DNA of 64,000 nt from Salinibacter sp. 10B. Its GTDB lineage: Bacteria > Bacteroidota > Rhodothermia > Rhodothermales > Salinibacteraceae. Shown one piece after another: positions 1-64,000 of this stretch. Position numbers and translations under genes: made by a program. Position 1 is the first letter of the stretch; each line of letters begins with the position of its first letter. The DNA lies in contig NZ_MQWC01000004.1 in NCBI RefSeq assembly GCF_002954405.1, positions 3,040,668-3,104,667 on the forward strand, in the 5' to 3' direction. The notes below the pieces were generated by a model. That model was not told where the DNA came from. It was given only the letters and a program-made list of their open reading frames with translations, and did no database searches.

Positions 1-2099
1 AGGGTTTGGTCGAGTTGATTCGGGCCGAGGGAGAGGTAGCGTGCAGGGGTGCGGCGGGCCTCCGTGCCGATTTGCCATCCTCCGTCTGTCCGGCGGAGTG
101 CCTCGTTGGCCGACCAGGCCGTCACGCTCCGCTCCCATTCTGCCTCCACGTTCGCCGAGAGCGAGAGACGCGTGCCCACGTCGACGTTGCCTCGGAGCCC
201 TGCCGCGTAGCTACGCCCGCCGTCCTCTATCATCGTGAATCCCGCCTCGGGTTCGATCTCCCAGCTGCGGCGGCTGTCCGTCGTAAACTCCGCTTCGACC
301 TTGGCCTGAGCCGGCTCTGCCCAGGGGCCGAGGCCTCGTGTCTCATACAGGTCGTATCCACCAAAGGGGTTCTCCGCTTCTGCGGATACCTCAATCCGCT
401 GGAAGCCTCGGAGCACCCAATTGGTCCCCACCTCAAGACTCAGTCCCTGATTGAGGCCGTTTTGATAGGAAAAGGACTGCGTATTGAAGGTGCGCACGCT
501 CGCCCGCTGAAACGGGCCGAAGGACTCTCCGCCGTTGATGTTGTGTTCGACGGAGGCGAGCATCACGACCATGTTGTTCTCCCGTAGCTGACCGAGGTCG
601 TTCGGATTGAACTGATCCCCGAAGACATCCAGCCCAACGAAGCCGGTCCAGTCGCCCTGTCGCTTGCGAAGCCACGTTTTCCCGGCCGCTCCGGCCCTCG
701 AGTCCTGTTCCGCCGGTGCAGGGCGGAGGTGGGTAAAGGCGGCGAATCCCTCCACGCCGTAGCGATTGTCCCCGAACCGGAGGTCCCAGTCGGCCCCACC
801 GGTGAGGCTGCTCCGTCGGTCCGGCGTCTCTTCTCTCGGAGCGGACATCCCAGTAACGATGCCGCCGACACTTGAGTAGCGCCCGAGTTGCTGCTTGAGC
901 CGGGCCACGCCGTAGTGCCGCGTGGGGTCAAAACTCTGCCCCGTGGTCGCCCCAAGGACACCGTACGAGAGGTCCCCCTCCGTCCGTCCTGAGAACTTGG
1001 CCGCACCCACAATAGGGGCCTGCGCGCCGATACGGCGAGTGTAGAGCAGCTCTCCGGGACCGGCGCTAAATTCGAACTTGTTGATCCCCTCCACGAAAAA
1101 CGGGCGCTTCTCGTCGAAAAATGTCTCGAAGGCGGAAAGATTGAGTACAGCCGGATCCGACTCGACCTGCCCGAAGTCTGGGTTGACAGTCACGTCCAGG
1201 ATCGAGTTCGGTCCTAGCCCCACCTTCACGTCGCCACCCACGTCGAAGGTGCGGTCCCACTCGGCCGTGCCTGGAACCTGTTCGCTTTCCTCGGCGCGGG
1301 CCCGGCTGAGCGTGTAGGGGCGCACCTGCACGTTGCGGCGGGATTCGATTCCCGTGATGCCCGTCACGTAGCCAAACTGAGACACGAGATTGGTGCGCTC
1401 CTCCCGGGGCACGAGCGGCCATTCGGCCTGCTCTCCGAGTCGTGGAATCGTGCGGGTGAAGTGGATGCCCCAGCGCTGGGTCTCGGCGCTAGAGAAGCGC
1501 AGCATGCTGTAAGGGATTTTGAGCTCTGCCATCCATCCCTCCGAGGTGAGGCGGACGTCACTGTACCACACGGCATCCCAGGACGTATCGAGGCCTCTGG
1601 GGAACAGGGCACCGCCTCCACCTCCCCCCTGGCCTCCGCTGGAGCGCGTGGCGTCGAGCTGCACACCTGCCGCACTCACCCCGAAAGCAAAGGCCTGACG
1701 TCGGTCCAGGTCTGAGTCGATCGAAATTAGAAACCAGTCCGCCCGGTTCCATTCATCACGTCGGCCCATCGTAGCCTGAACGCGACTCGGGTCTTGGTCG
1801 TGCATCCGGGCCCCGACGTAAAGATGGTCCTCGCCGTAGAGAACCCGTACGTCGGTCCGGTGGGTGGCCGCCGCGCCCTCGTCGGGCTCAAATTGACGGA
1901 AGTCGCTGATCGAAGTGGCTTCCGTCCAGGCAGTCTCCTGCAGACGACCGTCGACGCGGATCTCGGAGGCCGGTGTGGCCTCCACCGTGGAGCGCTCCTG
2001 GTCGGCGGCGGTCTGTTGTGCCCACACGTGGCCTGGAACGCACAGGCTGGCGGAGAGGGCAAAGTAAAGTAGAAGGGACGGAGCAGGAACGGAAGGCAT
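1..2099 (-). CDS. DUF5916 / CBM9-like domain outer-membrane protein (C-terminus outside window)
   Basis: An open frame of 699 codons runs from ATG at 2099 down to the left edge with no stop, so the gene is cut by the window. The N-terminus is a signal peptide (hydrophobic LLLYFALSASL, ending near VWAQ). A CBM9-like module follows, with IRVDGRLQETAW at about residue 47, VRVLYGEDHLYVGARMHD and an IPYSMLRF segment. Next comes the DUF5916 part with ILDVTVNPDFGQVESD and FFDEKRPFFVEG, then alternating beta-strand sequence typical of a barrel. The complete protein at 56477-58681 has the same architecture (DLTVNPDFSNVEADE, PEKRQFFID). The family is secreted or outer-membrane in Bacteroidota-type bacteria, and its substrate is unknown. 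Family assignment is firm; function is not. Confidence 0.85.
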   Translation of the reverse strand, partial: MPSVPAPSLLLYFALSASLCVPGHVWAQQTAADQERSTVEATPASEIRVDGRLQETAWTEATSISDFRQFEPDEGAAATHRTDVRVLYGEDHLYVGARMHDQDPSRVQATMGRRDEWNRADWFLISIDSDLDRRQAFAFGVSAAGVQLDATRSSGGQGGGGGGALFPRGLDTSWDAVWYSDVRLTSEGWMAELKIPYSMLRFSSAETQRWGIHFTRTIPRLGEQAEWPLVPREERTNLVSQFGYVTGITGIESRRNVQVRPYTLSRARAEESEQVPGTAEWDRTFDVGGDVKVGLGPNSILDVTVNPDFGQVESDPAVLNLSAFETFFDEKRPFFVEGINKFEFSAGPGELLYTRRIGAQAPIVGAAKFSGRTEGDLSYGVLGATTGQSFDPTRHYGVARLKQQLGRYSSVGGIVTGMSAPREETPDRRSSLTGGADWDLRFGDNRYGVEGFAAFTHLRPAPAEQDSRAGAAGKTWLRKRQGDWTGFVGLDVFGDQFNPNDLGQLRENNMVVMLASVEHNINGGESFGPFQRASVRTFNTQSFSYQNGLNQGLSLEVGTNWVLRGFQRIEVSAEAENPFGGYDLYETRGLGPWAEPAQAKVEAEFTTDSRRSWEIEPEAGFTMIEDGGRSYAAGLRGNVDVGTRLSLSANVEAEWERSVTAWSANEALRRTDGGWQIGTEARRTPARYLSLGPNQLDQT

Positions 2100-2428
2100 A
2101 GTACCGTAAATGGCGAGTCAGAAGAAAGAACTCAGGTGGGGACGACATGCCTCCCGGTCCACTTCTGTCCGTCCCGAGGGGTTCCGGCCCGGCCGACGAA
2201 GTGCACGAGCCTACCGCAGAGCACACTACAGAAGGATTCTCCCTCAGATCCGGTCTTCCTTTACCCTCAGTGGTCCCCGATCGCCCCTCTGCCGGTCCGG
2301 CATCAGAGGAGGCAGGCAAAGCCGCCATTCCTCCGTCCAATGTTATGACGTGCGATTGCCGTACAATCGCTGATTGCCAATGCCTACGTCGATACGACGC
2401 TGTGTTCTGCATCATCCCCTTCCGCTTC
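2100..2428. other. intergenic region upstream of the DUF5916 gene and the GGT remnant
   Basis: About 330 bases lie between the divergent starts of the DUF5916 gene (2099, minus) and the GGT remnant (2429, plus). Both strands carry short open frames with no family resemblance or convincing start. The promoter of the DUF5916 gene must lie here, but no clear -35/-10 pair could be picked out. Confidence 0.4.
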
Positions 2429-2777
2429 ATGTCAGTTCCGTCGATGCGGCGTGTCCTCAGCCTCACCTTTCTCCTCGTCGTTGCATGCGGCACCCTCGTA
2501 GCTTGGACCCCCGAGCCGACCGTTTCGGACAGCGCAACCGTCTCGAATGGTACAGCGTCAGAAACCGCTGCGTCGGGTTCCGTTCCCGAGTACGCCGAGA
2601 ATGGGATGGTCGTCTCCGCCAAGCGGTGGGCCTCCGAGGCGGGCCGATCACGAAGGGCGTTTTCGGTGAGTACGTGCGCTGGGGGTGTGCGCAGGCCCTT
2701 CGCGTGTAGCACCCCGACGACAAGCGGGTCTTCTACGGCAGATCCGATTCCCGGAGTGACGGAGCCGCCGTCGGTGA
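2429..2777 (+). pseudogene. gamma-glutamyltransferase remnant (internal deletion, frameshift, stop)
   Basis: The 5' part encodes a lipoprotein-like signal (SLTFLLVVACG) and then YAENGMVVSAKRWASEAG, which is the start of the mature region of bacterial gamma-glutamyltranspeptidases (NGMVVS...ASEAG, normally followed by GGNAVDAA). At about 2640 the match stops. From about 2650, in another frame, the sequence reads GEYVRWGCAQALRV, a TAG stop at 2707, then DKRVFYGRSDSRSDGAAVGE. This resembles the family C-terminus (GxAQAI...V..G.SDPRxDGAAVGY). A normal enzyme has about 550 residues, so roughly 450 codons are missing, including the catalytic Thr. It is a dead gene made of the two ends. Alternative: chance similarity of the short C-terminal part. 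Confidence 0.6.
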
Positions 2778-2914
2778 GAGGACGGGTCGTAGCCCGCGTC
2801 GAATCATTGGAGAAACAGTCTGGACGGTTCCGCGTCCGAGATACGCACTTCGGTACCGTCAACCCCTTTTTATAAACGCGGACACGAGGAAGGGCTCGTG
2901 CCCCAGATGATCCT

Positions 2915-3331
2915 GTGGCCTACCGTTACAATCTCCATCCCTCATACGGCCTCGTCGTTATTCGGGCACAGGGGGCCAAATGGACTGGGGAGGACATTTT
3001 GGAGAGTGCGGACGAGATCGTCGCGGACGATCAGTTTGCCCCGGACTACGACTGGATTTACGACATGCGCTACGTCCATCACACCGTGATTGACGTGGAG
3101 GAGATCGAGCGCATCGTCGATCGATTTCGGGCCTTTCGCGAAAAGGGACGGGTGGATTCCAACAGCAATTCTGTCATCGTAGGCTCGGACGAGGACGTGC
3201 ACTTTACGGGGATCCTCTACCAGTACAAGTCGAATCGTACTGAGAGCCAGTTTCAAATCGTGGACACGATGGAGGCGGCCCTGCACTGGCTTGGGGTCGA
3301 AACGGCGGCCTCGGAGCTCCTGGAGGAATAG
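2915..3331 (+). CDS. small STAS/SpoIIAA-like hypothetical protein
   Basis: 138 residues from GTG at 2915 (reads M-AYRYNLHPSYGLVVIRAQG). No signal peptide or membrane segment is seen. The order beta-strand (GLVVIRAQG), helix-rich middle (ILESADEIVAD), DWIYDMRYVHHTVIDVEEIERIVDRF, then NSVIVGSDEDVHFTGILYQY and a C-terminal helix resembles the small STAS-like proteins of Bacteroidota-type bacteria. The assignment rests on the pattern only. The protein is acidic, as expected for a salt-in halophile. It stands alone, with the GGT remnant upstream and an exported propeller protein downstream. The function is unknown. Confidence 0.6.
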   Translation: MAYRYNLHPSYGLVVIRAQGAKWTGEDILESADEIVADDQFAPDYDWIYDMRYVHHTVIDVEEIERIVDRFRAFREKGRVDSNSNSVIVGSDEDVHFTGILYQYKSNRTESQFQIVDTMEAALHWLGVETAASELLEE

Positions 3332-3526
3332 AGCAGAGGGCTTCACGTCGCAGTCTGCTTGATACACCGTTTCGGAACGTGTCCTTTCCCCGAAAGAGTG
3401 GCGTGGGCCCATCCCGCTTGCCGCGGCCGCGGCCATTTCTCGATCCCGGGATCGACCCTGGAACAGATCTCCGTTCGCCCGGTGCCGTCCCACTGTCGCT
3501 GTTTTGTACCGTAGTTTTCCCTCAGC

Positions 3527-6500
3527 ATGCTGCCCTCATCGGTTCGTTCTCTCGTCGGTGTTCTCGTTTTGCTCTTGGCGATTCCGCTTCCCCTTTCCGC
3601 CCAGCCGGCATCGGTCGACACGGCGCTTTTTCGTGATCTCGACTACCGGATGGTCGGCCCTACCCGCGGCGGGCGTGTGACGGCGGTAGAGGGGCATCCT
3701 GCTCATCCCAAGACCTTCTATATGGGCGCCGCCGGCGGCGGGGGCGTGTGGAAAACCACCGACTACGGGGAGACCTGGATCAATCTCACGGACGGGGAAA
3801 ACTGGAAAAGCACGGCGATCGGGGCACTGGAGGTGCCTGCTTCGGATACGAGTATCGTTTACGCTGGCACCGGTTCGGAAGCCATCCGCGCCAATGTGAC
3901 CACCGGACGCGGCGTCTACAAGTCGACGGACGCCGGCGATTCCTGGCAATTTTTGGGACTGGAAAATGCCGGACAGATTGGCGCCATCAACGCCCATCCG
4001 GAGAACCCGGACCGCGTGTTCGTCGCTGCGCTTGGGCATCCCTTCGGGAAAAACAAGCAGCGGGGCGTCTTTCGCTCCACGAACGGCGGCGAAACGTGGG
4101 AGAAGGTCCTCTATGCCTCCGACTCGACGGGAGCCGTGGACCTCGCATTCCATCCAAACAACCCCGACGTGATCTACGCTGCGATGTGGCGGGCCGAGCG
4201 GAAGCCGTGGACCATTATCAGCGGCAACGACGGGGGGGACGGCCTCTACAAGTCGACCGACGGGGGAGATACGTGGACTCAGTTGGAAAACGGGCTCCCC
4301 ACCGGACTTGTCGGCAAGATTGACATCGCCGTCACGCCCGCCGCGCCGGATCGCGTCTACGCACTTGTGGAAGCACCGGGCAAGAAGCAGGGCCTCTACC
4401 GCTCGGACAACGCCGGCGAGAGCTGGCGACAGGTGAGCGACAAAAAGGAGATCATGAGCCGCCCGTTTTATTTCACCCACATCTTTGCCCACCCCGAGGA
4501 CCCGGATCAGATCTTCGTGGGCAATGTCAACTATTGGGTGTCGTCGGACGGAGGGCAGACCTTCGACACGAAAGAGGTGACGCACGTGGACGTACACGAC
4601 CTCTGGATCAACCCCGAGCAGCCTGAGATTCGCATTCAAGGAAACGATGGGGGAGCAACGGTGTCGATGAATGGAGGGCAGACGTGGTCTACGCAGCACA
4701 ACCAGCCGACCGCCGAGCTTTACCAGGTGAACGTGGACGAGCGGTTTCCCTACTGGCTTTATGCCGGACAGCAGGACAACTCGACGATCGCCGTGCCGAG
4801 CCGTCCGCCCGCCGAGAGTGCGCCCGCGGGGCCGTCGGCCTGGTGGAAGGCCATTGGCGGCTGCGAAACCGGCCCCGTCGTGCCTCAGCCCAACACGCCC
4901 ATCGTGTTCGGCAACTGCAAAGGGCGCTTTGCCCGATACAGCCAGGAAACCGGCCAGGCGCAGCAGTACTGGGTGGGGGCGCAGTACATGTACGGCCAGA
5001 ACCCCGCCGAGCTGGAGTGGCGCTTTCAGCGCGTGGTGCCCATCGAGATCTCGCCGCATGACTCCAGCGTCGTTTACCACGCTTCGCAGTACGTGCATCG
5101 AACCACGAACGGGGGGGAGGACTGGTCCCGCATCAGTCCGGACCTTACGGCGAACAAGCCACAATACCAGATGCGCTCTGGCGGCCCCATCACCAACGAC
5201 ATCACGGGCGAAGAGCACTTCAGTACCCTCTACGCCGTGCAGGTGTCGCCTCACGACGCCGACGTGATTTGGGCGGGCGCGAACGACGGTCCGGTCCACG
5301 TAACGCGGGATGGTGGGGAGACGTGGACGAATGTGACACCGCCCGACGTGCCCCCAAACGGGCGCGTCGACGCCATTTCGCCGTCGCCCCACGCGCCCGG
5401 CACCGCAACGGTTGCCATCCAGCGACGCCTCCTCAAGGACTTTGCGCCCTACATCTACCGCACCACCGACTACGGCGAGACGTGGACCCGCATCACGGAC
5501 GGCATTCCGTCGGATTACCCCGTGCGAACCGTTCGGGAGGACCCGAACCGCGAAGGTCTGCTTTACGCCGGCACCGACTTCGGACTGTTCGTGTCGTTCA
5601 ACGGGGGGCAACAGTGGCAGCCCCTCCAGCGCGACCTCCCGGTGACCCCCGTCACCGACATTCGGGTCCATCGAAAGGATCTCGCTCTCTCCACCATGGG
5701 GCGTAGCTTCTGGGTCCTCGACAACTTGACGCCGCTCTACCAGATCGACGAGCAGCTCGCCGAGGCCGACCGTCACCTTTTTGCTCCCCGCGACGCGTAC
5801 CGATTGCGGTACTGGGGGGGGCAGCGCGGCCCGAGCGGGCCGGAGTACCCGGCCGCTGGGGCGATGATCGACTTTTATCTGGAGGAGGCGCCGGACCAGC
5901 CGATCACCCTCGACATTCTCGACGGCACTGATGTGGTGCGCCGGTTTGTGGGGGTAACGGAGCAGATGGAAACGGCAGACGAGAGGAGCCCCGCTCGGCC
6001 GATGAAGGCCCCGGGTCCTGTCGAGCCGAGCACGATTGACACGTTTACGGTCCACGCGGGACAGAACCGGTTCACCTGGGACCTGGAGTACCCCGAGGCA
6101 ACGCCGAAGACACAGGGTGAGGGCACGTACTTCGGCGTCTACAGCGGCCCGATGGCCCTTCCCGGCTCGTACCGCGTGCGTTTATCGGCAGGCGATTGGG
6201 ACGCGACGCAACCCCTGACGGTGAAGATGGACCCGCGTGTACAGAACGCGGGGGTGACGAAAGAAGACCTGGAGGCGCAATTTGCGCTGAACCGCGAGAT
6301 CCTCGATGCCATCGGCACGGCGCGCGCCACGGCCTACGCCATCGACTCGGTCCGCACGCAACTCCGCAACGCCGTAGAGAATGGGCAACGCGATCAGGGC
6401 ACGGTGCAATCGACGCTTGATCGTCTCGGCGCTCTCCACGCAAAGCTGGCAACCTCGACGGAGGGCAGCTACCCGCCCCCCAAGCTCATTGACCAGCTGG

Positions 6501-6649
6501 AGTACCTCTACTACATGACGAGTGCGGCCGACCAGAATCCTGGATCCGACGCGCCTGCCCGCTTTCAGACGCTGGACAAGCGCCTCAGTGACATTCGTGC
6601 CGAATGGAAGCAGCTCCGACGCCAACTCGATCTTCCGACGACCGACTGA
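3527..6649 (+). CDS. secreted BNR-repeat / VPS10 (sortilin)-type beta-propeller protein
   Basis: 1040 residues with a signal peptide (VLVLLLAIPLPLSAQ). Residues about 35-720 hold many Asp-box (BNR) motifs of the form S/T-x-D-x-G-x-x-W: KTTDYGETW, KSTDAGDSW, RSTNGGETW, KSTDGGDTW, RSDNAGESW, SMNGGQTW, RTTNGGEDW, TRDGGETW and RTTDYGETW. This is the pattern of large glycosyl-hydrolase-like or sortilin-type propellers common in Rhodothermota and Bacteroidota. The last ~300 residues form a beta-domain (PGSYRVRLSAGDW) and a helical tail. Such proteins are exported. Many are annotated as glycosidases, but no catalytic set is visible here, so an enzymatic role is not claimed. It is a single gene, with about 195 bases before it and 166 after. 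Confidence 0.85.
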   Translation: MLPSSVRSLVGVLVLLLAIPLPLSAQPASVDTALFRDLDYRMVGPTRGGRVTAVEGHPAHPKTFYMGAAGGGGVWKTTDYGETWINLTDGENWKSTAIGALEVPASDTSIVYAGTGSEAIRANVTTGRGVYKSTDAGDSWQFLGLENAGQIGAINAHPENPDRVFVAALGHPFGKNKQRGVFRSTNGGETWEKVLYASDSTGAVDLAFHPNNPDVIYAAMWRAERKPWTIISGNDGGDGLYKSTDGGDTWTQLENGLPTGLVGKIDIAVTPAAPDRVYALVEAPGKKQGLYRSDNAGESWRQVSDKKEIMSRPFYFTHIFAHPEDPDQIFVGNVNYWVSSDGGQTFDTKEVTHVDVHDLWINPEQPEIRIQGNDGGATVSMNGGQTWSTQHNQPTAELYQVNVDERFPYWLYAGQQDNSTIAVPSRPPAESAPAGPSAWWKAIGGCETGPVVPQPNTPIVFGNCKGRFARYSQETGQAQQYWVGAQYMYGQNPAELEWRFQRVVPIEISPHDSSVVYHASQYVHRTTNGGEDWSRISPDLTANKPQYQMRSGGPITNDITGEEHFSTLYAVQVSPHDADVIWAGANDGPVHVTRDGGETWTNVTPPDVPPNGRVDAISPSPHAPGTATVAIQRRLLKDFAPYIYRTTDYGETWTRITDGIPSDYPVRTVREDPNREGLLYAGTDFGLFVSFNGGQQWQPLQRDLPVTPVTDIRVHRKDLALSTMGRSFWVLDNLTPLYQIDEQLAEADRHLFAPRDAYRLRYWGGQRGPSGPEYPAAGAMIDFYLEEAPDQPITLDILDGTDVVRRFVGVTEQMETADERSPARPMKAPGPVEPSTIDTFTVHAGQNRFTWDLEYPEATPKTQGEGTYFGVYSGPMALPGSYRVRLSAGDWDATQPLTVKMDPRVQNAGVTKEDLEAQFALNREILDAIGTARATAYAIDSVRTQLRNAVENGQRDQGTVQSTLDRLGALHAKLATSTEGSYPPPKLIDQLEYLYYMTSAADQNPGSDAPARFQTLDKRLSDIRAEWKQLRRQLDLPTTD

Positions 6650-6815
6650 CATCGCTGCGTTTCACTTGGAAGATGCGGATCCCTAAAGCACATTGAGGCA
6701 CTGTCGGGGGGGAGGAAGCGTATAGGGGGCGGAGGCATGGAAGCGTGGAGGATTGAACGGCGGCTTCCGTCTGTCTCCCTCACGTTCATGCGTCCACACG
6801 TCCACACAGTCGCCT

Positions 6816-7460
6816 ATGTTTACGGGAATCATCGAAGAGGTAGGTACTCTCACGAACGTCGAGGATCTCGGGGGCGGCAAACGGCTCACCATTGAGGCGG
6901 AGATGGCACCCACGCTCCGGGTCGACCAGAGCGTCTCGATCAACGGCGCGTGCCAGACGGTCGTGGCGGTGGATGCCGAGAATCGCACCTTCGCCGTCGA
7001 TAGCATTGAGGAAACCCTGCGCAAAACGACGTTCGGCCGTTTCACGGCGGGCGCGCCGGTCAACCTGGAGCGTGCACTGCAGGCCGGCGACCGGTTGGAC
7101 GGCCATTTTGTGCAGGGACATGTGGACGCCACCGGCACGATCGTCAAGGTCGAGCGGGAGGAGACAGACTGGCTGTACACCATCCAGTTCGATCCCAAAT
7201 ACGCCGCCTACCTCATCCCGGTGGGCTCCATTTCCGTAGACGGCATCAGCCTAACGGTGGCGCGGCTTGAGGAGGAGACCTTTACCGTCGCGATCATTCC
7301 GCATACCTACAAGGAGACGAACGTGGCCGACGGGTGGACGGAGGGAGCGGCGGTGAACCTGGAGTTCGATCTCATCGGGAAGTATGTGACGCGCAGTTTG
7401 ACCGCGAGCGGCGAGACACCCGATCCAGAGGCACTGGCGCAGGCCTGGGGAGAGGAGTAG
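6816..7460 (+). CDS. ribE: riboflavin synthase, alpha chain
   Basis: 214 residues. The start MFTGIIEEVGTL at 6816 is the invariant N-terminus of the family, so the longer upstream reading is rejected. Two homologous lumazine-binding barrels are seen: residues 1-95 (SINGACQTVV, VDSIEETLRKT) and about 97-195 (GHFVQGHVDATGTI, SISVDGISLTV, IPHTYKETNVADGW). The enzyme dismutates two 6,7-dimethyl-8-ribityllumazine molecules to riboflavin and the pyrimidinedione, in the cytoplasm. Length is normal. No other rib genes are adjacent and no FMN riboswitch consensus is visible in the 166 bases upstream. Confidence 0.95.
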   Translation: MFTGIIEEVGTLTNVEDLGGGKRLTIEAEMAPTLRVDQSVSINGACQTVVAVDAENRTFAVDSIEETLRKTTFGRFTAGAPVNLERALQAGDRLDGHFVQGHVDATGTIVKVEREETDWLYTIQFDPKYAAYLIPVGSISVDGISLTVARLEEETFTVAIIPHTYKETNVADGWTEGAAVNLEFDLIGKYVTRSLTASGETPDPEALAQAWGEE

Positions 7461-7604
7461 GGAGGACGCTGTGACCGGAGAGGATGGATCGTTCTCGTCC
7501 TATTGCAAAGTTTTCGCTAGAGGCGTTGTGGAAGCGTGGCAGCACCCTGATCGGGAGCGCTCAGATGCGAACGGAGCACTCGGGTCCGCGGGGACGAAGA
7601 GAGA

Positions 7605-8165
7605 TTACGTGTGTGGATAGTCCATTTGTCTGGCAATCTGACGCCGCACAGTCGGTCCCGTTAGCCGTTCCACGACGTGGAGTCCGAGATCAATGCCCGC
7701 CGAGACGCCCCGGGCCGTAATCACGTCGCCTACGTCCACCACGCGATCGTCGACCACCTGCGCGCAGTACGGCGCCAAGTCGTCGAATGCATTCGGATGC
7801 GTGGTTGCCCGTCGATCGTCAAGGAAGCCCGCCGCCCCCAGAAGTAGGGAACCAGTGCAGACGGAGGCCTTCAGGCCAACAGGCTCGGCGGTCCTCATCC
7901 ACTTCAGGAAGGCGTCGTCCTCTTGCAGAAGGGCAGTGCCATGCCCGCCCGGCACCACGAGCAGATCGTACGCGTCTAGGGCGGACCCCACGCAATCGGG
8001 GGTGAAGTGCAGTCCCCGTGCATCGGAGATCGGTTCACGGAATGCGCAGAGGTCCCACGCGAAGTCGTCTACGAAGCCCATCGTCTTCAGACGAGTGATG
8101 GGGTCGTAGGCCCCGATGAGGTCGAGGGCGGTAAGGTCGTCGAAGAGGAGGAAGGCAACGGTCAT
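7605..8165 (-). CDS. DJ-1/PfpI family protein, isonitrile-hydratase-like
   Basis: 186 residues from ATG at 8165 (MTVAFLLFDDLTALDLIGAYDP). The longer frame upstream lacks family similarity. The protein has the class-I glutamine amidotransferase-like fold signature: LLVVPGGHG around residue 70, then the nucleophile elbow SVCTGSLLLGAAGFLDDRRATTH with a Cys at about 100. The aspartate-rich N-terminus LFDDLTALDLIGAYDP is typical of the isonitrile hydratase/ThiJ-like branch. It is probably a cytoplasmic hydrolase or lyase; the substrate is unknown. It has no operon partners and is convergent with riboflavin synthase. Confidence 0.85.
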   Translation of the reverse strand: MTVAFLLFDDLTALDLIGAYDPITRLKTMGFVDDFAWDLCAFREPISDARGLHFTPDCVGSALDAYDLLVVPGGHGTALLQEDDAFLKWMRTAEPVGLKASVCTGSLLLGAAGFLDDRRATTHPNAFDDLAPYCAQVVDDRVVDVGDVITARGVSAGIDLGLHVVERLTGPTVRRQIARQMDYPHT

Positions 8166-8576
8166 GAGAAGGGTTTTTCTGATGGACGTCTCATACCGAA
8201 TCTTGCTACAGGCTTCAGGTAGGGGAGCTACGACGATGTAATACGCAAATCCCTCTCGGATCGTCGGCGCCGTCAAGGAGGGCACCAGAAGCGCCGTTGG
8301 ACTCCAACGGCGCTACGGAAGCCTACTTCTACCGGAATAGAGCCCCCGGAGTTGGGATCACTTCCCCTTCCAGAACAGAAAGAAGCCCGTTCGTGCCTTT
8401 GCCCGAATCGGCCAGTGCGGGGGCGCTTAGAAACGGGTTTGCTGATTTTCCTTCGCACGAGAGAGCCCGTCCCGGAAGAATCGAGAGATCCGAAGACGCT
8501 CGGACGGGGGGTTGCGTTCGGATGCTGGGGACCTCGGTACAAGCCCTTTTCTTGAGCGGGATCCCCCAGCAACGAT
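8166..8576. other. intergenic region with a perfect 11-bp inverted repeat
   Basis: This stretch separates the PfpI gene start from the stop of the gene at 8577-9008. No frame on either strand looks coding. It contains a perfect inverted repeat AGCGCCGTTGG (8290-8300) / CCAACGGCGCT (8304-8314) with a 3-base loop. No T-run follows on either strand, so it is not a standard terminator. It could be an operator or an RNA hairpin. Confidence 0.4.
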
Positions 8577-9008
8577 TCAAGACGTTTCCACCAGCCAGCC
8601 GATGATGCGTCGGCGGTCTTCGCGGGGAGCATCTTTGTAGAAGTGCACTTCGACCGTGTCGAGGGGAGCGTAAAGGCCCACCTTGCCGGCGACGCCCGGC
8701 AGTCGGCTCGTGCGCGATCCGGGAATCGACGCCGAAAAAGACGCGCCGTACCGCTTCTCGCAGCGAGCGGCGAATCCGCTCAGAATCGGCCCGGCGGTCT
8801 CGTCCTCGAACGTCGCCTGTACGTGCAGAGGATACGCCCGACAGTCGTTGCGAAGCACGACCTCCCGGTCGGCTCCGTCGTACACGAAAATGTCGTGCGT
8901 GTCGCCGTTGCGCAGATGCGCATCGAGCTCACTCGGTGACGCGAAAACGACAGGGGCGTCCGTCTTCGTCGAAGGAGAAGCACTGCTCTTCTTTTGAGCT
9001 AAAGCCAT
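8577..9008 (-). CDS. hypothetical protein, third gene of operon
   Basis: 143 residues. The ATG at 9008 is preceded by AAGGAAAGCG, a good ribosome-binding site by the standards of this window. This supports the start even though it makes the gene overlap the end of the upstream gene (stop at 8929) by 80 bases in another frame. The protein is mostly beta-strand (HDIFVYDGADREVVLRND, YPLHVQATFEDET, DTVEVHFYKDAPREDRRRIIGWLVE) with no signal peptide or membrane segment. No family was recognised. Its operon partners are the two genes upstream. Confidence 0.65.
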   Translation of the reverse strand: MALAQKKSSASPSTKTDAPVVFASPSELDAHLRNGDTHDIFVYDGADREVVLRNDCRAYPLHVQATFEDETAGPILSGFAARCEKRYGASFSASIPGSRTSRLPGVAGKVGLYAPLDTVEVHFYKDAPREDRRRIIGWLVETS

Positions 9009-10206
9009 CGCTTTCCTTAAAGACGCTGTTTACGTAGTCGCGATCGATGGGACCGTTGAAGTTGAGAATGTCCCCGTGCCGAAGAGCGTTCATGATGGCC
9101 GCCCCGCCCCCCATATGGAGCATGCACACCGGTTCGTCGGCCTCTCCGAAGTACTCGCGGTAGTTGTAGGCCTCGTAGCTGTTGTGCACCGAGAACGAAA
9201 GCGTGTCGTCCGACAGCTCGTCGAGTTGCCAGTAGCCCCACCCGAAGGCATTGACGACCCCAAAGAGGGCCGTCATGGAGTCGTGTGCGCCGGGGCTGGG
9301 ACCGAAGTGCGACTTGCGAAGCAATCCAAACTCGGAGGAGAGCAGGATATTTCCGAGGGTGTAAAATCCGCACACGTGGCCCGCTTCCTTCAGCAACCGG
9401 ACGCCGAGGGCGCGGGACATGTTGTTTTCCTGAATGCGGTCCAGGAAGATCTGCGAGCAGATGTTGTAGTAGAGCGACGGAATGAACGTCAGGTACACGT
9501 TAAACGCCGGGATCAGACCTTTCTCCGGGTCCCCCACGAGGTCCATGTTCTGAACCGCCGACGTGACGGGCGGGGCAGGAAGGTTCTCGGGCTTAGGGTT
9601 CGGCGTGAGGGCATCACGGTGCTGCTGGAGGCGCTTGGCTTGCTCCATGTAGTTCTCGACGTTGTCCTGTCGATTGCTATGCCGGGTGACCGTCCACGTG
9701 TTTTTGTCGTCGCCCATGGCGATGCAAGAGGTCTGCTCGACCTCCACGTCGCAGCCGTAAGCCGCCGTTAATGCTCCCTGCAGGGCTCCCGTCAGGAAGA
9801 AGTCTTGCGGTTCGTCCTGGACGCCGAACTTGCTCTTGTAGCCCTCAGAGTAGTGAGACGCCGTTGCCGTGATGGTATCACTCTCTAGAGCATCCGTCAC
9901 CTGCGGATTGCCATATCCCCGTACCCGAAAAAGGGCCTGCGCGTAGGCAAGCCGTCGATTGAGGGACCACTCAGCGTCGAAGGCGCGCACGAACATAACA
10001 AAAAACAGGGCGGCCGACACGTTGACCAGGACGGCGTCCATCCCGGTGTCGGAGCGGGAGCGGAGGGTCTTCTGCAGGAAGCAGTTGTAGTGGTGGCAGT
10101 GGGCCACGTGGGTACTCCCACCCGGTCCCACGAGATGACCACGGTCTACAACAGGCTGCAGGGATTGCACCGCCTTAGCCCGAAGGTCAGGGGATACTAC
10201 GTCCAT
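8929..10206 (-). CDS. conserved hypothetical protein, possible V4R-like fold
   Basis: 425 residues. Near the N-terminus is a His/Cys-rich motif, VAHCHHYNCFLQKTL (about residues 34-48). This is followed by two halves that look distantly related: one around ALFRVRGYGN, the other around LFGVVNAFGWGYWQLDELS...FSVHNSYEAYN...PVCMLHMGGGAAIMNALRHG. The second half resembles the V4R (4-vinyl-reductase-like) small-molecule-binding domain pattern, with a Pro-Val-Cys and a Gly-rich turn. This is a suggestion from pattern, not a firm assignment. There is no signal peptide. The gene lies between a winged-helix-like protein (52 bases upstream) and a small protein that overlaps its 3' end, so the three are probably co-transcribed. 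Confidence 0.65.
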   Translation of the reverse strand: MDVVSPDLRAKAVQSLQPVVDRGHLVGPGGSTHVAHCHHYNCFLQKTLRSRSDTGMDAVLVNVSAALFFVMFVRAFDAEWSLNRRLAYAQALFRVRGYGNPQVTDALESDTITATASHYSEGYKSKFGVQDEPQDFFLTGALQGALTAAYGCDVEVEQTSCIAMGDDKNTWTVTRHSNRQDNVENYMEQAKRLQQHRDALTPNPKPENLPAPPVTSAVQNMDLVGDPEKGLIPAFNVYLTFIPSLYYNICSQIFLDRIQENNMSRALGVRLLKEAGHVCGFYTLGNILLSSEFGLLRKSHFGPSPGAHDSMTALFGVVNAFGWGYWQLDELSDDTLSFSVHNSYEAYNYREYFGEADEPVCMLHMGGGAAIMNALRHGDILNFNGPIDRDYVNSVFKESDGFSSKEEQCFSFDEDGRPCRFRVTE

Positions 10207-10258
10207 TTGACTTCGTTGCTAAATAAAGAGCGAACGAGGACGGTAGAGACAGAAACCG

Positions 10259-10858
10259 CTACCGATAGCACTGGTCCGGAATGTGCTCGTTGACGTTGTT
10301 CTCGATGGCATTCTCGAGCGCCTCGACCACGTCCGGGTTGCTGCACTGCTCCAGATCTTCGAGCTCGTCCATGTTGCCCACTCCGATGGATTCGAGTGCC
10401 TCAGAGGCCTCCATAAGGATGAAGGCCTGGGTATTTTTGTAGGATTTGACGTTGTCGGTTGTCTCTTCGAGCCAGTCCCACAGGGTCGGAAGGTGAATGA
10501 CGTCCGTGTCATCGTCGGTCGTCTCTTCTGCCGCAGACGCCGTCCCGTTCCTGCTGCTAACCCCGTCCCTCGACGCGTCTGCAAGAGACGACGTCTCTTC
10601 CCCCTCCGTGTTTTGGTCTTCGCTGCCCTCCTGCTGTTTGTAGGCGGCATACGCGATCGTGGGCTCCTCAATGAGGTCTCGTTGTTGCAGCTGACGGACG
10701 ACGGCAAAGATCTCCGGCTCACTCAGCTCGAGCGTATCGGCAATCTGGCCGATGCTCGTGTCCCCGTCGAGCCGGTCGTAAACGGCCCAGCAAGAGGGGG
10801 GAAGCATAAGGTCGGGATCCGGTTCGCGCCGACGCACGAAAACAGTTCCTGAAAACAT
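10259..10858 (-). CDS. winged-helix-like hypothetical protein, first gene of operon
   Basis: 199 residues from ATG at 10858 (MFSGTVFVRRREPDPDL). Residues about 20-65 read as a winged helix (CWAVYDRLDGDTSIGQIADTLELSEPEIFAVVRQLQQRDLIEE is its extent, shown in 10804-10660). A Ser/Thr/Glu-rich linker and a very acidic helical C-terminal region (MEASEALESIGVGN, LENAIENNVNEH) follow. Proteins with such a degenerate winged helix are often response-type adaptors rather than DNA binders. It lies 52 bases upstream of the V4R-like gene and is probably the first gene of a three-gene operon. The role is unknown. Confidence 0.7.
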   Translation of the reverse strand: MFSGTVFVRRREPDPDLMLPPSCWAVYDRLDGDTSIGQIADTLELSEPEIFAVVRQLQQRDLIEEPTIAYAAYKQQEGSEDQNTEGEETSSLADASRDGVSSRNGTASAAEETTDDDTDVIHLPTLWDWLEETTDNVKSYKNTQAFILMEASEALESIGVGNMDELEDLEQCSNPDVVEALENAIENNVNEHIPDQCYR

Positions 10859-11091
10859 GGATGGCGGTGGCAACGGATGTGAGGAAACACGAGGGGCGAC
10901 TTACGGCGTCCGCCTCCGACAGCCGGCATGGCTGTTGAGAGACGGCCCCGAATGTGTTCTAGGTGATAAACAACAATCATTCCGTCCCTTCTTTCTCATT
11001 ACATCCATCAATGGTTCTTCGTCCGATTCGGGAAATCGGCCCGCCTCGTCCTCGATGTCCGGGAGGCGACGGATCGCGCACCACGACTACG

Positions 11092-11125
11092 AAAAAAGGC
11101 GGCTCGGGGGAGCCCGAGCCGCCTT
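11092..11125 (-). terminator. rho-independent terminator of metE
   Basis: Perfect 13-bp stem (11096-11108 with 11113-11125, arms AAGGCGGCTCGGG / CCCGAGCCGCCTT) and a 4-base loop. On the minus strand it is followed by a run of T (11097-11092). It lies 34 bases beyond the metE stop. Confidence 0.9.
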
Positions 11126-11158
11126 GATCACGATAACCGAAATGTGTGCGTACGGGGG

Positions 11159-13471
11159 TTATGCTACCGCAGCAGGCTCGCGTACATTTTCGGCAGCCTG
11201 CACCATGTTTTCGAGTGAGGGCTTGACCTCAACCCAGCGGCGTGTCTTGAGGCCGCAGTCCGGATTGACCCACATCTGCTCGGTGTCGAGCACCTCAAGG
11301 GCCTTGTGGATGAGGTCTTCCATCTCCTCGACCGACGGCACACGCGGCGAGTGGATGTCGTAGACGCCCGGCCCAATCTCGTTCGGGTAGTCGAACTCGT
11401 CGAACGAGTCGAGCAGCTCCATCTTCGAGCGGGAGGCCTCCACGGAGATCACGTCGGCGTCCATGTCGGCGATCGCCTCGATGATGTCGTTGAACTCCGA
11501 ATAGCACATGTGAGTGTGGATCTGCGTCTCGTCCTGGACGCCGCAGGAGGCGAGCCGGAAGCATTCCACAGCCCACTCCAGGTAGTCGTCCCACTGACTC
11601 TCGCGGAGGGGCAGCCCCTCGCGGAAGGCGGGCTCGTCGATCTGGATGGCCTGCACGCCGGCGTCTTCGAGGTCGACCACCTCGTCGCGAATGGCGAGCG
11701 CGATCTGGCGGCACGTCTCGGCGCGCGGCTGATCGTCGCGTACGAACGACCACTGCAGCATCGTGACCGGGCCGGTCAGCATGCCCTTCACCGGCTTGTC
11801 GGTCTGGTCGTTGGCGTAGGAGAGCCACCGCACGGTCATCGGCTCGGGACGGCTCACGTCGCCGGCGATGATGGGCGGCCGCACACAGCGGCTGCCGTAA
11901 CTTTGCACCCAGCCGTTTTCGGTAAAGAGGAAGCCGTTGAGCTGGCGACCGAAGTATTCGACCATGTCCCCCCGCTCACTCTCGCCGTGCACCAGCACGT
12001 CGAGGCCAATCTCCTCCTGCGCCGCAATCGTGTCGGCAATCTGCTCCTCGATGAACTCCTCGTACTCCGCCTTCGAGATCTCTTCCTTCTTGTACTTCGC
12101 ACGCATCTTCCGCACATCGTTCGTCTGCGGGAAGGAGCCGATCGTCGTGGTCGGGAGCGTCGGCAGGTCGAGGGCGTCCCGCTGGATGGGGCGGCGCTGG
12201 GCGTGCGGAGAGTTGCGCTCCGTCATCGAACCGTCAATGCCATCCACACGGCCCTGCACGGACGTGTCGTTAATCCAGTCGGACTCGGCGCGCGCCGTCT
12301 GGGCGTTGCGGCTCTTCTCGAAGAGGGCCTCGGTGCCGTCCACGTCGCCGTTGGCGCGCTCCGTCAGCGCCACGATCTCCTCAATCTTCTGCTTGGCAAA
12401 CGCAAGCCAGAGCTTCATGTCGTCGTCGAGGGCCGGCTCGGTGTCGAGGTCGACCGGCACGTGCAACAGCGAGCAGGACGGCCCCACGAGCACACGGTCG
12501 GAGCCAAGCGCGTCGACGGCCGTCTCCACGGTGTCGAGGAGCGCGTCGAGGTCGGCCCGCCACACGTTGCGTCCGTCGATGAGGCCGAGGGAGAGCGACA
12601 GGTCCTCGGGCACGCCATAATCGAGGGCATCCTCCAGCTGGCCCGCGCCCCGAACGAGGTCGAGGTGCAGGACGTCGACCGGCAGGTCCAGAGCCGTAGG
12701 GAGGTTGTCCTCCAGGCCGCCGAAGTACGTGGCGACGTGCAGGTCGAGGTCGGCCGCGTCGGCGAGTGCCTCGTAGGCCTTCGTGAAGGCCGCGCGCTCC
12801 TCGTCGCTGAGATCGAACACGAGATTCGGCTCGTCGAGCTGTACCGCGTCGGCCCCGGCGGCGGCGAGCTCCTGCAGTACCTCCGCGTAGACGGGCAGCA
12901 GGTCGTCGAGCAGGTCGAGGGCGTCGAGGTTGTCCTCCTGCGTCTTGCCGAGTAGCAAGAACGAGACCGGGCCAATGATGACCGGCCGCGTGTCAATGCC
13001 ATGCTCCTTCGCCTCCTTGTACTCGTCAATGACCTTCGTCGAGGAGAGGGAGAAGTTCGTGTCGCGCGAAAACTCCGGGACGATGTAGTGGTAATTCGTG
13101 TCGAACCACTTTGTCATCTCCATCGCCTGCACGCCGGAGTCCTCGCCCTCCAGGTCCTTCTCCTGCAGCCCGCGGGCCATCGCAAAGTAGGTATCGAGGT
13201 CTACGCGTTCGCCATCCCACGGGAAGCGTTCGGGCACAGCACCGACCATCGCGCAGGTGTCAAGCACCTGGTCGTAGTAGGAGAAGTCGTTGGACGGCAC
13301 CACGTCGAGGCCGAGATCCTGCTGCTCCGTCCAGTGCGATTCACGGAGTGCCTGGGCCGACTCGATGAGCTCTTCCTTCGAGAGGTCGCCTTTCCAGTAT
13401 CCCTCCACGGCACGCTTCAGTTCACGGTGCGCACCGATACGGGGAAAACCGAGATTGCTTGCCTTCGCCAT
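11159..13471 (-). CDS. metE: cobalamin-independent methionine synthase
   Basis: 770 residues, normal family length. It transfers the methyl group of 5-methyltetrahydropteroyl-triglutamate to homocysteine, making methionine in the cytoplasm. N-terminal MetE domain: SNLGFPRIGAHRELKRAVEGYW. C-terminal catalytic barrel from about residue 430: LPTTTIGSFPQT, HGESERGDMVEYF, QIDEPAFREGLP, and the zinc site IHTHMCYSEFND with the second Cys in WVNPDCGLKTRR. The gene has its own terminator at 11092-11125. No B12 or SAM riboswitch consensus was found in the 600 bases upstream. The upstream hairpin at 13575-13598 is a candidate regulatory structure. Confidence 0.97.
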   Translation of the reverse strand: MAKASNLGFPRIGAHRELKRAVEGYWKGDLSKEELIESAQALRESHWTEQQDLGLDVVPSNDFSYYDQVLDTCAMVGAVPERFPWDGERVDLDTYFAMARGLQEKDLEGEDSGVQAMEMTKWFDTNYHYIVPEFSRDTNFSLSSTKVIDEYKEAKEHGIDTRPVIIGPVSFLLLGKTQEDNLDALDLLDDLLPVYAEVLQELAAAGADAVQLDEPNLVFDLSDEERAAFTKAYEALADAADLDLHVATYFGGLEDNLPTALDLPVDVLHLDLVRGAGQLEDALDYGVPEDLSLSLGLIDGRNVWRADLDALLDTVETAVDALGSDRVLVGPSCSLLHVPVDLDTEPALDDDMKLWLAFAKQKIEEIVALTERANGDVDGTEALFEKSRNAQTARAESDWINDTSVQGRVDGIDGSMTERNSPHAQRRPIQRDALDLPTLPTTTIGSFPQTNDVRKMRAKYKKEEISKAEYEEFIEEQIADTIAAQEEIGLDVLVHGESERGDMVEYFGRQLNGFLFTENGWVQSYGSRCVRPPIIAGDVSRPEPMTVRWLSYANDQTDKPVKGMLTGPVTMLQWSFVRDDQPRAETCRQIALAIRDEVVDLEDAGVQAIQIDEPAFREGLPLRESQWDDYLEWAVECFRLASCGVQDETQIHTHMCYSEFNDIIEAIADMDADVISVEASRSKMELLDSFDEFDYPNEIGPGVYDIHSPRVPSVEEMEDLIHKALEVLDTEQMWVNPDCGLKTRRWVEVKPSLENMVQAAENVREPAAVA

Positions 13472-13574
13472 AGGCGTACAAATGGTTCATGCGTGAGGAG
13501 AATGGAATCTGTAATGTGAGGGCGTTTGTGGAAAAATGCTACGCACGTCGGTTTATTTCCTCAAACATCCATAT

Positions 13575-13598
13575 TACCCCCAGGTTATGTTGGGGGTA
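13575..13598. promoter_or_regulatory. perfect inverted repeat upstream of metE
   Basis: TACCCCCA / TGGGGGTA arms of 8 bp with an 8-base spacer, about 105 bases upstream of the metE start. It could be a dimeric repressor operator or an RNA hairpin in the metE leader. There is no T-run, so it is not a simple terminator. Confidence 0.35.
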
Positions 13599-13986
13599 GG
13601 TCAAAATTGGAGGAAAAGATTAGGGCGTGAGTATGGGGTCTGGCATGAGGTAGTGAGGCGCACTCGTGTGCACTCGTTTGAATGCAACGAGCCCCCGGAG
13701 ATCAATCGCCAACCCCGTGCGAAACCCTCATCGAATCGACTCTCGATTGCACGCCCGGATACCGGATCCGGCAACTTAATTCAGGACGGAAAAGAATCTG
13801 TAGCGCTGTCGGAGGAGGGGGGCGAGATTGTCCGCCGCACGATGGAGACGCTCTGTGTCGAGGCAAAAAATCCAGTGTCGCGACGCGTCGGACCTGCGGC
13901 TACTCTCGCAACGGCACACTCCAACGGCGTTTCGGACTGAGCTTCCATATTGGAAAAAAGCTGCAGGATTTGGTATGAGCGGTCCG

Positions 13987-14016
13987 TTGACACTCTCTTC
14001 TCTCCCCGCTTAAGTT
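13987..14016 (+). promoter_or_regulatory. possible sigma-70-like promoter of the effector island
   Basis: TTGACA at 13987 and TAAGTT at 14011 with an 18-base spacer, followed by an A/T-rich leader to the ATG at 14080. This is a consensus match by eye only. Rhodothermota may use a different primary-sigma consensus. Confidence 0.3.
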
Positions 14017-14079
14017 AATTAAAGCATACATACCAATTCTATTTTGTTTTATTTTTTTCTCCTCGCTTCCCTTTTCTCC

Positions 14080-15497
14080 ATGCCTGAGTTTACCGGCGCG
14101 ACCGACGAGACACACGTCTTCACCCTTCCCTCCGAAATCGACGCCGTCCGCTTCGACCGACGGCAGGCCGCCCCCGGTGGGGAGATCGGCCTCGAAATCC
14201 GCACGCTCTTCTGCGCTGAGGGCTCTCGTCTCCAGATCAAGCTCGTCGACGCGCAGGGGACCGTCCACAACACCCTCGACGGCCGGCTCGCGGGCGAGGA
14301 CATGAATCTCCGGCTTCGGGTGCCGCAAAAGGCGAAGGGCGGCCTCCTGGCGAAGGTCAAGATGCCGAACCACGGCCTCTCGGCCGAGTCGGAGGCCCTG
14401 AAGGTGACCGAGCCGGTGCGGGTCCGCGGTGGTCGCAGGAAGAAGTCAAACGCGGAGACATTCTCACGCTCACAGCCGACGCGAAAGGCGCGCCCGACGG
14501 CCGCCGGGCGACCGTCCGCATTTTCGAATACAAGGAGCGCGGGGCGCACGTCCCGGTGACGCGGCTGCGTCCTCGGGTAGAAAACGGAGCCGTGGAGGTG
14601 ATGTACCGGTTCCAGTATCCGGGCGACACCGCGGACATTGTGCCGGAGTGGAAGGCGCCGGAGGGCTACGTGCAACCGCAGTTTTTCTACACGGTGGACG
14701 TGAGCGGCATCATCGCCGATTCGCAGGACGCGAAGAGCACGGGCGTGATGCGATTCGTGGACGATCTGGATCTCCGGTTTGTAAACGAGGGAGGAGCGCC
14801 GCTGGCCAATCAGACTGTCGAGCTCACGCTCGCCGACGGCTCGACCGAAGAACGGCAGACGTCTGGGGAGGGGCGCGTCCAGCTGCGAGAGGTGCCGCCG
14901 GGCCCGGTTCACGTTGGGCTGGCCGGCTACGAACCCGCGTCTGACGAATCGGAGTCCGAGGCCGATCAATCGCCGCCGTCCGAGGATGCAACTCGGCTCG
15001 TGATGGACACGGCGGATGCGACCGCCGGCGTGGCGACCGGAGGCGAGGAGACGGTCTGCGTCGTGCCGCCACGAATCGACCTTCACCTGGAGCACGGGCT
15101 CGTCGGGGCGAAGCTCGCGGGCACCGACTACACGCTGAAGATCAAAACCGAGGACGGATCCACGTCCACCCTCGAGGGAACGGTGGACAGTGAGGGGCGG
15201 CTGCAGCAGGCGGTGCCGGTCGGAGCGGTGGCCGCCGCGCTCACGCTGAAGACGGAAGGCGGGACCGTTACGGTGCCGCTGGATCTCACGTCTCTTTCGG
15301 CGGGGGGGGACGAGGCCGGGTTGCAGCAGCGCCTCGCGCAGGCCGGCGTCTACGGTGGCAAGGTTGATAGCAAAAACGGGGCGGTCACCCGGGCGTCCGT
15401 TCAGACTTTGCAGGCACAGCTGGGCCAATCGCCGACCGGCACGATTCCCGAAATGGAACGCCCCATGCTCGACGGTCTGCGGTTTCGGGATGCGTAG
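14080..15497 (+). pseudogene. Ig-like / peptidoglycan-binding effector-type protein, frameshifted
   Basis: Starts MPEFTGATDETHVFTLPSEI at 14080. Frame 1 encodes an Ig-like domain to about EALKVTEPVRV (14420), then turns into basic nonsense and stops at 14559. The natural continuation is in the -1 frame from about 14415: WSQEEVKRGDILTLTADAKG, VRIFEYKERGAHVPVTRLRP, YRFQYPGDTADIVPEWKAP, then a third beta-domain. The C-terminus has the pattern of T6SS/eCIS-linked peptidoglycan-binding proteins: DYTLKIKTEDGSTSTLEGTV, LQQRLAQAGVYGGKVDSKNG, LQAQLGQSPTGTIPEMERPM. One base appears lost, so this is a pseudogene, a sequencing error, or two coupled genes (GTG at 14556 overlaps the TGA at 14557). It lies 48 bases before the effector gene at 15546. 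Confidence 0.65.
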
Positions 15498-15545
15498 GTC
15501 CCTTTTCTTTTCTCAATTGTTTTGCACTTCCAATCTCAGTTTGTC

Positions 15546-17498
15546 ATGTCTACGCCCGATTCATCAGAACCGACGATCGAGTCCTGGATTGAGGAGAGTT
15601 TCTCCGATTCTGGGCAGGCCGCACTGGACCTGCTTCCGGAGGATGCGCCCTTTTACCGGCGGTACGGCAACTACACCCTGCGCCGGGGCGACTGGGACGG
15701 CTCCTGGCCCTCGGCGCCGGTGGAGGAGGGGCGGGAGATCGGGCTCGCCAACGGGGACCTCGTGCTCCCCGGCATTGTCGTGGACCCGGCCGAGGAGCAG
15801 CCCCCGACCATTTCCCTCGGGGGATACGTGACTCAACTGCAACTGGACCTGTGGAATCTGGGCTTTGGCCTCATCCGGGAGTTTGACGGGGTGTTCGGCC
15901 CTCGGACCGAGCAGGCCGTGCGGGAGTTTCAGATCTACGCCGGGATGGGCCGGGTGGCCGAGGAAGACCCGAAGGCCGCCGGGGAGTACGTCGAGCGGCT
16001 GTCGGGGACCGACAATCCGGAAGGATCCATGACGCGCTACACCGGAGAAGTGACGGGCGTCCTCAACCAGGAGACGCGCCGCTGCCTCACCCACTGGATC
16101 AATGAGGGCTACCGGTGCCCGGTGGTCATCACCGCGCGGACGGGGGACGAATACGCGTCGGTCTACGACGGCGATGCAATGGCCGAGGGGGCCGATCCCG
16201 AAAACCTGTGGGGCCACGACGACCTGCAGAGTAATAGCCCACGAGTGTTCGCCGTCGACTTTACCGACTACTACGATCTCCCCTCGGAGCCAGACTCGTC
16301 TGACCCATCTCTTGATGGGATTCGACACTTTGTCTTGGGCGAATACAACTCCTATGAGGGCGATGAAGGCCCAGTCTCCCAACAGTATCACACTTGGAAT
16401 GAGGGTGAAATTACTCCGCAGCGACTCATAGGAACGCCCGGGGAGCACCTAACTGAAGCCGACCAATCCACGTACGATGTCGTCCACGCGGTCTCTCACA
16501 TCGAGTGCATGGGCTATTTCGACTCGGTGAATGCCTATGACCGAGCCCTCGTGTCCGTTGGTCCGTGCCACTGGACGCTCGGTTTAGCTGACTCGTCTGG
16601 GGGGGTAGGAGGAGGAGAACTGTGTGGGTATCTCGCCTATCTGCAAGAGTGTAATCCAAACGCGTTCGAGAAGGCATTCGGCCGATTCGGCCTGGGCCTG
16701 AACCATCAATGGGGGAACTGGGAGGATCCGGGGGGATCCCCTGACGGGAGCACGCTTTACGACGACGCATCTCGGACCTACTCCAGCTGGGTGCAGTTGC
16801 CAGCGCAGGACCTAGATCCTGAGGGGAAGGGTTCCGATGAGGAGAGCAGTGAGGAGATGCAATCGATGCCGAAGGCCCCACCTGATGCCAAGTCCGAGGC
16901 GCTGTACTTCAAGTCCTGGCATTGGTTCTACCGGTTCGTGATGGCAGGACGCACGGTCGAGCCGTATCGTCAGAGAATGTGGGACATGGCTCGGGTTCGG
17001 ATTCGAGATCTTCGTTCCGCCTCCCTCCCATTGGAGGCACCAGAGAAAGCGGAATGGTCGCCAGAGGAGATCACTATCGGAGACATCTTTACCTCCGAGA
17101 AAGCCATGGTGATGGTTTACTGCTGGCACATCTACTCGCCTAGCGATGTTTTTCCGTTAGTAGGCCAATCGTGCCTTGAGGAGGTCTTCGATCATGCCAG
17201 TTCTGGGTACCACGACGTTCACGAACAATATGTGGACCAAGAGGACGAAGAACTGCAAATTCAAAGGCAACTGACCATAAACGGCGAAGAGGTCGATGGA
17301 GCACGCCTCGACTGGTCGAGACGGCCCGGCTCCTGGTCCGACCGGCATGAGCTGGCTTTGATCGGCGGGCTTCTACAGCGCTCCAGTGGAGAGATTCGTC
17401 GGCGGATCGGGCTGCTTTTTCTAGACGAGCACCAGACCCTCGACGAAGGACGAGGCTCGTTCGCGTTTGCGGATGCGGGACTACCCGAGAGCCCTTGA
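15546..17498 (+). CDS. modular peptidoglycan-binding / lysozyme-like effector (copy B)
   Basis: 650 residues, no signal peptide. N-terminal part: YRRYGNYTLRRGDWDGSWP, LANGDLVLPGIVVDP. A peptidoglycan-binding domain follows (VTQLQLDLWNLGFG, FDGVFGPRTEQAVREFQIYAG), then NQETRRCLTHWINEGY at about residues 174-189, encoded by the 48-bp repeat. The C-terminal part has a lysozyme-like motif, HIECMGYFDSVNAYDRALVSVGP, with Glu as probable catalytic acid, then a helical region with FGRFGLGL. The domain order resembles effectors of contractile injection systems. G+C falls sharply inside the gene: 46/60 at 15661-15720 against 32/60 at 16321-16380 (hand counts). The next gene, convergent 55 bases away, encodes a lipoprotein that may protect against it. 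Confidence 0.75.
   Translation: MSTPDSSEPTIESWIEESFSDSGQAALDLLPEDAPFYRRYGNYTLRRGDWDGSWPSAPVEEGREIGLANGDLVLPGIVVDPAEEQPPTISLGGYVTQLQLDLWNLGFGLIREFDGVFGPRTEQAVREFQIYAGMGRVAEEDPKAAGEYVERLSGTDNPEGSMTRYTGEVTGVLNQETRRCLTHWINEGYRCPVVITARTGDEYASVYDGDAMAEGADPENLWGHDDLQSNSPRVFAVDFTDYYDLPSEPDSSDPSLDGIRHFVLGEYNSYEGDEGPVSQQYHTWNEGEITPQRLIGTPGEHLTEADQSTYDVVHAVSHIECMGYFDSVNAYDRALVSVGPCHWTLGLADSSGGVGGGELCGYLAYLQECNPNAFEKAFGRFGLGLNHQWGNWEDPGGSPDGSTLYDDASRTYSSWVQLPAQDLDPEGKGSDEESSEEMQSMPKAPPDAKSEALYFKSWHWFYRFVMAGRTVEPYRQRMWDMARVRIRDLRSASLPLEAPEKAEWSPEEITIGDIFTSEKAMVMVYCWHIYSPSDVFPLVGQSCLEEVFDHASSGYHDVHEQYVDQEDEELQIQRQLTINGEEVDGARLDWSRRPGSWSDRHELALIGGLLQRSSGEIRRRIGLLFLDEHQTLDEGRGSFAFADAGLPESP
16066..16113 (+). 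repeat. 48-bp exact repeat, copy 1 (cassette junction)
   Basis: Identical over 48 bases to 18907-18954, in the same reading frame, encoding QETRRCLTHWINEGY. It marks the end of the conserved N-terminal region of effector copy B and the start of homology of copy C. Confidence 0.9.
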
Positions 17499-17553
17499 AC
17501 CGGGTGAGACTTGCTTTTTCTGGAACAGGGGAGAGGAATCTCGCAGAGCAAAG

Positions 17554-18798
17554 CTACGGAAGACCTTCCTCATACGCGGCGTGCTTGAAGCGAATCGTGC
17601 GCGAACGGACCTCTGTTTCACCGGGTTCGTGGAACCGAACGTGGAGATTCCGCCAGCGAGATCCGTTTGGGGCAGTCGTGTATTCGTCGGTCGGCGTGAG
17701 CTCAACTGCGTATCTCTGCCGGTGTATCCGGGTATACCACGTTCCGTTGCACCTCGCGTAGACGGTGAATTCGTGCTGAGCAGGTCCGGTCTCCCCGACT
17801 GAATTCTCACGGAGAACACGGTCAACCTTCTGGTCGTCGTTTAGGTCACTTCGCCAGACGGTCTGGGTTTTCATCGTGCTATCCAGAATTGTCGGTGCTC
17901 GTCGTCCGGCGGGACAGTTGGGGGGAAAAGCGCCCGCCTTCTGCATCTCGGACCTGGTGTAGGGAGAGTCGTGATGCACGAACCACGCGGAACCCGGTAG
18001 TAAAGCGTAGCGCTCGATATCTTCATAGTAGCGATAGATCCGCGTTGGATACGTCACATCTTCAGTTCCCAAGGGGGGGGAGTGAGGAATCTTCATGAAC
18101 TGCCGCCAGTGTTGCCCACTTTTGGTTTCAGCAAAAGCCGAAGGCACGTAGCCGGTGCCACTTGTCCACTCGGTCGAATCGGGGTGAAAGGGTTCAAAAT
18201 CATATGCAGAAAGCATTCTCATGACAGGAACATATCTGCCTCCTCCGCAGGCCAAGTAGAGCGAAAAGTCGCATCCAGCGCGATCACAGTTGACGGCTGG
18301 ACCCACGTCGAGTCGTCCGTCCCGGTTCACATCTTCAAGTAACCACGTTTCGACCGTTGCTGACCATAGTTTCTTTCCTCTGTACGTTTCCTTAAGAGGC
18401 TCGACGGTAGCTTTCGTGTCATAGCTACTCGAATCGAGGGTGATAGTTACAACCCCATTTTCTGGGCCAACAGGACAGTCCACACCCGCAGAGTCCAGCT
18501 GGGAGGTCTGTAGCTCAGCCTTGATTGTATCCGGTCTTGGGACGGTTGTCGACGCACTCGAATCGTGCGCCGCAGAATCCTCCTCGGTCGAGGCAGAAAG
18601 CGCGGCCGGCGAACGGCCTCTGGAAGAAGTGCCCGAACCGGAAGCGAACCGGGTATCCTCGGTCACGATATCCGTGGATTCTACCGCTTCCGCTGGCGAA
18701 GGGTCGCCTGACTCGGGTGATCTGCAGCCCGAAACGAGGAGCAGGCCGAAGAGACAAGATACGGAGAAGAGAGCGAATCCGGGAAAGGAGTGGCGCAT
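17554..18798 (-). CDS. lipoprotein, candidate immunity protein to effector B
   Basis: 414 residues from ATG at 18798 (MRHSFPGFALFSVSCLF), with a lipoprotein signal ending in LLVSGC. A Ser/Thr/Glu-rich linker follows, then two related beta-domains. Each has a calcium-loop-like segment (DVNRDGRLDVGPAVNC; DLNDDQKVDRVLRE), a strand pair (FSLYLACGGGRYVPV; FTVYARCNGTWYTRI) and a Trp-Arg motif (GQHWRQFMKI; GSRWRNLHVRF), suggesting an internal duplication. The gene is AT-richer than its surroundings (26 G+C of 60 at 18181-18240, counted by hand). It sits between two copies of a lysozyme-like effector, on the opposite strand, and its product would be envelope-anchored. An immunity role is an inference from position and location; no family was recognised. 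Confidence 0.65.
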   Translation of the reverse strand: MRHSFPGFALFSVSCLFGLLLVSGCRSPESGDPSPAEAVESTDIVTEDTRFASGSGTSSRGRSPAALSASTEEDSAAHDSSASTTVPRPDTIKAELQTSQLDSAGVDCPVGPENGVVTITLDSSSYDTKATVEPLKETYRGKKLWSATVETWLLEDVNRDGRLDVGPAVNCDRAGCDFSLYLACGGGRYVPVMRMLSAYDFEPFHPDSTEWTSGTGYVPSAFAETKSGQHWRQFMKIPHSPPLGTEDVTYPTRIYRYYEDIERYALLPGSAWFVHHDSPYTRSEMQKAGAFPPNCPAGRRAPTILDSTMKTQTVWRSDLNDDQKVDRVLRENSVGETGPAQHEFTVYARCNGTWYTRIHRQRYAVELTPTDEYTTAPNGSRWRNLHVRFHEPGETEVRSRTIRFKHAAYEEGLP

Positions 18799-18806
18799 TG
18801 GCTCGC

Positions 18807-21032
18807 ATGGATTCAATGACAGAAATGTATTCTTGCATATGCCGTGTCTTTCCTTTCGTTCACATAAAATGGTTCTTTCGCTTGGGTCCAATCACGGGGG
18901 ACCACGACCAGGAGACGCGCCGCTGCCTCACCCACTGGATCAATGAGGGCTACCTGTGGCGGGAGGTCGACGTGCCGGGGGTTCCCTACGCCCAGTACGT
19001 GGCCACCCGGACGAAAGACGGCAGCACGCGGTACGTCCGCACCCGTGAGCCGACCGTGGACGAGGAGGCGCTCGATGCGCTGAGGAGCGGGGAAGTGGTC
19101 GCCCTCGACGCGCCGGTGGCCGCCGGGGACATGCTGTGGTGGAGCGGTGCGTTCGGCCTCCCGTCCGGGGAGGTCGCAATCACAGACGCCTACGAGCGAG
19201 GCCCCACGGTGCACTGGGAGGTGTTTGCCGCAGACAAAGCCTTCGGGCACGAGGACGGCGTCGGGGACGGGTCCGAGGCCGGCGCGTGGTCGGTTTTTGA
19301 GGATCAGAATGACGATCACCGCCTGGACCCGAGGGAGGTGGAGGCGGCGGGGCAGCTGCAGGACCGGTGGGCCGAGAGCACCGCTGCGGAAACCGATACG
19401 TTTGCGAAGGCTCCATCCGAGGAGCGGAGCCCGTTTTTCATCATGGAGGCCCCGTGGAGCCGCCGGATCGCGGCGAAGTTTCGGAGCGAGTGGGGCGTGA
19501 AGGACGTCGAGACGGTGATGGCCGACGAGAAGGGCTACGAGGCCGACGGGCGGGCGGCGATGAAGCGGCTGCAGTGGTGGGACGAGGTGCGGGACGCGCG
19601 GTCGGCGGCGGGCTCCTCGGTGGAGCTGCCCGAGGACGCGACGGTGTGGCACTACCACCCGGTGGGGGCGCTGGAGGCGATCCGGCCCCGCTTTACGGCA
19701 GAAGGAGACAACACCACGCTCGACGGCCCGGTCGAGACGATCGAGGACGTGGCCGATCAGGTCATCGGGGCTCTTGGCTACAGCGGGGACCTCTTCAGTC
19801 TCGATGAGCAACAATTCGAGCGGGTGCGGTCGGAGATGGACTACGAGCGATCCAGCGACAGCAATCTGAAAATCAAGGTAGCGGCCCCAGCGACCGAAGC
19901 GCCGGAGGAATTCGCGCATGTTCACTTTGAACCGAACCGATACGGACACGCCACCTTCAACGGAGCGAACTACTTCCTCGGCATCTTCGCGACGAGCACC
20001 GGAGCCGGCGACCCGGAGCTTTACGAGATGCTACAGGAAGGCAGCCCGATTGAAGGCGTGCCGGGCCGCACGCCGGTCGAGAGCGCGTCGGAGACTCCCA
20101 TGGACTGGTTTGGCGAAATGGAGAAAAACATATGGGCATCGCTGACCGCATCGGAGGGATCCCTTCAAGCGCTCAACACCTACGACACGGCGTTCCTGTC
20201 GGTGGGGCCGGTTCAGCAGACGGCGGGGGCGGGCGAGGCAAAAGGCGAGCTCCAGGGGGCGCTGGATACCCTTCGCGAACATGCCGAGGAGACCTACTGG
20301 CGGCATTTTGGGCGATTTGGGCTCAAGCCGGTGGGCGCCACGATTCAGGGCGGAGCGAAAAAGGCCCACGTTGAGCTCAACGGCGAGGTGCTCGACACGC
20401 CGGAGAAGAAGGAGCGGCTCCGCCGGTTCAAATGGGCGCACCGATTCCAGGAGGCGATGCAGGACCCGACCGTCAGGTACTGGATCATGCGGGAAGGCTT
20501 CAAACGTCTGGATCGGATCCGAGACTGGGACGCAACCATGCAGCTTCCTGACCAGCAGGGGAAACCGCAAGAGATGAGCGTCCGTCTGCAAGATGTCTTT
20601 CAGAGCGATCTGGGGCAAGCGCTCATCTTGGACGCCCACATCAATCGTCCTGGACTGGTGGTCCCGTATGATGATGACAATGTCTGGACGAGCAAGGCGA
20701 CGAGCCTGCTAAAAAGTCGAAACGGGACGGCGAGCGATCCAACCCTCACTCCGGATGAGGAGCGTCAGCTGATCGAGGCGATATTACAGAACAGAGTCGA
20801 TTCGCCTATGAGCGACCCCGAAGGACGCGCGATCGGCATTCTGAAGTATACCAGTGATGAGGTTGTACAAACTTTGGCTACGACAAACCAGCTTGCTGAC
20901 CAGCCGCAAACCGTGCCCGCCTTCTTAACACGCGTACTGAATCTGGCCGAGAACCGAGACCATTCTGGTGAGGGAGCCTGGGGTGATATTCAAGGTCACG
21001 AGGCTGAGCCCCTCTCCTTCAGACGTGAGTAA
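18807..21032 (+). CDS. orphan effector cassette, lysozyme-like (copy C, N-terminus missing)
   Basis: Open frame through 21032. Homology to copy B begins exactly at the 48-bp repeat (QETRRCLTHWINEGY). What precedes it (MDSMTEMYSCICRVF...) is unrelated, with no ribosome-binding site and no peptidoglycan-binding domain, so ATG 18807 is only the first usable codon. Downstream order: a beta-domain (VPYAQYVATRTKDGSTRYVR, GDMLWWSGAFGLPSGEV), VHWEVFAADKAFG, an EF-hand-like loop DQNDDHRLD, VWHYHPVGALEAI, then the catalytic region TASEGSLQALNTYDTAFLSVGP with FGRFGLKPVG and a helical tail. The VWHYHP and WEVF elements are characteristic of injection-system effectors. It may be a silent cassette that replaces the C-terminus of copy B by recombination, or be expressed alone. 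Confidence 0.65.
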   Translation: MDSMTEMYSCICRVFPFVHIKWFFRLGPITGDHDQETRRCLTHWINEGYLWREVDVPGVPYAQYVATRTKDGSTRYVRTREPTVDEEALDALRSGEVVALDAPVAAGDMLWWSGAFGLPSGEVAITDAYERGPTVHWEVFAADKAFGHEDGVGDGSEAGAWSVFEDQNDDHRLDPREVEAAGQLQDRWAESTAAETDTFAKAPSEERSPFFIMEAPWSRRIAAKFRSEWGVKDVETVMADEKGYEADGRAAMKRLQWWDEVRDARSAAGSSVELPEDATVWHYHPVGALEAIRPRFTAEGDNTTLDGPVETIEDVADQVIGALGYSGDLFSLDEQQFERVRSEMDYERSSDSNLKIKVAAPATEAPEEFAHVHFEPNRYGHATFNGANYFLGIFATSTGAGDPELYEMLQEGSPIEGVPGRTPVESASETPMDWFGEMEKNIWASLTASEGSLQALNTYDTAFLSVGPVQQTAGAGEAKGELQGALDTLREHAEETYWRHFGRFGLKPVGATIQGGAKKAHVELNGEVLDTPEKKERLRRFKWAHRFQEAMQDPTVRYWIMREGFKRLDRIRDWDATMQLPDQQGKPQEMSVRLQDVFQSDLGQALILDAHINRPGLVVPYDDDNVWTSKATSLLKSRNGTASDPTLTPDEERQLIEAILQNRVDSPMSDPEGRAIGILKYTSDEVVQTLATTNQLADQPQTVPAFLTRVLNLAENRDHSGEGAWGDIQGHEAEPLSFRRE
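18907..18954 (+). repeat. 48-bp exact repeat, copy 2 (start of orphan cassette)
   Basis: Identical to 16066-16113 and in the same frame. Upstream and downstream sequences differ at once, so the identity is confined to the junction. Confidence 0.9.
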
Positions 21033-21080
21033 TGGACCGAAACTTCCAGCCGCTACCTCAAATGTGTCTAAGTCGAAATT

Positions 21081-22103
21081 ATGCTAACGCATTCGACTTC
21101 CAGGCGTCCTTTACTTTCGGGATTTCTTATATGTTCTCTGCTCGTTTTGATATCAACACTCTTCAGAAAAGAAGACGCGAACCAACACGGTGAAGTCGTC
21201 GCCAGTTTCCACGTTATTGCACATGTTGTCGGGACCGATACCACAAGACCAACTCCGATTGAAGAGCGACCTTGTGGAACCTACGACTGGTTTGATGCTC
21301 CGGAGGAAGGGTGGGAATCCTTAAGCTCCAGCCCCTTACCTGGAACCCACTATGCGTCGCTACACGAACTAACCTGCAAGTGGGCTGCTTACCAGAATGG
21401 TCTGAGTCTCGACTCTACGCACCTTCCGAAGTACGTGCGACCGGTGGGGGACAGTCTCCGCCTTTCCGAGGACGCCGTAACCTATGGGGTAAAGATGCGG
21501 CCCGCCGATCCGGATCCCCTGGATAAAAGCAACCTTTACCTCGTCGCCGAGGTGGTTGATTCGCTGTTCTTCAGTGACATTGGAAAAGCGCGGCCCTATC
21601 AAGACGAATCCCCATCCACCGTTTCCATTCGAGCGATGCGGCCGATTGACGTGCCCGGTGCTGACTCTCAGTATCTTTGGGTCGAAATCGAAGAACGACA
21701 TCTTGACGAGGAGGGCTCCCCGACAGGCGTCTACACTCGATGGCGTGGACACATTTTTGCCTACGACCGCCGTCGCGGCATGCGACATCTGCATCGCGCT
21801 CCCGTGCGCGTGGAGCGAACGCGGGGTGAGAAGCTCATCGGCGCCGAGCAGTGGGACGTGTCGGTCCCCGAACCCGGAATTATGCTCGTTGAGCCGCGCT
21901 CGAAGCGCGGGAAGGTGTGGGAAAACACCATTGACGAAGGCGGGGTGTCGCTCGGTCCGCCCCAGCACTGGATCGGGCGCCACGTGATCGACCCGACGGC
22001 CACCAGCAAGCGGGAGGTGGAAATGACGCCGGGCAGCAACTACACCAAGATCATCGACACCACGGAGGTGGAAAATTGGCGAGAGGTTTACGACAAACAG
22101 TAG
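21081..22103 (+). CDS. exported hypothetical protein, candidate immunity protein to effector C
   Basis: 340 residues. A hydrophobic N-terminus (PLLSGFLICSLLVLISTLF) serves as signal peptide or membrane anchor and places the rest in the periplasm. The mature part is beta-rich, with GTYDWFDAPEEGWESL, ELTCKWAAYQNGL, VTYGVKMRPADPDPLDKSN and WVEIEERHLDEEGSPTGVY. No family was recognised. It starts 48 bases after the stop of effector copy C, on the same strand, which is the usual effector-immunity order. The 5' end is strikingly AT-rich for this genome (22 G+C of 60 at 21121-21180, counted by hand), while the 3' third returns to the local average. That suggests recent acquisition or a chimera. Confidence 0.6.
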   Translation: MLTHSTSRRPLLSGFLICSLLVLISTLFRKEDANQHGEVVASFHVIAHVVGTDTTRPTPIEERPCGTYDWFDAPEEGWESLSSSPLPGTHYASLHELTCKWAAYQNGLSLDSTHLPKYVRPVGDSLRLSEDAVTYGVKMRPADPDPLDKSNLYLVAEVVDSLFFSDIGKARPYQDESPSTVSIRAMRPIDVPGADSQYLWVEIEERHLDEEGSPTGVYTRWRGHIFAYDRRRGMRHLHRAPVRVERTRGEKLIGAEQWDVSVPEPGIMLVEPRSKRGKVWENTIDEGGVSLGPPQHWIGRHVIDPTATSKREVEMTPGSNYTKIIDTTEVENWREVYDKQ

Positions 22104-22146
22104 GCAGGTTAGCACGACCGGTCGATTCAGCCGGAAATCCTGAAGG

Positions 22147-22728
22147 GTGCCAGTCACGTCCGCAATCGTCGAGTTCGAGTCGAGCAGCGTCGGATACAAA
22201 TCCTTCAACGGAACGCCGCACACGTTTGGAATTGCAGAATCGGGCCACGGGGACGACGACCCCGACCCCGACTTCTACACCCTCCTCCAAGACTCTGGCC
22301 GAGAAGGCCTTCCGGAGAGCCCCTTCGACCGCAACGTATGGGCGTCGTTGAGCGAGTCGGAGGGTTCGCTCCGGGCGATCAACACCTGGGACGCGGCCTT
22401 CCTGTCGGCCGGGCCGTTTCAGCACACCGCGGGAACCAACGGAGGGAAAGGGGAACTGCCCGGCGTCTTGGATACGGTACGCGAGAACGCCCGTGATGCG
22501 TACTGGCACCACTTCGGCCGGTTTGGAGTGAAGCCCATAGGGGCAGAGATCTCCGGTGGGGCAAAGCGCGCCTACTTTGAATTGCACGGCGAAAAGTTGG
22601 ATGCTCCTGAGAAGAAACGACAACTCCGCCGGTTCAAGTGGCCCCACCGGTTCCGCGAGGCCCTGCGAGACGAAGAGATCAGCCGGTGGGTGTTGACCGA
22701 GAGCTTCCGTCGACTGGGTCGGCTTTGA
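22147..22728 (+). CDS. third lysozyme-like effector fragment (copy D)
   Basis: 193 residues from GTG at 22147, immediately preceded by an in-frame TGA (22141), so no longer product is possible. The sequence aligns with the C-terminal catalytic part of copy C: FNGTPHTFGIAESGH against FNGANYFLGIFATSTG, then SESEGSLRAINTWDAAFLSAGP, FGRFGVKPIGAEISGGAKRA and RFKWPHRFREALRDEE. It ends about 190 residues short of copy C, at FRRLGRL. The presumed catalytic Glu and the N-T-W-D motif are intact. With no delivery domain and a poor start, it looks like an orphan or eroding cassette. Confidence 0.6.
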   Translation: MPVTSAIVEFESSSVGYKSFNGTPHTFGIAESGHGDDDPDPDFYTLLQDSGREGLPESPFDRNVWASLSESEGSLRAINTWDAAFLSAGPFQHTAGTNGGKGELPGVLDTVRENARDAYWHHFGRFGVKPIGAEISGGAKRAYFELHGEKLDAPEKKRQLRRFKWPHRFREALRDEEISRWVLTESFRRLGRL

Positions 22729-22772
22729 AACCGAACGCTCGAACGGACGGAGGGTCCATTCGTTGGCCTTTG

Positions 22773-23987
22773 ATGCGCACGATGTCTATCCCAATGCCTG
22801 ATCCGATGGCCATTGATGTGGAGCAGTGTCGGGCCGAAACGCCTGGATGCTCGAACGTTCTTCATTTCAACAACGCCGGGGCGGCCCTGCCGCCGCAACC
22901 CGTCCTCGATGCTCAAGTCGGACACCTGAACCGGGAGGCGGCCATCGGCGGCTACGAGGCCGAGGCCGAAGCCGAATCTCAGCTTCAGCACACGTACGCC
23001 GCGATTGCTCGAATGCTGGACTGCACGCCTGAAGAGGTAGCGATCGTCGAGAATGCGACGCGGGCGTGGGACATGGCCTTCTACGCCATGCCGTTTGAGG
23101 AAGGAGACCGCATCCTGACGTCACGAGCCGCCTACGCGAGCAATCACATCGCCTGCCTGCAGGTGGCGCGGCGTACGGGGGCGGAGGTGGACGTTGTCCC
23201 CCATGATGAGTACGGGCAGATCGATGTGGAGGCTCTCCGCTCTATGATGGATGATCGGGTGGCGCTCCTTGCGTTAACGCACGTTCCGACCAATGGTGGG
23301 CTCGTGAATCCGGCGGCACAGGTGGGCGAAATCGCCGGGGAAGCGGGCGTCCCCTTTCTACTGGATGCCTGTCAATCTGCCGGGCAGATGCCGCTGTCGG
23401 TCGACGAGATCGGGTGCACGATGCTTTCGGCCACCGGCCGTAAGTATTTGCGGGGGCCGCGTGGTACCGGCTTTCTTTACGTGCAGAAGGATTGGATTGA
23501 ACGTCTGGAGCCCCCGCTCCTCGACCTGCACGCGGCGACCTGGACCGGTCCCGAGACCTACGAAATTCACTCCGACGCTCGTCGCTTCGAGACGTATGAG
23601 GGCCACGTAGCGGGAGCCGTAGGGCTGGGGGTGGCGGTGGAGTATGCGCTGACTCTCGGATTGGAGGCGATCTCGGAGCGCGTACAAATGCTTGCCGACA
23701 CGCTACGCACAGCGCTGTCCGGAGCGTCTGGTGTCACTGTCCACGACGCGGGGCGTACGCGCTGTGGCATTACCACCTTCAGCGCCGAGCAGAAAACGGC
23801 CCCCGCGATCCAGACGGCGCTGCGGGAGCACGACATCAACGTTTCCGTCTCAACCCCGAGCTCAACACGTCTCGACGCCGAGGCTCGAGGATTGCCCGAT
23901 CTTGTTCGGGCCTCCGTACACTACTATAACACAGAAGCGGAAATTGAACGCTTTGTGTCACGGTTGAAAAGCGTTTTGAAGGGATAA
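22773..23987 (+). CDS. class-V aminotransferase (cysteine desulfurase-like fold)
   Basis: 404 residues if started at ATG 22773; ATG 22782 and 22794 are equally possible. A PLP-dependent fold-type I enzyme: LHFNNAGAALPPQPVLDA near the N-terminus, IVENATRAWDMAFYA, LLALTHVPTNGGLVNPA, FLLDACQSAGQMPL (Asp binding the pyridine N), and the Schiff-base lysine in SATGRKYLRGPRGTGFLY at about residue 235. The C-terminal domain ends with VRASVHYYNTEAEIERF. The overall pattern is of the isopenicillin-N-epimerase/selenocysteine-lyase-like branch, not of IscS (no catalytic Cys loop visible). Cytoplasmic; substrate unknown. It marks the end of the effector island. Confidence 0.88.
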   Translation: MRTMSIPMPDPMAIDVEQCRAETPGCSNVLHFNNAGAALPPQPVLDAQVGHLNREAAIGGYEAEAEAESQLQHTYAAIARMLDCTPEEVAIVENATRAWDMAFYAMPFEEGDRILTSRAAYASNHIACLQVARRTGAEVDVVPHDEYGQIDVEALRSMMDDRVALLALTHVPTNGGLVNPAAQVGEIAGEAGVPFLLDACQSAGQMPLSVDEIGCTMLSATGRKYLRGPRGTGFLYVQKDWIERLEPPLLDLHAATWTGPETYEIHSDARRFETYEGHVAGAVGLGVAVEYALTLGLEAISERVQMLADTLRTALSGASGVTVHDAGRTRCGITTFSAEQKTAPAIQTALREHDINVSVSTPSSTRLDAEARGLPDLVRASVHYYNTEAEIERFVSRLKSVLKG

Positions 23988-24404
23988 GCGACGTTCGCCG
24001 GCGTAGCACTGGTCCTCATCAAGAGGGGGCTTGTCGGTGCAGGGGGCGCGGTTTCGTGGGCCGCTCCAACGTGTCGGTACTCCCCCCTGTCCGCCCGGCG
24101 GCACGATGTAGGTTCGGAGAATGTCCGGTCCCTGAGGGATACCGGCAGGGTATTCAGGACGTACCCCAGGATGGAGTCGTCTGTATTCTCAAGTCAGCGT
24201 CATGCGTTCGGTTTTTTAATTGGGGGACGGGGAGACGGCAAGGCGTAGGTCTCACCCATTGCAGGCGACGTTGGGTTATACCTCCCCTGCCGGGGGAAGG
24301 CACACGCTTACGTCACGCCAGAGCGGTGTTCTTGCGAACCGCACTTCGGGGAGGCAGTTGGGGGGTACTGCCTCATCCTTGTTCGGTCAGGACTTACTGC
24401 TACA
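23988..24404. other. intergenic region, nothing recognised
   Basis: About 417 bases between the aminotransferase and the epimerase genes, both on the plus strand. Short frames overlap the epimerase start but are not coding-like. No terminator with a T-run, tRNA or repeat was found. Confidence 0.4.
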
Positions 24405-25346
24405 ATGCACGTTCTCGTCACCGGCGCGGCGGGATTTATCGGGTCTCATCTGGCGGAGCGACTGTCTGCTCGGGGGCACACCGTGGTGGGGCTCGACGGT
24501 CTTACGTCCTACTATGATCCTGCCCTCAAACAAGCCCGGCTGGCCCAGTTGGGGGAACAGGGCATTACGACACGGCAGCTTGACCTTGCGGTTGATCCGA
24601 TACGGCCCGTCCTGCGCGAGATCGACGTTGTGTATCACCTCGCAGCTCAGCCCGGCCTTTCCTCTCAAACGTCCCGGCGGACCTTCGTGCGAAACAACGT
24701 GCGGGCCACGGAACGACTCCTCACCGCGCTGGCCGACCATTCGACCCTCAGTACCCTCTTTTACATCTCCTCATCGTCGGTGTACGGGGCAGACGCAACG
24801 GGGCGTGAGCATACGTCCCTTGCTCCCATCTCAGCCTACGGTCGGACCAAACTCCGAGCCGAACAGGCCGTACGTGCGGCCGCTAGGCGGGCATCGTGGG
24901 AGGCCTGCATCCTCCGTCTCTTCTCCGTGTATGGGCCGCGCGAGCGCCCGGACAAGCTCATCCACAAGGCACTCCGATGTGCCCGGACGGGGGACGCCTT
25001 TCCCCTCTACGAAGGAAGTGCGGAGCACCGACGCAGCTTTACGTACGTTGAGGACGTCGTCGACGGAATGGAAGCGGCTCTTCGTCGGCTCGACCGCTGT
25101 CAAGGCGAAATCATCAACCTTGGCGCGCCCACCACTGCCTCCACGCAACACGTTCTCAATGTTGTAGCGGACACCGTCGGGGCGCCCCTCTGCATCAAAC
25201 GGGTGCCTCCCCGCGACGGGGATCAGCGCCGCACCTGCGCCCAGATCCAGAAGGCCCGTCGCCTACTGGACTTTTCCCTCACCACGACTCTGCGCGAGGG
25301 CATTGCCGCCGAGGCCGCCTGGATGGACGAGGCACGGGTCCATTAG
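24405..25346 (+). CDS. NAD-dependent epimerase/dehydratase (extended SDR)
   Basis: 313 residues. The Rossmann motif GAAGFIGSHLAERL is at residues 7-20. The catalytic Ser/Tyr/Lys set is in YISSSSVYGAD and SAYGRTKLRAEQ (YxxxK), and the sugar-nucleotide region is RLFSVYGPRERPDKLIHKAL and RSFTYVEDVVDGMEAAL. This is the pattern of UDP-glucose/UDP-glucuronate 4-epimerases, so it probably interconverts NDP-sugars for surface polysaccharide. It is cytoplasmic. It is convergent, with a 4-base overlap at the 3' ends, with the FAD oxidoreductase gene. Confidence 0.88.
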   Translation: MHVLVTGAAGFIGSHLAERLSARGHTVVGLDGLTSYYDPALKQARLAQLGEQGITTRQLDLAVDPIRPVLREIDVVYHLAAQPGLSSQTSRRTFVRNNVRATERLLTALADHSTLSTLFYISSSSVYGADATGREHTSLAPISAYGRTKLRAEQAVRAAARRASWEACILRLFSVYGPRERPDKLIHKALRCARTGDAFPLYEGSAEHRRSFTYVEDVVDGMEAALRRLDRCQGEIINLGAPTTASTQHVLNVVADTVGAPLCIKRVPPRDGDQRRTCAQIQKARRLLDFSLTTTLREGIAAEAAWMDEARVH

Positions 25347-26719
25347 GCGCGGGCCGCCGTGGAGCGGTCCCTCTCCCTCTCGCCCGACGCCAGGCGAGAG
25401 GCAAGAGTTTTGGCCCGTGCGTAGAGGTTGTGGACGTGGGTGTAGGTGAAGTTAGCACTCCGCCCCAGTCGGTGCAGGTTTTCGAAACGGTCGAGGTAGT
25501 TGCCGAGACGTTCGGCCGTCTTTTCCGCGCCCACCTCCAGGATGGGATAGGCGAAGGGCACGGTGTGGTGATCGAATGCCACGATATCGTCGCCGTCGGT
25601 GAGGCCCTGCGCCGCGAGCAGGGCGCGGGCTTCCTCCCGGAGCGTGTCGGCGGACCGGCTCCACGCGGCGTCGTCGCGGTGGCAGGGCAGTTCCAGCACC
25701 ACCACCGTCTGGTCGTCCGGAGCCATGTCGGGACTCCGGTTTGTGGGCTCGTACAGGCGGGTGAACGGCACGTGGCGGGAGGGAAAGTAGAGCGACGCGT
25801 TCGGCGTGAGGCGGGGGCGATCCAGACCCAGTACCGCCAGCCGGAGGTGTCGAAAGCGAATCGATGATGCGAGGTCTTGAATCTCGGCGGGCGGGGCAGG
25901 ATCGAGCAGGCGCAGGACGAGGGTGAGAGGCAGGGTACTCACGACGGTCTCGACGTCAATCGTCTCCGTCTCGTTCACCGTCACGGCCTCCACGCGGGTC
26001 CCGTCGTGGGCGATGCTCGTAATGCGCGTCCCGGTGCGGATATGGTCGCGGCCCAGCGCGTTGGCGGTAGCCTCGGCGATTTGCCCGTAGCCGTGCTTTG
26101 GGTAGTAGAAGGAGCCGTCCAGGTGGCGGGCCTTCCCCTTCGAGCTCCCGAAGGCCTCCAGGAAAAAGGTCGTCAGGTCGAGCCCTTCCAGCCGGTCCCC
26201 GGCCACGCGAGGGGAGAGCCGTTCGGCGTCGGCGCCCCACAGCTTCTCGGTGTAGTTGAGCAGGAAGAGGTCCGCGAGGGTGGGGCCGTAGCTCTGGTGT
26301 GCCATCTCGCGGAAGTGGTCGGCGTCGGTCGAGACGCGCGGAATGGACAGCTGCTCCCACGAGATGCGGGCGAGAAGCGACGGCGGCAGCTTCCGGAGGA
26401 GGTCGACGGGCGCAAGCGGAAAGTCGATGCGGCGTCCCCGCCAGCAGATTTGGCTCGGCGCGTCGATCCGCCGCAGGTCGTCGCCCAGCAGGGCCTTCAC
26501 GTCGGCGGTGATCTCGTCATTTTTGTCGTGAAACCGGTGGGCGCCGGTGTCGTAGCGGAAGGGGCCGAGCCGGAGGGTGCGTGCGTTTCCGCCCACAGCG
26601 TCGGCGGCCTCCAGCAGGCGCACGGGCATGCCCTGTCGGTCTGCGTAGAGCCCGGTGGCCAGCCCGGCCGGACCGGCCCCCAGCACTGTGATCGGCATGT
26701 CGGAGGGGTTAGTGCTCAT
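25343..26719 (-). CDS. FAD-dependent oxidoreductase, protoporphyrinogen oxidase/UDP-galactopyranose mutase-like
   Basis: 458 residues from ATG at 26719 (MSTNPSDMPITVLGAGPAG); ATG 26698 is the alternative. The FAD-binding motif GAGPAGLATGLYADRQG is near the N-terminus, followed by LLEAADAVGGNARTL and a YDTGAHRFHDKND segment. FLLNYTEKLWG at about residues 160-170 is typical of the amine-oxidase/Glf-like group found in polysaccharide clusters. The C-terminal part is PFAYPILEVGAEKTAERL. The start overlaps the stop of the upstream glycosyltransferase gene by 11 bases, so the two are co-transcribed and probably act on the same glycan or lipid-linked sugar. Confidence 0.85.
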   Translation of the reverse strand: MSTNPSDMPITVLGAGPAGLATGLYADRQGMPVRLLEAADAVGGNARTLRLGPFRYDTGAHRFHDKNDEITADVKALLGDDLRRIDAPSQICWRGRRIDFPLAPVDLLRKLPPSLLARISWEQLSIPRVSTDADHFREMAHQSYGPTLADLFLLNYTEKLWGADAERLSPRVAGDRLEGLDLTTFFLEAFGSSKGKARHLDGSFYYPKHGYGQIAEATANALGRDHIRTGTRITSIAHDGTRVEAVTVNETETIDVETVVSTLPLTLVLRLLDPAPPAEIQDLASSIRFRHLRLAVLGLDRPRLTPNASLYFPSRHVPFTRLYEPTNRSPDMAPDDQTVVVLELPCHRDDAAWSRSADTLREEARALLAAQGLTDGDDIVAFDHHTVPFAYPILEVGAEKTAERLGNYLDRFENLHRLGRSANFTYTHVHNLYARAKTLASRLASGERERDRSTAARA

Positions 26720-28208
26720 AAACGGACACTGTGACTTTGGGCCACATGCGATTGACGTGTGGGTTGTGGTAGAATCGTTTTGTTCGCGTCGGGGTGCGGT
26801 CGGGGAGCGCGGCGTAGGTGCCCACGACGATCGTCCGTCCCTGCTCAGCCCGGCGCGCGCGGCGGACGTCACTGCTGTCCTCCACCGACAGGAAGCGCGC
26901 CTCCACCTGCTGGCGGCGCAGGTACGTATGGACGAGCGGCTTAGACACCACCCGCGTGGGGCCGGGCCGTTCGGTCTGCTGTTCGACAAACGTCTTCGCC
27001 TGCGCGATCGCCGACGGGGTGCGGTGCTGATTTACCAGCACGAGCGTCACGGCAGCGTAGGCACCTGCGATTCCCAGGGCGACTGCCTGGCCCCACCACC
27101 GCTGGAGTCGCCAGAGTGCCGCTGCTCCGGCTGCCGGCAGCGTCAGCAGAAGGGGCAACAGCGGGAGCACGTGCCGGCTCTTGTGCACCACGTTCTGGCC
27201 CACAAAGATCCAGACGCCGTAGAGCCCCGTGCAGAGCACAACGAGCCAAAAATGCCGCTCCCGCCAGCCCCCGTTCCGCCCGAGCCGCGGTGCCCCGAGG
27301 CCGCCGAGCCCGAGCACACCTGCGCCCACGAGGAGGGTGAGCGGATGGCGGCCCGGCCACCAGGCCCCAAGGCCGTCGGCCCAGAGGCCCTGCACCAGTC
27401 CCGCGACGCGGCGGCTCAGGTCCGACTCCGTCTGCACCGTGCCGCCGAACTCGGTGAAGTGTCCGGTCGTCTGTCCCCACGCCACGTCGACCAGGGGCCA
27501 AAAGCCGGTGTCGACGATCATCGGGACGAGCCACACCGCCACGCCGGCCGCGCCCACTCCCATCAGACGGACGGGATGCCGAGACCGCCCCAGCACCCAC
27601 AAGGCCGGTACGATCACCAGCGGAAGGTACGAGAGCCGCAGCCCCGCCAGGAGGGCCGTCAGTCCGATGCCCGCGAGAGCCGCCCGTTCCTGGACTTTGT
27701 TTCCGTCCAGTGCTCGCACCAGCAGGGCCAGGGCCGCCAGCGCATTGGTTGTGCCCAACAGGTCGGGCATGTAGCGATTTCCCATCAGCCACAGCAGCGG
27801 ACTGAAGAACACGGTTCCGCTGATGGCGATTCCCTCCACGGACCGCAGCGGCACATCGCGCAGCCGGAGCAGGCCCCAGATGATGCCCACGGTGGCCAGC
27901 CCGCCAACGATCGAGAAGCTCGCGCTGAACGAGCCGGTGGAGAGGTAGAACAGTTCGGCCGCCGCCCAGAACACGGGATATCCCGGAAAGTGCGGCTGCA
28001 GCGCCGCAATGTCGTACGCGTCCGCCACGCTGAGAGCGAAGCGCAGGCTGTCGGGGTCTTCGATGTACGTTATGGTCGTGGCGAGGCGGCTGCCGACGCA
28101 GGCCAGCACCAGCGCTCCCCACGCTACGCCGGGCATCCGCCCGTACCGCCGGAGCGCCCGACGCCACGCGGCCGGAACCTGGGAGGTAGCGGCGGTAGAC
28201 GCGTTCAT
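26709..28208 (-). CDS. polytopic membrane glycosyltransferase-like protein (GT39/PMT type)
   Basis: 499 residues with about ten to twelve hydrophobic segments, such as WGALVLACVGSRLATTITYI, SFSIVGGLATVGIIWGLL, LAALALLVRAL, LLLTLPAAGAAALW and AVALGIAGAYAAVTLVLV. The first periplasmic loop holds an acidic motif (TYIEDPDSLRFALSVADAYD) and FPGYPVFW. This arrangement is typical of lipid-linked-sugar-dependent glycosyltransferases of the dolichyl-phosphate-mannose type. A soluble C-terminal region of about 100 residues follows. It acts in the inner membrane with the active site outside. The next gene (FAD oxidoreductase) overlaps it. Confidence 0.78.
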   Translation of the reverse strand: MNASTAATSQVPAAWRRALRRYGRMPGVAWGALVLACVGSRLATTITYIEDPDSLRFALSVADAYDIAALQPHFPGYPVFWAAAELFYLSTGSFSASFSIVGGLATVGIIWGLLRLRDVPLRSVEGIAISGTVFFSPLLWLMGNRYMPDLLGTTNALAALALLVRALDGNKVQERAALAGIGLTALLAGLRLSYLPLVIVPALWVLGRSRHPVRLMGVGAAGVAVWLVPMIVDTGFWPLVDVAWGQTTGHFTEFGGTVQTESDLSRRVAGLVQGLWADGLGAWWPGRHPLTLLVGAGVLGLGGLGAPRLGRNGGWRERHFWLVVLCTGLYGVWIFVGQNVVHKSRHVLPLLPLLLTLPAAGAAALWRLQRWWGQAVALGIAGAYAAVTLVLVNQHRTPSAIAQAKTFVEQQTERPGPTRVVSKPLVHTYLRRQQVEARFLSVEDSSDVRRARRAEQGRTIVVGTYAALPDRTPTRTKRFYHNPHVNRMWPKVTVSVYEH

Positions 28209-28241
28209 GTTCGAGTTGATGTCTGCGTGGGAGACAACAAC

Positions 28242-28271
28242 GCCCCTCTCCCACTGAAGTGGAAGAGGGGC
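28242..28271 (-). terminator. hairpin terminator downstream of the DUF4856 lipoprotein gene
   Basis: Arms GCCCCTCT (28242-28249) and AGAGGGGC (28264-28271), with an inner CCACT/AGTGG pairing and one mismatch. On the minus strand it is followed by GTTGTTGTCT rather than a pure T-run. It sits between the stop at 28325 and the next minus-strand gene. Confidence 0.6.
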
Positions 28272-28324
28272 AGTTGATCAAGCATCACCGGTAGAGACCG
28301 GAGTTGATCCTCAGAACCTGGTGG

Positions 28325-29587
28325 TTACCAGTTTTGCACGTTGGTGTCTTTAAAGTCGTAGGCGTCCTGAAGGATGCCCGTTGCGGCCTCGAGCTCGTTC
28401 GCGTATTCCTCCGCCGTCATCTCGCCGTACGGCGGGGCGTTCCCGATGTCCTCCAGGATATCGTTCAGTTGCGTTTCGCTCAACGCACTGTTGTAGAACT
28501 GAAGTCCCCAGGCAAATGCCTTTGCCTCGCCCCAGGCACCCTCGTCAATGTCTCCTTGACTCAGTGTCCCGCTGACCTCGTCGCTGTTCAGAGTGCTCTC
28601 CATAGAGTTGATGTAGTGAATCACGTTGACCGCAACGACTTTCTCCCAGGCGTTGAGGGCCGTCTGGGCGTGGTCGGACGGGGAGTCTCCGTTCTCGATG
28701 TCTTTCCGTCCCTGTACGAGTGCTTCGAAGGCCTTACCGGCAAAGTCGTTGGGCTCGCCGGTTTGCTGAGCTGCGGCGGAGCGCTCAATGGCGTAGGCGG
28801 CCCAGGTGTGAACGTACTCGCTCGTCAGGTCGACGGAGCCGTTTTCGTCCAGGTCCCGCGCGATGATCGGGTCGTCCCCACCGTCGGTGGCTAGGCCCTC
28901 AACCCCTCCACTGTAGTCAAGGAAGGGCTCAAGGGCACGCGGGAAGCCGAAGTAGCCGAATGCTTTGTCCCACTGCTCAGCTTGGTCTCCGGAGACGTTC
29001 CCATTGGCGAAATCGTTGAGGATCGCTGCGCCCCGGCCGTAGATGGGCGTGCCCAGCAGCATCTTCTCGGCAAACTGACTCAGGACAATGCCGTTGTCCG
29101 TTCGAACGATGTTTTCCGATCCGGCTCGTTCGAGATAAAACTCGAGCATCTGATTCGTGGATATTTGCGACTCAGGGTCGGGGGAGTCGCCATTTTCCAG
29201 ATATTGACTTCGCACGAGCGGGGTGTCGTCCGTCAGCGAAGAGAGGTTGACCGTTCCCTCGAAGTCCCCGTAGACACTCTGTTCGGGGGAGCCTTTGATA
29301 GAGGGGACCGTCGTGTCGTTCATGTCCCCTGTGTACAGGGCTTTGAGGTTGCTTGCGGAGTTGTTCGACACTGCGTCGTCCGACCCGGTCCGAATGCCGA
29401 GGTCGAAGGCCAGCAGGTTCGCGACGGTCTGGGAGCCGTAATCATTGGACGGATACTCGAACGTGCTCGTCTCGTCGCCATTGTCGCCCCCGTTCGAGCC
29501 GGTGCTGTCGCAGCCCGTCAGGACCAGCCCGACGGCGAGAAGGGGAATGAGGAGAAGGCGTGTGTAGCGCAGGAAAGAATGATGCAT
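28325..29587 (-). CDS. DUF4856-type lipoprotein, probably metal uptake
   Basis: 420 residues from ATG at 29587; the signal (LLLIPLLAVGLVLTGC) ends in a lipobox Cys. A low-complexity Gly/Asn/Asp linker follows. The mature part matches the DUF4856 pattern of imelysin-neighbouring lipoproteins: VANLLAFDLGIR, EFYLERAGSENIV, KMLLGTPIYGRGAAILNDFANG, WDKAFGYFGFP, HTWAAYAIERSAA, EKVVAVNVIHYINSM and AFAWGLQFYN. It lies 109 bases downstream of a TonB receptor gene and a small lipoprotein gene, all on the minus strand, so a role in outer-membrane metal (iron) acquisition is likely. It is probably anchored in the outer membrane. Ends at a hairpin terminator. Confidence 0.82.
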   Translation of the reverse strand: MHHSFLRYTRLLLIPLLAVGLVLTGCDSTGSNGGDNGDETSTFEYPSNDYGSQTVANLLAFDLGIRTGSDDAVSNNSASNLKALYTGDMNDTTVPSIKGSPEQSVYGDFEGTVNLSSLTDDTPLVRSQYLENGDSPDPESQISTNQMLEFYLERAGSENIVRTDNGIVLSQFAEKMLLGTPIYGRGAAILNDFANGNVSGDQAEQWDKAFGYFGFPRALEPFLDYSGGVEGLATDGGDDPIIARDLDENGSVDLTSEYVHTWAAYAIERSAAAQQTGEPNDFAGKAFEALVQGRKDIENGDSPSDHAQTALNAWEKVVAVNVIHYINSMESTLNSDEVSGTLSQGDIDEGAWGEAKAFAWGLQFYNSALSETQLNDILEDIGNAPPYGEMTAEEYANELEAATGILQDAYDFKDTNVQNW

Positions 29588-29696
29588 AGATGCGTATGCG
29601 TTAGTGAAAAAGTGCTCCGTGTGAGGGGTGCTTTCTGTGTGAGGAAGGGGTTCCGTCCTTCGGATTTCGGAGGGCGGGGCCCTTTTCTGTGTGATT

Positions 29697-32255
29697 CTAA
29701 AAGTCGTACTGAATCGAGAGATTGACCTGGCGGCGGGCACCGGGAATGATGCCGGTGCTCAGGTTGGCGCTCGGCTGGCGGGGATTGGAGTGTAGCCGCG
29801 AACCGATGTAGACGTTGTCCGTCACGTTCTTGGCGGTGAGTTGGACGCTGAGGGCGTCGGAGTACGCGTAGGTGGCCCCGGCGTCGAGTACCGCGTGGGC
29901 GGGCACCGGTCCCCGCTCGCCCCGGTTGTTGGTCATCTCCAGGTTTTCGAGGTCGGTGTAGAAGCGGCCCGTGTAACTGAGGTCCGTGGACAGGGTGAGC
30001 CCAATCTCCGAGAAGGTCTTTGACAGGCCTACCGTGGCGGTGTGGTTGGGCGCAGCGGGCAGTTCGTTGCCACTGATATCCTCCGGCGCACCGTCGATGG
30101 CGCTCGAAACGGTGCCCTGCACGACTGCCGACTGGAGGTAAGTGTACGACACGTCCAGCGCAGGCAACGGCCCGGCGAAGGCCCCACCCTTCACTCGGGT
30201 TCGCGCCTCCAGGCCGTAGCTCTCCACAATGCCCAGGTTTTTCTGGAAGCGGGTGCGTCCCCCGACGAGGTTTTCCACGTACAGGTAGAACCCAGTGACT
30301 TCGAACTGGCCGGCGGCCGAGCGGCCCCGCACGCCCAGCTCCGAGTTCCAGCTCTTCTCGGCCTTCAGGTCAAATCCGCCCCCATCCGCGCCGGTGGCGC
30401 TAGGCGGGTCGAAGCCCACGATCGCGAACGTTGCACTGGAGGGCGGGGTGTAGCCGCGGTGAACGCCGCCGAAGAGACGGAGATTGCTCTCGCCGAGGCT
30501 CGGGCCCAGGTCGGCCGCGCCCACATTCCAGTTGAAGCCGAGTCTGGGAAGGGGCACCACACTCGTCTGGTCGCGGTACTGGCTGCCGTTGAGGCGGTTG
30601 ATGCGCGACTGCTCGAAGACCTCCAGCCGGACGCCGGGCGAGAGGCGGAGCGCCCCCCACTGCACGTCCTCCAACGCGTGAAGCGACAGGGCGCGCGTCT
30701 CGTAGACCGAACTGCCGCCAATAATCGTCACGGGCCCGGGATCGGACACGTCGCCCTGGTAGAAGACGCCCTCCCGCACGCCCACCTCGTCGCTAATCTT
30801 GCGATTGTCTTTGAAGCGTTCCCAGTGCAGGCGACCGCCGATCTCCAGGTCGGCCTCCTGGCCGAAGAGGGCGTGCCGGATGCCAAGCGAATGCTCGGCA
30901 CCTGTCACGTAGAAGGTCCGAACGTTGCCGAAGTAGGGCTTGTCGTCCAACGTGAGATTGTCCACTACGTCGCTGATGCCGACGCGCATGAGGGGCCCCG
31001 GTGTATTCGGCGGGACCGGTTGGGCATCCACGTCTGCGTTTTGGTAATCGTCGGCCCGCACGAACACGTCCTTTTCTCGCCACCACGGACGGTGGAAGAC
31101 ATTGGCGTAAAATCGCGTGGTCCCCTGCACAGCATCGCTGTAGCGGCGGTTGTAGACCGTTCCGAGCGACGCCCGGTAGATTTGATAGAGGTCGTCGTCC
31201 TTGGGGTTGAAGTCCGGATCGGTGCGGAAGGTGTAGGGCGTAAGGCCCGTGTACGTGGCGTTGAGGCGCTCGTAGTCGGCGTTGAGCTTCACGTACAGCG
31301 ACCGGCTGTCCCCGAGGTTGGCTCGCAGCTTGGCGGTGCCGTTGAACTGACGGAAGTCGTTGTTTTGGCGGAAGCCGTTTCCCCGTTTGAAGAGGAGCTG
31401 CACCTGTGGACGCACGTCGTCGGTCCCGAAGCCGCCGACCTCGCCGAACGCACTGACGTAGCCGTTCGTGCCGGGCGTCAGCTCGAGCGTGCCGCCGGGG
31501 GAGCGGCGCTGGGGGCGGCTGGTAACGTAGTTGATGACGCCGGCCATCGTCTGCGGCCCGTGCCGGATCGTGGAGCTGCCCTTAATGACCTCAATCTCCT
31601 CGATACGCTCAATGGGCGGGTTGTAGTAGAGCGGCGAGAAGACGTAGGGCGCTGGCTGGATCGGCATCCCGTCCTCCATCACCAGCACACGCTGGGTGCG
31701 GCGCGGCTGCAGGCCGCGGATGCCCACCGACATGCGGGTCTGCGTCATCCCGTCGTCGGCCAGGCCGTACACGCCGGGCACGTGCTTGAGCGCTGCCTGC
31801 GAGCCGATAGGGTCCATCTGCTCCAGGGCGGCGGCGTCGACCTTCGAAGCCGCTCCCGGGATGGCTGCGCGGGCACCCTGCGAGGTCCCGGTGATCTGCA
31901 GGCCCGCGAGCTCCACCGTCGCGCTTTCCAACTCCACCGTGATGCGCGTCGTCCGGCTCGGCCGCACCCGAACGGAGCGAGTGTGCGTGACGTAGCCGAC
32001 GTATCGAACTTGCAGGGCCACCGTGTCGGCGGGCAGGTCGTCGAGAACAAAGCGGCCGTCGCTGTTGGTTGCGGTGCCAAGGGACGTGGCACTGTTCACG
32101 AGGCTGACCGTGGCGTTTGGGAGGGGGCGCCCACTCGCCGCGGTGACGACCTGACCGGCAATTTGGCCATCGCGGTCCGCCTGTGCCGTCGCCAACGGCA
32201 CCCAATTTAGACTAAGTACAAAGACTAGAGCAAGTCCCGAAAGAAGCGTTCGCAT
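29697..32255 (-). CDS. TonB-dependent receptor, FecA-like, with carboxypeptidase-like N-terminal domain
   Basis: 852 residues. Signal peptide ending near ATAQA, then a carboxypeptidase-regulatory-like beta-domain (GQVVTAASGRPLPNATVSLV, GRFVLDDLPADTVALQVRYVGY) at about residues 30-115. The plug domain follows (ALKHVPGVYGLADDG, VGIRGLQPRRTQRVLVMEDG, EVIKGSSTIRHGPQTMAGVINY). A 22-strand-type barrel runs to the C-terminal aromatic motif LSIQYDF. It imports a ligand across the outer membrane using TonB energy. The resemblance to FecA-type receptors and the DUF4856 neighbour point to a siderophore or ferric-citrate-like substrate, which is inference. The operon runs 32561 to 28325. Confidence 0.9.
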   Translation of the reverse strand: MRTLLSGLALVFVLSLNWVPLATAQADRDGQIAGQVVTAASGRPLPNATVSLVNSATSLGTATNSDGRFVLDDLPADTVALQVRYVGYVTHTRSVRVRPSRTTRITVELESATVELAGLQITGTSQGARAAIPGAASKVDAAALEQMDPIGSQAALKHVPGVYGLADDGMTQTRMSVGIRGLQPRRTQRVLVMEDGMPIQPAPYVFSPLYYNPPIERIEEIEVIKGSSTIRHGPQTMAGVINYVTSRPQRRSPGGTLELTPGTNGYVSAFGEVGGFGTDDVRPQVQLLFKRGNGFRQNNDFRQFNGTAKLRANLGDSRSLYVKLNADYERLNATYTGLTPYTFRTDPDFNPKDDDLYQIYRASLGTVYNRRYSDAVQGTTRFYANVFHRPWWREKDVFVRADDYQNADVDAQPVPPNTPGPLMRVGISDVVDNLTLDDKPYFGNVRTFYVTGAEHSLGIRHALFGQEADLEIGGRLHWERFKDNRKISDEVGVREGVFYQGDVSDPGPVTIIGGSSVYETRALSLHALEDVQWGALRLSPGVRLEVFEQSRINRLNGSQYRDQTSVVPLPRLGFNWNVGAADLGPSLGESNLRLFGGVHRGYTPPSSATFAIVGFDPPSATGADGGGFDLKAEKSWNSELGVRGRSAAGQFEVTGFYLYVENLVGGRTRFQKNLGIVESYGLEARTRVKGGAFAGPLPALDVSYTYLQSAVVQGTVSSAIDGAPEDISGNELPAAPNHTATVGLSKTFSEIGLTLSTDLSYTGRFYTDLENLEMTNNRGERGPVPAHAVLDAGATYAYSDALSVQLTAKNVTDNVYIGSRLHSNPRQPSANLSTGIIPGARRQVNLSIQYDF

Positions 32256-32318
32256 AGGGAAAACAGTCGTGCAGTCGCGCGTGGAAGCAGGAAACCGTAC
32301 CTCGAAACTACCGTGCTG

Positions 32319-32561
32319 TCAGAAGCGCTCCGGATTCTTCTGAGCGGGGGATGCTTTCGTTGAGTCGGCTTCCGTGGCTGCATCCGGCTGAGCGAGTTTT
32401 TCGATGACGCTGTAGCTGCCTCCCCCATCAGACTCTCCATCCGACGGGCCCAACACGGGATCGTCGGAGCACGCAGAGATCAACACCGAGACGGCAATCG
32501 CCATAGTCGCAACGACGGCGAAGGCCCATCTCTGATCGAGTAACGAGCGAACGATATACAC
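32319..32561 (-). CDS. small lipoprotein, first gene of TonB receptor operon
   Basis: 80 residues. The N-terminus (AFAVVATMAIAVSVLISAC) is a lipoprotein signal with Cys at about 31. The mature part is short, acidic and Ser/Asp-rich (DGESDGGGSYSVIEKLAQPD). No family was recognised. It lies 63 bases upstream of the TonB receptor start, on the same strand. It may be a small accessory surface lipoprotein. Confidence 0.6.
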   Translation of the reverse strand: MYIVRSLLDQRWAFAVVATMAIAVSVLISACSDDPVLGPSDGESDGGGSYSVIEKLAQPDAATEADSTKASPAQKNPERF

Positions 32562-32728
32562 GGGAGGCCGGGGGTTTTTACTTATTTAGACTGATTGTAT
32601 ATAACGAGCGCCTATCTCTTGCTCAAGTGCTCACGGCTCAGTTGTTTGAATAAACTCGTAATGCATGTACGGTCCCGACCCTGCGAGGGCCTCTTTCCTC
32701 TCCGCTCTGCTCATGTACTTTCTGCCCC

Positions 32729-33226
32729 ATGTTTGACTTCACCTCCCCTTCTCCGGATCCTGCCAGCGCCTGGCGCAACGTCGACGACCCGGTTATGGGC
32801 GGCGTTTCGGAAAGCACGTTCGCGGCCACGGACGACGGCGCAGCGTTCACGGGCACCGTCTCCTTAAAACAGGGCGGCGGCTTTGCCTCGGTACGCGCGC
32901 CCGAAGCGGACTACGACCTGCATGCACACGACGGGCTGCGTCTCCACCTGCGGGGCGACGGCAAGCAATACTGGTTCACGGCGTATACCACCTCGGGCGG
33001 ATCGGTCAGCTACCGCGTCCCGATCCAGGTTCCGCGCGAGTGGACAATCGTCCGTATCCCCTTCGCTGAGCTCACGCCGTACCGGCGCGGCACGAAGCGC
33101 CCGGACGCGCCCCCGTTCGATCCGTCGGAGGTCCGCACGATTGGGTTTCTGATTGCCGACGAACAGGAGGGACCGTTCCAGCTCGAGGTGGCGTGGATTC
33201 GCGGCTGGACGGACCCTTCCGACTAG
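32729..33226 (+). CDS. CIA30 family protein
   Basis: 165 residues. It has the CIA30 (complex I intermediate-associated protein 30) fold signature, WRNVDDPVMGGVSESTF, then FTGTVSLKQGGGFASVRAPE, LRLHLRGDGKQYWFTAYT and TIGFLIADEQEGPFQLEV. This is a jelly-roll, carbohydrate-binding-like domain. The bacterial versions have no proven role; complex I assembly is shown for the eukaryotic relative only. No signal peptide, so it is probably cytoplasmic. It stands alone, divergent from the TonB receptor operon. Confidence 0.88.
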   Translation: MFDFTSPSPDPASAWRNVDDPVMGGVSESTFAATDDGAAFTGTVSLKQGGGFASVRAPEADYDLHAHDGLRLHLRGDGKQYWFTAYTTSGGSVSYRVPIQVPREWTIVRIPFAELTPYRRGTKRPDAPPFDPSEVRTIGFLIADEQEGPFQLEVAWIRGWTDPSD

Positions 33227-33436
33227 CGATGGAGAGAGTGCCGTCGCAGACATCCGTCCTTTTTCTTGGGCAGGTCCCTCGTTCCAGGCAGGGGCCCGCC
33301 TCCGATCCGATGTTCAAAACGGGAAAACGAAGAGGGTTTTCGCAGAAAAGAGATCGGAAGATCGGATCGAAGGTGCGCTCCTTCTGCTAGGACAGGACGG
33401 TTCCCATGTTCCCTGTGGTATCCGTACTTCTTTCTT

Positions 33437-34096
33437 ATGCCCGACCTCTTTGACAATCCGTCCGATGAGAAAAAGTACGTCGCCATTGCCGGCAACATCG
33501 GTGCCGGGAAAACTGCTCTAACGGACGTTATGGGGCAGTACTTTGGGTGGGAGACCGTCTATGAAAAGGTGGACGAGAATCCGTATCTCACCGATTTCTA
33601 CAACGACATGCGGCGGTGGGCCTTCAATCTGCAGGTCTTCTTTTTGTCCCGCCGCTTCAAGCAGTTGCAGAAGATTGAAGAGATGGAGGACTCGGTGGTG
33701 CAGGACCGCTCCATCTACGAGGACGCACAAATCTTTGCCCGGAACCTCTATGAGATGGGCCTGATGAGCGGGCGCGACTACGAGAACTACGTCAATCTCT
33801 TTGGCATCATGACCTCGTACCTTACGCCCCCGACCCTACTGGTGTATTTGCGTGCGTCCGTTCCCACCCTCGTGAACCACATTCAACAGCGCGGCCGCGA
33901 CTACGAGTCCACCATCCGCATCGATTATCTCGAGCGTCTGCAGGGACACTACGAGGAATGGATCGACGAGTACGACCGCGGGCCAAAACTCATCGTCGAC
34001 ATTGACGAGCGGGATTTCGTGAATAACGATGAGGACCGGCGCGCCGTGCTGAATCAGATTGAAAGCCGGCTGTTTGGTCTCTTTGCCGACGAATAG
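33437..34096 (+). CDS. deoxynucleoside kinase
   Basis: 219 residues from ATG at 33437 (MPDLFDNPSDEKKYVAIAGN). The frame upstream has no similarity. P-loop GNIGAGKTALTD at residues 19-30, substrate-binding EKVDENPYLTDFYND, the DRS motif in VVQDRSIYEDAQIFARNL, and the lid RGRDYESTIRIDYLERL. It phosphorylates deoxyribonucleosides (probably deoxyadenosine or deoxyguanosine, by resemblance) with ATP in the salvage pathway, in the cytoplasm. Length is normal. It is 210 bases after the CIA30 gene and is not clearly co-transcribed. Confidence 0.92.
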   Translation: MPDLFDNPSDEKKYVAIAGNIGAGKTALTDVMGQYFGWETVYEKVDENPYLTDFYNDMRRWAFNLQVFFLSRRFKQLQKIEEMEDSVVQDRSIYEDAQIFARNLYEMGLMSGRDYENYVNLFGIMTSYLTPPTLLVYLRASVPTLVNHIQQRGRDYESTIRIDYLERLQGHYEEWIDEYDRGPKLIVDIDERDFVNNDEDRRAVLNQIESRLFGLFADE

Positions 34097-34270
34097 GTTC
34101 AGGTCGGGCCACGCCATTTTGGATACGCCTCTGCCTCTCCGAAAGACGAAGGGACTGGGGGAGACGGCGCTTGCCGTCCGCAATACTAAAATACACCGTT
34201 GTCGGGCCGCGCCGCTGAACCGGCAGTGGCATCGTATGGGCTCGACTCGTCAGACGTGCTACGCCCACTC

Positions 34271-36487
34271 ATGACCGCATCTGTTCGGAACGTATTGCTA
34301 GACGGTGGGGTGGGGGCAATCCTTCTCGTTCTGTTTGCTGTGCCTGGAGGGGCCGTCCACGCCCAGGTCGATTCCACCACTGTTGTTTCAGACACGACAG
34401 TCTCAGACACGACAGTCTCGGACACGACGGCTGCTCCGGCTGACACGACAGTTGCTTCCGTTGACACGGTTGACACGACGGTCGCGCCCGACGATACGAC
34501 GGCTGTTTCCCCCGACACGACCGATTCCGAGGCGGCAGAATTGCCCGACGACCCGCGTACGTTTACGACGCCCGTCTATGGGCGCCCCGCCATCGATTCC
34601 CTCCCCACTCTGACCCCGCACGTGGGATTGGAGCACGCGCTTGCTCAGCAGACGGGCAGCTTTCTCTATGACCTGGCCGCCGTAGGCTGGCCGCATGGCT
34701 GGAGCCCGAACGGATTGGGGCCGCACCGGTCGCGTCTCTGGATCGACGGGCGTCCCTACAACAGTCCCCTTACGGGGCGTGCCCGATTTGATCTCGTCCC
34801 GACGTCGTTTCTGCAGCGGCCTGGCATTGGGGAGGATCCTGGGGGCGGGACCGCTGGGGTTCAGCTCTCCTGGCGCTCCTTTCCTTCGATCCGGCCCATT
34901 ACGGAGCTCCGCTTTCGGCGCGACAGCAACGGCCAGAAAGCAATTGAGGTGGTGCACTCGCAGAAACATCAGCTCTCGTTCTTTGGAGAGCCGGGACTTT
35001 TTCAGACCACGTTTGGGTATGGAGGGCGTACCGCGGATGGGGTTTATAGCGGGAGTGACCTGCGTCGCGAACGGCGAATCTGGGGGCGCCTTCGCTATCA
35101 GCGTGACAACTGGGCCTTTGAGCTGAGCGACTTTTCGTCCCGCCATCGGATTGGGGCGCACGGCGGCGTGGTCCCCCCCGAGGGGTCCTCATTCGAGACC
35201 ATTTACATCGTTCCGCGCTGCGAGGCCTGCAGTCACACCCCGGGGGCGAGCCGGCGCACCTTTCGAAACGACTTGACGGCCCGCGTTCGAGGACCGGTGT
35301 TTCCCGGACTCTCGACCCCTGCTGAGCTCTCGGCAACGTGGACCTCCAATACGTTTGATTTTCAGGAGAGCGGATCGGATTCGGACACAACCTGGACGGT
35401 CGCGATGGATGGGGCACATGGGAGCATGCGGCAGTCGCTGCGCCTTGGGCCGCATGATCTGACGCTGGGGGTTCGGGGAAGTCTCTGGGGGGTGGGAAAG
35501 AGCAATGTCCGACAGGTGGACGGGGAGCGGTGGGCGGTGCACGCCATTGCGCGTGACTCGGTGCGTTTGGGGGCCACGCAGTTCGTGTTGGATGCCGGTT
35601 GGCATTCTACCATCGATCAGCAGTATCCGTCCGCTTCGGCCCAGCTGTACCAGTCGGTCGGTCCGGTTCAGGTGACGGCCTCAGCCGCGGCCACGGGACA
35701 GCGCCTGTCGTGGATCGAGACGGCGGGCTTTGAGGGACTGGTGACGCCTCTCGACGAGAGTCCAACCAGCGTGTTTGGGCGTGTGCTTCGAGGAAACGTC
35801 GGACTTGAGGTTCAGCCCGGTCCCTTCGACCTACGGGTAGAAGGCTTTGCACATCAGATCCGCAAGGCCGTTGATCTGTATGCTTTACCGTCGTTTGGGC
35901 AGCGGGTGGCGTCTGCGGACACGGTGGAGGCTCGGCAGACGGAAACGCCGGTGCGGCGAGTGGGGGCGACCGCGTCCGTAGGCTGGCGGCGCGATGCAAC
36001 GTGGGGGTTTTACGCAACGGCACAGGCCACAGCCCTTTCCACCCTCAACGCTGCGGCGTCGCGTCTCCATACGCGTCTTGCCCGCACCCTGCCGCGATTC
36101 TACGGACGAGGGCGCATCGGCGCCCGCTTTGTGTTTTTCGAGGATCTGGTGACCGACCTTTACGTGCAGGCGCGGGGATGGACGGCCATGAACAGCCGGT
36201 GGTTTCATCCGCCTACGGGGCGCTTCGCCGTGCCGCCCGCCGAAAATCCAGTGCCCGTACGCCCAGGCTATCGGCTTGGCCCCAACGGCACGGTAGATGC
36301 ACACGCCGAAATCAAGCTTCGGGGGGCCACGCTGTTTTTTACCTTTGAGAATATCCAGCTTTCTCTTGCCCAGCCCGGCTCGTTCCAGCGTCAGTTTACG
36401 GCCCAGCCCGGAGCGTTCATTGTGCCGGTGTATCCCCTCCCCGGCCGTCTCTTCCGTTTCGGGGTGCACTGGCCCATTTTCGACTAG
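34271..36487 (+). CDS. outer-membrane barrel protein with TonB-plug-like domain and DTT-repeat linker
   Basis: 738 residues from ATG at 34271 (MTASVRNVLLDGGVGAILLV); signal peptide ends near VHAQ. Residues about 27-90 are a low-complexity linker of DTTVS/DTTVA units, encoded in part by 15-bp tandem repeats. A plug-like region follows (HALAQQTGSFLYDLAAVGW, RLWIDGRPYNSPLTGRARFD). The rest is alternating aromatic beta-strand sequence to the C-terminal LFRFGVHWPIFD. It resembles the putative porins or TonB-receptor-like proteins of Rhodothermota, but the plug is short and no TonB box is evident. Substrate unknown. Monocistronic. Confidence 0.75.
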   Translation: MTASVRNVLLDGGVGAILLVLFAVPGGAVHAQVDSTTVVSDTTVSDTTVSDTTAAPADTTVASVDTVDTTVAPDDTTAVSPDTTDSEAAELPDDPRTFTTPVYGRPAIDSLPTLTPHVGLEHALAQQTGSFLYDLAAVGWPHGWSPNGLGPHRSRLWIDGRPYNSPLTGRARFDLVPTSFLQRPGIGEDPGGGTAGVQLSWRSFPSIRPITELRFRRDSNGQKAIEVVHSQKHQLSFFGEPGLFQTTFGYGGRTADGVYSGSDLRRERRIWGRLRYQRDNWAFELSDFSSRHRIGAHGGVVPPEGSSFETIYIVPRCEACSHTPGASRRTFRNDLTARVRGPVFPGLSTPAELSATWTSNTFDFQESGSDSDTTWTVAMDGAHGSMRQSLRLGPHDLTLGVRGSLWGVGKSNVRQVDGERWAVHAIARDSVRLGATQFVLDAGWHSTIDQQYPSASAQLYQSVGPVQVTASAAATGQRLSWIETAGFEGLVTPLDESPTSVFGRVLRGNVGLEVQPGPFDLRVEGFAHQIRKAVDLYALPSFGQRVASADTVEARQTETPVRRVGATASVGWRRDATWGFYATAQATALSTLNAAASRLHTRLARTLPRFYGRGRIGARFVFFEDLVTDLYVQARGWTAMNSRWFHPPTGRFAVPPAENPVPVRPGYRLGPNGTVDAHAEIKLRGATLFFTFENIQLSLAQPGSFQRQFTAQPGAFIVPVYPLPGRLFRFGVHWPIFD
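34388..34434 (+). repeat. 15-bp tandem repeat in barrel-protein linker
   Basis: About three near-identical 15-bp units reading GACACGACAGTCTCA, encoding (DTTVS)n. Slippage here would change linker length in steps of five residues without breaking the frame. Confidence 0.6.
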
Positions 36488-36635
36488 CCGCTGGCGGGGG
36501 CCGAAGGCACTACGCGAATGGCGGCGGGTCCTGGAGCGTGTCGTCGGCGTTTGAGAATCACCATCCCCTCCATTTGGGTACACAACGTGCCGAACGGCCG
36601 TTAAGCTCACCGCCCCTCGTGATTGCTGTCTCGAA

Positions 36636-37730
36636 ATGTCATCCAGCACCTCCGACGTCCTCCGTCTGCTCCGAGACGCGCTTGCGGAAAGCGTGCACTA
36701 CTATCTACGGGGCCTCTACCGGGAGCTTACGGCGAAGAATGTCTTTCTGTGGGCCCAGGCAATTGCCTTCAAGGTGCTCGTCACCATCGTTCCAATCGTC
36801 ATTCTGGGGACGGGGCTTGTAGGGCGTATTCTTCAAGGGAAGGATGCCTTCACGGCTGTCGAGCGGTTCATTCGAGGGCTGCTTCCCCCCAGTCAGAGCA
36901 ACGAGCTTATCACTTTTTTGGAGCAGGTGGAAGGGGCGAGTGGCACCATCGTCGGCCTGGGCGGCATTGGGCTCTTTCTGTCCGCCGTGTCTCTTTTTAT
37001 CACCCTCCGAATTGCGGTCAGCAATGCTTTCGAGCAAAACTGGCACGAGGAGCGCACCCTCCTCCGTGGGTACGTCTTCGACGTACGGATGGTGATGCAG
37101 GTTGGCCTCCTGTTCGTGCTCACCGTCGGGCTCTCGACCGTACTCCCGTCGTTTTTCAACAACGTGGTTCTCAACGATTTGGGCCGAGAGGTTCGCTGGC
37201 TTCGGTGGTTTTGGAATCAGATTCTCTTTGCCTTCGGGGTTCTCCTGCCCTTTTTGATAACCACCGCTATGTTCTTCCAGCTCTACTACCTCGTGCCGCA
37301 GCCGCACCCCCGCAAGCGAAGTGCACTCTCTGGGGCCTTCATCGCGGGCCTGCTGTGGGAGATTACCAAACAGGCGTTTACCTATTACGCCACCTACGTG
37401 GGGCAATTCGACCAGTACGCGACGGGCGATGGGGGGCTCAGTGCGCTGGGAAACGCATTCGGGCTTATCGTTGCGTTCGTCTTCTGGGTCTACTTCTCAA
37501 GCATCGTGCTCATGCTGGGGGCCATCATCGCGTCGCTTCACGAACACAGACACGTGACGGCGGGGCACCTTCCAGGAGATGAACCGCCGCCAGAGGCGCT
37601 TCCCATTACAGAAGATCCGCCCGCTGCTCCTTCGCCCGCCCACGACCCAGACGGCCGGGCCGAGGAGGATCCGACGTCGGAGCAGACTGAAGACCCTGCA
37701 AAGCCCGATCCGTCTCCCTCTCCCTCCTGA
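36636..37730 (+). CDS. YihY/BrkB family inner-membrane protein
   Basis: 364 residues. About six transmembrane segments: VLVTIVPIVILGTGLVG, IVGLGGIGLFLSAVSLFI, VMQVGLLFVLTVGLSTVL, ILFAFGVLLPFLITTAMFF, GAFIAGLLWEITKQAFTYY, and FGLIVAFVFWVYFSSIVLML. This is the UPF0761/virulence-factor-BrkB pattern, including LWAQAIAFKVLVTIVP near the N-terminus and the GLLWEITKQ...YATYVGQF segment. The last ~50 residues are a Pro/Glu/Asp-rich cytoplasmic tail. The molecular role of the family is not settled. Confidence 0.9.
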   Translation: MSSSTSDVLRLLRDALAESVHYYLRGLYRELTAKNVFLWAQAIAFKVLVTIVPIVILGTGLVGRILQGKDAFTAVERFIRGLLPPSQSNELITFLEQVEGASGTIVGLGGIGLFLSAVSLFITLRIAVSNAFEQNWHEERTLLRGYVFDVRMVMQVGLLFVLTVGLSTVLPSFFNNVVLNDLGREVRWLRWFWNQILFAFGVLLPFLITTAMFFQLYYLVPQPHPRKRSALSGAFIAGLLWEITKQAFTYYATYVGQFDQYATGDGGLSALGNAFGLIVAFVFWVYFSSIVLMLGAIIASLHEHRHVTAGHLPGDEPPPEALPITEDPPAAPSPAHDPDGRAEEDPTSEQTEDPAKPDPSPSPS

Positions 37731-38120
37731 TTTCGTTTACGAACGCTCGCTGCGCATGTGAGGGATCCGCTAGCGTGGAAGACTTGTCCCGAGACGTGCT
37801 CCGTGACGATTTCTTTTCTGATCCTTCCGCCCGAAGAACCTGTGTGAATGTACGTCCGTCTCCTCATCCGATGCCGATATTACGAGGGCAAAAACAAATC
37901 GGAGCGTATGCGTCTGCATCCCCGGCGGGCAGGGGCGGGTCCGCAGTCGCTGCGTCCCGCCGGACGCACAGCGTAGGAAATGGAAACTGCTTCTAAGGGG
38001 ATAATCATCCTCGGCATCCGGTATAATTCGTGCTCGCTTGGGAGGAGCGACCTGAACGGAAGCACGACGTGGTCGTATCCCCTGCGCTCTTTTTGCTTTG
38101 TTCGTCTCGGTCGTTCGTTC
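37731..38120. other. intergenic region before tamA-like gene
   Basis: About 390 bases, if the tamA-like gene starts at GTG 38121. An in-frame ATG at 37980 would extend that gene by 47 residues, but that stretch (METASKGIIILGIRY...) is not signal-peptide-like. No terminator or repeat was recognised. Confidence 0.4.
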
Positions 38121-40412
38121 GTGACTGCGCTTTGTTCTTTTTTCCGGTTTTTGTTTGGGCGCTGGTGGATCGTCCTCATCGTCGCAATGTGCGGCGTTGC
38201 TTGGGCGCCGCCGTCCGCGGTCGCCCAGGCGCCCCTGTACCTGGTCGACGACCAGACGTCGGTCCGAGAAGTGTCGTTCCGGTTCGTTGGGGGAAAAACC
38301 TTCGACACGGATCGGCTGCGAGAGCAAATTGCCACGGCAGCCCCTGGGTTCTTTGCGCGCCTGCAGAACCAGTTCTCGTTTCTGCCGGGCCTGCAGCGGC
38401 AGGCGTTCCTGTTCGACCCCGTCACGCTCCAAAAAGACGTGGTGCGCCTGCGCCGCTTCTATCAGCAGAACGGCTTCCCGCGCCCCCAGATCGACTATCC
38501 GGTGTCCCAGCTCGACACGGCCTCCAACGAGATCCACGTCATTTTTACTGTGCAGGAGGGCACGCCGCTCACCATCCGCAACGTGTCGTTCCTCGGGCCG
38601 GAGGGGACGCAACCCGTCACGAATTTCTTCGGGAAGGATCTGGAGCGAGGATGGGCCGAGTTTCGAACCCGATCGACCGTTCAACCGGGCGAACGCTACA
38701 CAGACTTCAAGCGCACCCAGATTTCGAACGAGGTGCAGACCTGGCTTCGTAATCGGGGCTATGCCTTTGCCACCGTAGAGGCCCGGGCCGAGATCGACAC
38801 GGCGGCGACAGCGGTCGAGCTCCGCTTCCTGATGGATCCCGGGCCGTTGACGACAATCTCCCACATTCGGGTGGAGGGCAATACGTCGGTGAGCGACCGT
38901 ATTGTGCGTCGGGAACTTCCCTTCAAAGAGGGGGATCGGTTTTCGGCCCAGCAGGTGTCCGACGGGCAGCGCCAGCTTTTTGACCTCAACCTGTTCCGCG
39001 TGGCCCTGGCAGACGTGCCCGAGCAGCCCCGTGATAGCACTGTGACGGTGCGCTATCGGGTGCGTGAAGCGAAGCTGCGGGCGTATTCCGGGCAGATTGG
39101 GTATGGGACCCGGCCGGGCATTACCATGGAGGGAAGCTGGCGCCATCGCAATTTCCACGGCAATGCCCGCACCCTGGTGGTGAACCTGACGGCCGACACG
39201 GGGTTTCCGGAAGATCCGGCCCGTATTTTTCCATTCCTTTCGACCTCGACGACGAAGACCCCTGACCGGCTGTTTCGGGCCTCGGCGACGCTACGCCAGC
39301 CGTACCTTTTTGCCGAGCAGTTGTCCGGCTCCATTGAACCGTTTATCCAGGAGCGTCGGAGCGTATCGTTGGACCAGAATCCGAACCGGGCCTTTTCGCT
39401 GCTAGAGCGTCTGGGGTTGAATGAGCGTCAGTTTGGGCTCAATACGACGCTTATCTACACATTCTTGCCCTTCCGGTCGCTTTCGCTGCAGCACACGCTG
39501 GCCCGAACAGAGCAATTTGGGGGAATTGTGGATTCGGATTCCGCCCGCGCACAAACGGATCTCTTTGACAAAAGCATCTTCACGCTCAACGGCACGTTTG
39601 GCAAGGCCGACGACTTCATCAATCCCGATCGGGGCTTCATCATTCGACCTTCGGCAGCCGTGGGCGGCGGGACCTTCAGCTCAGGGGTCAACTTCTGGCG
39701 GGGGAGTATGGAGGCCAGTGGGTATCTCCCACTTTCCGCCTCCGTTCAGCTTGCGGGACGCCTGTTTGGGGGCGGCCTTTTTCCCTTTGGCAAAAGTCGC
39801 GACAATCTCGCCATCGGGCCCGGAGCACGAGACTCGCTACTCAACGAAAATCAGACGTACCAGGATCGCTTTTCGGATCACCTGTTCTACGCGGGGGGCG
39901 GAAGTGACGTCCGCGGCTGGCGATCCCAGCTGGCCGGAGGGAAGGCACTACGCAATATTGGCACGGAGGAGACGCCCGACTACGCGTATCGCCCCATCGG
40001 GGCCCAGTCGAAGGTGGGAGTGAACCTCGAGGCCCGGCTTCCCTTCCCCGGCCTTGGCGACCGATGGCGCACGGCGCTTTTTATGGACGCGGCGTACTTG
40101 GAAACGGGCGATCTGAACTTGGTGCCGTCGCCTGAAGTTTCTGACGTCGTTGCGGGGCCGAGTGGGACTGCCATTCGGACCAAGCCCTCCCGACTGCTCG
40201 TGGGGGCGGGGGCAGGCTTGCGCTACCAGACGCCGTTCGGGTTCGTTCGGCTCGATCTGGCGTACAAGCTTACCCCGGACCAACTTGACCTCCGCCGTCC
40301 CAACGACATCCGATCTCAAATTGAAAAGGGCTCTCCCACTCCCGTTCGTGACGCCGATCCGCGCACGCTTCGTCGCTTTCGATTCCACTTTGGGATTGGC
40401 CGTTCGTTCTAA
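38121..40412 (+). CDS. tamA: TamA/BamA-type outer-membrane assembly protein (Omp85)
   Basis: 763 residues from GTG at 38121, chosen because it places a signal peptide (FGRWWIVLIVAMCGVAW, cleavage near AVAQ) at the N-terminus; ATG 37980 is the alternative. Several POTRA domains follow: VREVSFRFVGGKTFDTDRL, LTIRNVSFLGPEG, TTISHIRVEGNTSVSDRIVRR. Then comes the Omp85 barrel from about residue 370, with YLPLSASVQLAGRLFGGGLF, FYAGGGSDVRGWRSQ (the lid-lock-like region) and the terminal FRFHFGIGRSF. It inserts or exports outer-membrane proteins. The next gene encodes a TamB-like protein, so the pair is probably a TAM system and this protein TamA-like rather than the essential BamA. Confidence 0.85.
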   Translation: MTALCSFFRFLFGRWWIVLIVAMCGVAWAPPSAVAQAPLYLVDDQTSVREVSFRFVGGKTFDTDRLREQIATAAPGFFARLQNQFSFLPGLQRQAFLFDPVTLQKDVVRLRRFYQQNGFPRPQIDYPVSQLDTASNEIHVIFTVQEGTPLTIRNVSFLGPEGTQPVTNFFGKDLERGWAEFRTRSTVQPGERYTDFKRTQISNEVQTWLRNRGYAFATVEARAEIDTAATAVELRFLMDPGPLTTISHIRVEGNTSVSDRIVRRELPFKEGDRFSAQQVSDGQRQLFDLNLFRVALADVPEQPRDSTVTVRYRVREAKLRAYSGQIGYGTRPGITMEGSWRHRNFHGNARTLVVNLTADTGFPEDPARIFPFLSTSTTKTPDRLFRASATLRQPYLFAEQLSGSIEPFIQERRSVSLDQNPNRAFSLLERLGLNERQFGLNTTLIYTFLPFRSLSLQHTLARTEQFGGIVDSDSARAQTDLFDKSIFTLNGTFGKADDFINPDRGFIIRPSAAVGGGTFSSGVNFWRGSMEASGYLPLSASVQLAGRLFGGGLFPFGKSRDNLAIGPGARDSLLNENQTYQDRFSDHLFYAGGGSDVRGWRSQLAGGKALRNIGTEETPDYAYRPIGAQSKVGVNLEARLPFPGLGDRWRTALFMDAAYLETGDLNLVPSPEVSDVVAGPSGTAIRTKPSRLLVGAGAGLRYQTPFGFVRLDLAYKLTPDQLDLRRPNDIRSQIEKGSPTPVRDADPRTLRRFRFHFGIGRSF

Positions 40413-40614
40413 TGCCAACTAGGCAGGATCATTATGCACCGTACGGGTTGCTCACCTGACGGAAGTGCCGTTTTCTTGGAAGGAGCTTACTGCTGAAGCA
40501 CTGCACATACGATAGCACAACCCCTTCACGTGTCGACTGCGGGTCGACGAGATCGGGAATGATCTCTGGCAGCTGATACTCGTTCCGACGTCCCACTGAC
40601 TGCTGTTTTTCTCT
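40413..40614. other. spacer between tamA-like and tamB-like genes
   Basis: About 200 bases without a coding frame on the plus strand. No terminator hairpin with a T-run was found, so read-through from tamA to tamB is possible. Confidence 0.4.
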
Positions 40615-43600
40615 GTGCCTGACGAATCTTTCTCACGTTCCGACGAGGCGGCCCCAACCGAGGAGCAGCCGTCTACCCTCCACCGGTGGGGACGTCGGAT
40701 CCTGTGGGTTGTTGGCACGACGATGGGGGCGGGACTTCTCCTCGTCGGGCTCCTCCTTCTGGGGGTACAGACGGAGACTGGCGCGACGGCGGCCGCGCAG
40801 TGGCTGGCGGCGTCTGCCAATCCCGTTTCCGGCACCGAGATCCGCATCGAGCGCGCCTCTGGAAGCTGGGTTCGCTCGCTCCGCCTCACGGGGGTGACGC
40901 TCACCCGCACGGATTCGAGTGCGGAATCCTCCGTGCGGATGGCCCGCATCGACACGCTCACTGCCTCGTATCGACTGCTTCCGCTTCTGCAGGGCCGCCT
41001 GCACATGACTCACGTTTCCATCGCCGGGCCGGAGGTGACGATGCGGCAAGCCGCCGACTCGACCTGGGACTGGTTGCGCGTGTTGCCGGAGACGCCCGAC
41101 GAACCCGACACGAGTGCGGCGATGCCCGTGCGAATCGACCGCATCCGCGTTGTAGACGGGGGCTTTGCGGCGTCCTTCTACGCCGGCGGGCGCGACTCAA
41201 CGGCCCATATCCGCGACCTTCACCTGCGCGTGCAGGAGTTCGAGTCGGCATCGGCGGTCACGGGACGGCTCGACACGCTCGGCCTCCGGGCGCAACTGCC
41301 CACCGACACGACAGACCTTCGTCTTGCCGCTCGGGGTCGGCTCTCCGCCACGTCCGCCACGCTCGACACCCTCCGACTCGACTCGCCCCGCAGCCGGGTT
41401 CGGGGCCACGGTCGGGTGCGGCTGCCCGAAGGGCCGACCGACCCGGTGGACGACGTGGCCCTTCGAGTGCAGGCGACCCCCTTTGCTCTGCGCGACCTGA
41501 CGCCGTTTGTACCGACCCTTGATATTGATCCGTCGGAGACCGTCCGCTTCGATGTTCAGGTGACGGGCTCCGGACGGCGGCTTTCGGCCACGGCCAACGG
41601 ACAGTTTCGCGGCGGCGGGACCCTTGCGGTTCAGGCCGACGCGACCCCGACCACGACGGCAACGGCGGAGGGGCCGCCCCTTCACTACCACCTCGACGCA
41701 GAGGTCCGCGACCTTACGACCAGTCTCCTCGGTTCGCCCGACACGACGCAGAACCGCCTCAGTGCCACGGCCACCGTCGACCTCACGGGCCGTTCGCTCA
41801 CGGCGCTCGACGGCACCGCCGACCTCCGCCTGACGGATACGCGCTGGGCTCCGCTCCGCATTCCGGACATGACGCTGGGGGCGACGATGCGAGATGGAGC
41901 CGCAGCGGTGGAGCTACGAGGAAGAATGAACGAGGCGGAGGTGAACGTGACGGGGCAGACCCGCCCACTGGCCGACGCTCCCGACGCGACCTTTACCGCT
42001 CGGGTGCAGGCGCTCGATATCGCGGCCTTCGCGCCGGCAGCGGGGATCCGAAGCACCCTTGCGGCGACCACACGTATTGAGGCTCGCGCACTCGGCCAGG
42101 CAGCCCAAGAGATCGATGTATCGCTGACGCTGGACTCGTCGCGGGTGGGGGTGCAACGAATCGAGGGGGGGCAGGCCACACTGGCACTAGGGCCGGCGCG
42201 GGCCACGTTCGACGGCGCTCTTGCTCTTCCGGAGGGGCACGTGCAGGCGGCCGGATTCGCCGCACTGGATGGAAGTGAACAATTTGCGTTAGAAACAGCG
42301 CGGCTGGATTCGTTCAACGTGGCGGCTCTCGTCGGCGACACTACGAACAGTCGCGTAACGGGGACGGCACGAGTAGAGGGCCGCGGCTTTGTGCCCGAGA
42401 CGATGCGTCTCGATGCGTCGGTCACGCTGGAAGATTCGCACTACGGTCCCTATCGGCTGTCCACCTTGGCCACGACCGCTGCCCTCACGGAGGGACGTCT
42501 TACGACGACTACGGAGGCCACGCTGAATGGCAGCGAGTGGACCCTGGAGGGGCGCGGGCGGCCCTTTGCTCCTGCACCGTCGTTTGAGCTTCGGCAGGGC
42601 CGCTTCCGCAATCTGGACATTGGCCCATTTCTGCAAAGCCCGAGTCAGTCGAGCCGTTTGCACGGTACGCTTCGGGGCACGGTGCAGGGCTTCGATCCGG
42701 AACGCATGACAGTTGAGGCCGGGCTCACGCTTGACTCCTCTCGCGTCAATCGGCAGCGCATTGACGCCGCCGTGTGGCGCCTGCAGTTGCAAGAGGCGCA
42801 GCTCCAGACCGCGCTTTCTCTCGACACGCCCGACGGGGAGACGCAGATTTCGGCGACGGCTCGTCCTTTTGCCGAGACGCCCACGTTCGAAGTGACCGAG
42901 GGGCGCTTCCGCAATCTCAACATTGGCACGCTTGCCGGCCTGCCGGGCCTCACGACTGCCCTTTCGGGGTCGCTTGCGCTGACGGGACGCGGGGCCACCG
43001 CGACGACGCTCGCCCTCGATGCCGGCTTGTCTGTTGCCGAGTCTCGCATTAACGACGCGGTTCTCTCCGATGGGCGCCTGTCGGTGACGACGGAGCAGGG
43101 GCGCGCCGAAGCCAACGGGCGATTTGCAATCGCCGGGGGCACGGTAGAGATGAGTGGAACGGTGGATCGCCTGGAGTCGACGCCGACCTACACGACACAG
43201 ACCACGGTCGATTCGCTCGACGTTGGGGCGCTTGCCGGATTTGATTCCCTCGCGGCCAGCGTTCGGTCGCTCCGGTGGGAATTGGACGGACGCGGGACCG
43301 ATCCGGGCACCCTTACGACGTCTACCCGGCTCTCCGCTGCTGGAATACACGTTGACCGGTTCGCGATCGACGCGGTGGATTTGAATGGAGCATTTCGGCA
43401 TGGCCAGCTCGTGCTCGATACACTCGTGGCCCAATCCAATGCATTCACGAGCCAGGGACAAGGCACTCTGGCAGTCACCGACACGAGTGCGCGATCGGAC
43501 TTTACGCTGCGGACGGAGGTCACGGATCCCTCGCCGCTTCGCCGGCTCGTGGGGGCCCAGACCCTCCGTCTGCAAACCGGCATTCTCGAAACGCGCATCT

Positions 43601-45795
43601 ACGGCCCGACCCTCGCGGAGCAGCGCTTTGATGGGGCGGTGAACCTCCAAGGGCTGCTTTACAACGACGTGCGGATGGCCGAGGCCGAAATCAACTTCAA
43701 CGGGAGGCGGGGGGAGGCCCAACTCGTCCAGCGTCTCGAACTGGACGGGACGCTCGGGTATCTGTCGATGCCCAGCCTTTCAGCCGAGCGCACTGAGGTC
43801 AACGCGGTGTACGATGGCACGACCATGAGTTTGTCGTCGAACGTACGCCTCGATCCCACCCACACCGCCACGCTTACGGGCACCGTCACGCCCACCGCCG
43901 ACCAAGTCGAGGTGACCCTGACCAAGCTTGGCCTTCGCTTTGAGAACGATCAGTGGTCGCTTCTGCAGGACGCAACCCTAACGGTCGCGGGGGAATCCGC
44001 AACGCAGTACCGGGTGAATGGGCTTCTGCTTCATAGCGGGACCCAGCAGGTTGCGGTGGATGGCCTGGTGGACCTCGACGGCACGCAGAACCTTCTCGCG
44101 ACCCTTGAGGGCGTGAAGCTGGGGCCGATCTCATCGCTCGTGGGGCTATCGGGGCTGGACGGGACGCTGTCGGGCTCGTTGGACCTCACCGGCCCGGCCG
44201 CTGCGCCTCAGATCGACAGTCGTCTGGCCCTCGATCTTCGTTCCGAAGAGCGAGCCGTCGGCACGCTCCGCTTGAATGCCGACTACGAAGACCTTGCGCT
44301 TTCTCTCGATGCGGCACTGGCCCACACCGATGGCAGCACGCTTACGGCGGAGGGCACCGTGCCCACCGATCTGCGCCTGCAGGCCTCCAATGCGGTGACC
44401 GTAGCAGACCGGCCCGTGCGCCTGCGGTTTTCCACAAGCCGCTTCCCTGTGAATTGGATCGATCCGTTCCTGGACCCGGCCACGGTACGGGAGGTGAGCG
44501 GCACCCTCGCCGCCGACGTGGAGGTGCGGGGCACCCTTAGTGATCCCGACCTTGCCGGTACGGCCTCTCTCAGTAACGGCACTGCCAGGCTGCCCGCTCT
44601 CGAAACGCGCTATCGAGACGCCGCGGCGACGCTTCAATTCGCCGAGGACCGAGTCCGCCTCGAACAGGCGGTCGTCCACTCGTCCAATGACGGACGTATG
44701 CAAGCAGAGGGCGTTATCAACTTTCCCCAGCTTACCGTCGGTGAATATGATCTCACCCTCAACGCCTCCAACTTTATCGCCATCGACACCCGGGCATATC
44801 GTCAGGCCGTGATCGACGGCACCCTCTCCCTGAGGGGGACCACCCAAGAGCCGGTGCTCAATGGAAAGGTGCAGGTGCGCAGTGCCGACATTTACTACAA
44901 CGAGGCCCTGTCCGAAAGTGAGGCGATGGCCACGACGGTTCCCCTGACGAAAGAGGATCAACTTACCCTCGAAAACCGCTTCGGCCTTCGCCTCTCGGCG
45001 GCCGACACCACGACATTTGATGCGTACGAAGCCATGGAGATGGATCTTACAGTCCAGATCCAGCGCAACACGTGGATCCGATCGAAGAGCGCGCCGGAGA
45101 TGAACATCCAGTTTATGGGGGATCTCGACGTCTCGAAGGCGCCCAATGCCGATCCGCAGGTGTTCGGCTCGATTGAGGTCCTTTCGGAGCGGAGCACGCT
45201 GCGCCAGTTTGGACAGGAATTCCAGATTCAGGAGGGCAGTCTCACCTTCAACGGCGATCCGTTTACACCCTACCTGACCCTTGAGGCGACCTATGAGCAA
45301 CGGGCCCGGGGCGCACAGGGGAACGAGGTGACCATCACACTGCGATTGGACGGTCGCCCCGAGACGCTGTCGCCCACCCTCTCGTCTACCCCGCCGATGG
45401 ATACGCGCAACATTCTGTCGTATCTTGCCACGGGCCGCCCGGCGGACGAGCTGCTAAGTGGGAGTGGAGAGGGCAATCTGGCCACACAACTGGCGTTGGG
45501 GCAGGCCACCAATTTTGTTGAGAACCTTGCCGCGAGTGAGCTGGGGCTCGACGTGGTGCGTGTGCAAATCCGGCCCTCAGGGGCGTCGTATCTCACGGTG
45601 GGACGGTACTTTACGCCTCGCTTCTTCGTGAGTGTTGAGCAGCCGGTGACCGAGCCTACCGTCATGGGAGCGGGGACCACCCCCTACCTGCCAGACCTGA
45701 CCCTTGAGTACCAGCTCCTTGATACGCTCATGCTTCGGGCCCTGAACAACCAGGAGTCGTTTCAGGTCAATTTGTTGTTCGAGTACGCCTACTAA
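40615..45795 (+). CDS. tamB: TamB-like translocation and assembly module protein
   Basis: 1726 residues from GTG at 40615. A single N-terminal membrane anchor (ILWVVGTTMGAGLLLVGLLLLG) is followed by more than 1500 residues of repetitive beta-helix-type sequence with many variants of LDTLRLDS / LRLTGVTLT / FDGALALPEG. The C-terminal DUF490 (TamB) domain holds VFGSIEVLSERSTLRQFGQE, FQIQEGSLTFNGDPFTPY, NILSYLATGRP, and ends VNLLFEYAY. It bridges the periplasm from the inner membrane, and AsmA-like/TamB proteins are linked to phospholipid and outer-membrane protein transport. It follows the tamA-like gene by 202 bases on the same strand, as in the classical TAM operon. Confidence 0.9.
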   Translation: MPDESFSRSDEAAPTEEQPSTLHRWGRRILWVVGTTMGAGLLLVGLLLLGVQTETGATAAAQWLAASANPVSGTEIRIERASGSWVRSLRLTGVTLTRTDSSAESSVRMARIDTLTASYRLLPLLQGRLHMTHVSIAGPEVTMRQAADSTWDWLRVLPETPDEPDTSAAMPVRIDRIRVVDGGFAASFYAGGRDSTAHIRDLHLRVQEFESASAVTGRLDTLGLRAQLPTDTTDLRLAARGRLSATSATLDTLRLDSPRSRVRGHGRVRLPEGPTDPVDDVALRVQATPFALRDLTPFVPTLDIDPSETVRFDVQVTGSGRRLSATANGQFRGGGTLAVQADATPTTTATAEGPPLHYHLDAEVRDLTTSLLGSPDTTQNRLSATATVDLTGRSLTALDGTADLRLTDTRWAPLRIPDMTLGATMRDGAAAVELRGRMNEAEVNVTGQTRPLADAPDATFTARVQALDIAAFAPAAGIRSTLAATTRIEARALGQAAQEIDVSLTLDSSRVGVQRIEGGQATLALGPARATFDGALALPEGHVQAAGFAALDGSEQFALETARLDSFNVAALVGDTTNSRVTGTARVEGRGFVPETMRLDASVTLEDSHYGPYRLSTLATTAALTEGRLTTTTEATLNGSEWTLEGRGRPFAPAPSFELRQGRFRNLDIGPFLQSPSQSSRLHGTLRGTVQGFDPERMTVEAGLTLDSSRVNRQRIDAAVWRLQLQEAQLQTALSLDTPDGETQISATARPFAETPTFEVTEGRFRNLNIGTLAGLPGLTTALSGSLALTGRGATATTLALDAGLSVAESRINDAVLSDGRLSVTTEQGRAEANGRFAIAGGTVEMSGTVDRLESTPTYTTQTTVDSLDVGALAGFDSLAASVRSLRWELDGRGTDPGTLTTSTRLSAAGIHVDRFAIDAVDLNGAFRHGQLVLDTLVAQSNAFTSQGQGTLAVTDTSARSDFTLRTEVTDPSPLRRLVGAQTLRLQTGILETRIYGPTLAEQRFDGAVNLQGLLYNDVRMAEAEINFNGRRGEAQLVQRLELDGTLGYLSMPSLSAERTEVNAVYDGTTMSLSSNVRLDPTHTATLTGTVTPTADQVEVTLTKLGLRFENDQWSLLQDATLTVAGESATQYRVNGLLLHSGTQQVAVDGLVDLDGTQNLLATLEGVKLGPISSLVGLSGLDGTLSGSLDLTGPAAAPQIDSRLALDLRSEERAVGTLRLNADYEDLALSLDAALAHTDGSTLTAEGTVPTDLRLQASNAVTVADRPVRLRFSTSRFPVNWIDPFLDPATVREVSGTLAADVEVRGTLSDPDLAGTASLSNGTARLPALETRYRDAAATLQFAEDRVRLEQAVVHSSNDGRMQAEGVINFPQLTVGEYDLTLNASNFIAIDTRAYRQAVIDGTLSLRGTTQEPVLNGKVQVRSADIYYNEALSESEAMATTVPLTKEDQLTLENRFGLRLSAADTTTFDAYEAMEMDLTVQIQRNTWIRSKSAPEMNIQFMGDLDVSKAPNADPQVFGSIEVLSERSTLRQFGQEFQIQEGSLTFNGDPFTPYLTLEATYEQRARGAQGNEVTITLRLDGRPETLSPTLSSTPPMDTRNILSYLATGRPADELLSGSGEGNLATQLALGQATNFVENLAASELGLDVVRVQIRPSGASYLTVGRYFTPRFFVSVEQPVTEPTVMGAGTTPYLPDLTLEYQLLDTLMLRALNNQESFQVNLLFEYAY

Positions 45796-45796
45796 G

Positions 45797-45884
45797 TGGT
45801 GCTATTGGAAAGGCGGGTGGCGTCTTCCAACGGAGCAGGGGGACACGTGTGTGGACCTACGTCCGGGCTTATTCAATAGCACCA
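45797..45884. repeat. 88-bp element with perfect 11-bp terminal inverted repeats
   Basis: TGGTGCTATTG (45797-45807) and CAATAGCACCA (45874-45884) are exact inverted copies that flank 66 bases without a coding frame, starting 2 bases after the tamB stop. An internal imperfect stem lies near 45840-45865. It could be a small non-autonomous mobile element or a structured transcript end. No second copy was noticed in this window. Confidence 0.55.
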
Positions 45885-46311
45885 GTCGTACGAATCCACT
45901 GTGCTCCTAATTGCCTCTCTGTTGAGCACGAGGGTCCGATTTTTAATGTATTCGTGAGCTTTTGGAGTCCCCGGTGCAGGGAGCACCCGGATCGGTACAC
46001 CTGGTGATTATTACCACGCCAGAAACGTTATTTCCGGGCCAAGAGACCGGTCGCAAGCTCATGTGTCGCAACCACACATCGTACCGTCGCAATTCGACCA
46101 CGATTCGACTGGGATTCCTGTGACGCGTTCTTTTTGTGGGGCGGTACAGTATGATGCTCACGCGCCTCTCACCTTTCGACGTGAGCGAGACCTGCCCTTC
46201 TACTTTTTCTCTCGATCCGTTCTGCCCTCCATGCTCCCTGTGTTCTCGTTCGTCTCAGCAATTGCCCGCGTATGCAGTCCGTTCTTGCCGTTCACTTCCG
46301 GGCGTACGTCT
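45885..46311. other. intergenic region upstream of the surface-protein gene
   Basis: About 430 bases. The plus-strand frame of the next gene is open back to 46063, but the natural signal peptide begins at ATG 46312. No riboswitch consensus (for example c-di-GMP) or terminator was recognised. Confidence 0.4.
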
Positions 46312-49300
46312 ATGCGAACGAAGTGCGTTCTCGGGATCGGTCTCGTTCTGATCGTGGCCGGTACCCTTTCCCAAAATGCTCAGGCCCAAAACGACGCACC
46401 GGTCCCGAGCGCGGATAGCTACACCGTGATGCAGGGAGCGACGTTGTCGGAATCTGCTCCGGGCGTGCTTGGCAACGACAGCGACCCCAACGGTGACTCG
46501 CTGACTGTATCGGCGGTGGTGGCGGCTCCGGACAGCGGCAGTCTGTCGCTCGACACGGATGGATCGTTCAGCTACACGCCGGATTCAACCTTCACAGGGA
46601 TCGATGAGTTCAGCTACGCAGTCAGCGATGGCGATACGTCAGCGCAGGCGAGTGTCGAAATCACAGTTGACCAGGACACCTTGGGGGGCGGATCGAATGG
46701 GGCACCCGTCGCCGATTCAGACAGCTACACGACATCCTCGGGTCAGACGTTAACGATCTCCGCGCCGGGGGTCTTGAATAACGACAGCGACCCGGATGAC
46801 GATTCGCTCAGCGCTTCGGTCGTCGCTCTCCCGGACAGTGGTAGCCTTTCCCTCAATACCGACGGCTCGTTCGACTACGCCCCGGATTCCTCTTTCTCCG
46901 GCACCGACTCATTTACCTACGCAGCCAGCGACGGCAGTGCCTCCGACTCGGCAAGTGTCACCATCTCCGTCGACTCCGATTCCTCCAGCGACGGCTCCAA
47001 CAGCGCCCCAGTTGCCAACTCCGACAGCTTTTCCACTCCGAAAGGACAAACCCTCACTGTTACCGCTCCCGGTGTCCTCGACAATGACTCCGACCCGGAG
47101 GGCGACTCGCTGACTGCGTCCGTGGACTCTCTTCCGGGCAGCGGCACACTATCGCTGAACACAAATGGATCCTTCACCTACAGTCCGGACTCCTCCTTCT
47201 CTGGCGTCGACGACTTCAGCTACGAGGTATCTGACGGCCGGGGCGGTACCGACCGGGCGATCGTCGAAGTCACAGTTGAGGAGGACACTTCAAGTGGAGG
47301 GACAAGCGGAGCACCCGTGGCTGAGTCCGATCGCTACACCACTGCTCCCGGCCAGACGCTATCCATTGCCTCCCCCGGAGTGCTGATCAACGATTCCGAT
47401 CCGAACGGCGACTCGCTGACGGTGTCGCTGGTTTCCGGCGTGTCCAATGGATCACTCTCCTTGAATGGAAACGGCTCGTTTATCTACACGCCAGACTCTT
47501 CCTTCACCGGTGTCGACGACTTCACGTATGCGGTCAGCGACGGGGATAGCAGCGATGAGGCGATTGCTGAGATTGTCGTAGAGGAGGACACGACGGAAAG
47601 CGGCACTTCCACGCCTCCTTCCCCGACCGATCTCACCGCCTCCGCGTCCCCGGACAGCGTCACCCTGTCGTGGAGCCCTCCGGACACAACCGTCGTAGCG
47701 TCCTATACCGTCTACCGTGATACGGGAGCAACGGCCTCCGATAGCGCATCGGCCCTCACCACGGTTCCCGCCCCGGATACCACCTACACCGATTCGATGG
47801 TCACGTCCGGCACAACATACCATTACCGCGTATCGGCGACGGACTCGACGGGCACCGAAAGCAGTCTCTCGGCAGAGGCGTCGGCAACCGTGAGCACGTC
47901 CCTCACGGCTGCTCCCGACACCTTCACGACAACAGCGGGCCAAACCCTCACGGTCTCAGCACCGGGGGTCTTGGACAATGACAGCGGGGCGAGTACCGAC
48001 TCGCTGTCGGTGTCGCTGGTGACGGACGTGTCGTCCGGCTCACTCACGCTGAATGCGGACGGTACCTTCACCTACACACCGAACACCGGCTTTACGGGAA
48101 CCGATGCCTTCACGTATGCAGTGAGTGACAGTGCCGGCGCCACGGCCGAGGCCACGGTCTCCCTTCTGGTCGAAGAAGAGGAAACGGTCATTCCCACCGA
48201 CCTCACGGCCACCGCCGGAGAGGAGCAAATCCAACTCAGTTGGACGGCCCCGACGCAGGACTCGGTCGACGGATACTACCTCTACCGCGACACGTCGGCC
48301 TTCGATTCAACCTCTGTGCCTGCGGACGTGGCCCCGTACGACAGCACCGCGAGCGGGACCACCACCGTCACTGACACAAGCGTCACACCCGGCACCACCT
48401 ACCACTATCGCGTCACTGCCCTGGGCGACACTGCGGAGACGGGATTTTCGAACGAGGTCCGGGCGGTGCCTGAAGGACTCGTGGCGAGCGAGTCGAAATC
48501 CGTCAGTAATACGGAGTCCGAACAGGACTTTGAGGAGAGTGGAGCTAAGCTAAACTTTTCCAATGTAGAAGAGCCCGGAAACGTGACGGTGAGCACGTAC
48601 TCCGGTGAGCCCAAAGAATCGGAGAGTATCGATCAGGACAACGTGAGCGACACCCGCATGGTGATTGATGCCGATGCTTCGCTGAAGTTCACCGAGGTAG
48701 ATGTCCGCCTAGCCGTGAGCCGGTTCCGGGGCATCGAGGACCCGAACAACGTGACGGTGTACAAGCGGGGCACGCCGGGCAGTGGCACGTTCCGAAGCCT
48801 GGACACACGGGTAGACGACAACGACACGCCCAATGACATCTCCGACGACACGCTTGAGGCCACCACGGACGGCTTCAGTGAGTTTGCGCTGGGGAGCGAC
48901 ACCGAGCCGCTGCCGGTGGAGATGGCGTCGTTCGACGCTCGGATGGACGACGGGGCCGTTCTTCTCTCCTGGACGACGGCCAGTGAAAATGGCAACGCCG
49001 GCTTCCGGGTCCAACGAAGGATAGGCACGGCGGGGGGAGGAGACGATCCTGATGTACAGGCGTCCCGGCAGGACGCCTCAGCGTGGACGACGGTCGGTTC
49101 CGTTGAAGGAAGCGGCACCACCTCCCAGGCCCAGGCCTACCGCTTTACGGACGGAGAGCTGCCCTACGAGGCCGACGCCTTGACCTATCGTCTCAAGCAG
49201 GTGGACACGGAGGGGAGCACGCACCACTCGGAGGCGATCACTGTTGAGCGAGACGTAGGCACTGTTCAGCTTCTGGGTGCCTATCCGAACCCAGCCCGTC

Positions 49301-49518
49301 ATCAGGCGACGGTTCGGTATGCACTACCCGACCGGAGAACTGTAAAAGTGCAACTCTACGACGTGCTCGGGCGACAGGTACGGACGATCACGAGGGACCG
49401 GAAAGAGGGGCGGCACGAGCAGACGCTGGACGTGAGCAGTCTTTCAAGCGGCGTGTATTTTCTTCGACTCCGGGCCGGCGGGGAGACTCGGACGCAGAAG
49501 CTAACAGTGGTACGGTAG
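46312..49518 (+). CDS. secreted tandem-95/FnIII repeat protein with T9SS-type C-terminal sorting domain
   Basis: 1068 residues from ATG at 46312 (CVLGIGLVLIVAGTL, cleavage near NAQAQ). Four tandem-95 (cadherin-like) repeats of about 100 residues follow, each with APVADSDSYTT, SAPGVLNNDSDPDDDSLSAS, GSLSLNTDGSFDYAPDSSF and TDSFTYAASDG. Then an FnIII-like domain (PTDLTASASPDSVTLSWSPP), a fifth repeat (APDTFTTTAGQTLTVSAPGV) and a second FnIII (PTDLTATAGEEQIQLSW). After a beta-rich region, the C-terminus has the Por-secretion sorting pattern: LLGAYPNPARHQATVRYALP, VQLYDVLGRQVRTI, LSSGVYFLRLRAGG. It is probably exported by type IX secretion and attached to the surface as an adhesin. The Asp/Asn-rich repeats suggest Ca2+ binding. 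Confidence 0.88.
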   Translation: MRTKCVLGIGLVLIVAGTLSQNAQAQNDAPVPSADSYTVMQGATLSESAPGVLGNDSDPNGDSLTVSAVVAAPDSGSLSLDTDGSFSYTPDSTFTGIDEFSYAVSDGDTSAQASVEITVDQDTLGGGSNGAPVADSDSYTTSSGQTLTISAPGVLNNDSDPDDDSLSASVVALPDSGSLSLNTDGSFDYAPDSSFSGTDSFTYAASDGSASDSASVTISVDSDSSSDGSNSAPVANSDSFSTPKGQTLTVTAPGVLDNDSDPEGDSLTASVDSLPGSGTLSLNTNGSFTYSPDSSFSGVDDFSYEVSDGRGGTDRAIVEVTVEEDTSSGGTSGAPVAESDRYTTAPGQTLSIASPGVLINDSDPNGDSLTVSLVSGVSNGSLSLNGNGSFIYTPDSSFTGVDDFTYAVSDGDSSDEAIAEIVVEEDTTESGTSTPPSPTDLTASASPDSVTLSWSPPDTTVVASYTVYRDTGATASDSASALTTVPAPDTTYTDSMVTSGTTYHYRVSATDSTGTESSLSAEASATVSTSLTAAPDTFTTTAGQTLTVSAPGVLDNDSGASTDSLSVSLVTDVSSGSLTLNADGTFTYTPNTGFTGTDAFTYAVSDSAGATAEATVSLLVEEEETVIPTDLTATAGEEQIQLSWTAPTQDSVDGYYLYRDTSAFDSTSVPADVAPYDSTASGTTTVTDTSVTPGTTYHYRVTALGDTAETGFSNEVRAVPEGLVASESKSVSNTESEQDFEESGAKLNFSNVEEPGNVTVSTYSGEPKESESIDQDNVSDTRMVIDADASLKFTEVDVRLAVSRFRGIEDPNNVTVYKRGTPGSGTFRSLDTRVDDNDTPNDISDDTLEATTDGFSEFALGSDTEPLPVEMASFDARMDDGAVLLSWTTASENGNAGFRVQRRIGTAGGGDDPDVQASRQDASAWTTVGSVEGSGTTSQAQAYRFTDGELPYEADALTYRLKQVDTEGSTHHSEAITVERDVGTVQLLGAYPNPARHQATVRYALPDRRTVKVQLYDVLGRQVRTITRDRKEGRHEQTLDVSSLSSGVYFLRLRAGGETRTQKLTVVR
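46390..47592 (+). repeat. four tandem ~300-bp repeats encoding tandem-95 domains
   Basis: Four consecutive units begin at NDAPVP, NGAPVA, NSAPVA and SGAPVA, each ending in a Glu/Asp-rich strand (VEEDT or VDSDS). They are similar but diverged at the DNA level. A fifth, separate unit lies near 47905-48190. Confidence 0.75.
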
Positions 49519-49664
49519 AAGGAGAGAACCGCGAAAACCACTGTACAGCGTCGCTCTTGGAGGGCATCTTCCGACGATTGACGACGTTTTGCAGTCGTTC
49601 TGCTCAGCCTGATGTCTCGTCGCGTGAAATCAAAGCCGTCTCTGAAACGACGAGGATGATCCAC

Positions 49665-50462
49665 TTACCACCCGAGGGGCTTCGTATACGAGAGACTGGC
49701 GGTAATCACGTCGTGTCGCAGGGGAGGGGGAGTACGGGTGAGAGGGGGCGGGTCTTCCAGCCCGGCTATTTTTGCCTTTGAGGAGCGCTCGGTGGAGGAG
49801 AAGACGGATCGGAGGCCCGGATTGTACCGCACGCCCAGCGCTACGCGGTGTCCCTCTTCCGTAGAATAGCTGATTGTCGTGCCAATGAGTAGTCCCGCAT
49901 CCCATCGTCGAATGAGGTCTGTTTTTAACAAAGGAATGCGTTCCTTGAGAGTGAGCGCCTGAATGCGGACGCTGCGGCGAACTCGCCCCCCGACGGCTCG
50001 CGACATCGTGACACCCCCTACGAAGTGGAGCGAGAGGGGACCCGGGAGAGAAAAGTCGTGTCGGCCGAGGAGTTGGCCCTGCAGGTACGACAGCCGGTAG
50101 CGTTCGGACGTATAGCGCTGAGGGGTAGAGCGAGAAAAATGTCCCCCCTTCTGTACGAACAGCAGCTCGGGCTGAACAGCGATGTGGTCGGTGATCGGCA
50201 CGACGAGAAAGGCGCCGGCGTGTAGGTCGAGCCGGACGTTGGTATTGGCCGAGGCCTCGCCTCCCGCGCTTACGAAGGGCACGGCGCTGTCGTTGAGAAA
50301 TCCGAATGTTGGGCCAGTGCGGACGCCTACTCGTATGTGTTGCGACTGAACGCCGCTCACGGAAACGGTGATCAGGAGGAGAGTGACTACGGCCGTCCGC
50401 CCCCATAATGAGAGGGCACCGGGCGAGGGAGGGCACTGGCATCCAGGTGTACCGAAGGTCAT
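49665..50462 (-). CDS. outer-membrane beta-barrel protein (porin-family, PorT-like)
   Basis: 265 residues from ATG at 50462; signal peptide TAVVTLLLITVSVSGVQSQ. The mature part is a small barrel: IRVGVRTGPTFGFLND, VRLDLHAGAFLVVPITDHIAVQPELLFVQKG (the typical strand pair, within 50250-50150), LQGQLLGRHDF, RWDAGLLIGTTISYS and the terminal ITASLSYTKPLGW. It belongs to the outer-membrane beta-barrel (OmpW/PorT-like) group of Bacteroidota-type bacteria. Role unknown. It is convergent with the surface-protein gene and divergent from the SLC13 gene. Confidence 0.78.
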   Translation of the reverse strand: MTFGTPGCQCPPSPGALSLWGRTAVVTLLLITVSVSGVQSQHIRVGVRTGPTFGFLNDSAVPFVSAGGEASANTNVRLDLHAGAFLVVPITDHIAVQPELLFVQKGGHFSRSTPQRYTSERYRLSYLQGQLLGRHDFSLPGPLSLHFVGGVTMSRAVGGRVRRSVRIQALTLKERIPLLKTDLIRRWDAGLLIGTTISYSTEEGHRVALGVRYNPGLRSVFSSTERSSKAKIAGLEDPPPLTRTPPPLRHDVITASLSYTKPLGW

Positions 50463-50773
50463 ACGGGCGAACGGCGAGCGTCGAAGAAGAGGAATGGAGG
50501 CTATTGTACAGCCTGGGTGGGGGCCCATTGGGGACTCAAGTGCGCCGGAAGCCCCCGAAACGAGCATCCCACATCATTTGCAGCGGGTCGTGTGGGTTGG
50601 GGGAGAGGGAGGAGGAAACAACGAACGCTCGAGAGTGAGGAGCGATTGTGACGGAGTAATAACGCACCGAACCTCACACCGGCGCGTTCCTTCACAAAGT
50701 CCTCTGAGGCTCCTCGGTCGCATCGAAGGAAGGATCCACATCCGTATTCCACTCGTCTGTCTTCACGCGTTAC
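50463..50773. other. divergent intergenic region
   Basis: About 310 bases between two divergent starts (50462 minus, 50774 plus), so it must carry both promoters. Frames on both strands are shadows. No clear operator was found. Confidence 0.4.
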
Positions 50774-52621
50774 ATGCTCCTATCTCGTCTTCCGATTCTC
50801 CTCACTCAGGCGGCCCCCACGTTCACCGTGGATATGTTCGTCGTGCTGGGGTTGATTGCCGCGGTGCTCGGCCTTTTTATCTCGGAAATCGTCCCCATTG
50901 ACATCACGGCACTCGGCACGATGGTCGCGGTCATTCTCCTGGAGCCGTGGACGGGGGTCGGGCCGGCAGACGGCGTCTCGGGCTTTGCCAGCACGGCCAC
51001 CGTCACGGTCCTCGCCATGTTTATTCTGAGTGAGGGCATTCGGCGTACCGGGGTGCTTCGGCGCCTGGGCAATCGGATTGTGGAGTGGGCAAAGGGGAGC
51101 TTCTACAAACAGTACGGTGCACTCATCGGCCTTTCCGGCACCACGGCGGGCGTCATCAACAACACGCCGGTGGTAGCCATGATGATTCCGATGGCGGTCA
51201 ACCTGGCCCGTCGCACGAAGCTTTCCCCCTCGAAGCTGCTGATGCCCATTTCGTTTGCCTCCATGCTTGGGGGCATGCTCACGCTCATCGGGACCTCTAC
51301 CTCCATCCTGGCGAGTGACGTGAGCGCACGACTGTTGGGGCACCCGTTCTCAATGTTCGAATTTACGGCGCTGGGGGCGATTGTCCTCGTGACGGGATGG
51401 ATCTATCTTCTGACCGTGGGGCATCGGCTCGTTCCGGAGCGCATTAAGCCACAGGAAGATCTGACGGAGGAATTCGAGATTAGTGGATACCTGTCAGAAG
51501 TAGTGGTGACCGAGGAGTCTCCCTTGGTGGGCTATACGGTGCGGCAGGCCTTGGAGCAGTTGGAACTGGACGTAGACATCGTGCGCATGGAGCGAGACGG
51601 GAAGGCGTTCGCCGCCCCGCTGGGCAGCAAGCAGTTTCGTCCCGGCGACGAGCTTCTGCTCCGCACCAATCGCGACACGCTGATGCAGCTCATCCGAACG
51701 CAAAAACTGGAGCCCGAGGCGCGTACGAAGACGTTCCGGGAAAAGGACTTCGAGATCGAGCGGAAGGGGGAGGCGCTCGCAGAAATTGTATTGCTTTCCG
51801 ACAATCCCCTCGTTGGGGAGACGCTCCGTACCATCACGTTTGCTCAGCGGTTTGACGCGCTCGTGCTGGCCATTCGACGCAAGGGGGAGCTCCTCTATGA
51901 CAATGTCGACCAGGTGCCCCTGCAGGGGGGGGACACGCTCCTCGTGCAGGCGTCTGGCCAGGCCCTCAAACAATTCGAGCGCGGCCGGTCGTTCGTCGTC
52001 ATTCAGGCCGACGAAGAGGCTTCCTTTCGAACCGAGAAGCTTCCGCTGGCACTTGGCATTATCGGGCTGGTGGTGGGCCTCGCGGCGCTGGAGGTGGTGC
52101 CCATCATGGTATCGGCGCTCGGCGGCATCGTGGCGATGGTCGCGACCGGGTGCGTGCGGCCCAATGAGGTGTACGAGGCGGTGGACTGGAGCGTGATTTT
52201 CTTACTGGCCGGCCTCATCCCGCTGGGAATGGCGATGGAGCGCTCCGGCACGGCGGCGTATCTGGCTACGGCCATCACGGATATAGGGACGTCCTTGCCG
52301 GCGCTGGTGCTCCTGTTTGTGTTTTACATCGTCACCTCGCTGGTCACGCAGGTGATCAGCAACAATGCCAGCGTCATTTTGATGATTCCGATGGCCGTGG
52401 AGGCAGCGCAGATCACGGGGGCGGATCCGTTCTCGTTCGTTCTGGCCGTTACGTTCGGCGCGAGCTGCGCCCTCCTCACGCCCATTGGGTACCAGACCAA
52501 TCTCATGGTCTACGGCCCGGGCGGCTACCGCTTCACGGATTTCGTGCGAATGGGGGCGCCCCTTCAACTGCTCCTCGCGTTCGTGACCTGCGGCGGCATC
52601 TGGGCGATTTGGGGCGTGTAG
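50774..52621 (+). CDS. SLC13-family permease with two RCK_C (TrkA-C) domains
   Basis: 615 residues. N-terminal membrane half (FVVLGLIAAVLGLFIS, TMVAVILLEPW, VTVLAMFILSEGIRRTGVL) with the anion-binding hairpin signature SGTTAGVINNTPVVAMMIPM and SMLGGMLTLIGTSTSILAS. The central cytoplasmic part has two TrkA-C domains (GYLSEVVVTEESPLVGYTVR; LAEIVLLSDNPLVGETLRTI). The C-terminal membrane half repeats the signature: SLVTQVISNNASVILMIPMA, LLTPIGYQTNLMVYGPGGY. It carries dicarboxylate, sulfate or a related anion with Na+ across the inner membrane. The RCK domains suggest ligand gating. Substrate not decided by sequence. Confidence 0.9.
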   Translation: MLLSRLPILLTQAAPTFTVDMFVVLGLIAAVLGLFISEIVPIDITALGTMVAVILLEPWTGVGPADGVSGFASTATVTVLAMFILSEGIRRTGVLRRLGNRIVEWAKGSFYKQYGALIGLSGTTAGVINNTPVVAMMIPMAVNLARRTKLSPSKLLMPISFASMLGGMLTLIGTSTSILASDVSARLLGHPFSMFEFTALGAIVLVTGWIYLLTVGHRLVPERIKPQEDLTEEFEISGYLSEVVVTEESPLVGYTVRQALEQLELDVDIVRMERDGKAFAAPLGSKQFRPGDELLLRTNRDTLMQLIRTQKLEPEARTKTFREKDFEIERKGEALAEIVLLSDNPLVGETLRTITFAQRFDALVLAIRRKGELLYDNVDQVPLQGGDTLLVQASGQALKQFERGRSFVVIQADEEASFRTEKLPLALGIIGLVVGLAALEVVPIMVSALGGIVAMVATGCVRPNEVYEAVDWSVIFLLAGLIPLGMAMERSGTAAYLATAITDIGTSLPALVLLFVFYIVTSLVTQVISNNASVILMIPMAVEAAQITGADPFSFVLAVTFGASCALLTPIGYQTNLMVYGPGGYRFTDFVRMGAPLQLLLAFVTCGGIWAIWGV

Positions 52622-52639
52622 GGAAGGGGACGCGGTGCG

Positions 52640-53308
52640 TTAGGGGTTGTGCGTTGCCGTGGTAGGACAGTGGACATGGAGGTCGCCGGGGCCGTTCTGC
52701 TCGATCTCCACGTCCGCCACGGATGAGACCACGGCGTCGGCCGCCGACAGGTTTTCAGCTCCCGTCGCTGTCGCAACTCCAATGACGGTGGCACCGGCCT
52801 GTTGGGCAGATGCCACCCCTGCCGGGGCGTCTTCAAGAACCACACAGCGCTCTGCCTCCACCCCCAGTCGTTTGGCAGCGAGAAGGTACGGGTCCGGGGC
52901 TGGCTTGCCGTTCTCGATGTCGTCGGCCGTCACCATGGTGTCGGGGATGGGAAGGCCAACGTGCGACAGCCGCCCGGTCGCCGTACGGAAGCGTCCACTC
53001 GTCGCGATGGTCCAGCGCTCGTCGGGCAGATCCTCCAGCATTTTCTTCGCGCCGTCGAACCGGCGAAGCGCCTCGGGGGCAGTGTCGAGCGTTCCGCTCA
53101 TGCGTTCGGTTTCGGCGTCGGCATCGAGGTGAGGCGCTACCTCTTGAATCACCTCGAACGCCGGCCGGCCGTGGTACACAGCCTCCACCTCTTCGAACGG
53201 AATGCCCCGGTGCTCGGCCCACGCTCGCCACTGTTGCTCCACCGCGGCCTCGGAGTCGACGAGCACGCCGTCGAGATCGAAGATAATGGAATGGCACGTC
53301 AAGGACAT
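52640..53308 (-). CDS. HAD-superfamily sugar-phosphate phosphatase
   Basis: 222 residues from ATG at 53308 (MSLTCHSIIFDLDGVLVDSE). The longer upstream frame is non-coding. Motif I DLDGVLVDS with both catalytic Asp, motif II TIATSGRFRTATGRL (Ser), motif III KPAPDPYLLAAKRLG (Lys) and motif IV VLEDAPAGVASAQQAG. The cap is alpha-helical and sits between motifs I and II, as in subfamily I (beta-phosphoglucomutase/YfbT-like phosphatases). Cytoplasmic; probably acts on a small sugar phosphate. It lies 18 bases from the convergent SLC13 gene. Confidence 0.9.
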   Translation of the reverse strand: MSLTCHSIIFDLDGVLVDSEAAVEQQWRAWAEHRGIPFEEVEAVYHGRPAFEVIQEVAPHLDADAETERMSGTLDTAPEALRRFDGAKKMLEDLPDERWTIATSGRFRTATGRLSHVGLPIPDTMVTADDIENGKPAPDPYLLAAKRLGVEAERCVVLEDAPAGVASAQQAGATVIGVATATGAENLSAADAVVSSVADVEIEQNGPGDLHVHCPTTATHNP

Positions 53309-54154
53309 GGGAAAGACGGATTGGTGAGGGGCAGTTGTATGTTCGTAACGGGGGAGAACGGTGAGGGCTCCCGTCCCCGCGGGCGGACGACGAAAAGTCT
53401 TCTTTCGCACATCACAGTCAGATGCGGGGTCTACATTGCATCGGAGTGAGGCGTCTCGTTCGAGGACAACGAGGAGGCCTCTGCAGCCCATGTGCGTGCA
53501 CTCCAGGCGGCGTGGCTGCGAAAGCCGCGGGACACGGCGCGAACAATACGGCTCCAGATCGTCTGTCCCCTGTTGGAGACGTAATGGGTCATGCGCTTCG
53601 TGGCGTGGCGTACGCGAGTCATGTTGGTTCTTTTGGATTGGGGAAGACCACCGTGCGGTTCCTTTCTTCAGCGCACCGAATCCTCCCCTGTCGAAGGAAG
53701 TTCGCCACAAAATCTGGTGTAAGCGATTCCTCCCCCTACGTTTCACCGGTCTTCTGCACTGTCTTCATCGAAAGCGCTCTCGCTGACAATGTCGTCCTCG
53801 GTTGGAAACGGTTCCCTCTTTTTGACGACAGATCGGGGGGCGCTTCTGTTTTTTTTTGGAGAACAAGGCCGGCACTGGGCTGCTGTGATGAGATGTGTTC
53901 TTCGAGGCATTGTGGGCTATCGTGAGAGAGAGGGCTGGGCTATGCAGCGCACGCGGCCGGTTGGAGCTTCCTTTCGTGAGGTCCGGCCCGCCGACCCGTC
54001 GCAGGTATGGAATAGCTCCGCCGGGGGCAACGGTCAAAGGGGGCGCCACGTCGAACAGGGAGGGAGCAGTGGTCAAGCAGGCCGGGCCTGGACGAAGGAC
54101 ATGCCATCGCCTCTTGAGGAGCGGCTGATTGTTTCACGCGGGCAGTGTCCGACG
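53309..54154. other. long region without a recognisable gene
   Basis: About 850 bases between the HAD gene start and the stop of the next minus-strand gene. Several short frames exist on both strands. The least implausible is a basic 63-codon frame at 53431-53622 (minus), but it has no ribosome-binding site. A run of nine T lies near 53850. No tRNA or repeat was recognised. It may hold a decayed gene. Confidence 0.4.
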
Positions 54155-55180
54155 CTATTCAAGCGACACAAAAGCCAGCCCATTGTTCGGATTCATCGGC
54201 ACCACGAGTTGATGCGCCTTGGGGTCGTAGCACATCGACGCCGCACTCGGAATGTTGCGGGCAATCAGCTCTGCGGACTCGCCGGGGCGAATGCGGGAAA
54301 TGCCTCCCTGGGCGACACTGCTCACGTACTTCGTGCCATCGTCCATGATCACGAGACCGTCGCCGCCCGGCTGCGCGGCCTTTTCCGTTTTCAGCAGCTC
54401 TCCGTCCCGGGAGAACGTCAGGACCTCGTCGTTGCCGTAGTTGACGACGACAATATGCCCTGCCCGGTCGATGCCGAGGCCGTTGGGCTGGCGCAGCGGA
54501 TCGCCCTGCGCGAAGACCTCTGGCGTGCCGTCCGGCGTAATTTTCCAGACGCGCCACGTCGACGGGTCCGGGTCCTGGCCCAGATCGCCGGTCTGGGTAA
54601 CGTAGATGGTGCCGTCGTTCGTGACCTCAATGTCGTTGATCCAGGGGGCGTTCTCGATGCGAATCTCGCCGACGGGCGTGCCGGTCTTTAGGTCAAACTG
54701 GCGAACGACGGCCACGCTCGGATCGTCTTCGCTCGTCCCGCCGTCCTGGTCGGCCAGGTGAAGGGTCCCATTGGCGATGTCGCTGCCCAGCGGATGGTTC
54801 AGGGTGAGGGGCGGGTCCAGTTCGGCTCGCGCTGAGGGACTCTGCACACCGATCCACCGGGGTGTGCGCACCGAGCCGTCGTGGTTGATGAAGGAGATGA
54901 AGGCGTCGTTGGTGCGGGCGCTCTGGGGGGCGCCGCGGTTGGGCACCACAATCACGTCCCGCTCCGGGTCGTACGTGCAGCTCTCTGCGGAGTAGATGGC
55001 GCCGTAGACGGTGACGTTCGAGGAGGCCGGAGCGAATGACTGGTCGGCGCTGGGGACGGCCGGCGTGCCGACGGGATTTCCAACCGGGTAGGACGAGGGC
55101 GTTTCCTGGGCAAGTGCAGGCCCAGAGGCAATACCGATGAGGAAAAGGACGGTGATCGTGAGGGGGAGAGGTTGTTTCAT
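54155..55180 (-). CDS. exported SMP-30/NHL-like beta-propeller protein
   Basis: 341 residues with signal peptide (ITVLFLIGIASGPALAQ). Propeller blades: SCTYDPERDVIVVPNRG, WINDIEVTNDGTIYVTQTG, RQPNGLGIDRAGHIVVVNYG, NDEVLTFSRDGELL, GGDGLVIMDDGTKYVSS and SMCYDPKAHQLVVPMNPN. The N-D, P-N-G and D-G motifs match the SMP-30/gluconolactonase/strictosidine-synthase-like group, whose members bind Ca2+ and hydrolyse lactones. The usual metal Glu near the N-terminus is not evident, so it may be only binding or structural. Periplasmic. Monocistronic. Confidence 0.8.
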   Translation of the reverse strand: MKQPLPLTITVLFLIGIASGPALAQETPSSYPVGNPVGTPAVPSADQSFAPASSNVTVYGAIYSAESCTYDPERDVIVVPNRGAPQSARTNDAFISFINHDGSVRTPRWIGVQSPSARAELDPPLTLNHPLGSDIANGTLHLADQDGGTSEDDPSVAVVRQFDLKTGTPVGEIRIENAPWINDIEVTNDGTIYVTQTGDLGQDPDPSTWRVWKITPDGTPEVFAQGDPLRQPNGLGIDRAGHIVVVNYGNDEVLTFSRDGELLKTEKAAQPGGDGLVIMDDGTKYVSSVAQGGISRIRPGESAELIARNIPSAASMCYDPKAHQLVVPMNPNNGLAFVSLE

Positions 55181-55541
55181 GGAGAACCTAGTTTTGTCGT
55201 TATCGAAGTGTGGGGAGATTCGTCAAGGAAGGGAGGCAGGGGGAACTCCTTAGAGTCACTATCAAAACCGCCGCAAGGCCAATAAAAACACTATGGTCAT
55301 GTCGCTCCAGGTCATCTAGATAGCCAGAACCCATCCAGTCGAAAGGGTAGGTTCTTACCCCCGTCGGATCGGCTCTGAGGTGAGTTCAGAGTGACGGGTC
55401 TGTCCCAGTTTTGTTGGAGGTTTTTTAGAAGGCCGGGGAGGGATCCCAGTGCTCGACCGACTCGGTGATGCCCGGTGGGGCGTCGTGCAACGGCTTGGCC
55501 GAGAGAGGAATCGGCAGTATACGGGTTCGTCTCCCAGAACC
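55181..55541. other. intergenic region upstream of the SMP-30-like gene
   Basis: About 360 bases carrying the promoter side of the gene at 54155-55180 and, at its right end, the terminator of the next gene. A minus-strand frame overlaps the terminator and is not coding. Confidence 0.4.
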
Positions 55542-55575
55542 GAAAAATGCCCGCCCCAGGTTCCCGGGCGGGCAT
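55542..55575 (-). terminator. rho-independent terminator
   Basis: Arms ATGCCCGCCC (55547-55556) and GGGCGGGCAT (55566-55575), 9-base loop, and a T-run on the minus strand (55547-55543). It terminates the gene at 55609-56172. Confidence 0.88.
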
Positions 55576-55608
55576 AATCGTTGCGGGCCGAATGCCTGAC
55601 GTGTCGGG

Positions 55609-56172
55609 TCAGGCTCGGTCCTGCTGCTCCATGAATAGCTTATAGAGGTCCGGTGTAAGCTGGAGCGTGCGTCCTCGCTTCATCTCGTAGTCCGCCAGCA
55701 CCCGCAGCGTGAGCCGCTGAACGCGCATGGAGGACTGCTCGGCGGTCAGTGCTCCGAGGCGCTGCATAATTTGGTCGCCGTTGGCGGAGCGATCGGCCAC
55801 CTGTCGGAGAGCAGTAGCGGCCATAATGCGGTGCTCCAGCGTAGCGTCCGACTCGTAAAGATCGAAGAGGGCCGGAACGGTCGAGGAGAGGTCCACTGGT
55901 CGGGCGCCGTAGCTGATCGCGAGCAGGGTTTTCAGCGCAAGGTGCTTTTTTTGCTCAATGTCGGATCGAAGCAGATTCGCAGCCTGCTCCCCGTAATTCG
56001 CCTGCCACGTTGAGCGGTCAGGGGACGGAGGGGCCGAAACAGTAGACTGCGCTTCCACCGGCGCGACAAGCAGGAGGAACACAAAGAGACTGCCCATTAT
56101 CGTGGGGACTACACGTCCGCACAGGCCCTGCGACGCGTCGGTCGAAGAAGAAAGAAACAGTGGTGTGTTCAT
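55609..56172 (-). CDS. exported HEAT-like helical-repeat protein
   Basis: 187 residues from ATG at 56172; an alternative start is ATG 56097, directly before the hydrophobic segment SLFVFLLLVAPVEAQ. The mature part is all-helical with HEAT-like pairs: NLLRSDIEQKKHLALKTLLAI, TVPALFDLYESDATLEHRIMAATALRQV and SMRVQRLTLRVLADYEM. Such repeats usually bind other proteins. Function unknown. It has its own terminator. Confidence 0.7.
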   Translation of the reverse strand: MNTPLFLSSSTDASQGLCGRVVPTIMGSLFVFLLLVAPVEAQSTVSAPPSPDRSTWQANYGEQAANLLRSDIEQKKHLALKTLLAISYGARPVDLSSTVPALFDLYESDATLEHRIMAATALRQVADRSANGDQIMQRLGALTAEQSSMRVQRLTLRVLADYEMKRGRTLQLTPDLYKLFMEQQDRA

Positions 56173-56208
56173 CGGTCTAAGATACGGTGTGTGTTGGTAG
56201 CACGCGAC

Positions 56209-56269
56209 AAAAAAGGGCGAGCCGACTAGGACCTGCTCCTACACAATTCCTGGTCGGAGGCCCTTTTTT
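56209..56269 (-). terminator. hairpin terminator downstream of the DUF5916 gene, possibly bidirectional
   Basis: Outer arms AAAAAAGGGC (56209-56218) and GCCCTTTTTT (56260-56269), with inner CCGAC/GTCGG pairing (56222-56226, 56253-56257). A T-run is available on both strands. It is 208 bases past the stop of the minus-strand gene at 56477. Confidence 0.75.
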
Positions 56270-56476
56270 GTTTTGAGTGAGCGTCAGGGACGCCTGTATT
56301 GATTCTGGGGTCTTGCAGCCGCTGCAGGCTTTTTTGGTTCGGGGCGTTCGACGAATTACACGCCCGAGACACGAGCGACACCCCATTACGTGCTCGTCAA
56401 CATCTCGAAGGCAGAGATCGCACGCCGGAGGAGGCCTCGTGAGCGACTGCCCGCGCGAAATCGATTGATCGGAGCA

Positions 56477-58681
56477 TCAGAGGTTCAGCCAGTACGTCAG
56501 CTTCAGGGTCAGCGAGCGGCGGCGGGGCGAGAAGCGGTCGGTGAAGTAATTGTCGTTGTACACGAGGTACAGGTCCGACAGCGGGGCAAAACGCCACTGC
56601 AGGCGGGAATTGACCCCAAACGTATTTCGCTGAGTGCTGTACTGCACGAGGGTGGACCAGAACAGCGACTTGCTGAACGTGATGTCTGCCTCCGGGGTCA
56701 ACAGCCACAGGTCCGCGTCCGCGTACGGATCGGGCAGGCGAATGCGGTCGTAGTTTGCCCCCATGCTGAGGACGGCCCAGGGCTGAACGTTGAGATTGAG
56801 CTGCCCGCCGAACGAATACCGGTTTCCATTGAAAAAGCCCCCGACCGTCGACTCCGCGTTGAAGTAGAAGTCATTCGAGCTGTCCGACTCGTACTGGCTC
56901 GTGATCTGATTGAATCGGAAGCCTCTGTCGCCCGGAAGAGGGGCTCCGTCGTCCGACCGGGTGGGATCGAACCCGTTTGTTAGGAACACAAACCGATTGC
57001 TGTACTCCACCTCGAAGGAGGACTGGTCCGCAAACTCGGCACTCCACCCGGCCCGTAGGTGCTGGTCCGTCAGCTTGAAGTCGAGATTGGGGCGCCAGTA
57101 GTGAACAGTCGTGAGGTCAACGGTATGGTTGTTCACGAGGCCGGATTCGGGCCAGAAGGTACGGGAGATGCTCTTTCCGGACTTGAAGATGTCCTTCCGG
57201 GGGATAAACCCGAGATCCGACTGGTAGTCCTGCCCGACGTACACGAAATCGGCAATGCCGCTGTACGTCCGCGTGTTGTATTGCAGAAGGGATTGGGCCG
57301 AATAATTCCCGACGTAGTCGTCCGGCTGGAAGGACTTGTGCAGGTAGAAGGTGCCGGTCCAGACGTTGTCCGACGTGGCGAGGTTATAGTCGAGGCCGAG
57401 GACCCGGTTGTACTCTTCCTCTGGGGACACGAAGCCGTAGTCTCCGACCGTCTGCCGGTTGATGAAGAAGGCCCCGACGGTCGAGCGGGCAAAGACCCGC
57501 CGCTTCAGGGCCACCATCGCGTTGTTGTTCGAGGGGATCTGAAGGCCGCTGTTTTCGTCGGTCTGGATGTTGAGAACGCCGAGCCGCCAATCTTCGCTCA
57601 GGTTGCCGCTTAGCCGCGCACCGCCGAGAATCCGATTCTCGACGAACCGCCCCGTGCTGTCTCGCGCAATGCCGATGCGCCGGGAGAAAAAGGGGACGTC
57701 ATCCTGAAACGGGCTTCCAAACTGGAAGAGATCGTTGTTGTCGATAAAGAACTGCCGTTTCTCGGGGCGGGAGATCTCGAAGCGGGTGACGTTGGTCACG
57801 AACTCGTCCGCCTCCACATTGGAGAAGTCGGGGTTGACCGTGAGGTCCAGCGTCAGCCCTTGCCCCACGTCCACTTTTGCGTCGCCGCCCATGCGGAACT
57901 GGTTGTCCGTCTCGCCGGGCACGAAATCCCGCTGCGTCCCCGTGTTCACGTACGGGATGACGGCGATTGGGGACGAGGACCCGCCCAGTGGCCGCTCGAA
58001 CACCATTTCTCCGAGAAAGCCCAAATTGATCATGAGCTGGTTCTGTGGAACCCGGGACCAGACGCTGCGCTCGTTGACCTGAAAGTCCCACCGGTACCCC
58101 TGAAACCGCCAGCGCCGACTTCCTTCTGGATAAGAAAGCGAACTAAACGGAATGGCCATCTCGACGACATACTGGTCGTCGTGCCGCCGGCTCTCGGCGC
58201 GCCACTTCTCGTCCCAGGTGTCGTTGAAGTCGCCTCCTTCGTCGCCCCCGCCGGAGATGAGGGCCTCCCGCTTCACCCCGTACGGATTGACGCCGAAGAG
58301 ATAGGCGTTGGTGCCGTTCCGGTAGGTGTCGAACATCACGGTGATGTTGTCGCTGGTGGTGCCGCTGAAGTCCCGCCGGAGGGTGGACACCACGTAGTCG
58401 TCCTCAGGCACTTCGGCGCGGGCGGCCACGTAGAGCGTGGTTTCGTTGTAAAGCATGCGCATCTGGGTGGGGTGCTCAGCCCGAGCCGTATCCGTGGGAA
58501 AGAACTGCCAGAAGTTGGTGGCCACGTCGGCCTGGCTCCAGACCGCCTCGTCCATTGCGCCGTCGACGGTAATGTTCCCGGAGATGTAGTTCACCTTGAT
58601 CTGGCGCGGCGCGTCTTGCCCGAGTACAGACAGAGGATGGAGGAGAAGAAGGACAACAAGGAATCGTAAGGATCGGACCAT
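56477..58681 (-). CDS. DUF5916 / CBM9-like domain outer-membrane protein
   Basis: 734 residues, complete. Signal peptide VVLLLLHPLSVLGQ. CBM9-like domain from about residue 25: INYISGNITVDGAMDEAVW type segment, QMRMLYNETTLYVAARAEV, SPEGSRRWRFQ-like strand and VEMAIPFSSLSYPEG. DUF5916 part: LTLDLTVNPDFSNVEADEFV, SRPEKRQFFIDNNDLFQFGS, FFSRRIGIARDSTGRFVEN. A barrel follows, ending SLTLKLTYWLNL. It is a paralog of the truncated gene at the left edge of the window. Probably outer membrane; the N-terminal domain may bind glycan. Function unknown. The frame passes cleanly into a terminator at 56209-56269. Confidence 0.88.
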   Translation of the reverse strand: MVRSLRFLVVLLLLHPLSVLGQDAPRQIKVNYISGNITVDGAMDEAVWSQADVATNFWQFFPTDTARAEHPTQMRMLYNETTLYVAARAEVPEDDYVVSTLRRDFSGTTSDNITVMFDTYRNGTNAYLFGVNPYGVKREALISGGGDEGGDFNDTWDEKWRAESRRHDDQYVVEMAIPFSSLSYPEGSRRWRFQGYRWDFQVNERSVWSRVPQNQLMINLGFLGEMVFERPLGGSSSPIAVIPYVNTGTQRDFVPGETDNQFRMGGDAKVDVGQGLTLDLTVNPDFSNVEADEFVTNVTRFEISRPEKRQFFIDNNDLFQFGSPFQDDVPFFSRRIGIARDSTGRFVENRILGGARLSGNLSEDWRLGVLNIQTDENSGLQIPSNNNAMVALKRRVFARSTVGAFFINRQTVGDYGFVSPEEEYNRVLGLDYNLATSDNVWTGTFYLHKSFQPDDYVGNYSAQSLLQYNTRTYSGIADFVYVGQDYQSDLGFIPRKDIFKSGKSISRTFWPESGLVNNHTVDLTTVHYWRPNLDFKLTDQHLRAGWSAEFADQSSFEVEYSNRFVFLTNGFDPTRSDDGAPLPGDRGFRFNQITSQYESDSSNDFYFNAESTVGGFFNGNRYSFGGQLNLNVQPWAVLSMGANYDRIRLPDPYADADLWLLTPEADITFSKSLFWSTLVQYSTQRNTFGVNSRLQWRFAPLSDLYLVYNDNYFTDRFSPRRRSLTLKLTYWLNL

Positions 58682-58800
58682 CGGTGGGGGTTACTTTTGG
58701 AGTTGTGCGATTGACGCTCTTTGGAGGAGGAACACCGCAAACGGATACCATGAGAGACAACGGCTTACATCGGCGGCCGACTGCGGATCGCTGCCTTCGC

Positions 58801-59837
<1,037 letters not shown>

Positions 59838-59853
59838 TCAATAGGGGACCCGC

Positions 59854-60537
59854 TCATTCGACCACCGCCCCGATCTCAATACGCTCCAGCCAGGTGGTTA
59901 CCGAATCGTGCACCTCTTTCCGCCGCTCCCCTTCGATCGCAAGGTAGATCCCATCTCGTTCCAGCCCCCCACGAGTGGAGAAGCCATCCAGCACATCAGA
60001 CTCCGAACACATCTCGTCTACCATCCGAAAGCTGCTCCCCACTCCGTATCCCCCGTTGGTGTTGAACGGAATCACCGTGGTGCCGCTCAGATCGTGTTCG
60101 TGCAAGAAGCTCCTCATCGGCGGCGGCAACTGCATGTCCCAGGTCGGGAAGCCGAGAAAGACGGCATCGTATTCTCCGATATTCTCTATCTTTGTTTTGA
60201 GCGGCGGCACATATCCTCTCCCGTTCTCCCGGGCGACCTGTGACACGATTTCTTCGTAGTTCTTCGGGTAGGGCGTTTCGGGCTCCACACTCACCATTGT
60301 GTCGCCCACCTCCTCGCGAATGATCTCGGCGACGGCCTTCGTGTTGCCGGTTCGTGTGAGGTACACAATCAGAACGTCGTCCGACCGGGGCGTCGCCCGG
60401 GCACTGCCAACCTTCATGCCCTGCGAAAACAAGGAGGCTCCGGTCACGGCAAGTCCAGTTTGCAGAAATCGTCGGCGGTCCATCGTGGATGCACTCTCAT
60501 CACGAGATGGGTCGTGCTGTTCAGAGAACATGGGCAT
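59854..60537 (-). CDS. Tat-exported flavodoxin-like protein
   Basis: 227 residues. The N-terminus carries a twin-arginine signal, MDRRRFLQTGLAVTGASLFS, at about residues 19-38. ATG 60537 or the internal ATG of MDRRRF could be the start. The flavodoxin fold follows: VLIVYLTRTGNTKAVAEII (FMN phosphate loop T-x-T-G-N-T), YDAVFLGFPTWDMQLPPPM and VIPFNTNGGYGVGSSFRMV. It binds FMN and would act in the periplasm after export. It lies between the aldo/keto reductase and SDR genes on the same strand, a set often found together and controlled by an AraC regulator. Confidence 0.85.
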   Translation of the reverse strand: MPMFSEQHDPSRDESASTMDRRRFLQTGLAVTGASLFSQGMKVGSARATPRSDDVLIVYLTRTGNTKAVAEIIREEVGDTMVSVEPETPYPKNYEEIVSQVARENGRGYVPPLKTKIENIGEYDAVFLGFPTWDMQLPPPMRSFLHEHDLSGTTVIPFNTNGGYGVGSSFRMVDEMCSESDVLDGFSTRGGLERDGIYLAIEGERRKEVHDSVTTWLERIEIGAVVE

Positions 60538-60591
60538 CGGTTCTGTTGAGTTTGGAGGGGGAAATGAGTCGCTTCTCCCTTCCAGTCCCCT

Positions 60592-61338
60592 CTAAAGTTC
60601 CTGGCTCGTCGGCCGGTAGAGGATCTCATTCACGTCCACTGCTTCCGGCTGCTCGATCGCAAAGGCCACGGCCCGCGCGAACGAGTCCGCGGGGACGGCG
60701 TGCGCATCGTAGAGCCCGTGGACGCTCTCGGCCACGTCATCTTCAGAGATCGTGTCCGGAAGCTCCGTGTCGACAGCGCCGGGCGAGATGATCGTCGTGC
60801 GAAGGCCGTAGTCCTTCACCTCCTGGCGAAGCCCTTCGGAGAGAGCGCGCACGGCGTGCTTTGTGGCCGAATAGACGGCGCTCCCGGGCGAGACCACGTG
60901 CCCGGCCACGGAGGCCACGTTGATGATGTGCCCGGACGCCTGCTCCTCCATGTACGGAAGCACCGCGGCAATGCCGTAGAGAACGCCCTTGACGTTCACG
61001 TCGATCATCTGGTCCCACTCGTCGACGTTGAGGCGATCGAGCGGCGAGAGCGGCATGAGACCGGCGTTGTTGAGCATCACGTCGACACGACCGAAGGCCT
61101 CAACTGCATGGTCGACGAGGGCCTGGACCTGCTCGCGCTCGGTCACGTCGGTGGTGACGGCAAGTGCCTCCCCGCCCTTTTCGGTGATCTCCTCGGCCAG
61201 CGCCTCGATGCGTTCGGTCCGCCGTGCCGCAAGCGCAACGCTCGCGCCCTTGGCGGCCAAGTGGCGCGCAGCGGCCTCTCCCAGTCCGCTACTGGCACCG
61301 GTGATGATAACGACCTTTCCTTCGATGTTCGTGCTCAT
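60592..61338 (-). CDS. SDR-family oxidoreductase
   Basis: 248 residues, classical short-chain dehydrogenase. Cofactor motif [19 protein letters not shown] (TGxxxGxG) with an Arg pair after the second strand (AARRTERI), pointing to NADP(H). NNAG at about residue 90. Catalytic Ser in [10 protein letters not shown] and YSATK at about residues 155-159. C-terminal [13 protein letters not shown]. Cytoplasmic. First gene of a minus-strand group (SDR, flavodoxin, aldo/keto reductase) divergent from the AraC regulator at 61641, and probably part of an aldehyde/quinone detoxification response. Confidence 0.92.
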
Positions 61339-61501
61339 GTGATGCGCGTTCTATGGATAAAAATCGATGTGTCGGTCCCCGTAGGAACGACCGATCCCCT
61401 CGCAGGCCCATCGCTCTCACTACGCCTTTCGACCGAACGGATGGGGGCGCAAGAGAAGCGTTTCCTACTCACAGGCCAGTGTACACGACGGGAAAACAGC
61501 C

Positions 61502-61577
61502 TGGGTACAACAGAATTCCAGGATCGTTGTACAATCCTACGAGATTCGGCAGTAGACGGCGGGATCGGTTGTATTCC
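61502..61577. promoter_or_regulatory. possible AraC-type operator repeats
   Basis: In the divergent SDR/araC region, GGATCGTTGTACAATCC (61521-61537) and GGATCGGTTGTATTCC (61562-61577) are a near-direct repeat, with a related GGGTACAAC nearby (from 61503). Spacing of about 41 bases fits an AraC-family dimer. By eye only. Confidence 0.35.
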
Positions 61578-61640
61578 ATTCCAACCCTGTCGTACCCTGG
61601 AGGTGGACCTTCGCATGAGAGCCCCACGAGAGGTGCAGCC

Positions 61641-62606
61641 ATGAATTCGACACACGACTCGACGCCCGCGTCCCACCAGACCACAGATCCGGAGAAACAG
61701 AAAGCAGAAGCCAACCGGACGGAGCTCACAGAGCGCATCACGCGAGCCCTTCCCGAGGATGGGCGGATGGAACCGATGGACGGTCTCTTCCTCAACCGCT
61801 CCTCCACGACCAACGAGCCCCTCCACGCCGTGGTGGCCCAGCCGTGCTTCTGCGTCATCGCCCAGGGAGAGAAGGAGATTCACCTCGGCGAGCACCGCTA
61901 TCAGTACGACCCGTACAAGTACCTGCTGGTGACGGCCGAGTTGCCCCTCACCGGACAAGTACTCGATGCCTCCGAGGAAGCGCCCTACCTGAGTCTGCGC
62001 CTCGACCTCGATCCCTCCCTCGTGAGCTCGGTCATGGTGGAAGCCGGACACACGGCCCCGCCGGACGGATCCGACGTGCGGGCCCTTGACGTGAACCCCT
62101 TGAGTGACTCTCTTCTCGACGCCGCCGTCCGCCTCGTTCGCCTTCTAGAAGAACCAGAAGACGCCCCAGTCCTCAAACCGATGATCACCCGAGAAATCAT
62201 CTACCGGCTGCTCCAGGGGGAGCAGGGCGAGCGGCTGCGGCACATCGCCGTGCTGAACGGGCAGGAGCACCGCATTGCCGAAGCCGTTCGGCGCCTCCGG
62301 CAAGACTTCGACCAGTCGATCCAGGTCGAAGATCTCGCGGCGGAGTTCGGCATGAGCCAGTCGAGCTTCTACCAGCACTTCAAGGACTTCACCGGGATGA
62401 GCCCTCTCCAATTCCAGAAGCAGATTCGCCTCCAGGAGGCACGCCGATTGATGTTGGGGGAAGACCTGAACGCCTCGACGGCCGGGTACCGGGTGGGCTA
62501 CGACAACCCCTCCCACTTCAGCCGGGAATACAAGCGCGAGTTCGGCCGCCCGCCGATGCAGGAAGTGGAGCGGATCAAAGAAACGAAGACGGTCCCAATC
62601 GAATGA
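61641..62606 (+). CDS. AraC-family regulator, YqhC-like (AraC_N type)
   Basis: 321 residues from ATG at 61641, preceded by GAGAGGTG at a normal spacing, so the longer frame upstream is rejected. N-terminal AraC_N ligand domain: EPLHAVVAQPCFCVIAQGEK, YQYDPYKYLLVTAELPL, APYLSLRLDLDPSLV. C-terminal double helix-turn-helix from about residue 210: IAEAVRRLRQDFDQSIQVED, EFGMSQSSFYQHFKDFTG, and VGYDNPSHFSREYKREFGRP. This is the architecture of YqhC, which activates aldehyde reductases in E. coli. The divergent SDR, flavodoxin and aldo/keto reductase genes are the probable targets. The inducer is unknown. Confidence 0.9.
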   Translation: MNSTHDSTPASHQTTDPEKQKAEANRTELTERITRALPEDGRMEPMDGLFLNRSSTTNEPLHAVVAQPCFCVIAQGEKEIHLGEHRYQYDPYKYLLVTAELPLTGQVLDASEEAPYLSLRLDLDPSLVSSVMVEAGHTAPPDGSDVRALDVNPLSDSLLDAAVRLVRLLEEPEDAPVLKPMITREIIYRLLQGEQGERLRHIAVLNGQEHRIAEAVRRLRQDFDQSIQVEDLAAEFGMSQSSFYQHFKDFTGMSPLQFQKQIRLQEARRLMLGEDLNASTAGYRVGYDNPSHFSREYKREFGRPPMQEVERIKETKTVPIE

Positions 62607-62712
62607 AGGAGAACTGCCGGCAGTCCCGACATGACGGCCGGGGCTGTCCACACGGTACGACCCTTTTTCATTCCTCCCCGACAAGACCGTCTTCGCAGCC
62701 CTACCGCGTATC

Positions 62713-63876
62713 GTGACTGACCCATCAACACAACAAATTTCCCCTTCGCCTGCAGTTGAAGGCGGGCGCACCGGCCGACGACTGTGGATCGAGACCGGCG
62801 TGGTCGTCGCGTTCTGGGCCTGCGTGTTTCTCTTGACCATCGGGGAGCGGGCGACCGGCCCCCACGCGCCCTCGTCCTGGTGGTCTCTGGGACTGGTCCA
62901 CACGGCGTTCGAGAATATACTCTGGCTTTTCGCGACCCCGGGATTCTTCTGGCTCACGCACCGCTTCAATCTTGAACGGGAGACGTGGCTGTGGTCTATC
63001 CCGTTGCATCTCGGGGTGGTGTTCGTGGCGGCGGTTGCGATTGACTACACAAGTCACATTCTCTTTCCTGTTTTTTCCCAGCCCTACACGCTCGCACGCA
63101 GCCTGTCGGGGTTCGGCTTCATCGAAGAGTTCAGCATTGCTATGGTCGTCGTCATTGCCGGAGTGGCACGGGCCTACATCCTCCGGTTTCAGGAGCGCAG
63201 GGATGCGGCCCTTCGTTACAAGGCAGAGGCCGGGGCGCTGCAGGCCCAGCTCTCCGATGCGCGGCTGGAAGCCCTCCGCATGCAGATCAATCCGCACTTT
63301 CTTTTCAACACGCTCCATAGCATCAGCACCCTCGCCGGACGGGATCCGAAGGGCGTCCAGCGCATGATCGCTCGACTGAGCTCCCTCCTCCGCCGTGTGC
63401 TCGAAGGAGAGGCCACGCAGGAGGTGCCCCTCGAAAAGGAGCTCTCGTTCATCCGGGATTACCTTGAGATCCAGTGCATTCGGTTCGAGGGTCGGTTGGA
63501 GGTCTCTGAGGATATCGAGGCCGGGCTCCAAGACGCGCTCGTCCCCGACCTGATTCTACAACCCCTCGTGGAAAATGCCATCAAACACGGGTCGGACGAC
63601 GCCCCCCTCCACATCACCCTGCGGGCGCGGCGCGGTCCGGAGAATGGTCAGCTCGTGTTGGATGTCTGCGACAATGGGCCGGGGATCGACGCGGACGACG
63701 TGGAGCCCTCCGCACAGGACGGGGGCGTGGGGTTGGCTAACATCCGAAAACGACTGGACTCCCTCTACGGCCCGGACGCGACCCTCGACCTGTCGAATGC
63801 CTCCGACGGAGGCCTCGTAGCGACCATCCGGCTTCCCTACCATACAGCGGCCGAGCTTCGGGCCGAGGCTCCGTGA
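62713..63876 (+). CDS. LytS-type sensor histidine kinase
   Basis: 387 residues from GTG at 62713. Four membrane segments (VVVAFWACVFLLTI, NILWLFATPGFFWL, LHLGVVFVAAVAIDYTSHIL, SIAMVVVIAGVARAYIL) are followed by a coiled-coil linker and the His_kinase box MQINPHFLFNTLHSISTLAG. An ATPase domain follows with QPLVENAIKHG (N box), DNGPGIDADDV (G1) and GVGLANIRKRLDSLYGP (G2). It autophosphorylates at the His of NPHFLFN and normally works with a LytTR-type response regulator, but none is adjacent: the AraC gene is 106 bases upstream and the next gene is convergent. The signal is unknown. Confidence 0.9.
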   Translation: MTDPSTQQISPSPAVEGGRTGRRLWIETGVVVAFWACVFLLTIGERATGPHAPSSWWSLGLVHTAFENILWLFATPGFFWLTHRFNLERETWLWSIPLHLGVVFVAAVAIDYTSHILFPVFSQPYTLARSLSGFGFIEEFSIAMVVVIAGVARAYILRFQERRDAALRYKAEAGALQAQLSDARLEALRMQINPHFLFNTLHSISTLAGRDPKGVQRMIARLSSLLRRVLEGEATQEVPLEKELSFIRDYLEIQCIRFEGRLEVSEDIEAGLQDALVPDLILQPLVENAIKHGSDDAPLHITLRARRGPENGQLVLDVCDNGPGIDADDVEPSAQDGGVGLANIRKRLDSLYGPDATLDLSNASDGGLVATIRLPYHTAAELRAEAP

Positions 63877-63903
63877 GTGGGGCCGTCGGCCCGATTCTAC
63901 CGC

Positions 63904-64000
63904 CTATTCGGGCTGATACTCTTCGTCCGTGACCTTGTCCCTCCAGTTGACCACGGAGCTGTCCCGCTCTTCCTGGATGGCGATGTGGCTCATGGAGTGG
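63904..64000 (-). CDS. C-terminal end of a probable cupin-domain protein (partial)
   Basis: The minus strand reads HSMSHIAIQEERDSSVVNWR then DKVTDEEYQPE and a TAG stop at 63904-63906. The tail pattern (THIAIQE...V.W...VSDEEY) is that of small cupin proteins often found beside aldo/keto reductase and SDR clusters. Only 31 codons are inside the window. The assignment rests on this short motif. Confidence 0.5.
   Translation of the reverse strand, partial: HSMSHIAIQEERDSSVVNWRDKVTDEEYQPE

Follow-up and report, generated by a model that had tools for sequence, protein, structure and literature searches.

We describe a set of three genes (A-B-C) packed on the minus strand of the window, the 64,000-nucleotide stretch of Salinibacter sp. 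10B DNA analysed here, whose central product, B, consists of two V4R domains in tandem. The two V4Rs are fused in 17 of the 21 B loci studied and encoded by separate, adjacent genes in the other four (L047-L050), from which we conclude that they probably pair as a heterodimer; small proteins resembling A and C recur around them. We propose that A-B-C forms a module which senses a small molecule or the redox state inside the cell and in which the V4R pair signals in trans through A, a reading to which we give an even chance. As the gene set is rare and is met again in distant bacteria, close to signalling genes of various kinds, it probably represents a sensor not yet described; no description of the cluster was found in the literature searched, which was covered mostly at the level of titles and abstracts.

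Organization and genomic setting of the operon

The open reading frames confirm the layout given in an earlier note on this DNA, namely three packed minus-strand genes (8577-10858) encoding, among others, an HCHHYN protein (Table 1). The C reading frame overlaps the 3' end of B by 80 bases. The reading frame of A extends over 10259-10873, and its start, the ATG at 10858, is shared with the homologue at locus L002. The operon is placed between metE (11159-13471, minus strand) and a DJ-1/PfpI gene (7605-8285, minus strand). As a hairpin with a T run follows metE, A-B-C probably has its own transcript; the scan that found this terminator-like site returned four such sites against 2.5 given by shuffles, and no sigma-70-type promoter.

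Table 1. Coordinates of the A-B-C genes and their features in the window.
Feature	Position	Strand	Description
Gene A	10259..10858	minus	199 aa; wHTH-like N-terminus, variable linker, conserved helical tail
A winged-helix-like segment	10652..10810	minus	About residues 17-69; MarR_2 and five other HTH models, below cut-off
A conserved tail	10262..10495	minus	About residues 122-199
Gene B	8929..10206	minus	425 aa; tandem V4R protein
First V4R of B	9658..10110	minus	Residues 33-183; Pfam V4R and MopR fold match
HCHHYN motif	10084..10101	minus	B residues 36-41, at the start of the first V4R
H118	9853..9855	minus	Invariant His of the first V4R; 21/21 rows
Second V4R of B	8932..9573	minus	Residues 212-425; hhalign to first half, C-half profile to MopR
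Putative V4R zinc site, second domain	8950..9126	minus	C361, E406 (or E407), C409, C419; from MopR alignment and DmpR ligands
Gene C	8577..9008	minus	143 aa; start uncertain; Cys56 in NDCR motif
Terminator-like hairpin	11096..11125	minus	Between metE and A; stem of 13 bp plus T run

The order A-B-C, with overlapping genes, is kept in G016, a member of another genus of the same family (locus L002), at identities to the window of 59-60% for B, 51% for A and 41% for C; the arrangement is thus more than chance. The G016 operon adjoins what we take to be an isopentenyl-diphosphate-isomerase-like gene. Within the genus of the window, metE is present in 12 of 13 genomes, the window's own included. 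Two of the 11 other genus members (L056 and L057) have metE and DJ-1 adjacent without A-B-C and so provide a clean presence/absence site for the A-B-C stretch (8286-11158 in the window); the remaining nine have no DJ-1 match in the available flank, which in two of them stops at a contig end. On the other side of metE, about 9 kb of the window (13480-22637), with PG_binding_1 proteins inside, separates it from a class-V aminotransferase gene, and these two genes stand close together in 10 of the 11 other genus members' loci. A plasmid or viral origin of the operon gained no support: no plasmid match was obtained for B or two relatives, and among viral contigs a pattern search gave 21 matches, none of them encoding a relative.

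Protein B is a pair of V4R domains

The Pfam V4R model (PF02830) scores 39.5 bits on residues 131-170 of B, above its cut-off of 31, and is the sole Pfam domain found over all 425 residues, with no fused AAA+ or DNA-binding domain. B is also the sole V4R match in its own genome at E <= 0.001, in a search that matched the family in 3 of 14 control genomes. In a fold search with an AF2 model of B, built from four sequences (mean pLDDT 63.8, pTM 0.63), the best matches to the first half are the phenol sensors MopR, PoxR and DmpR (Z 16.2-17.6), headed by MopR 5kbi_A (Z 17.6, rmsd 2.8, 148 aligned), with MJ1460 (Z 14.1), Bet3-family proteins (Z 10-12) and, distantly, H-NOX (Z 7.0-7.3) further down. 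A profile of 14 relatives likewise finds MopR (E 6.7e-4) and MJ1460 (E 9.8e-4).

By profile comparison the second half of B is a V4R domain as well. The N and C halves align with an hhalign probability of 98.7%, in a run without a shuffled control, and a profile of ten C-halves finds MopR at E 5.5e-5, mainly over an NSxEA motif and the first zinc Cys. Taken alone, six of the ten C-halves match Pfam V4R; the window's own C-half does not. Among the relatives, L037 and both split halves of L048 give no Pfam V4R match, and the L045 protein has two V4R stretches in a single chain. The possible V4R-like half proposed for B in the earlier note was therefore real but understated, since both halves are V4R.

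Residue conservation was counted in an alignment of 21 B proteins; as the N-terminus is missing from one of them, HCHHYN is represented by 20 rows. Within this motif H36 is kept in 20/20 proteins, C37 in 19/20, H38 in 17/20 and H39 in 18/20; elsewhere N248, T283, S290, E292 and E345 are, like H118, present in all 21, and C279 in 20 of 21. The zinc ligands of the DmpR V4R are Cys151, Glu172, Cys177 and Cys185 (PMC7264223; also PMC10715001). Their counterparts are D135, Q158, C161 and N169 in the first V4R of B, and C361, E406/E407, C409 and C419 in the second, where two extra residues lie between the last two Cys. On the residues at these positions, the first V4R has a degenerate zinc site and the second plausibly retains one; of the window's two V4Rs, only the second has a putative C/E/C/C site that seems complete. 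Judged from the alignments, the HCHHYN motif is distinct from this known V4R zinc site and better conserved. The phenol-anchoring Trp134 of MopR aligns with V340, which leaves a MopR-type phenol pocket unsupported in the second V4R; for the first V4R, the stretch of the His/Trp dyad falls outside the printed MopR alignment. The conserved HCHH, H118, C279, E292 and E345 could equally point to an enzyme or a cofactor carrier.

Proteins encoded beside the V4R pair

The winged-helix-like character ascribed earlier to A has fared less clearly: a wHTH-like segment is seen, but the scores of all HTH models stay below their cut-offs (MarR_2 at E 0.0092, 16.6 bits against 27, with five other models also falling short). 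The best E in a PDB search with this segment is 0.23, and the predicted wHTH of A may not bind DNA. Comparison of A with its L002 homologue shows a varying linker between two conserved ends; in the tail, YKNTQAFILMEAS differs by at most one residue in L002 and KNTQAFILMEAS is identical.

A helical segment resembling that of A is encoded upstream of B in 16 of the 21 loci. In the window and L002 it is joined to a wHTH and in L040-L046 to a Roadblock-like domain, whereas in the other seven it forms a protein by itself. The Roadblock-like domain, found at the A position of seven Myxococcota loci, is indicated by a profile match to MglB (E 0.0014). Pfam Roadblock itself misses most A proteins, its one match (L046, E 0.0039) being below cut-off. 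Between the Roadblock-fused and the small A proteins hhalign gives 28.9% against a shuffled maximum of 2.75. Position and a weak hhalign score hint that the tail of the window's A could be the counterpart of the small A proteins elsewhere: hhalign gives it a probability of 3.8 with the Roadblock-fused clade, where 20 shuffles reach at most 0.9, and 0.13-0.19 with the three other A groups. In five of the Roadblock-fused loci a second uncharacterised gene lies just upstream of the Roadblock-fused A gene (L041 8628-9344, L043 8724-9284, L044 5915-6505, L045 3463-4332 and L046 5591-6091); its product looks Roadblock-like by eye, with no Pfam match over cut-off.

For C, no Pfam or NCBIfam match was found at E <= 1, and the AF2 model (mean pLDDT 40) is too low in confidence to confirm the beta-rich fold suggested for it in the earlier note. 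The NDCR motif is common to the window and L002. Small C-like reading frames stand beside or near B in 18 of the 21 loci, being found in all except L039, L045 and L046, and a Cys occupies one alignment column in 17 of 17 aligned rows. The C proteins of the hemerythrin clade and of the Bacteroidetes align with an hhalign probability of 94.3, against at most 0.46 in 20 shuffles, and the C of L047 was recovered blind by profile (E 9.5e-18). A five-protein C profile places three C proteins of another clade in the 16 best of 3839 ORFs, at E 4.9-6.7, and the window's C has hhalign probabilities of 0.08-0.45 against the five other C groups, where shuffles reach 3.4. On such profile evidence, the homology among C proteins is real within clades and weaker between them. 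A search of the 3839 six-frame ORFs with profiles of the window plus L002 brought up no A or C protein from any other clade; what links the window's A tail and its C protein to the other clades is location and size alone, together with the Cys in the case of C.

Distribution of B

B is rare among the genomes of the window's phylum and of Myxococcota, the scope of our profile search. The window protein alone finds B in 2 of 60 near relatives; with profiles, the window's phylum yields it in 3 of 394 genomes, one class of that phylum in 3 of 197 and the window's own class in 2 of 244. Among Myxococcota 15 of 195 genomes are matched, of which 12 have a full or split B and three (G430, G434 and G435) a partial V4R match only. 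A wider contig scan used exact peptides of the window protein, and three of its eight candidate stretches were confirmed. The 21 loci studied (the window, L002, L003, L004, L005 and L035-L050) comprise seven in the window's phylum, including two Bacteroidetes MAGs (L003 and L004), and 14 in 12 Myxococcota genomes. Four weak Myxococcota profile matches were left out of the counts: L026 and L030 have single V4R-like ORFs without HCHHYN, and L024 and L025 no V4R ORF passing the filter.

A tree of B was built from 20 loci, without the broken L004; it groups the window with G016 in a single clade (100/100) that has a long branch (2.38), and it shows the window's phylum and Myxococcota intermixed. 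The B gene of L004 (5908-7170) has one in-frame stop, either a pseudogene or an assembly error. Two Myxococcota genomes hold two different B systems each, G619 (L042 and L047) and G444 (L044 and L045); in G619 one B is fused and adjoins a Roadblock-like gene, and the other is split and adjoins a desulfurase gene.

Genes near the V4R pair

Myxococcota carry many signalling genes, and the following occurrences, given as raw observations, come from a Pfam scan of part of the neighbours. Near B we found a HATPase and an RR-HDOD protein in L037, a PAS-HATPase and an RR-GGDEF protein in L039, an MCP in L048, CheW with a HAMP/sCache protein in L050, SpoIIE in L004, ParA and RR-DUF4388 in L044, ParA in L043 and DUF4388 in L042. 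Hemerythrin occurs near B in 3 of 21 loci (L005, L035 and L036), the last of which also has a HipA-like gene. In L047 a KAP-family P-loop NTPase gene (5589-7019) directly follows and overlaps the split V4R genes.

The earlier note had named two findings that would tell against its view of A-B-C as a sensor or regulatory unit, namely that no V4R-like fold is predicted for B and that the neighbourhood is not conserved; the fold is predicted, and A- and C-like partners recur around B. That view is accordingly supported in part, by the V4R fold, the recurrent neighbourhood and the nearby signalling genes; metal binding by HCHHYN, suggested in the earlier note, and DNA binding by A stay putative.

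Discussion

Published work offers several points of comparison for B. V4R domains are likely homologous to TRAPP Bet3 and are thought to bind hydrophobic ligands, with signalling either in cis or in trans (PMC2253512). The dimers formed by V4R/TRAPPC3 proteins contain internal cavities (PMC10933270), and V4R fusions with photoactive yellow protein have been described (PMC12826048). The closest relatives in fold of the first half of B are the V4Rs of MopR, PoxR and DmpR; MopR also resembles B in sequence, by the whole-protein and the C-half profiles, and the window's second V4R has candidate zinc ligands of the DmpR type. MopR, DmpR and XylR, however, fuse a V4R to an AAA+ sigma-54 activator and a DNA-binding domain, whereas B is a tandem V4R that has neither; unlike MopR, it has HCHHYN, and the phenol-anchoring Trp is absent in its second V4R. 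MsvR, a V4R-containing redox-sensitive transcription factor of methanogens (PMC3729527), resembles the window operon in coupling V4R to DNA binding, putative in the case of A; in the window, unlike MsvR, the V4Rs and the wHTH-like part belong to different proteins. The first V4R of B reaches only 15.4 bits (E 0.011), far below the MsvR NCBIfam cut-off of 220.

Our model for the activity of the module is as follows. B would be a covalent pseudo-heterodimer of two V4Rs. Its ligand would be a small molecule, probably a hydrophobic or aromatic one, or else a cofactor that HCHH/H118 keep in place. Binding would alter the V4R pair, and the change would be passed in trans to A via its conserved helical tail. 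In Salinibacter sp. 10B the winged helix of A would turn this signal into gene regulation; in Myxococcota an MglB-like Roadblock domain is often found fused at the A position, and elsewhere the pair lies beside histidine kinases, an MCP or CheW. C may be an accessory subunit with one conserved Cys. What the data establish are the genes themselves, the two V4Rs, their occurrence in fused or split form and the neighbours that recur; ligand binding by B, its contacts with A and C and the signalling output are what we infer here.

The same conserved residues would suit a different role, in which B is a carrier or assembly factor for a tetrapyrrole (heme or bilin) or other cofactor, HCHH/H118 holding the ligand; we consider this unlikely. 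It draws on the only published two-V4R clusters that we found, those with bilin-binding globins, an Fe-S protein and often heme oxygenase; in these pre-PcyA/bilin-globin clusters, including slr0144-slr0149, two different V4Rs (clades A and B) are, as in B, encoded together (PMC10151467). The distant H-NOX fold match and the hemerythrin neighbours would also fit. However, neither the globin nor the Fe-S gene is among the scanned window genes around A-B-C, and a phycobilisome-type globin occurs in 1 of 193 Myxococcota genomes, G580 (cluster L068), which is outside the 12 B carriers. The V4R frames of L068 are without HCHHYN and EAGxxC, and a search of 13 kb with the B half profiles matched them with an E no better than 0.0076. 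Membership of A-B-C in the bilin-globin clusters themselves was rejected on these results.

The recurrent Cys of C raises the prospect of sulfur handling, a cysteine desulfurase feeding persulfide to this Cys and from there to B, which we hold to be quite improbable. A gene of this type adjoins C or B in 3 of 21 loci, above the TIGR01977 cut-off in L048 and L050 and with 331 against 377 bits in L047, but no desulfurase was noticed beside B in the other loci, whose neighbours were partly scanned. The window's class-V aminotransferase (22638-23987) was rejected as the desulfurase of the operon: it scores 112.7 against 377 bits (TIGR01977), lies 11.8 kb from A, and is found near metE in the same 10 of 11 genus members' loci, all of which lack B. 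It is likewise quite improbable, in our estimate, that the V4R pair and a Roadblock-type partner work as a scaffold of the TRAPP kind, serving cell polarity or a small GTPase, in place of a ligand sensor. The TRAPP subunits Bet3/TRAPPC3 and TRAPPC6, with their longin/Roadblock partners, do offer a V4R-fold pair like B (PMC2253512; PMC10933270), and the seven Myxococcota loci with a Roadblock-like domain at the A position, ParA being nearby in two, extend the likeness. Against this, the Bet3-family fold match is weaker, 14 of 21 loci, the window included, are without a Roadblock fusion, no GTPase was found among the Pfam-scanned part of the neighbours, and there is no sign of a membrane role.

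A bolder extension of the sensing module would span bacteria, outside archaea, of the Bacteroidota type and Myxococcota: a modular V4R-V4R heterodimer with a Cys-bearing subunit of its own and output adaptors that can be exchanged (winged helix, Roadblock/MglB-like or stand-alone). In its Roadblock form this system would be a bacterial counterpart of the TRAPP V4R and Roadblock/longin core, put to use in signalling or polarity. As a whole we judge this extension decidedly unlikely.

V4R domains are widespread, and for most of them we know of neither ligand nor partner. The B family brings V4R and Roadblock proteins together in bacteria, and a fused or split V4R pair with small dedicated partners and interchangeable outputs would be a compact, testable system for signalling in trans.
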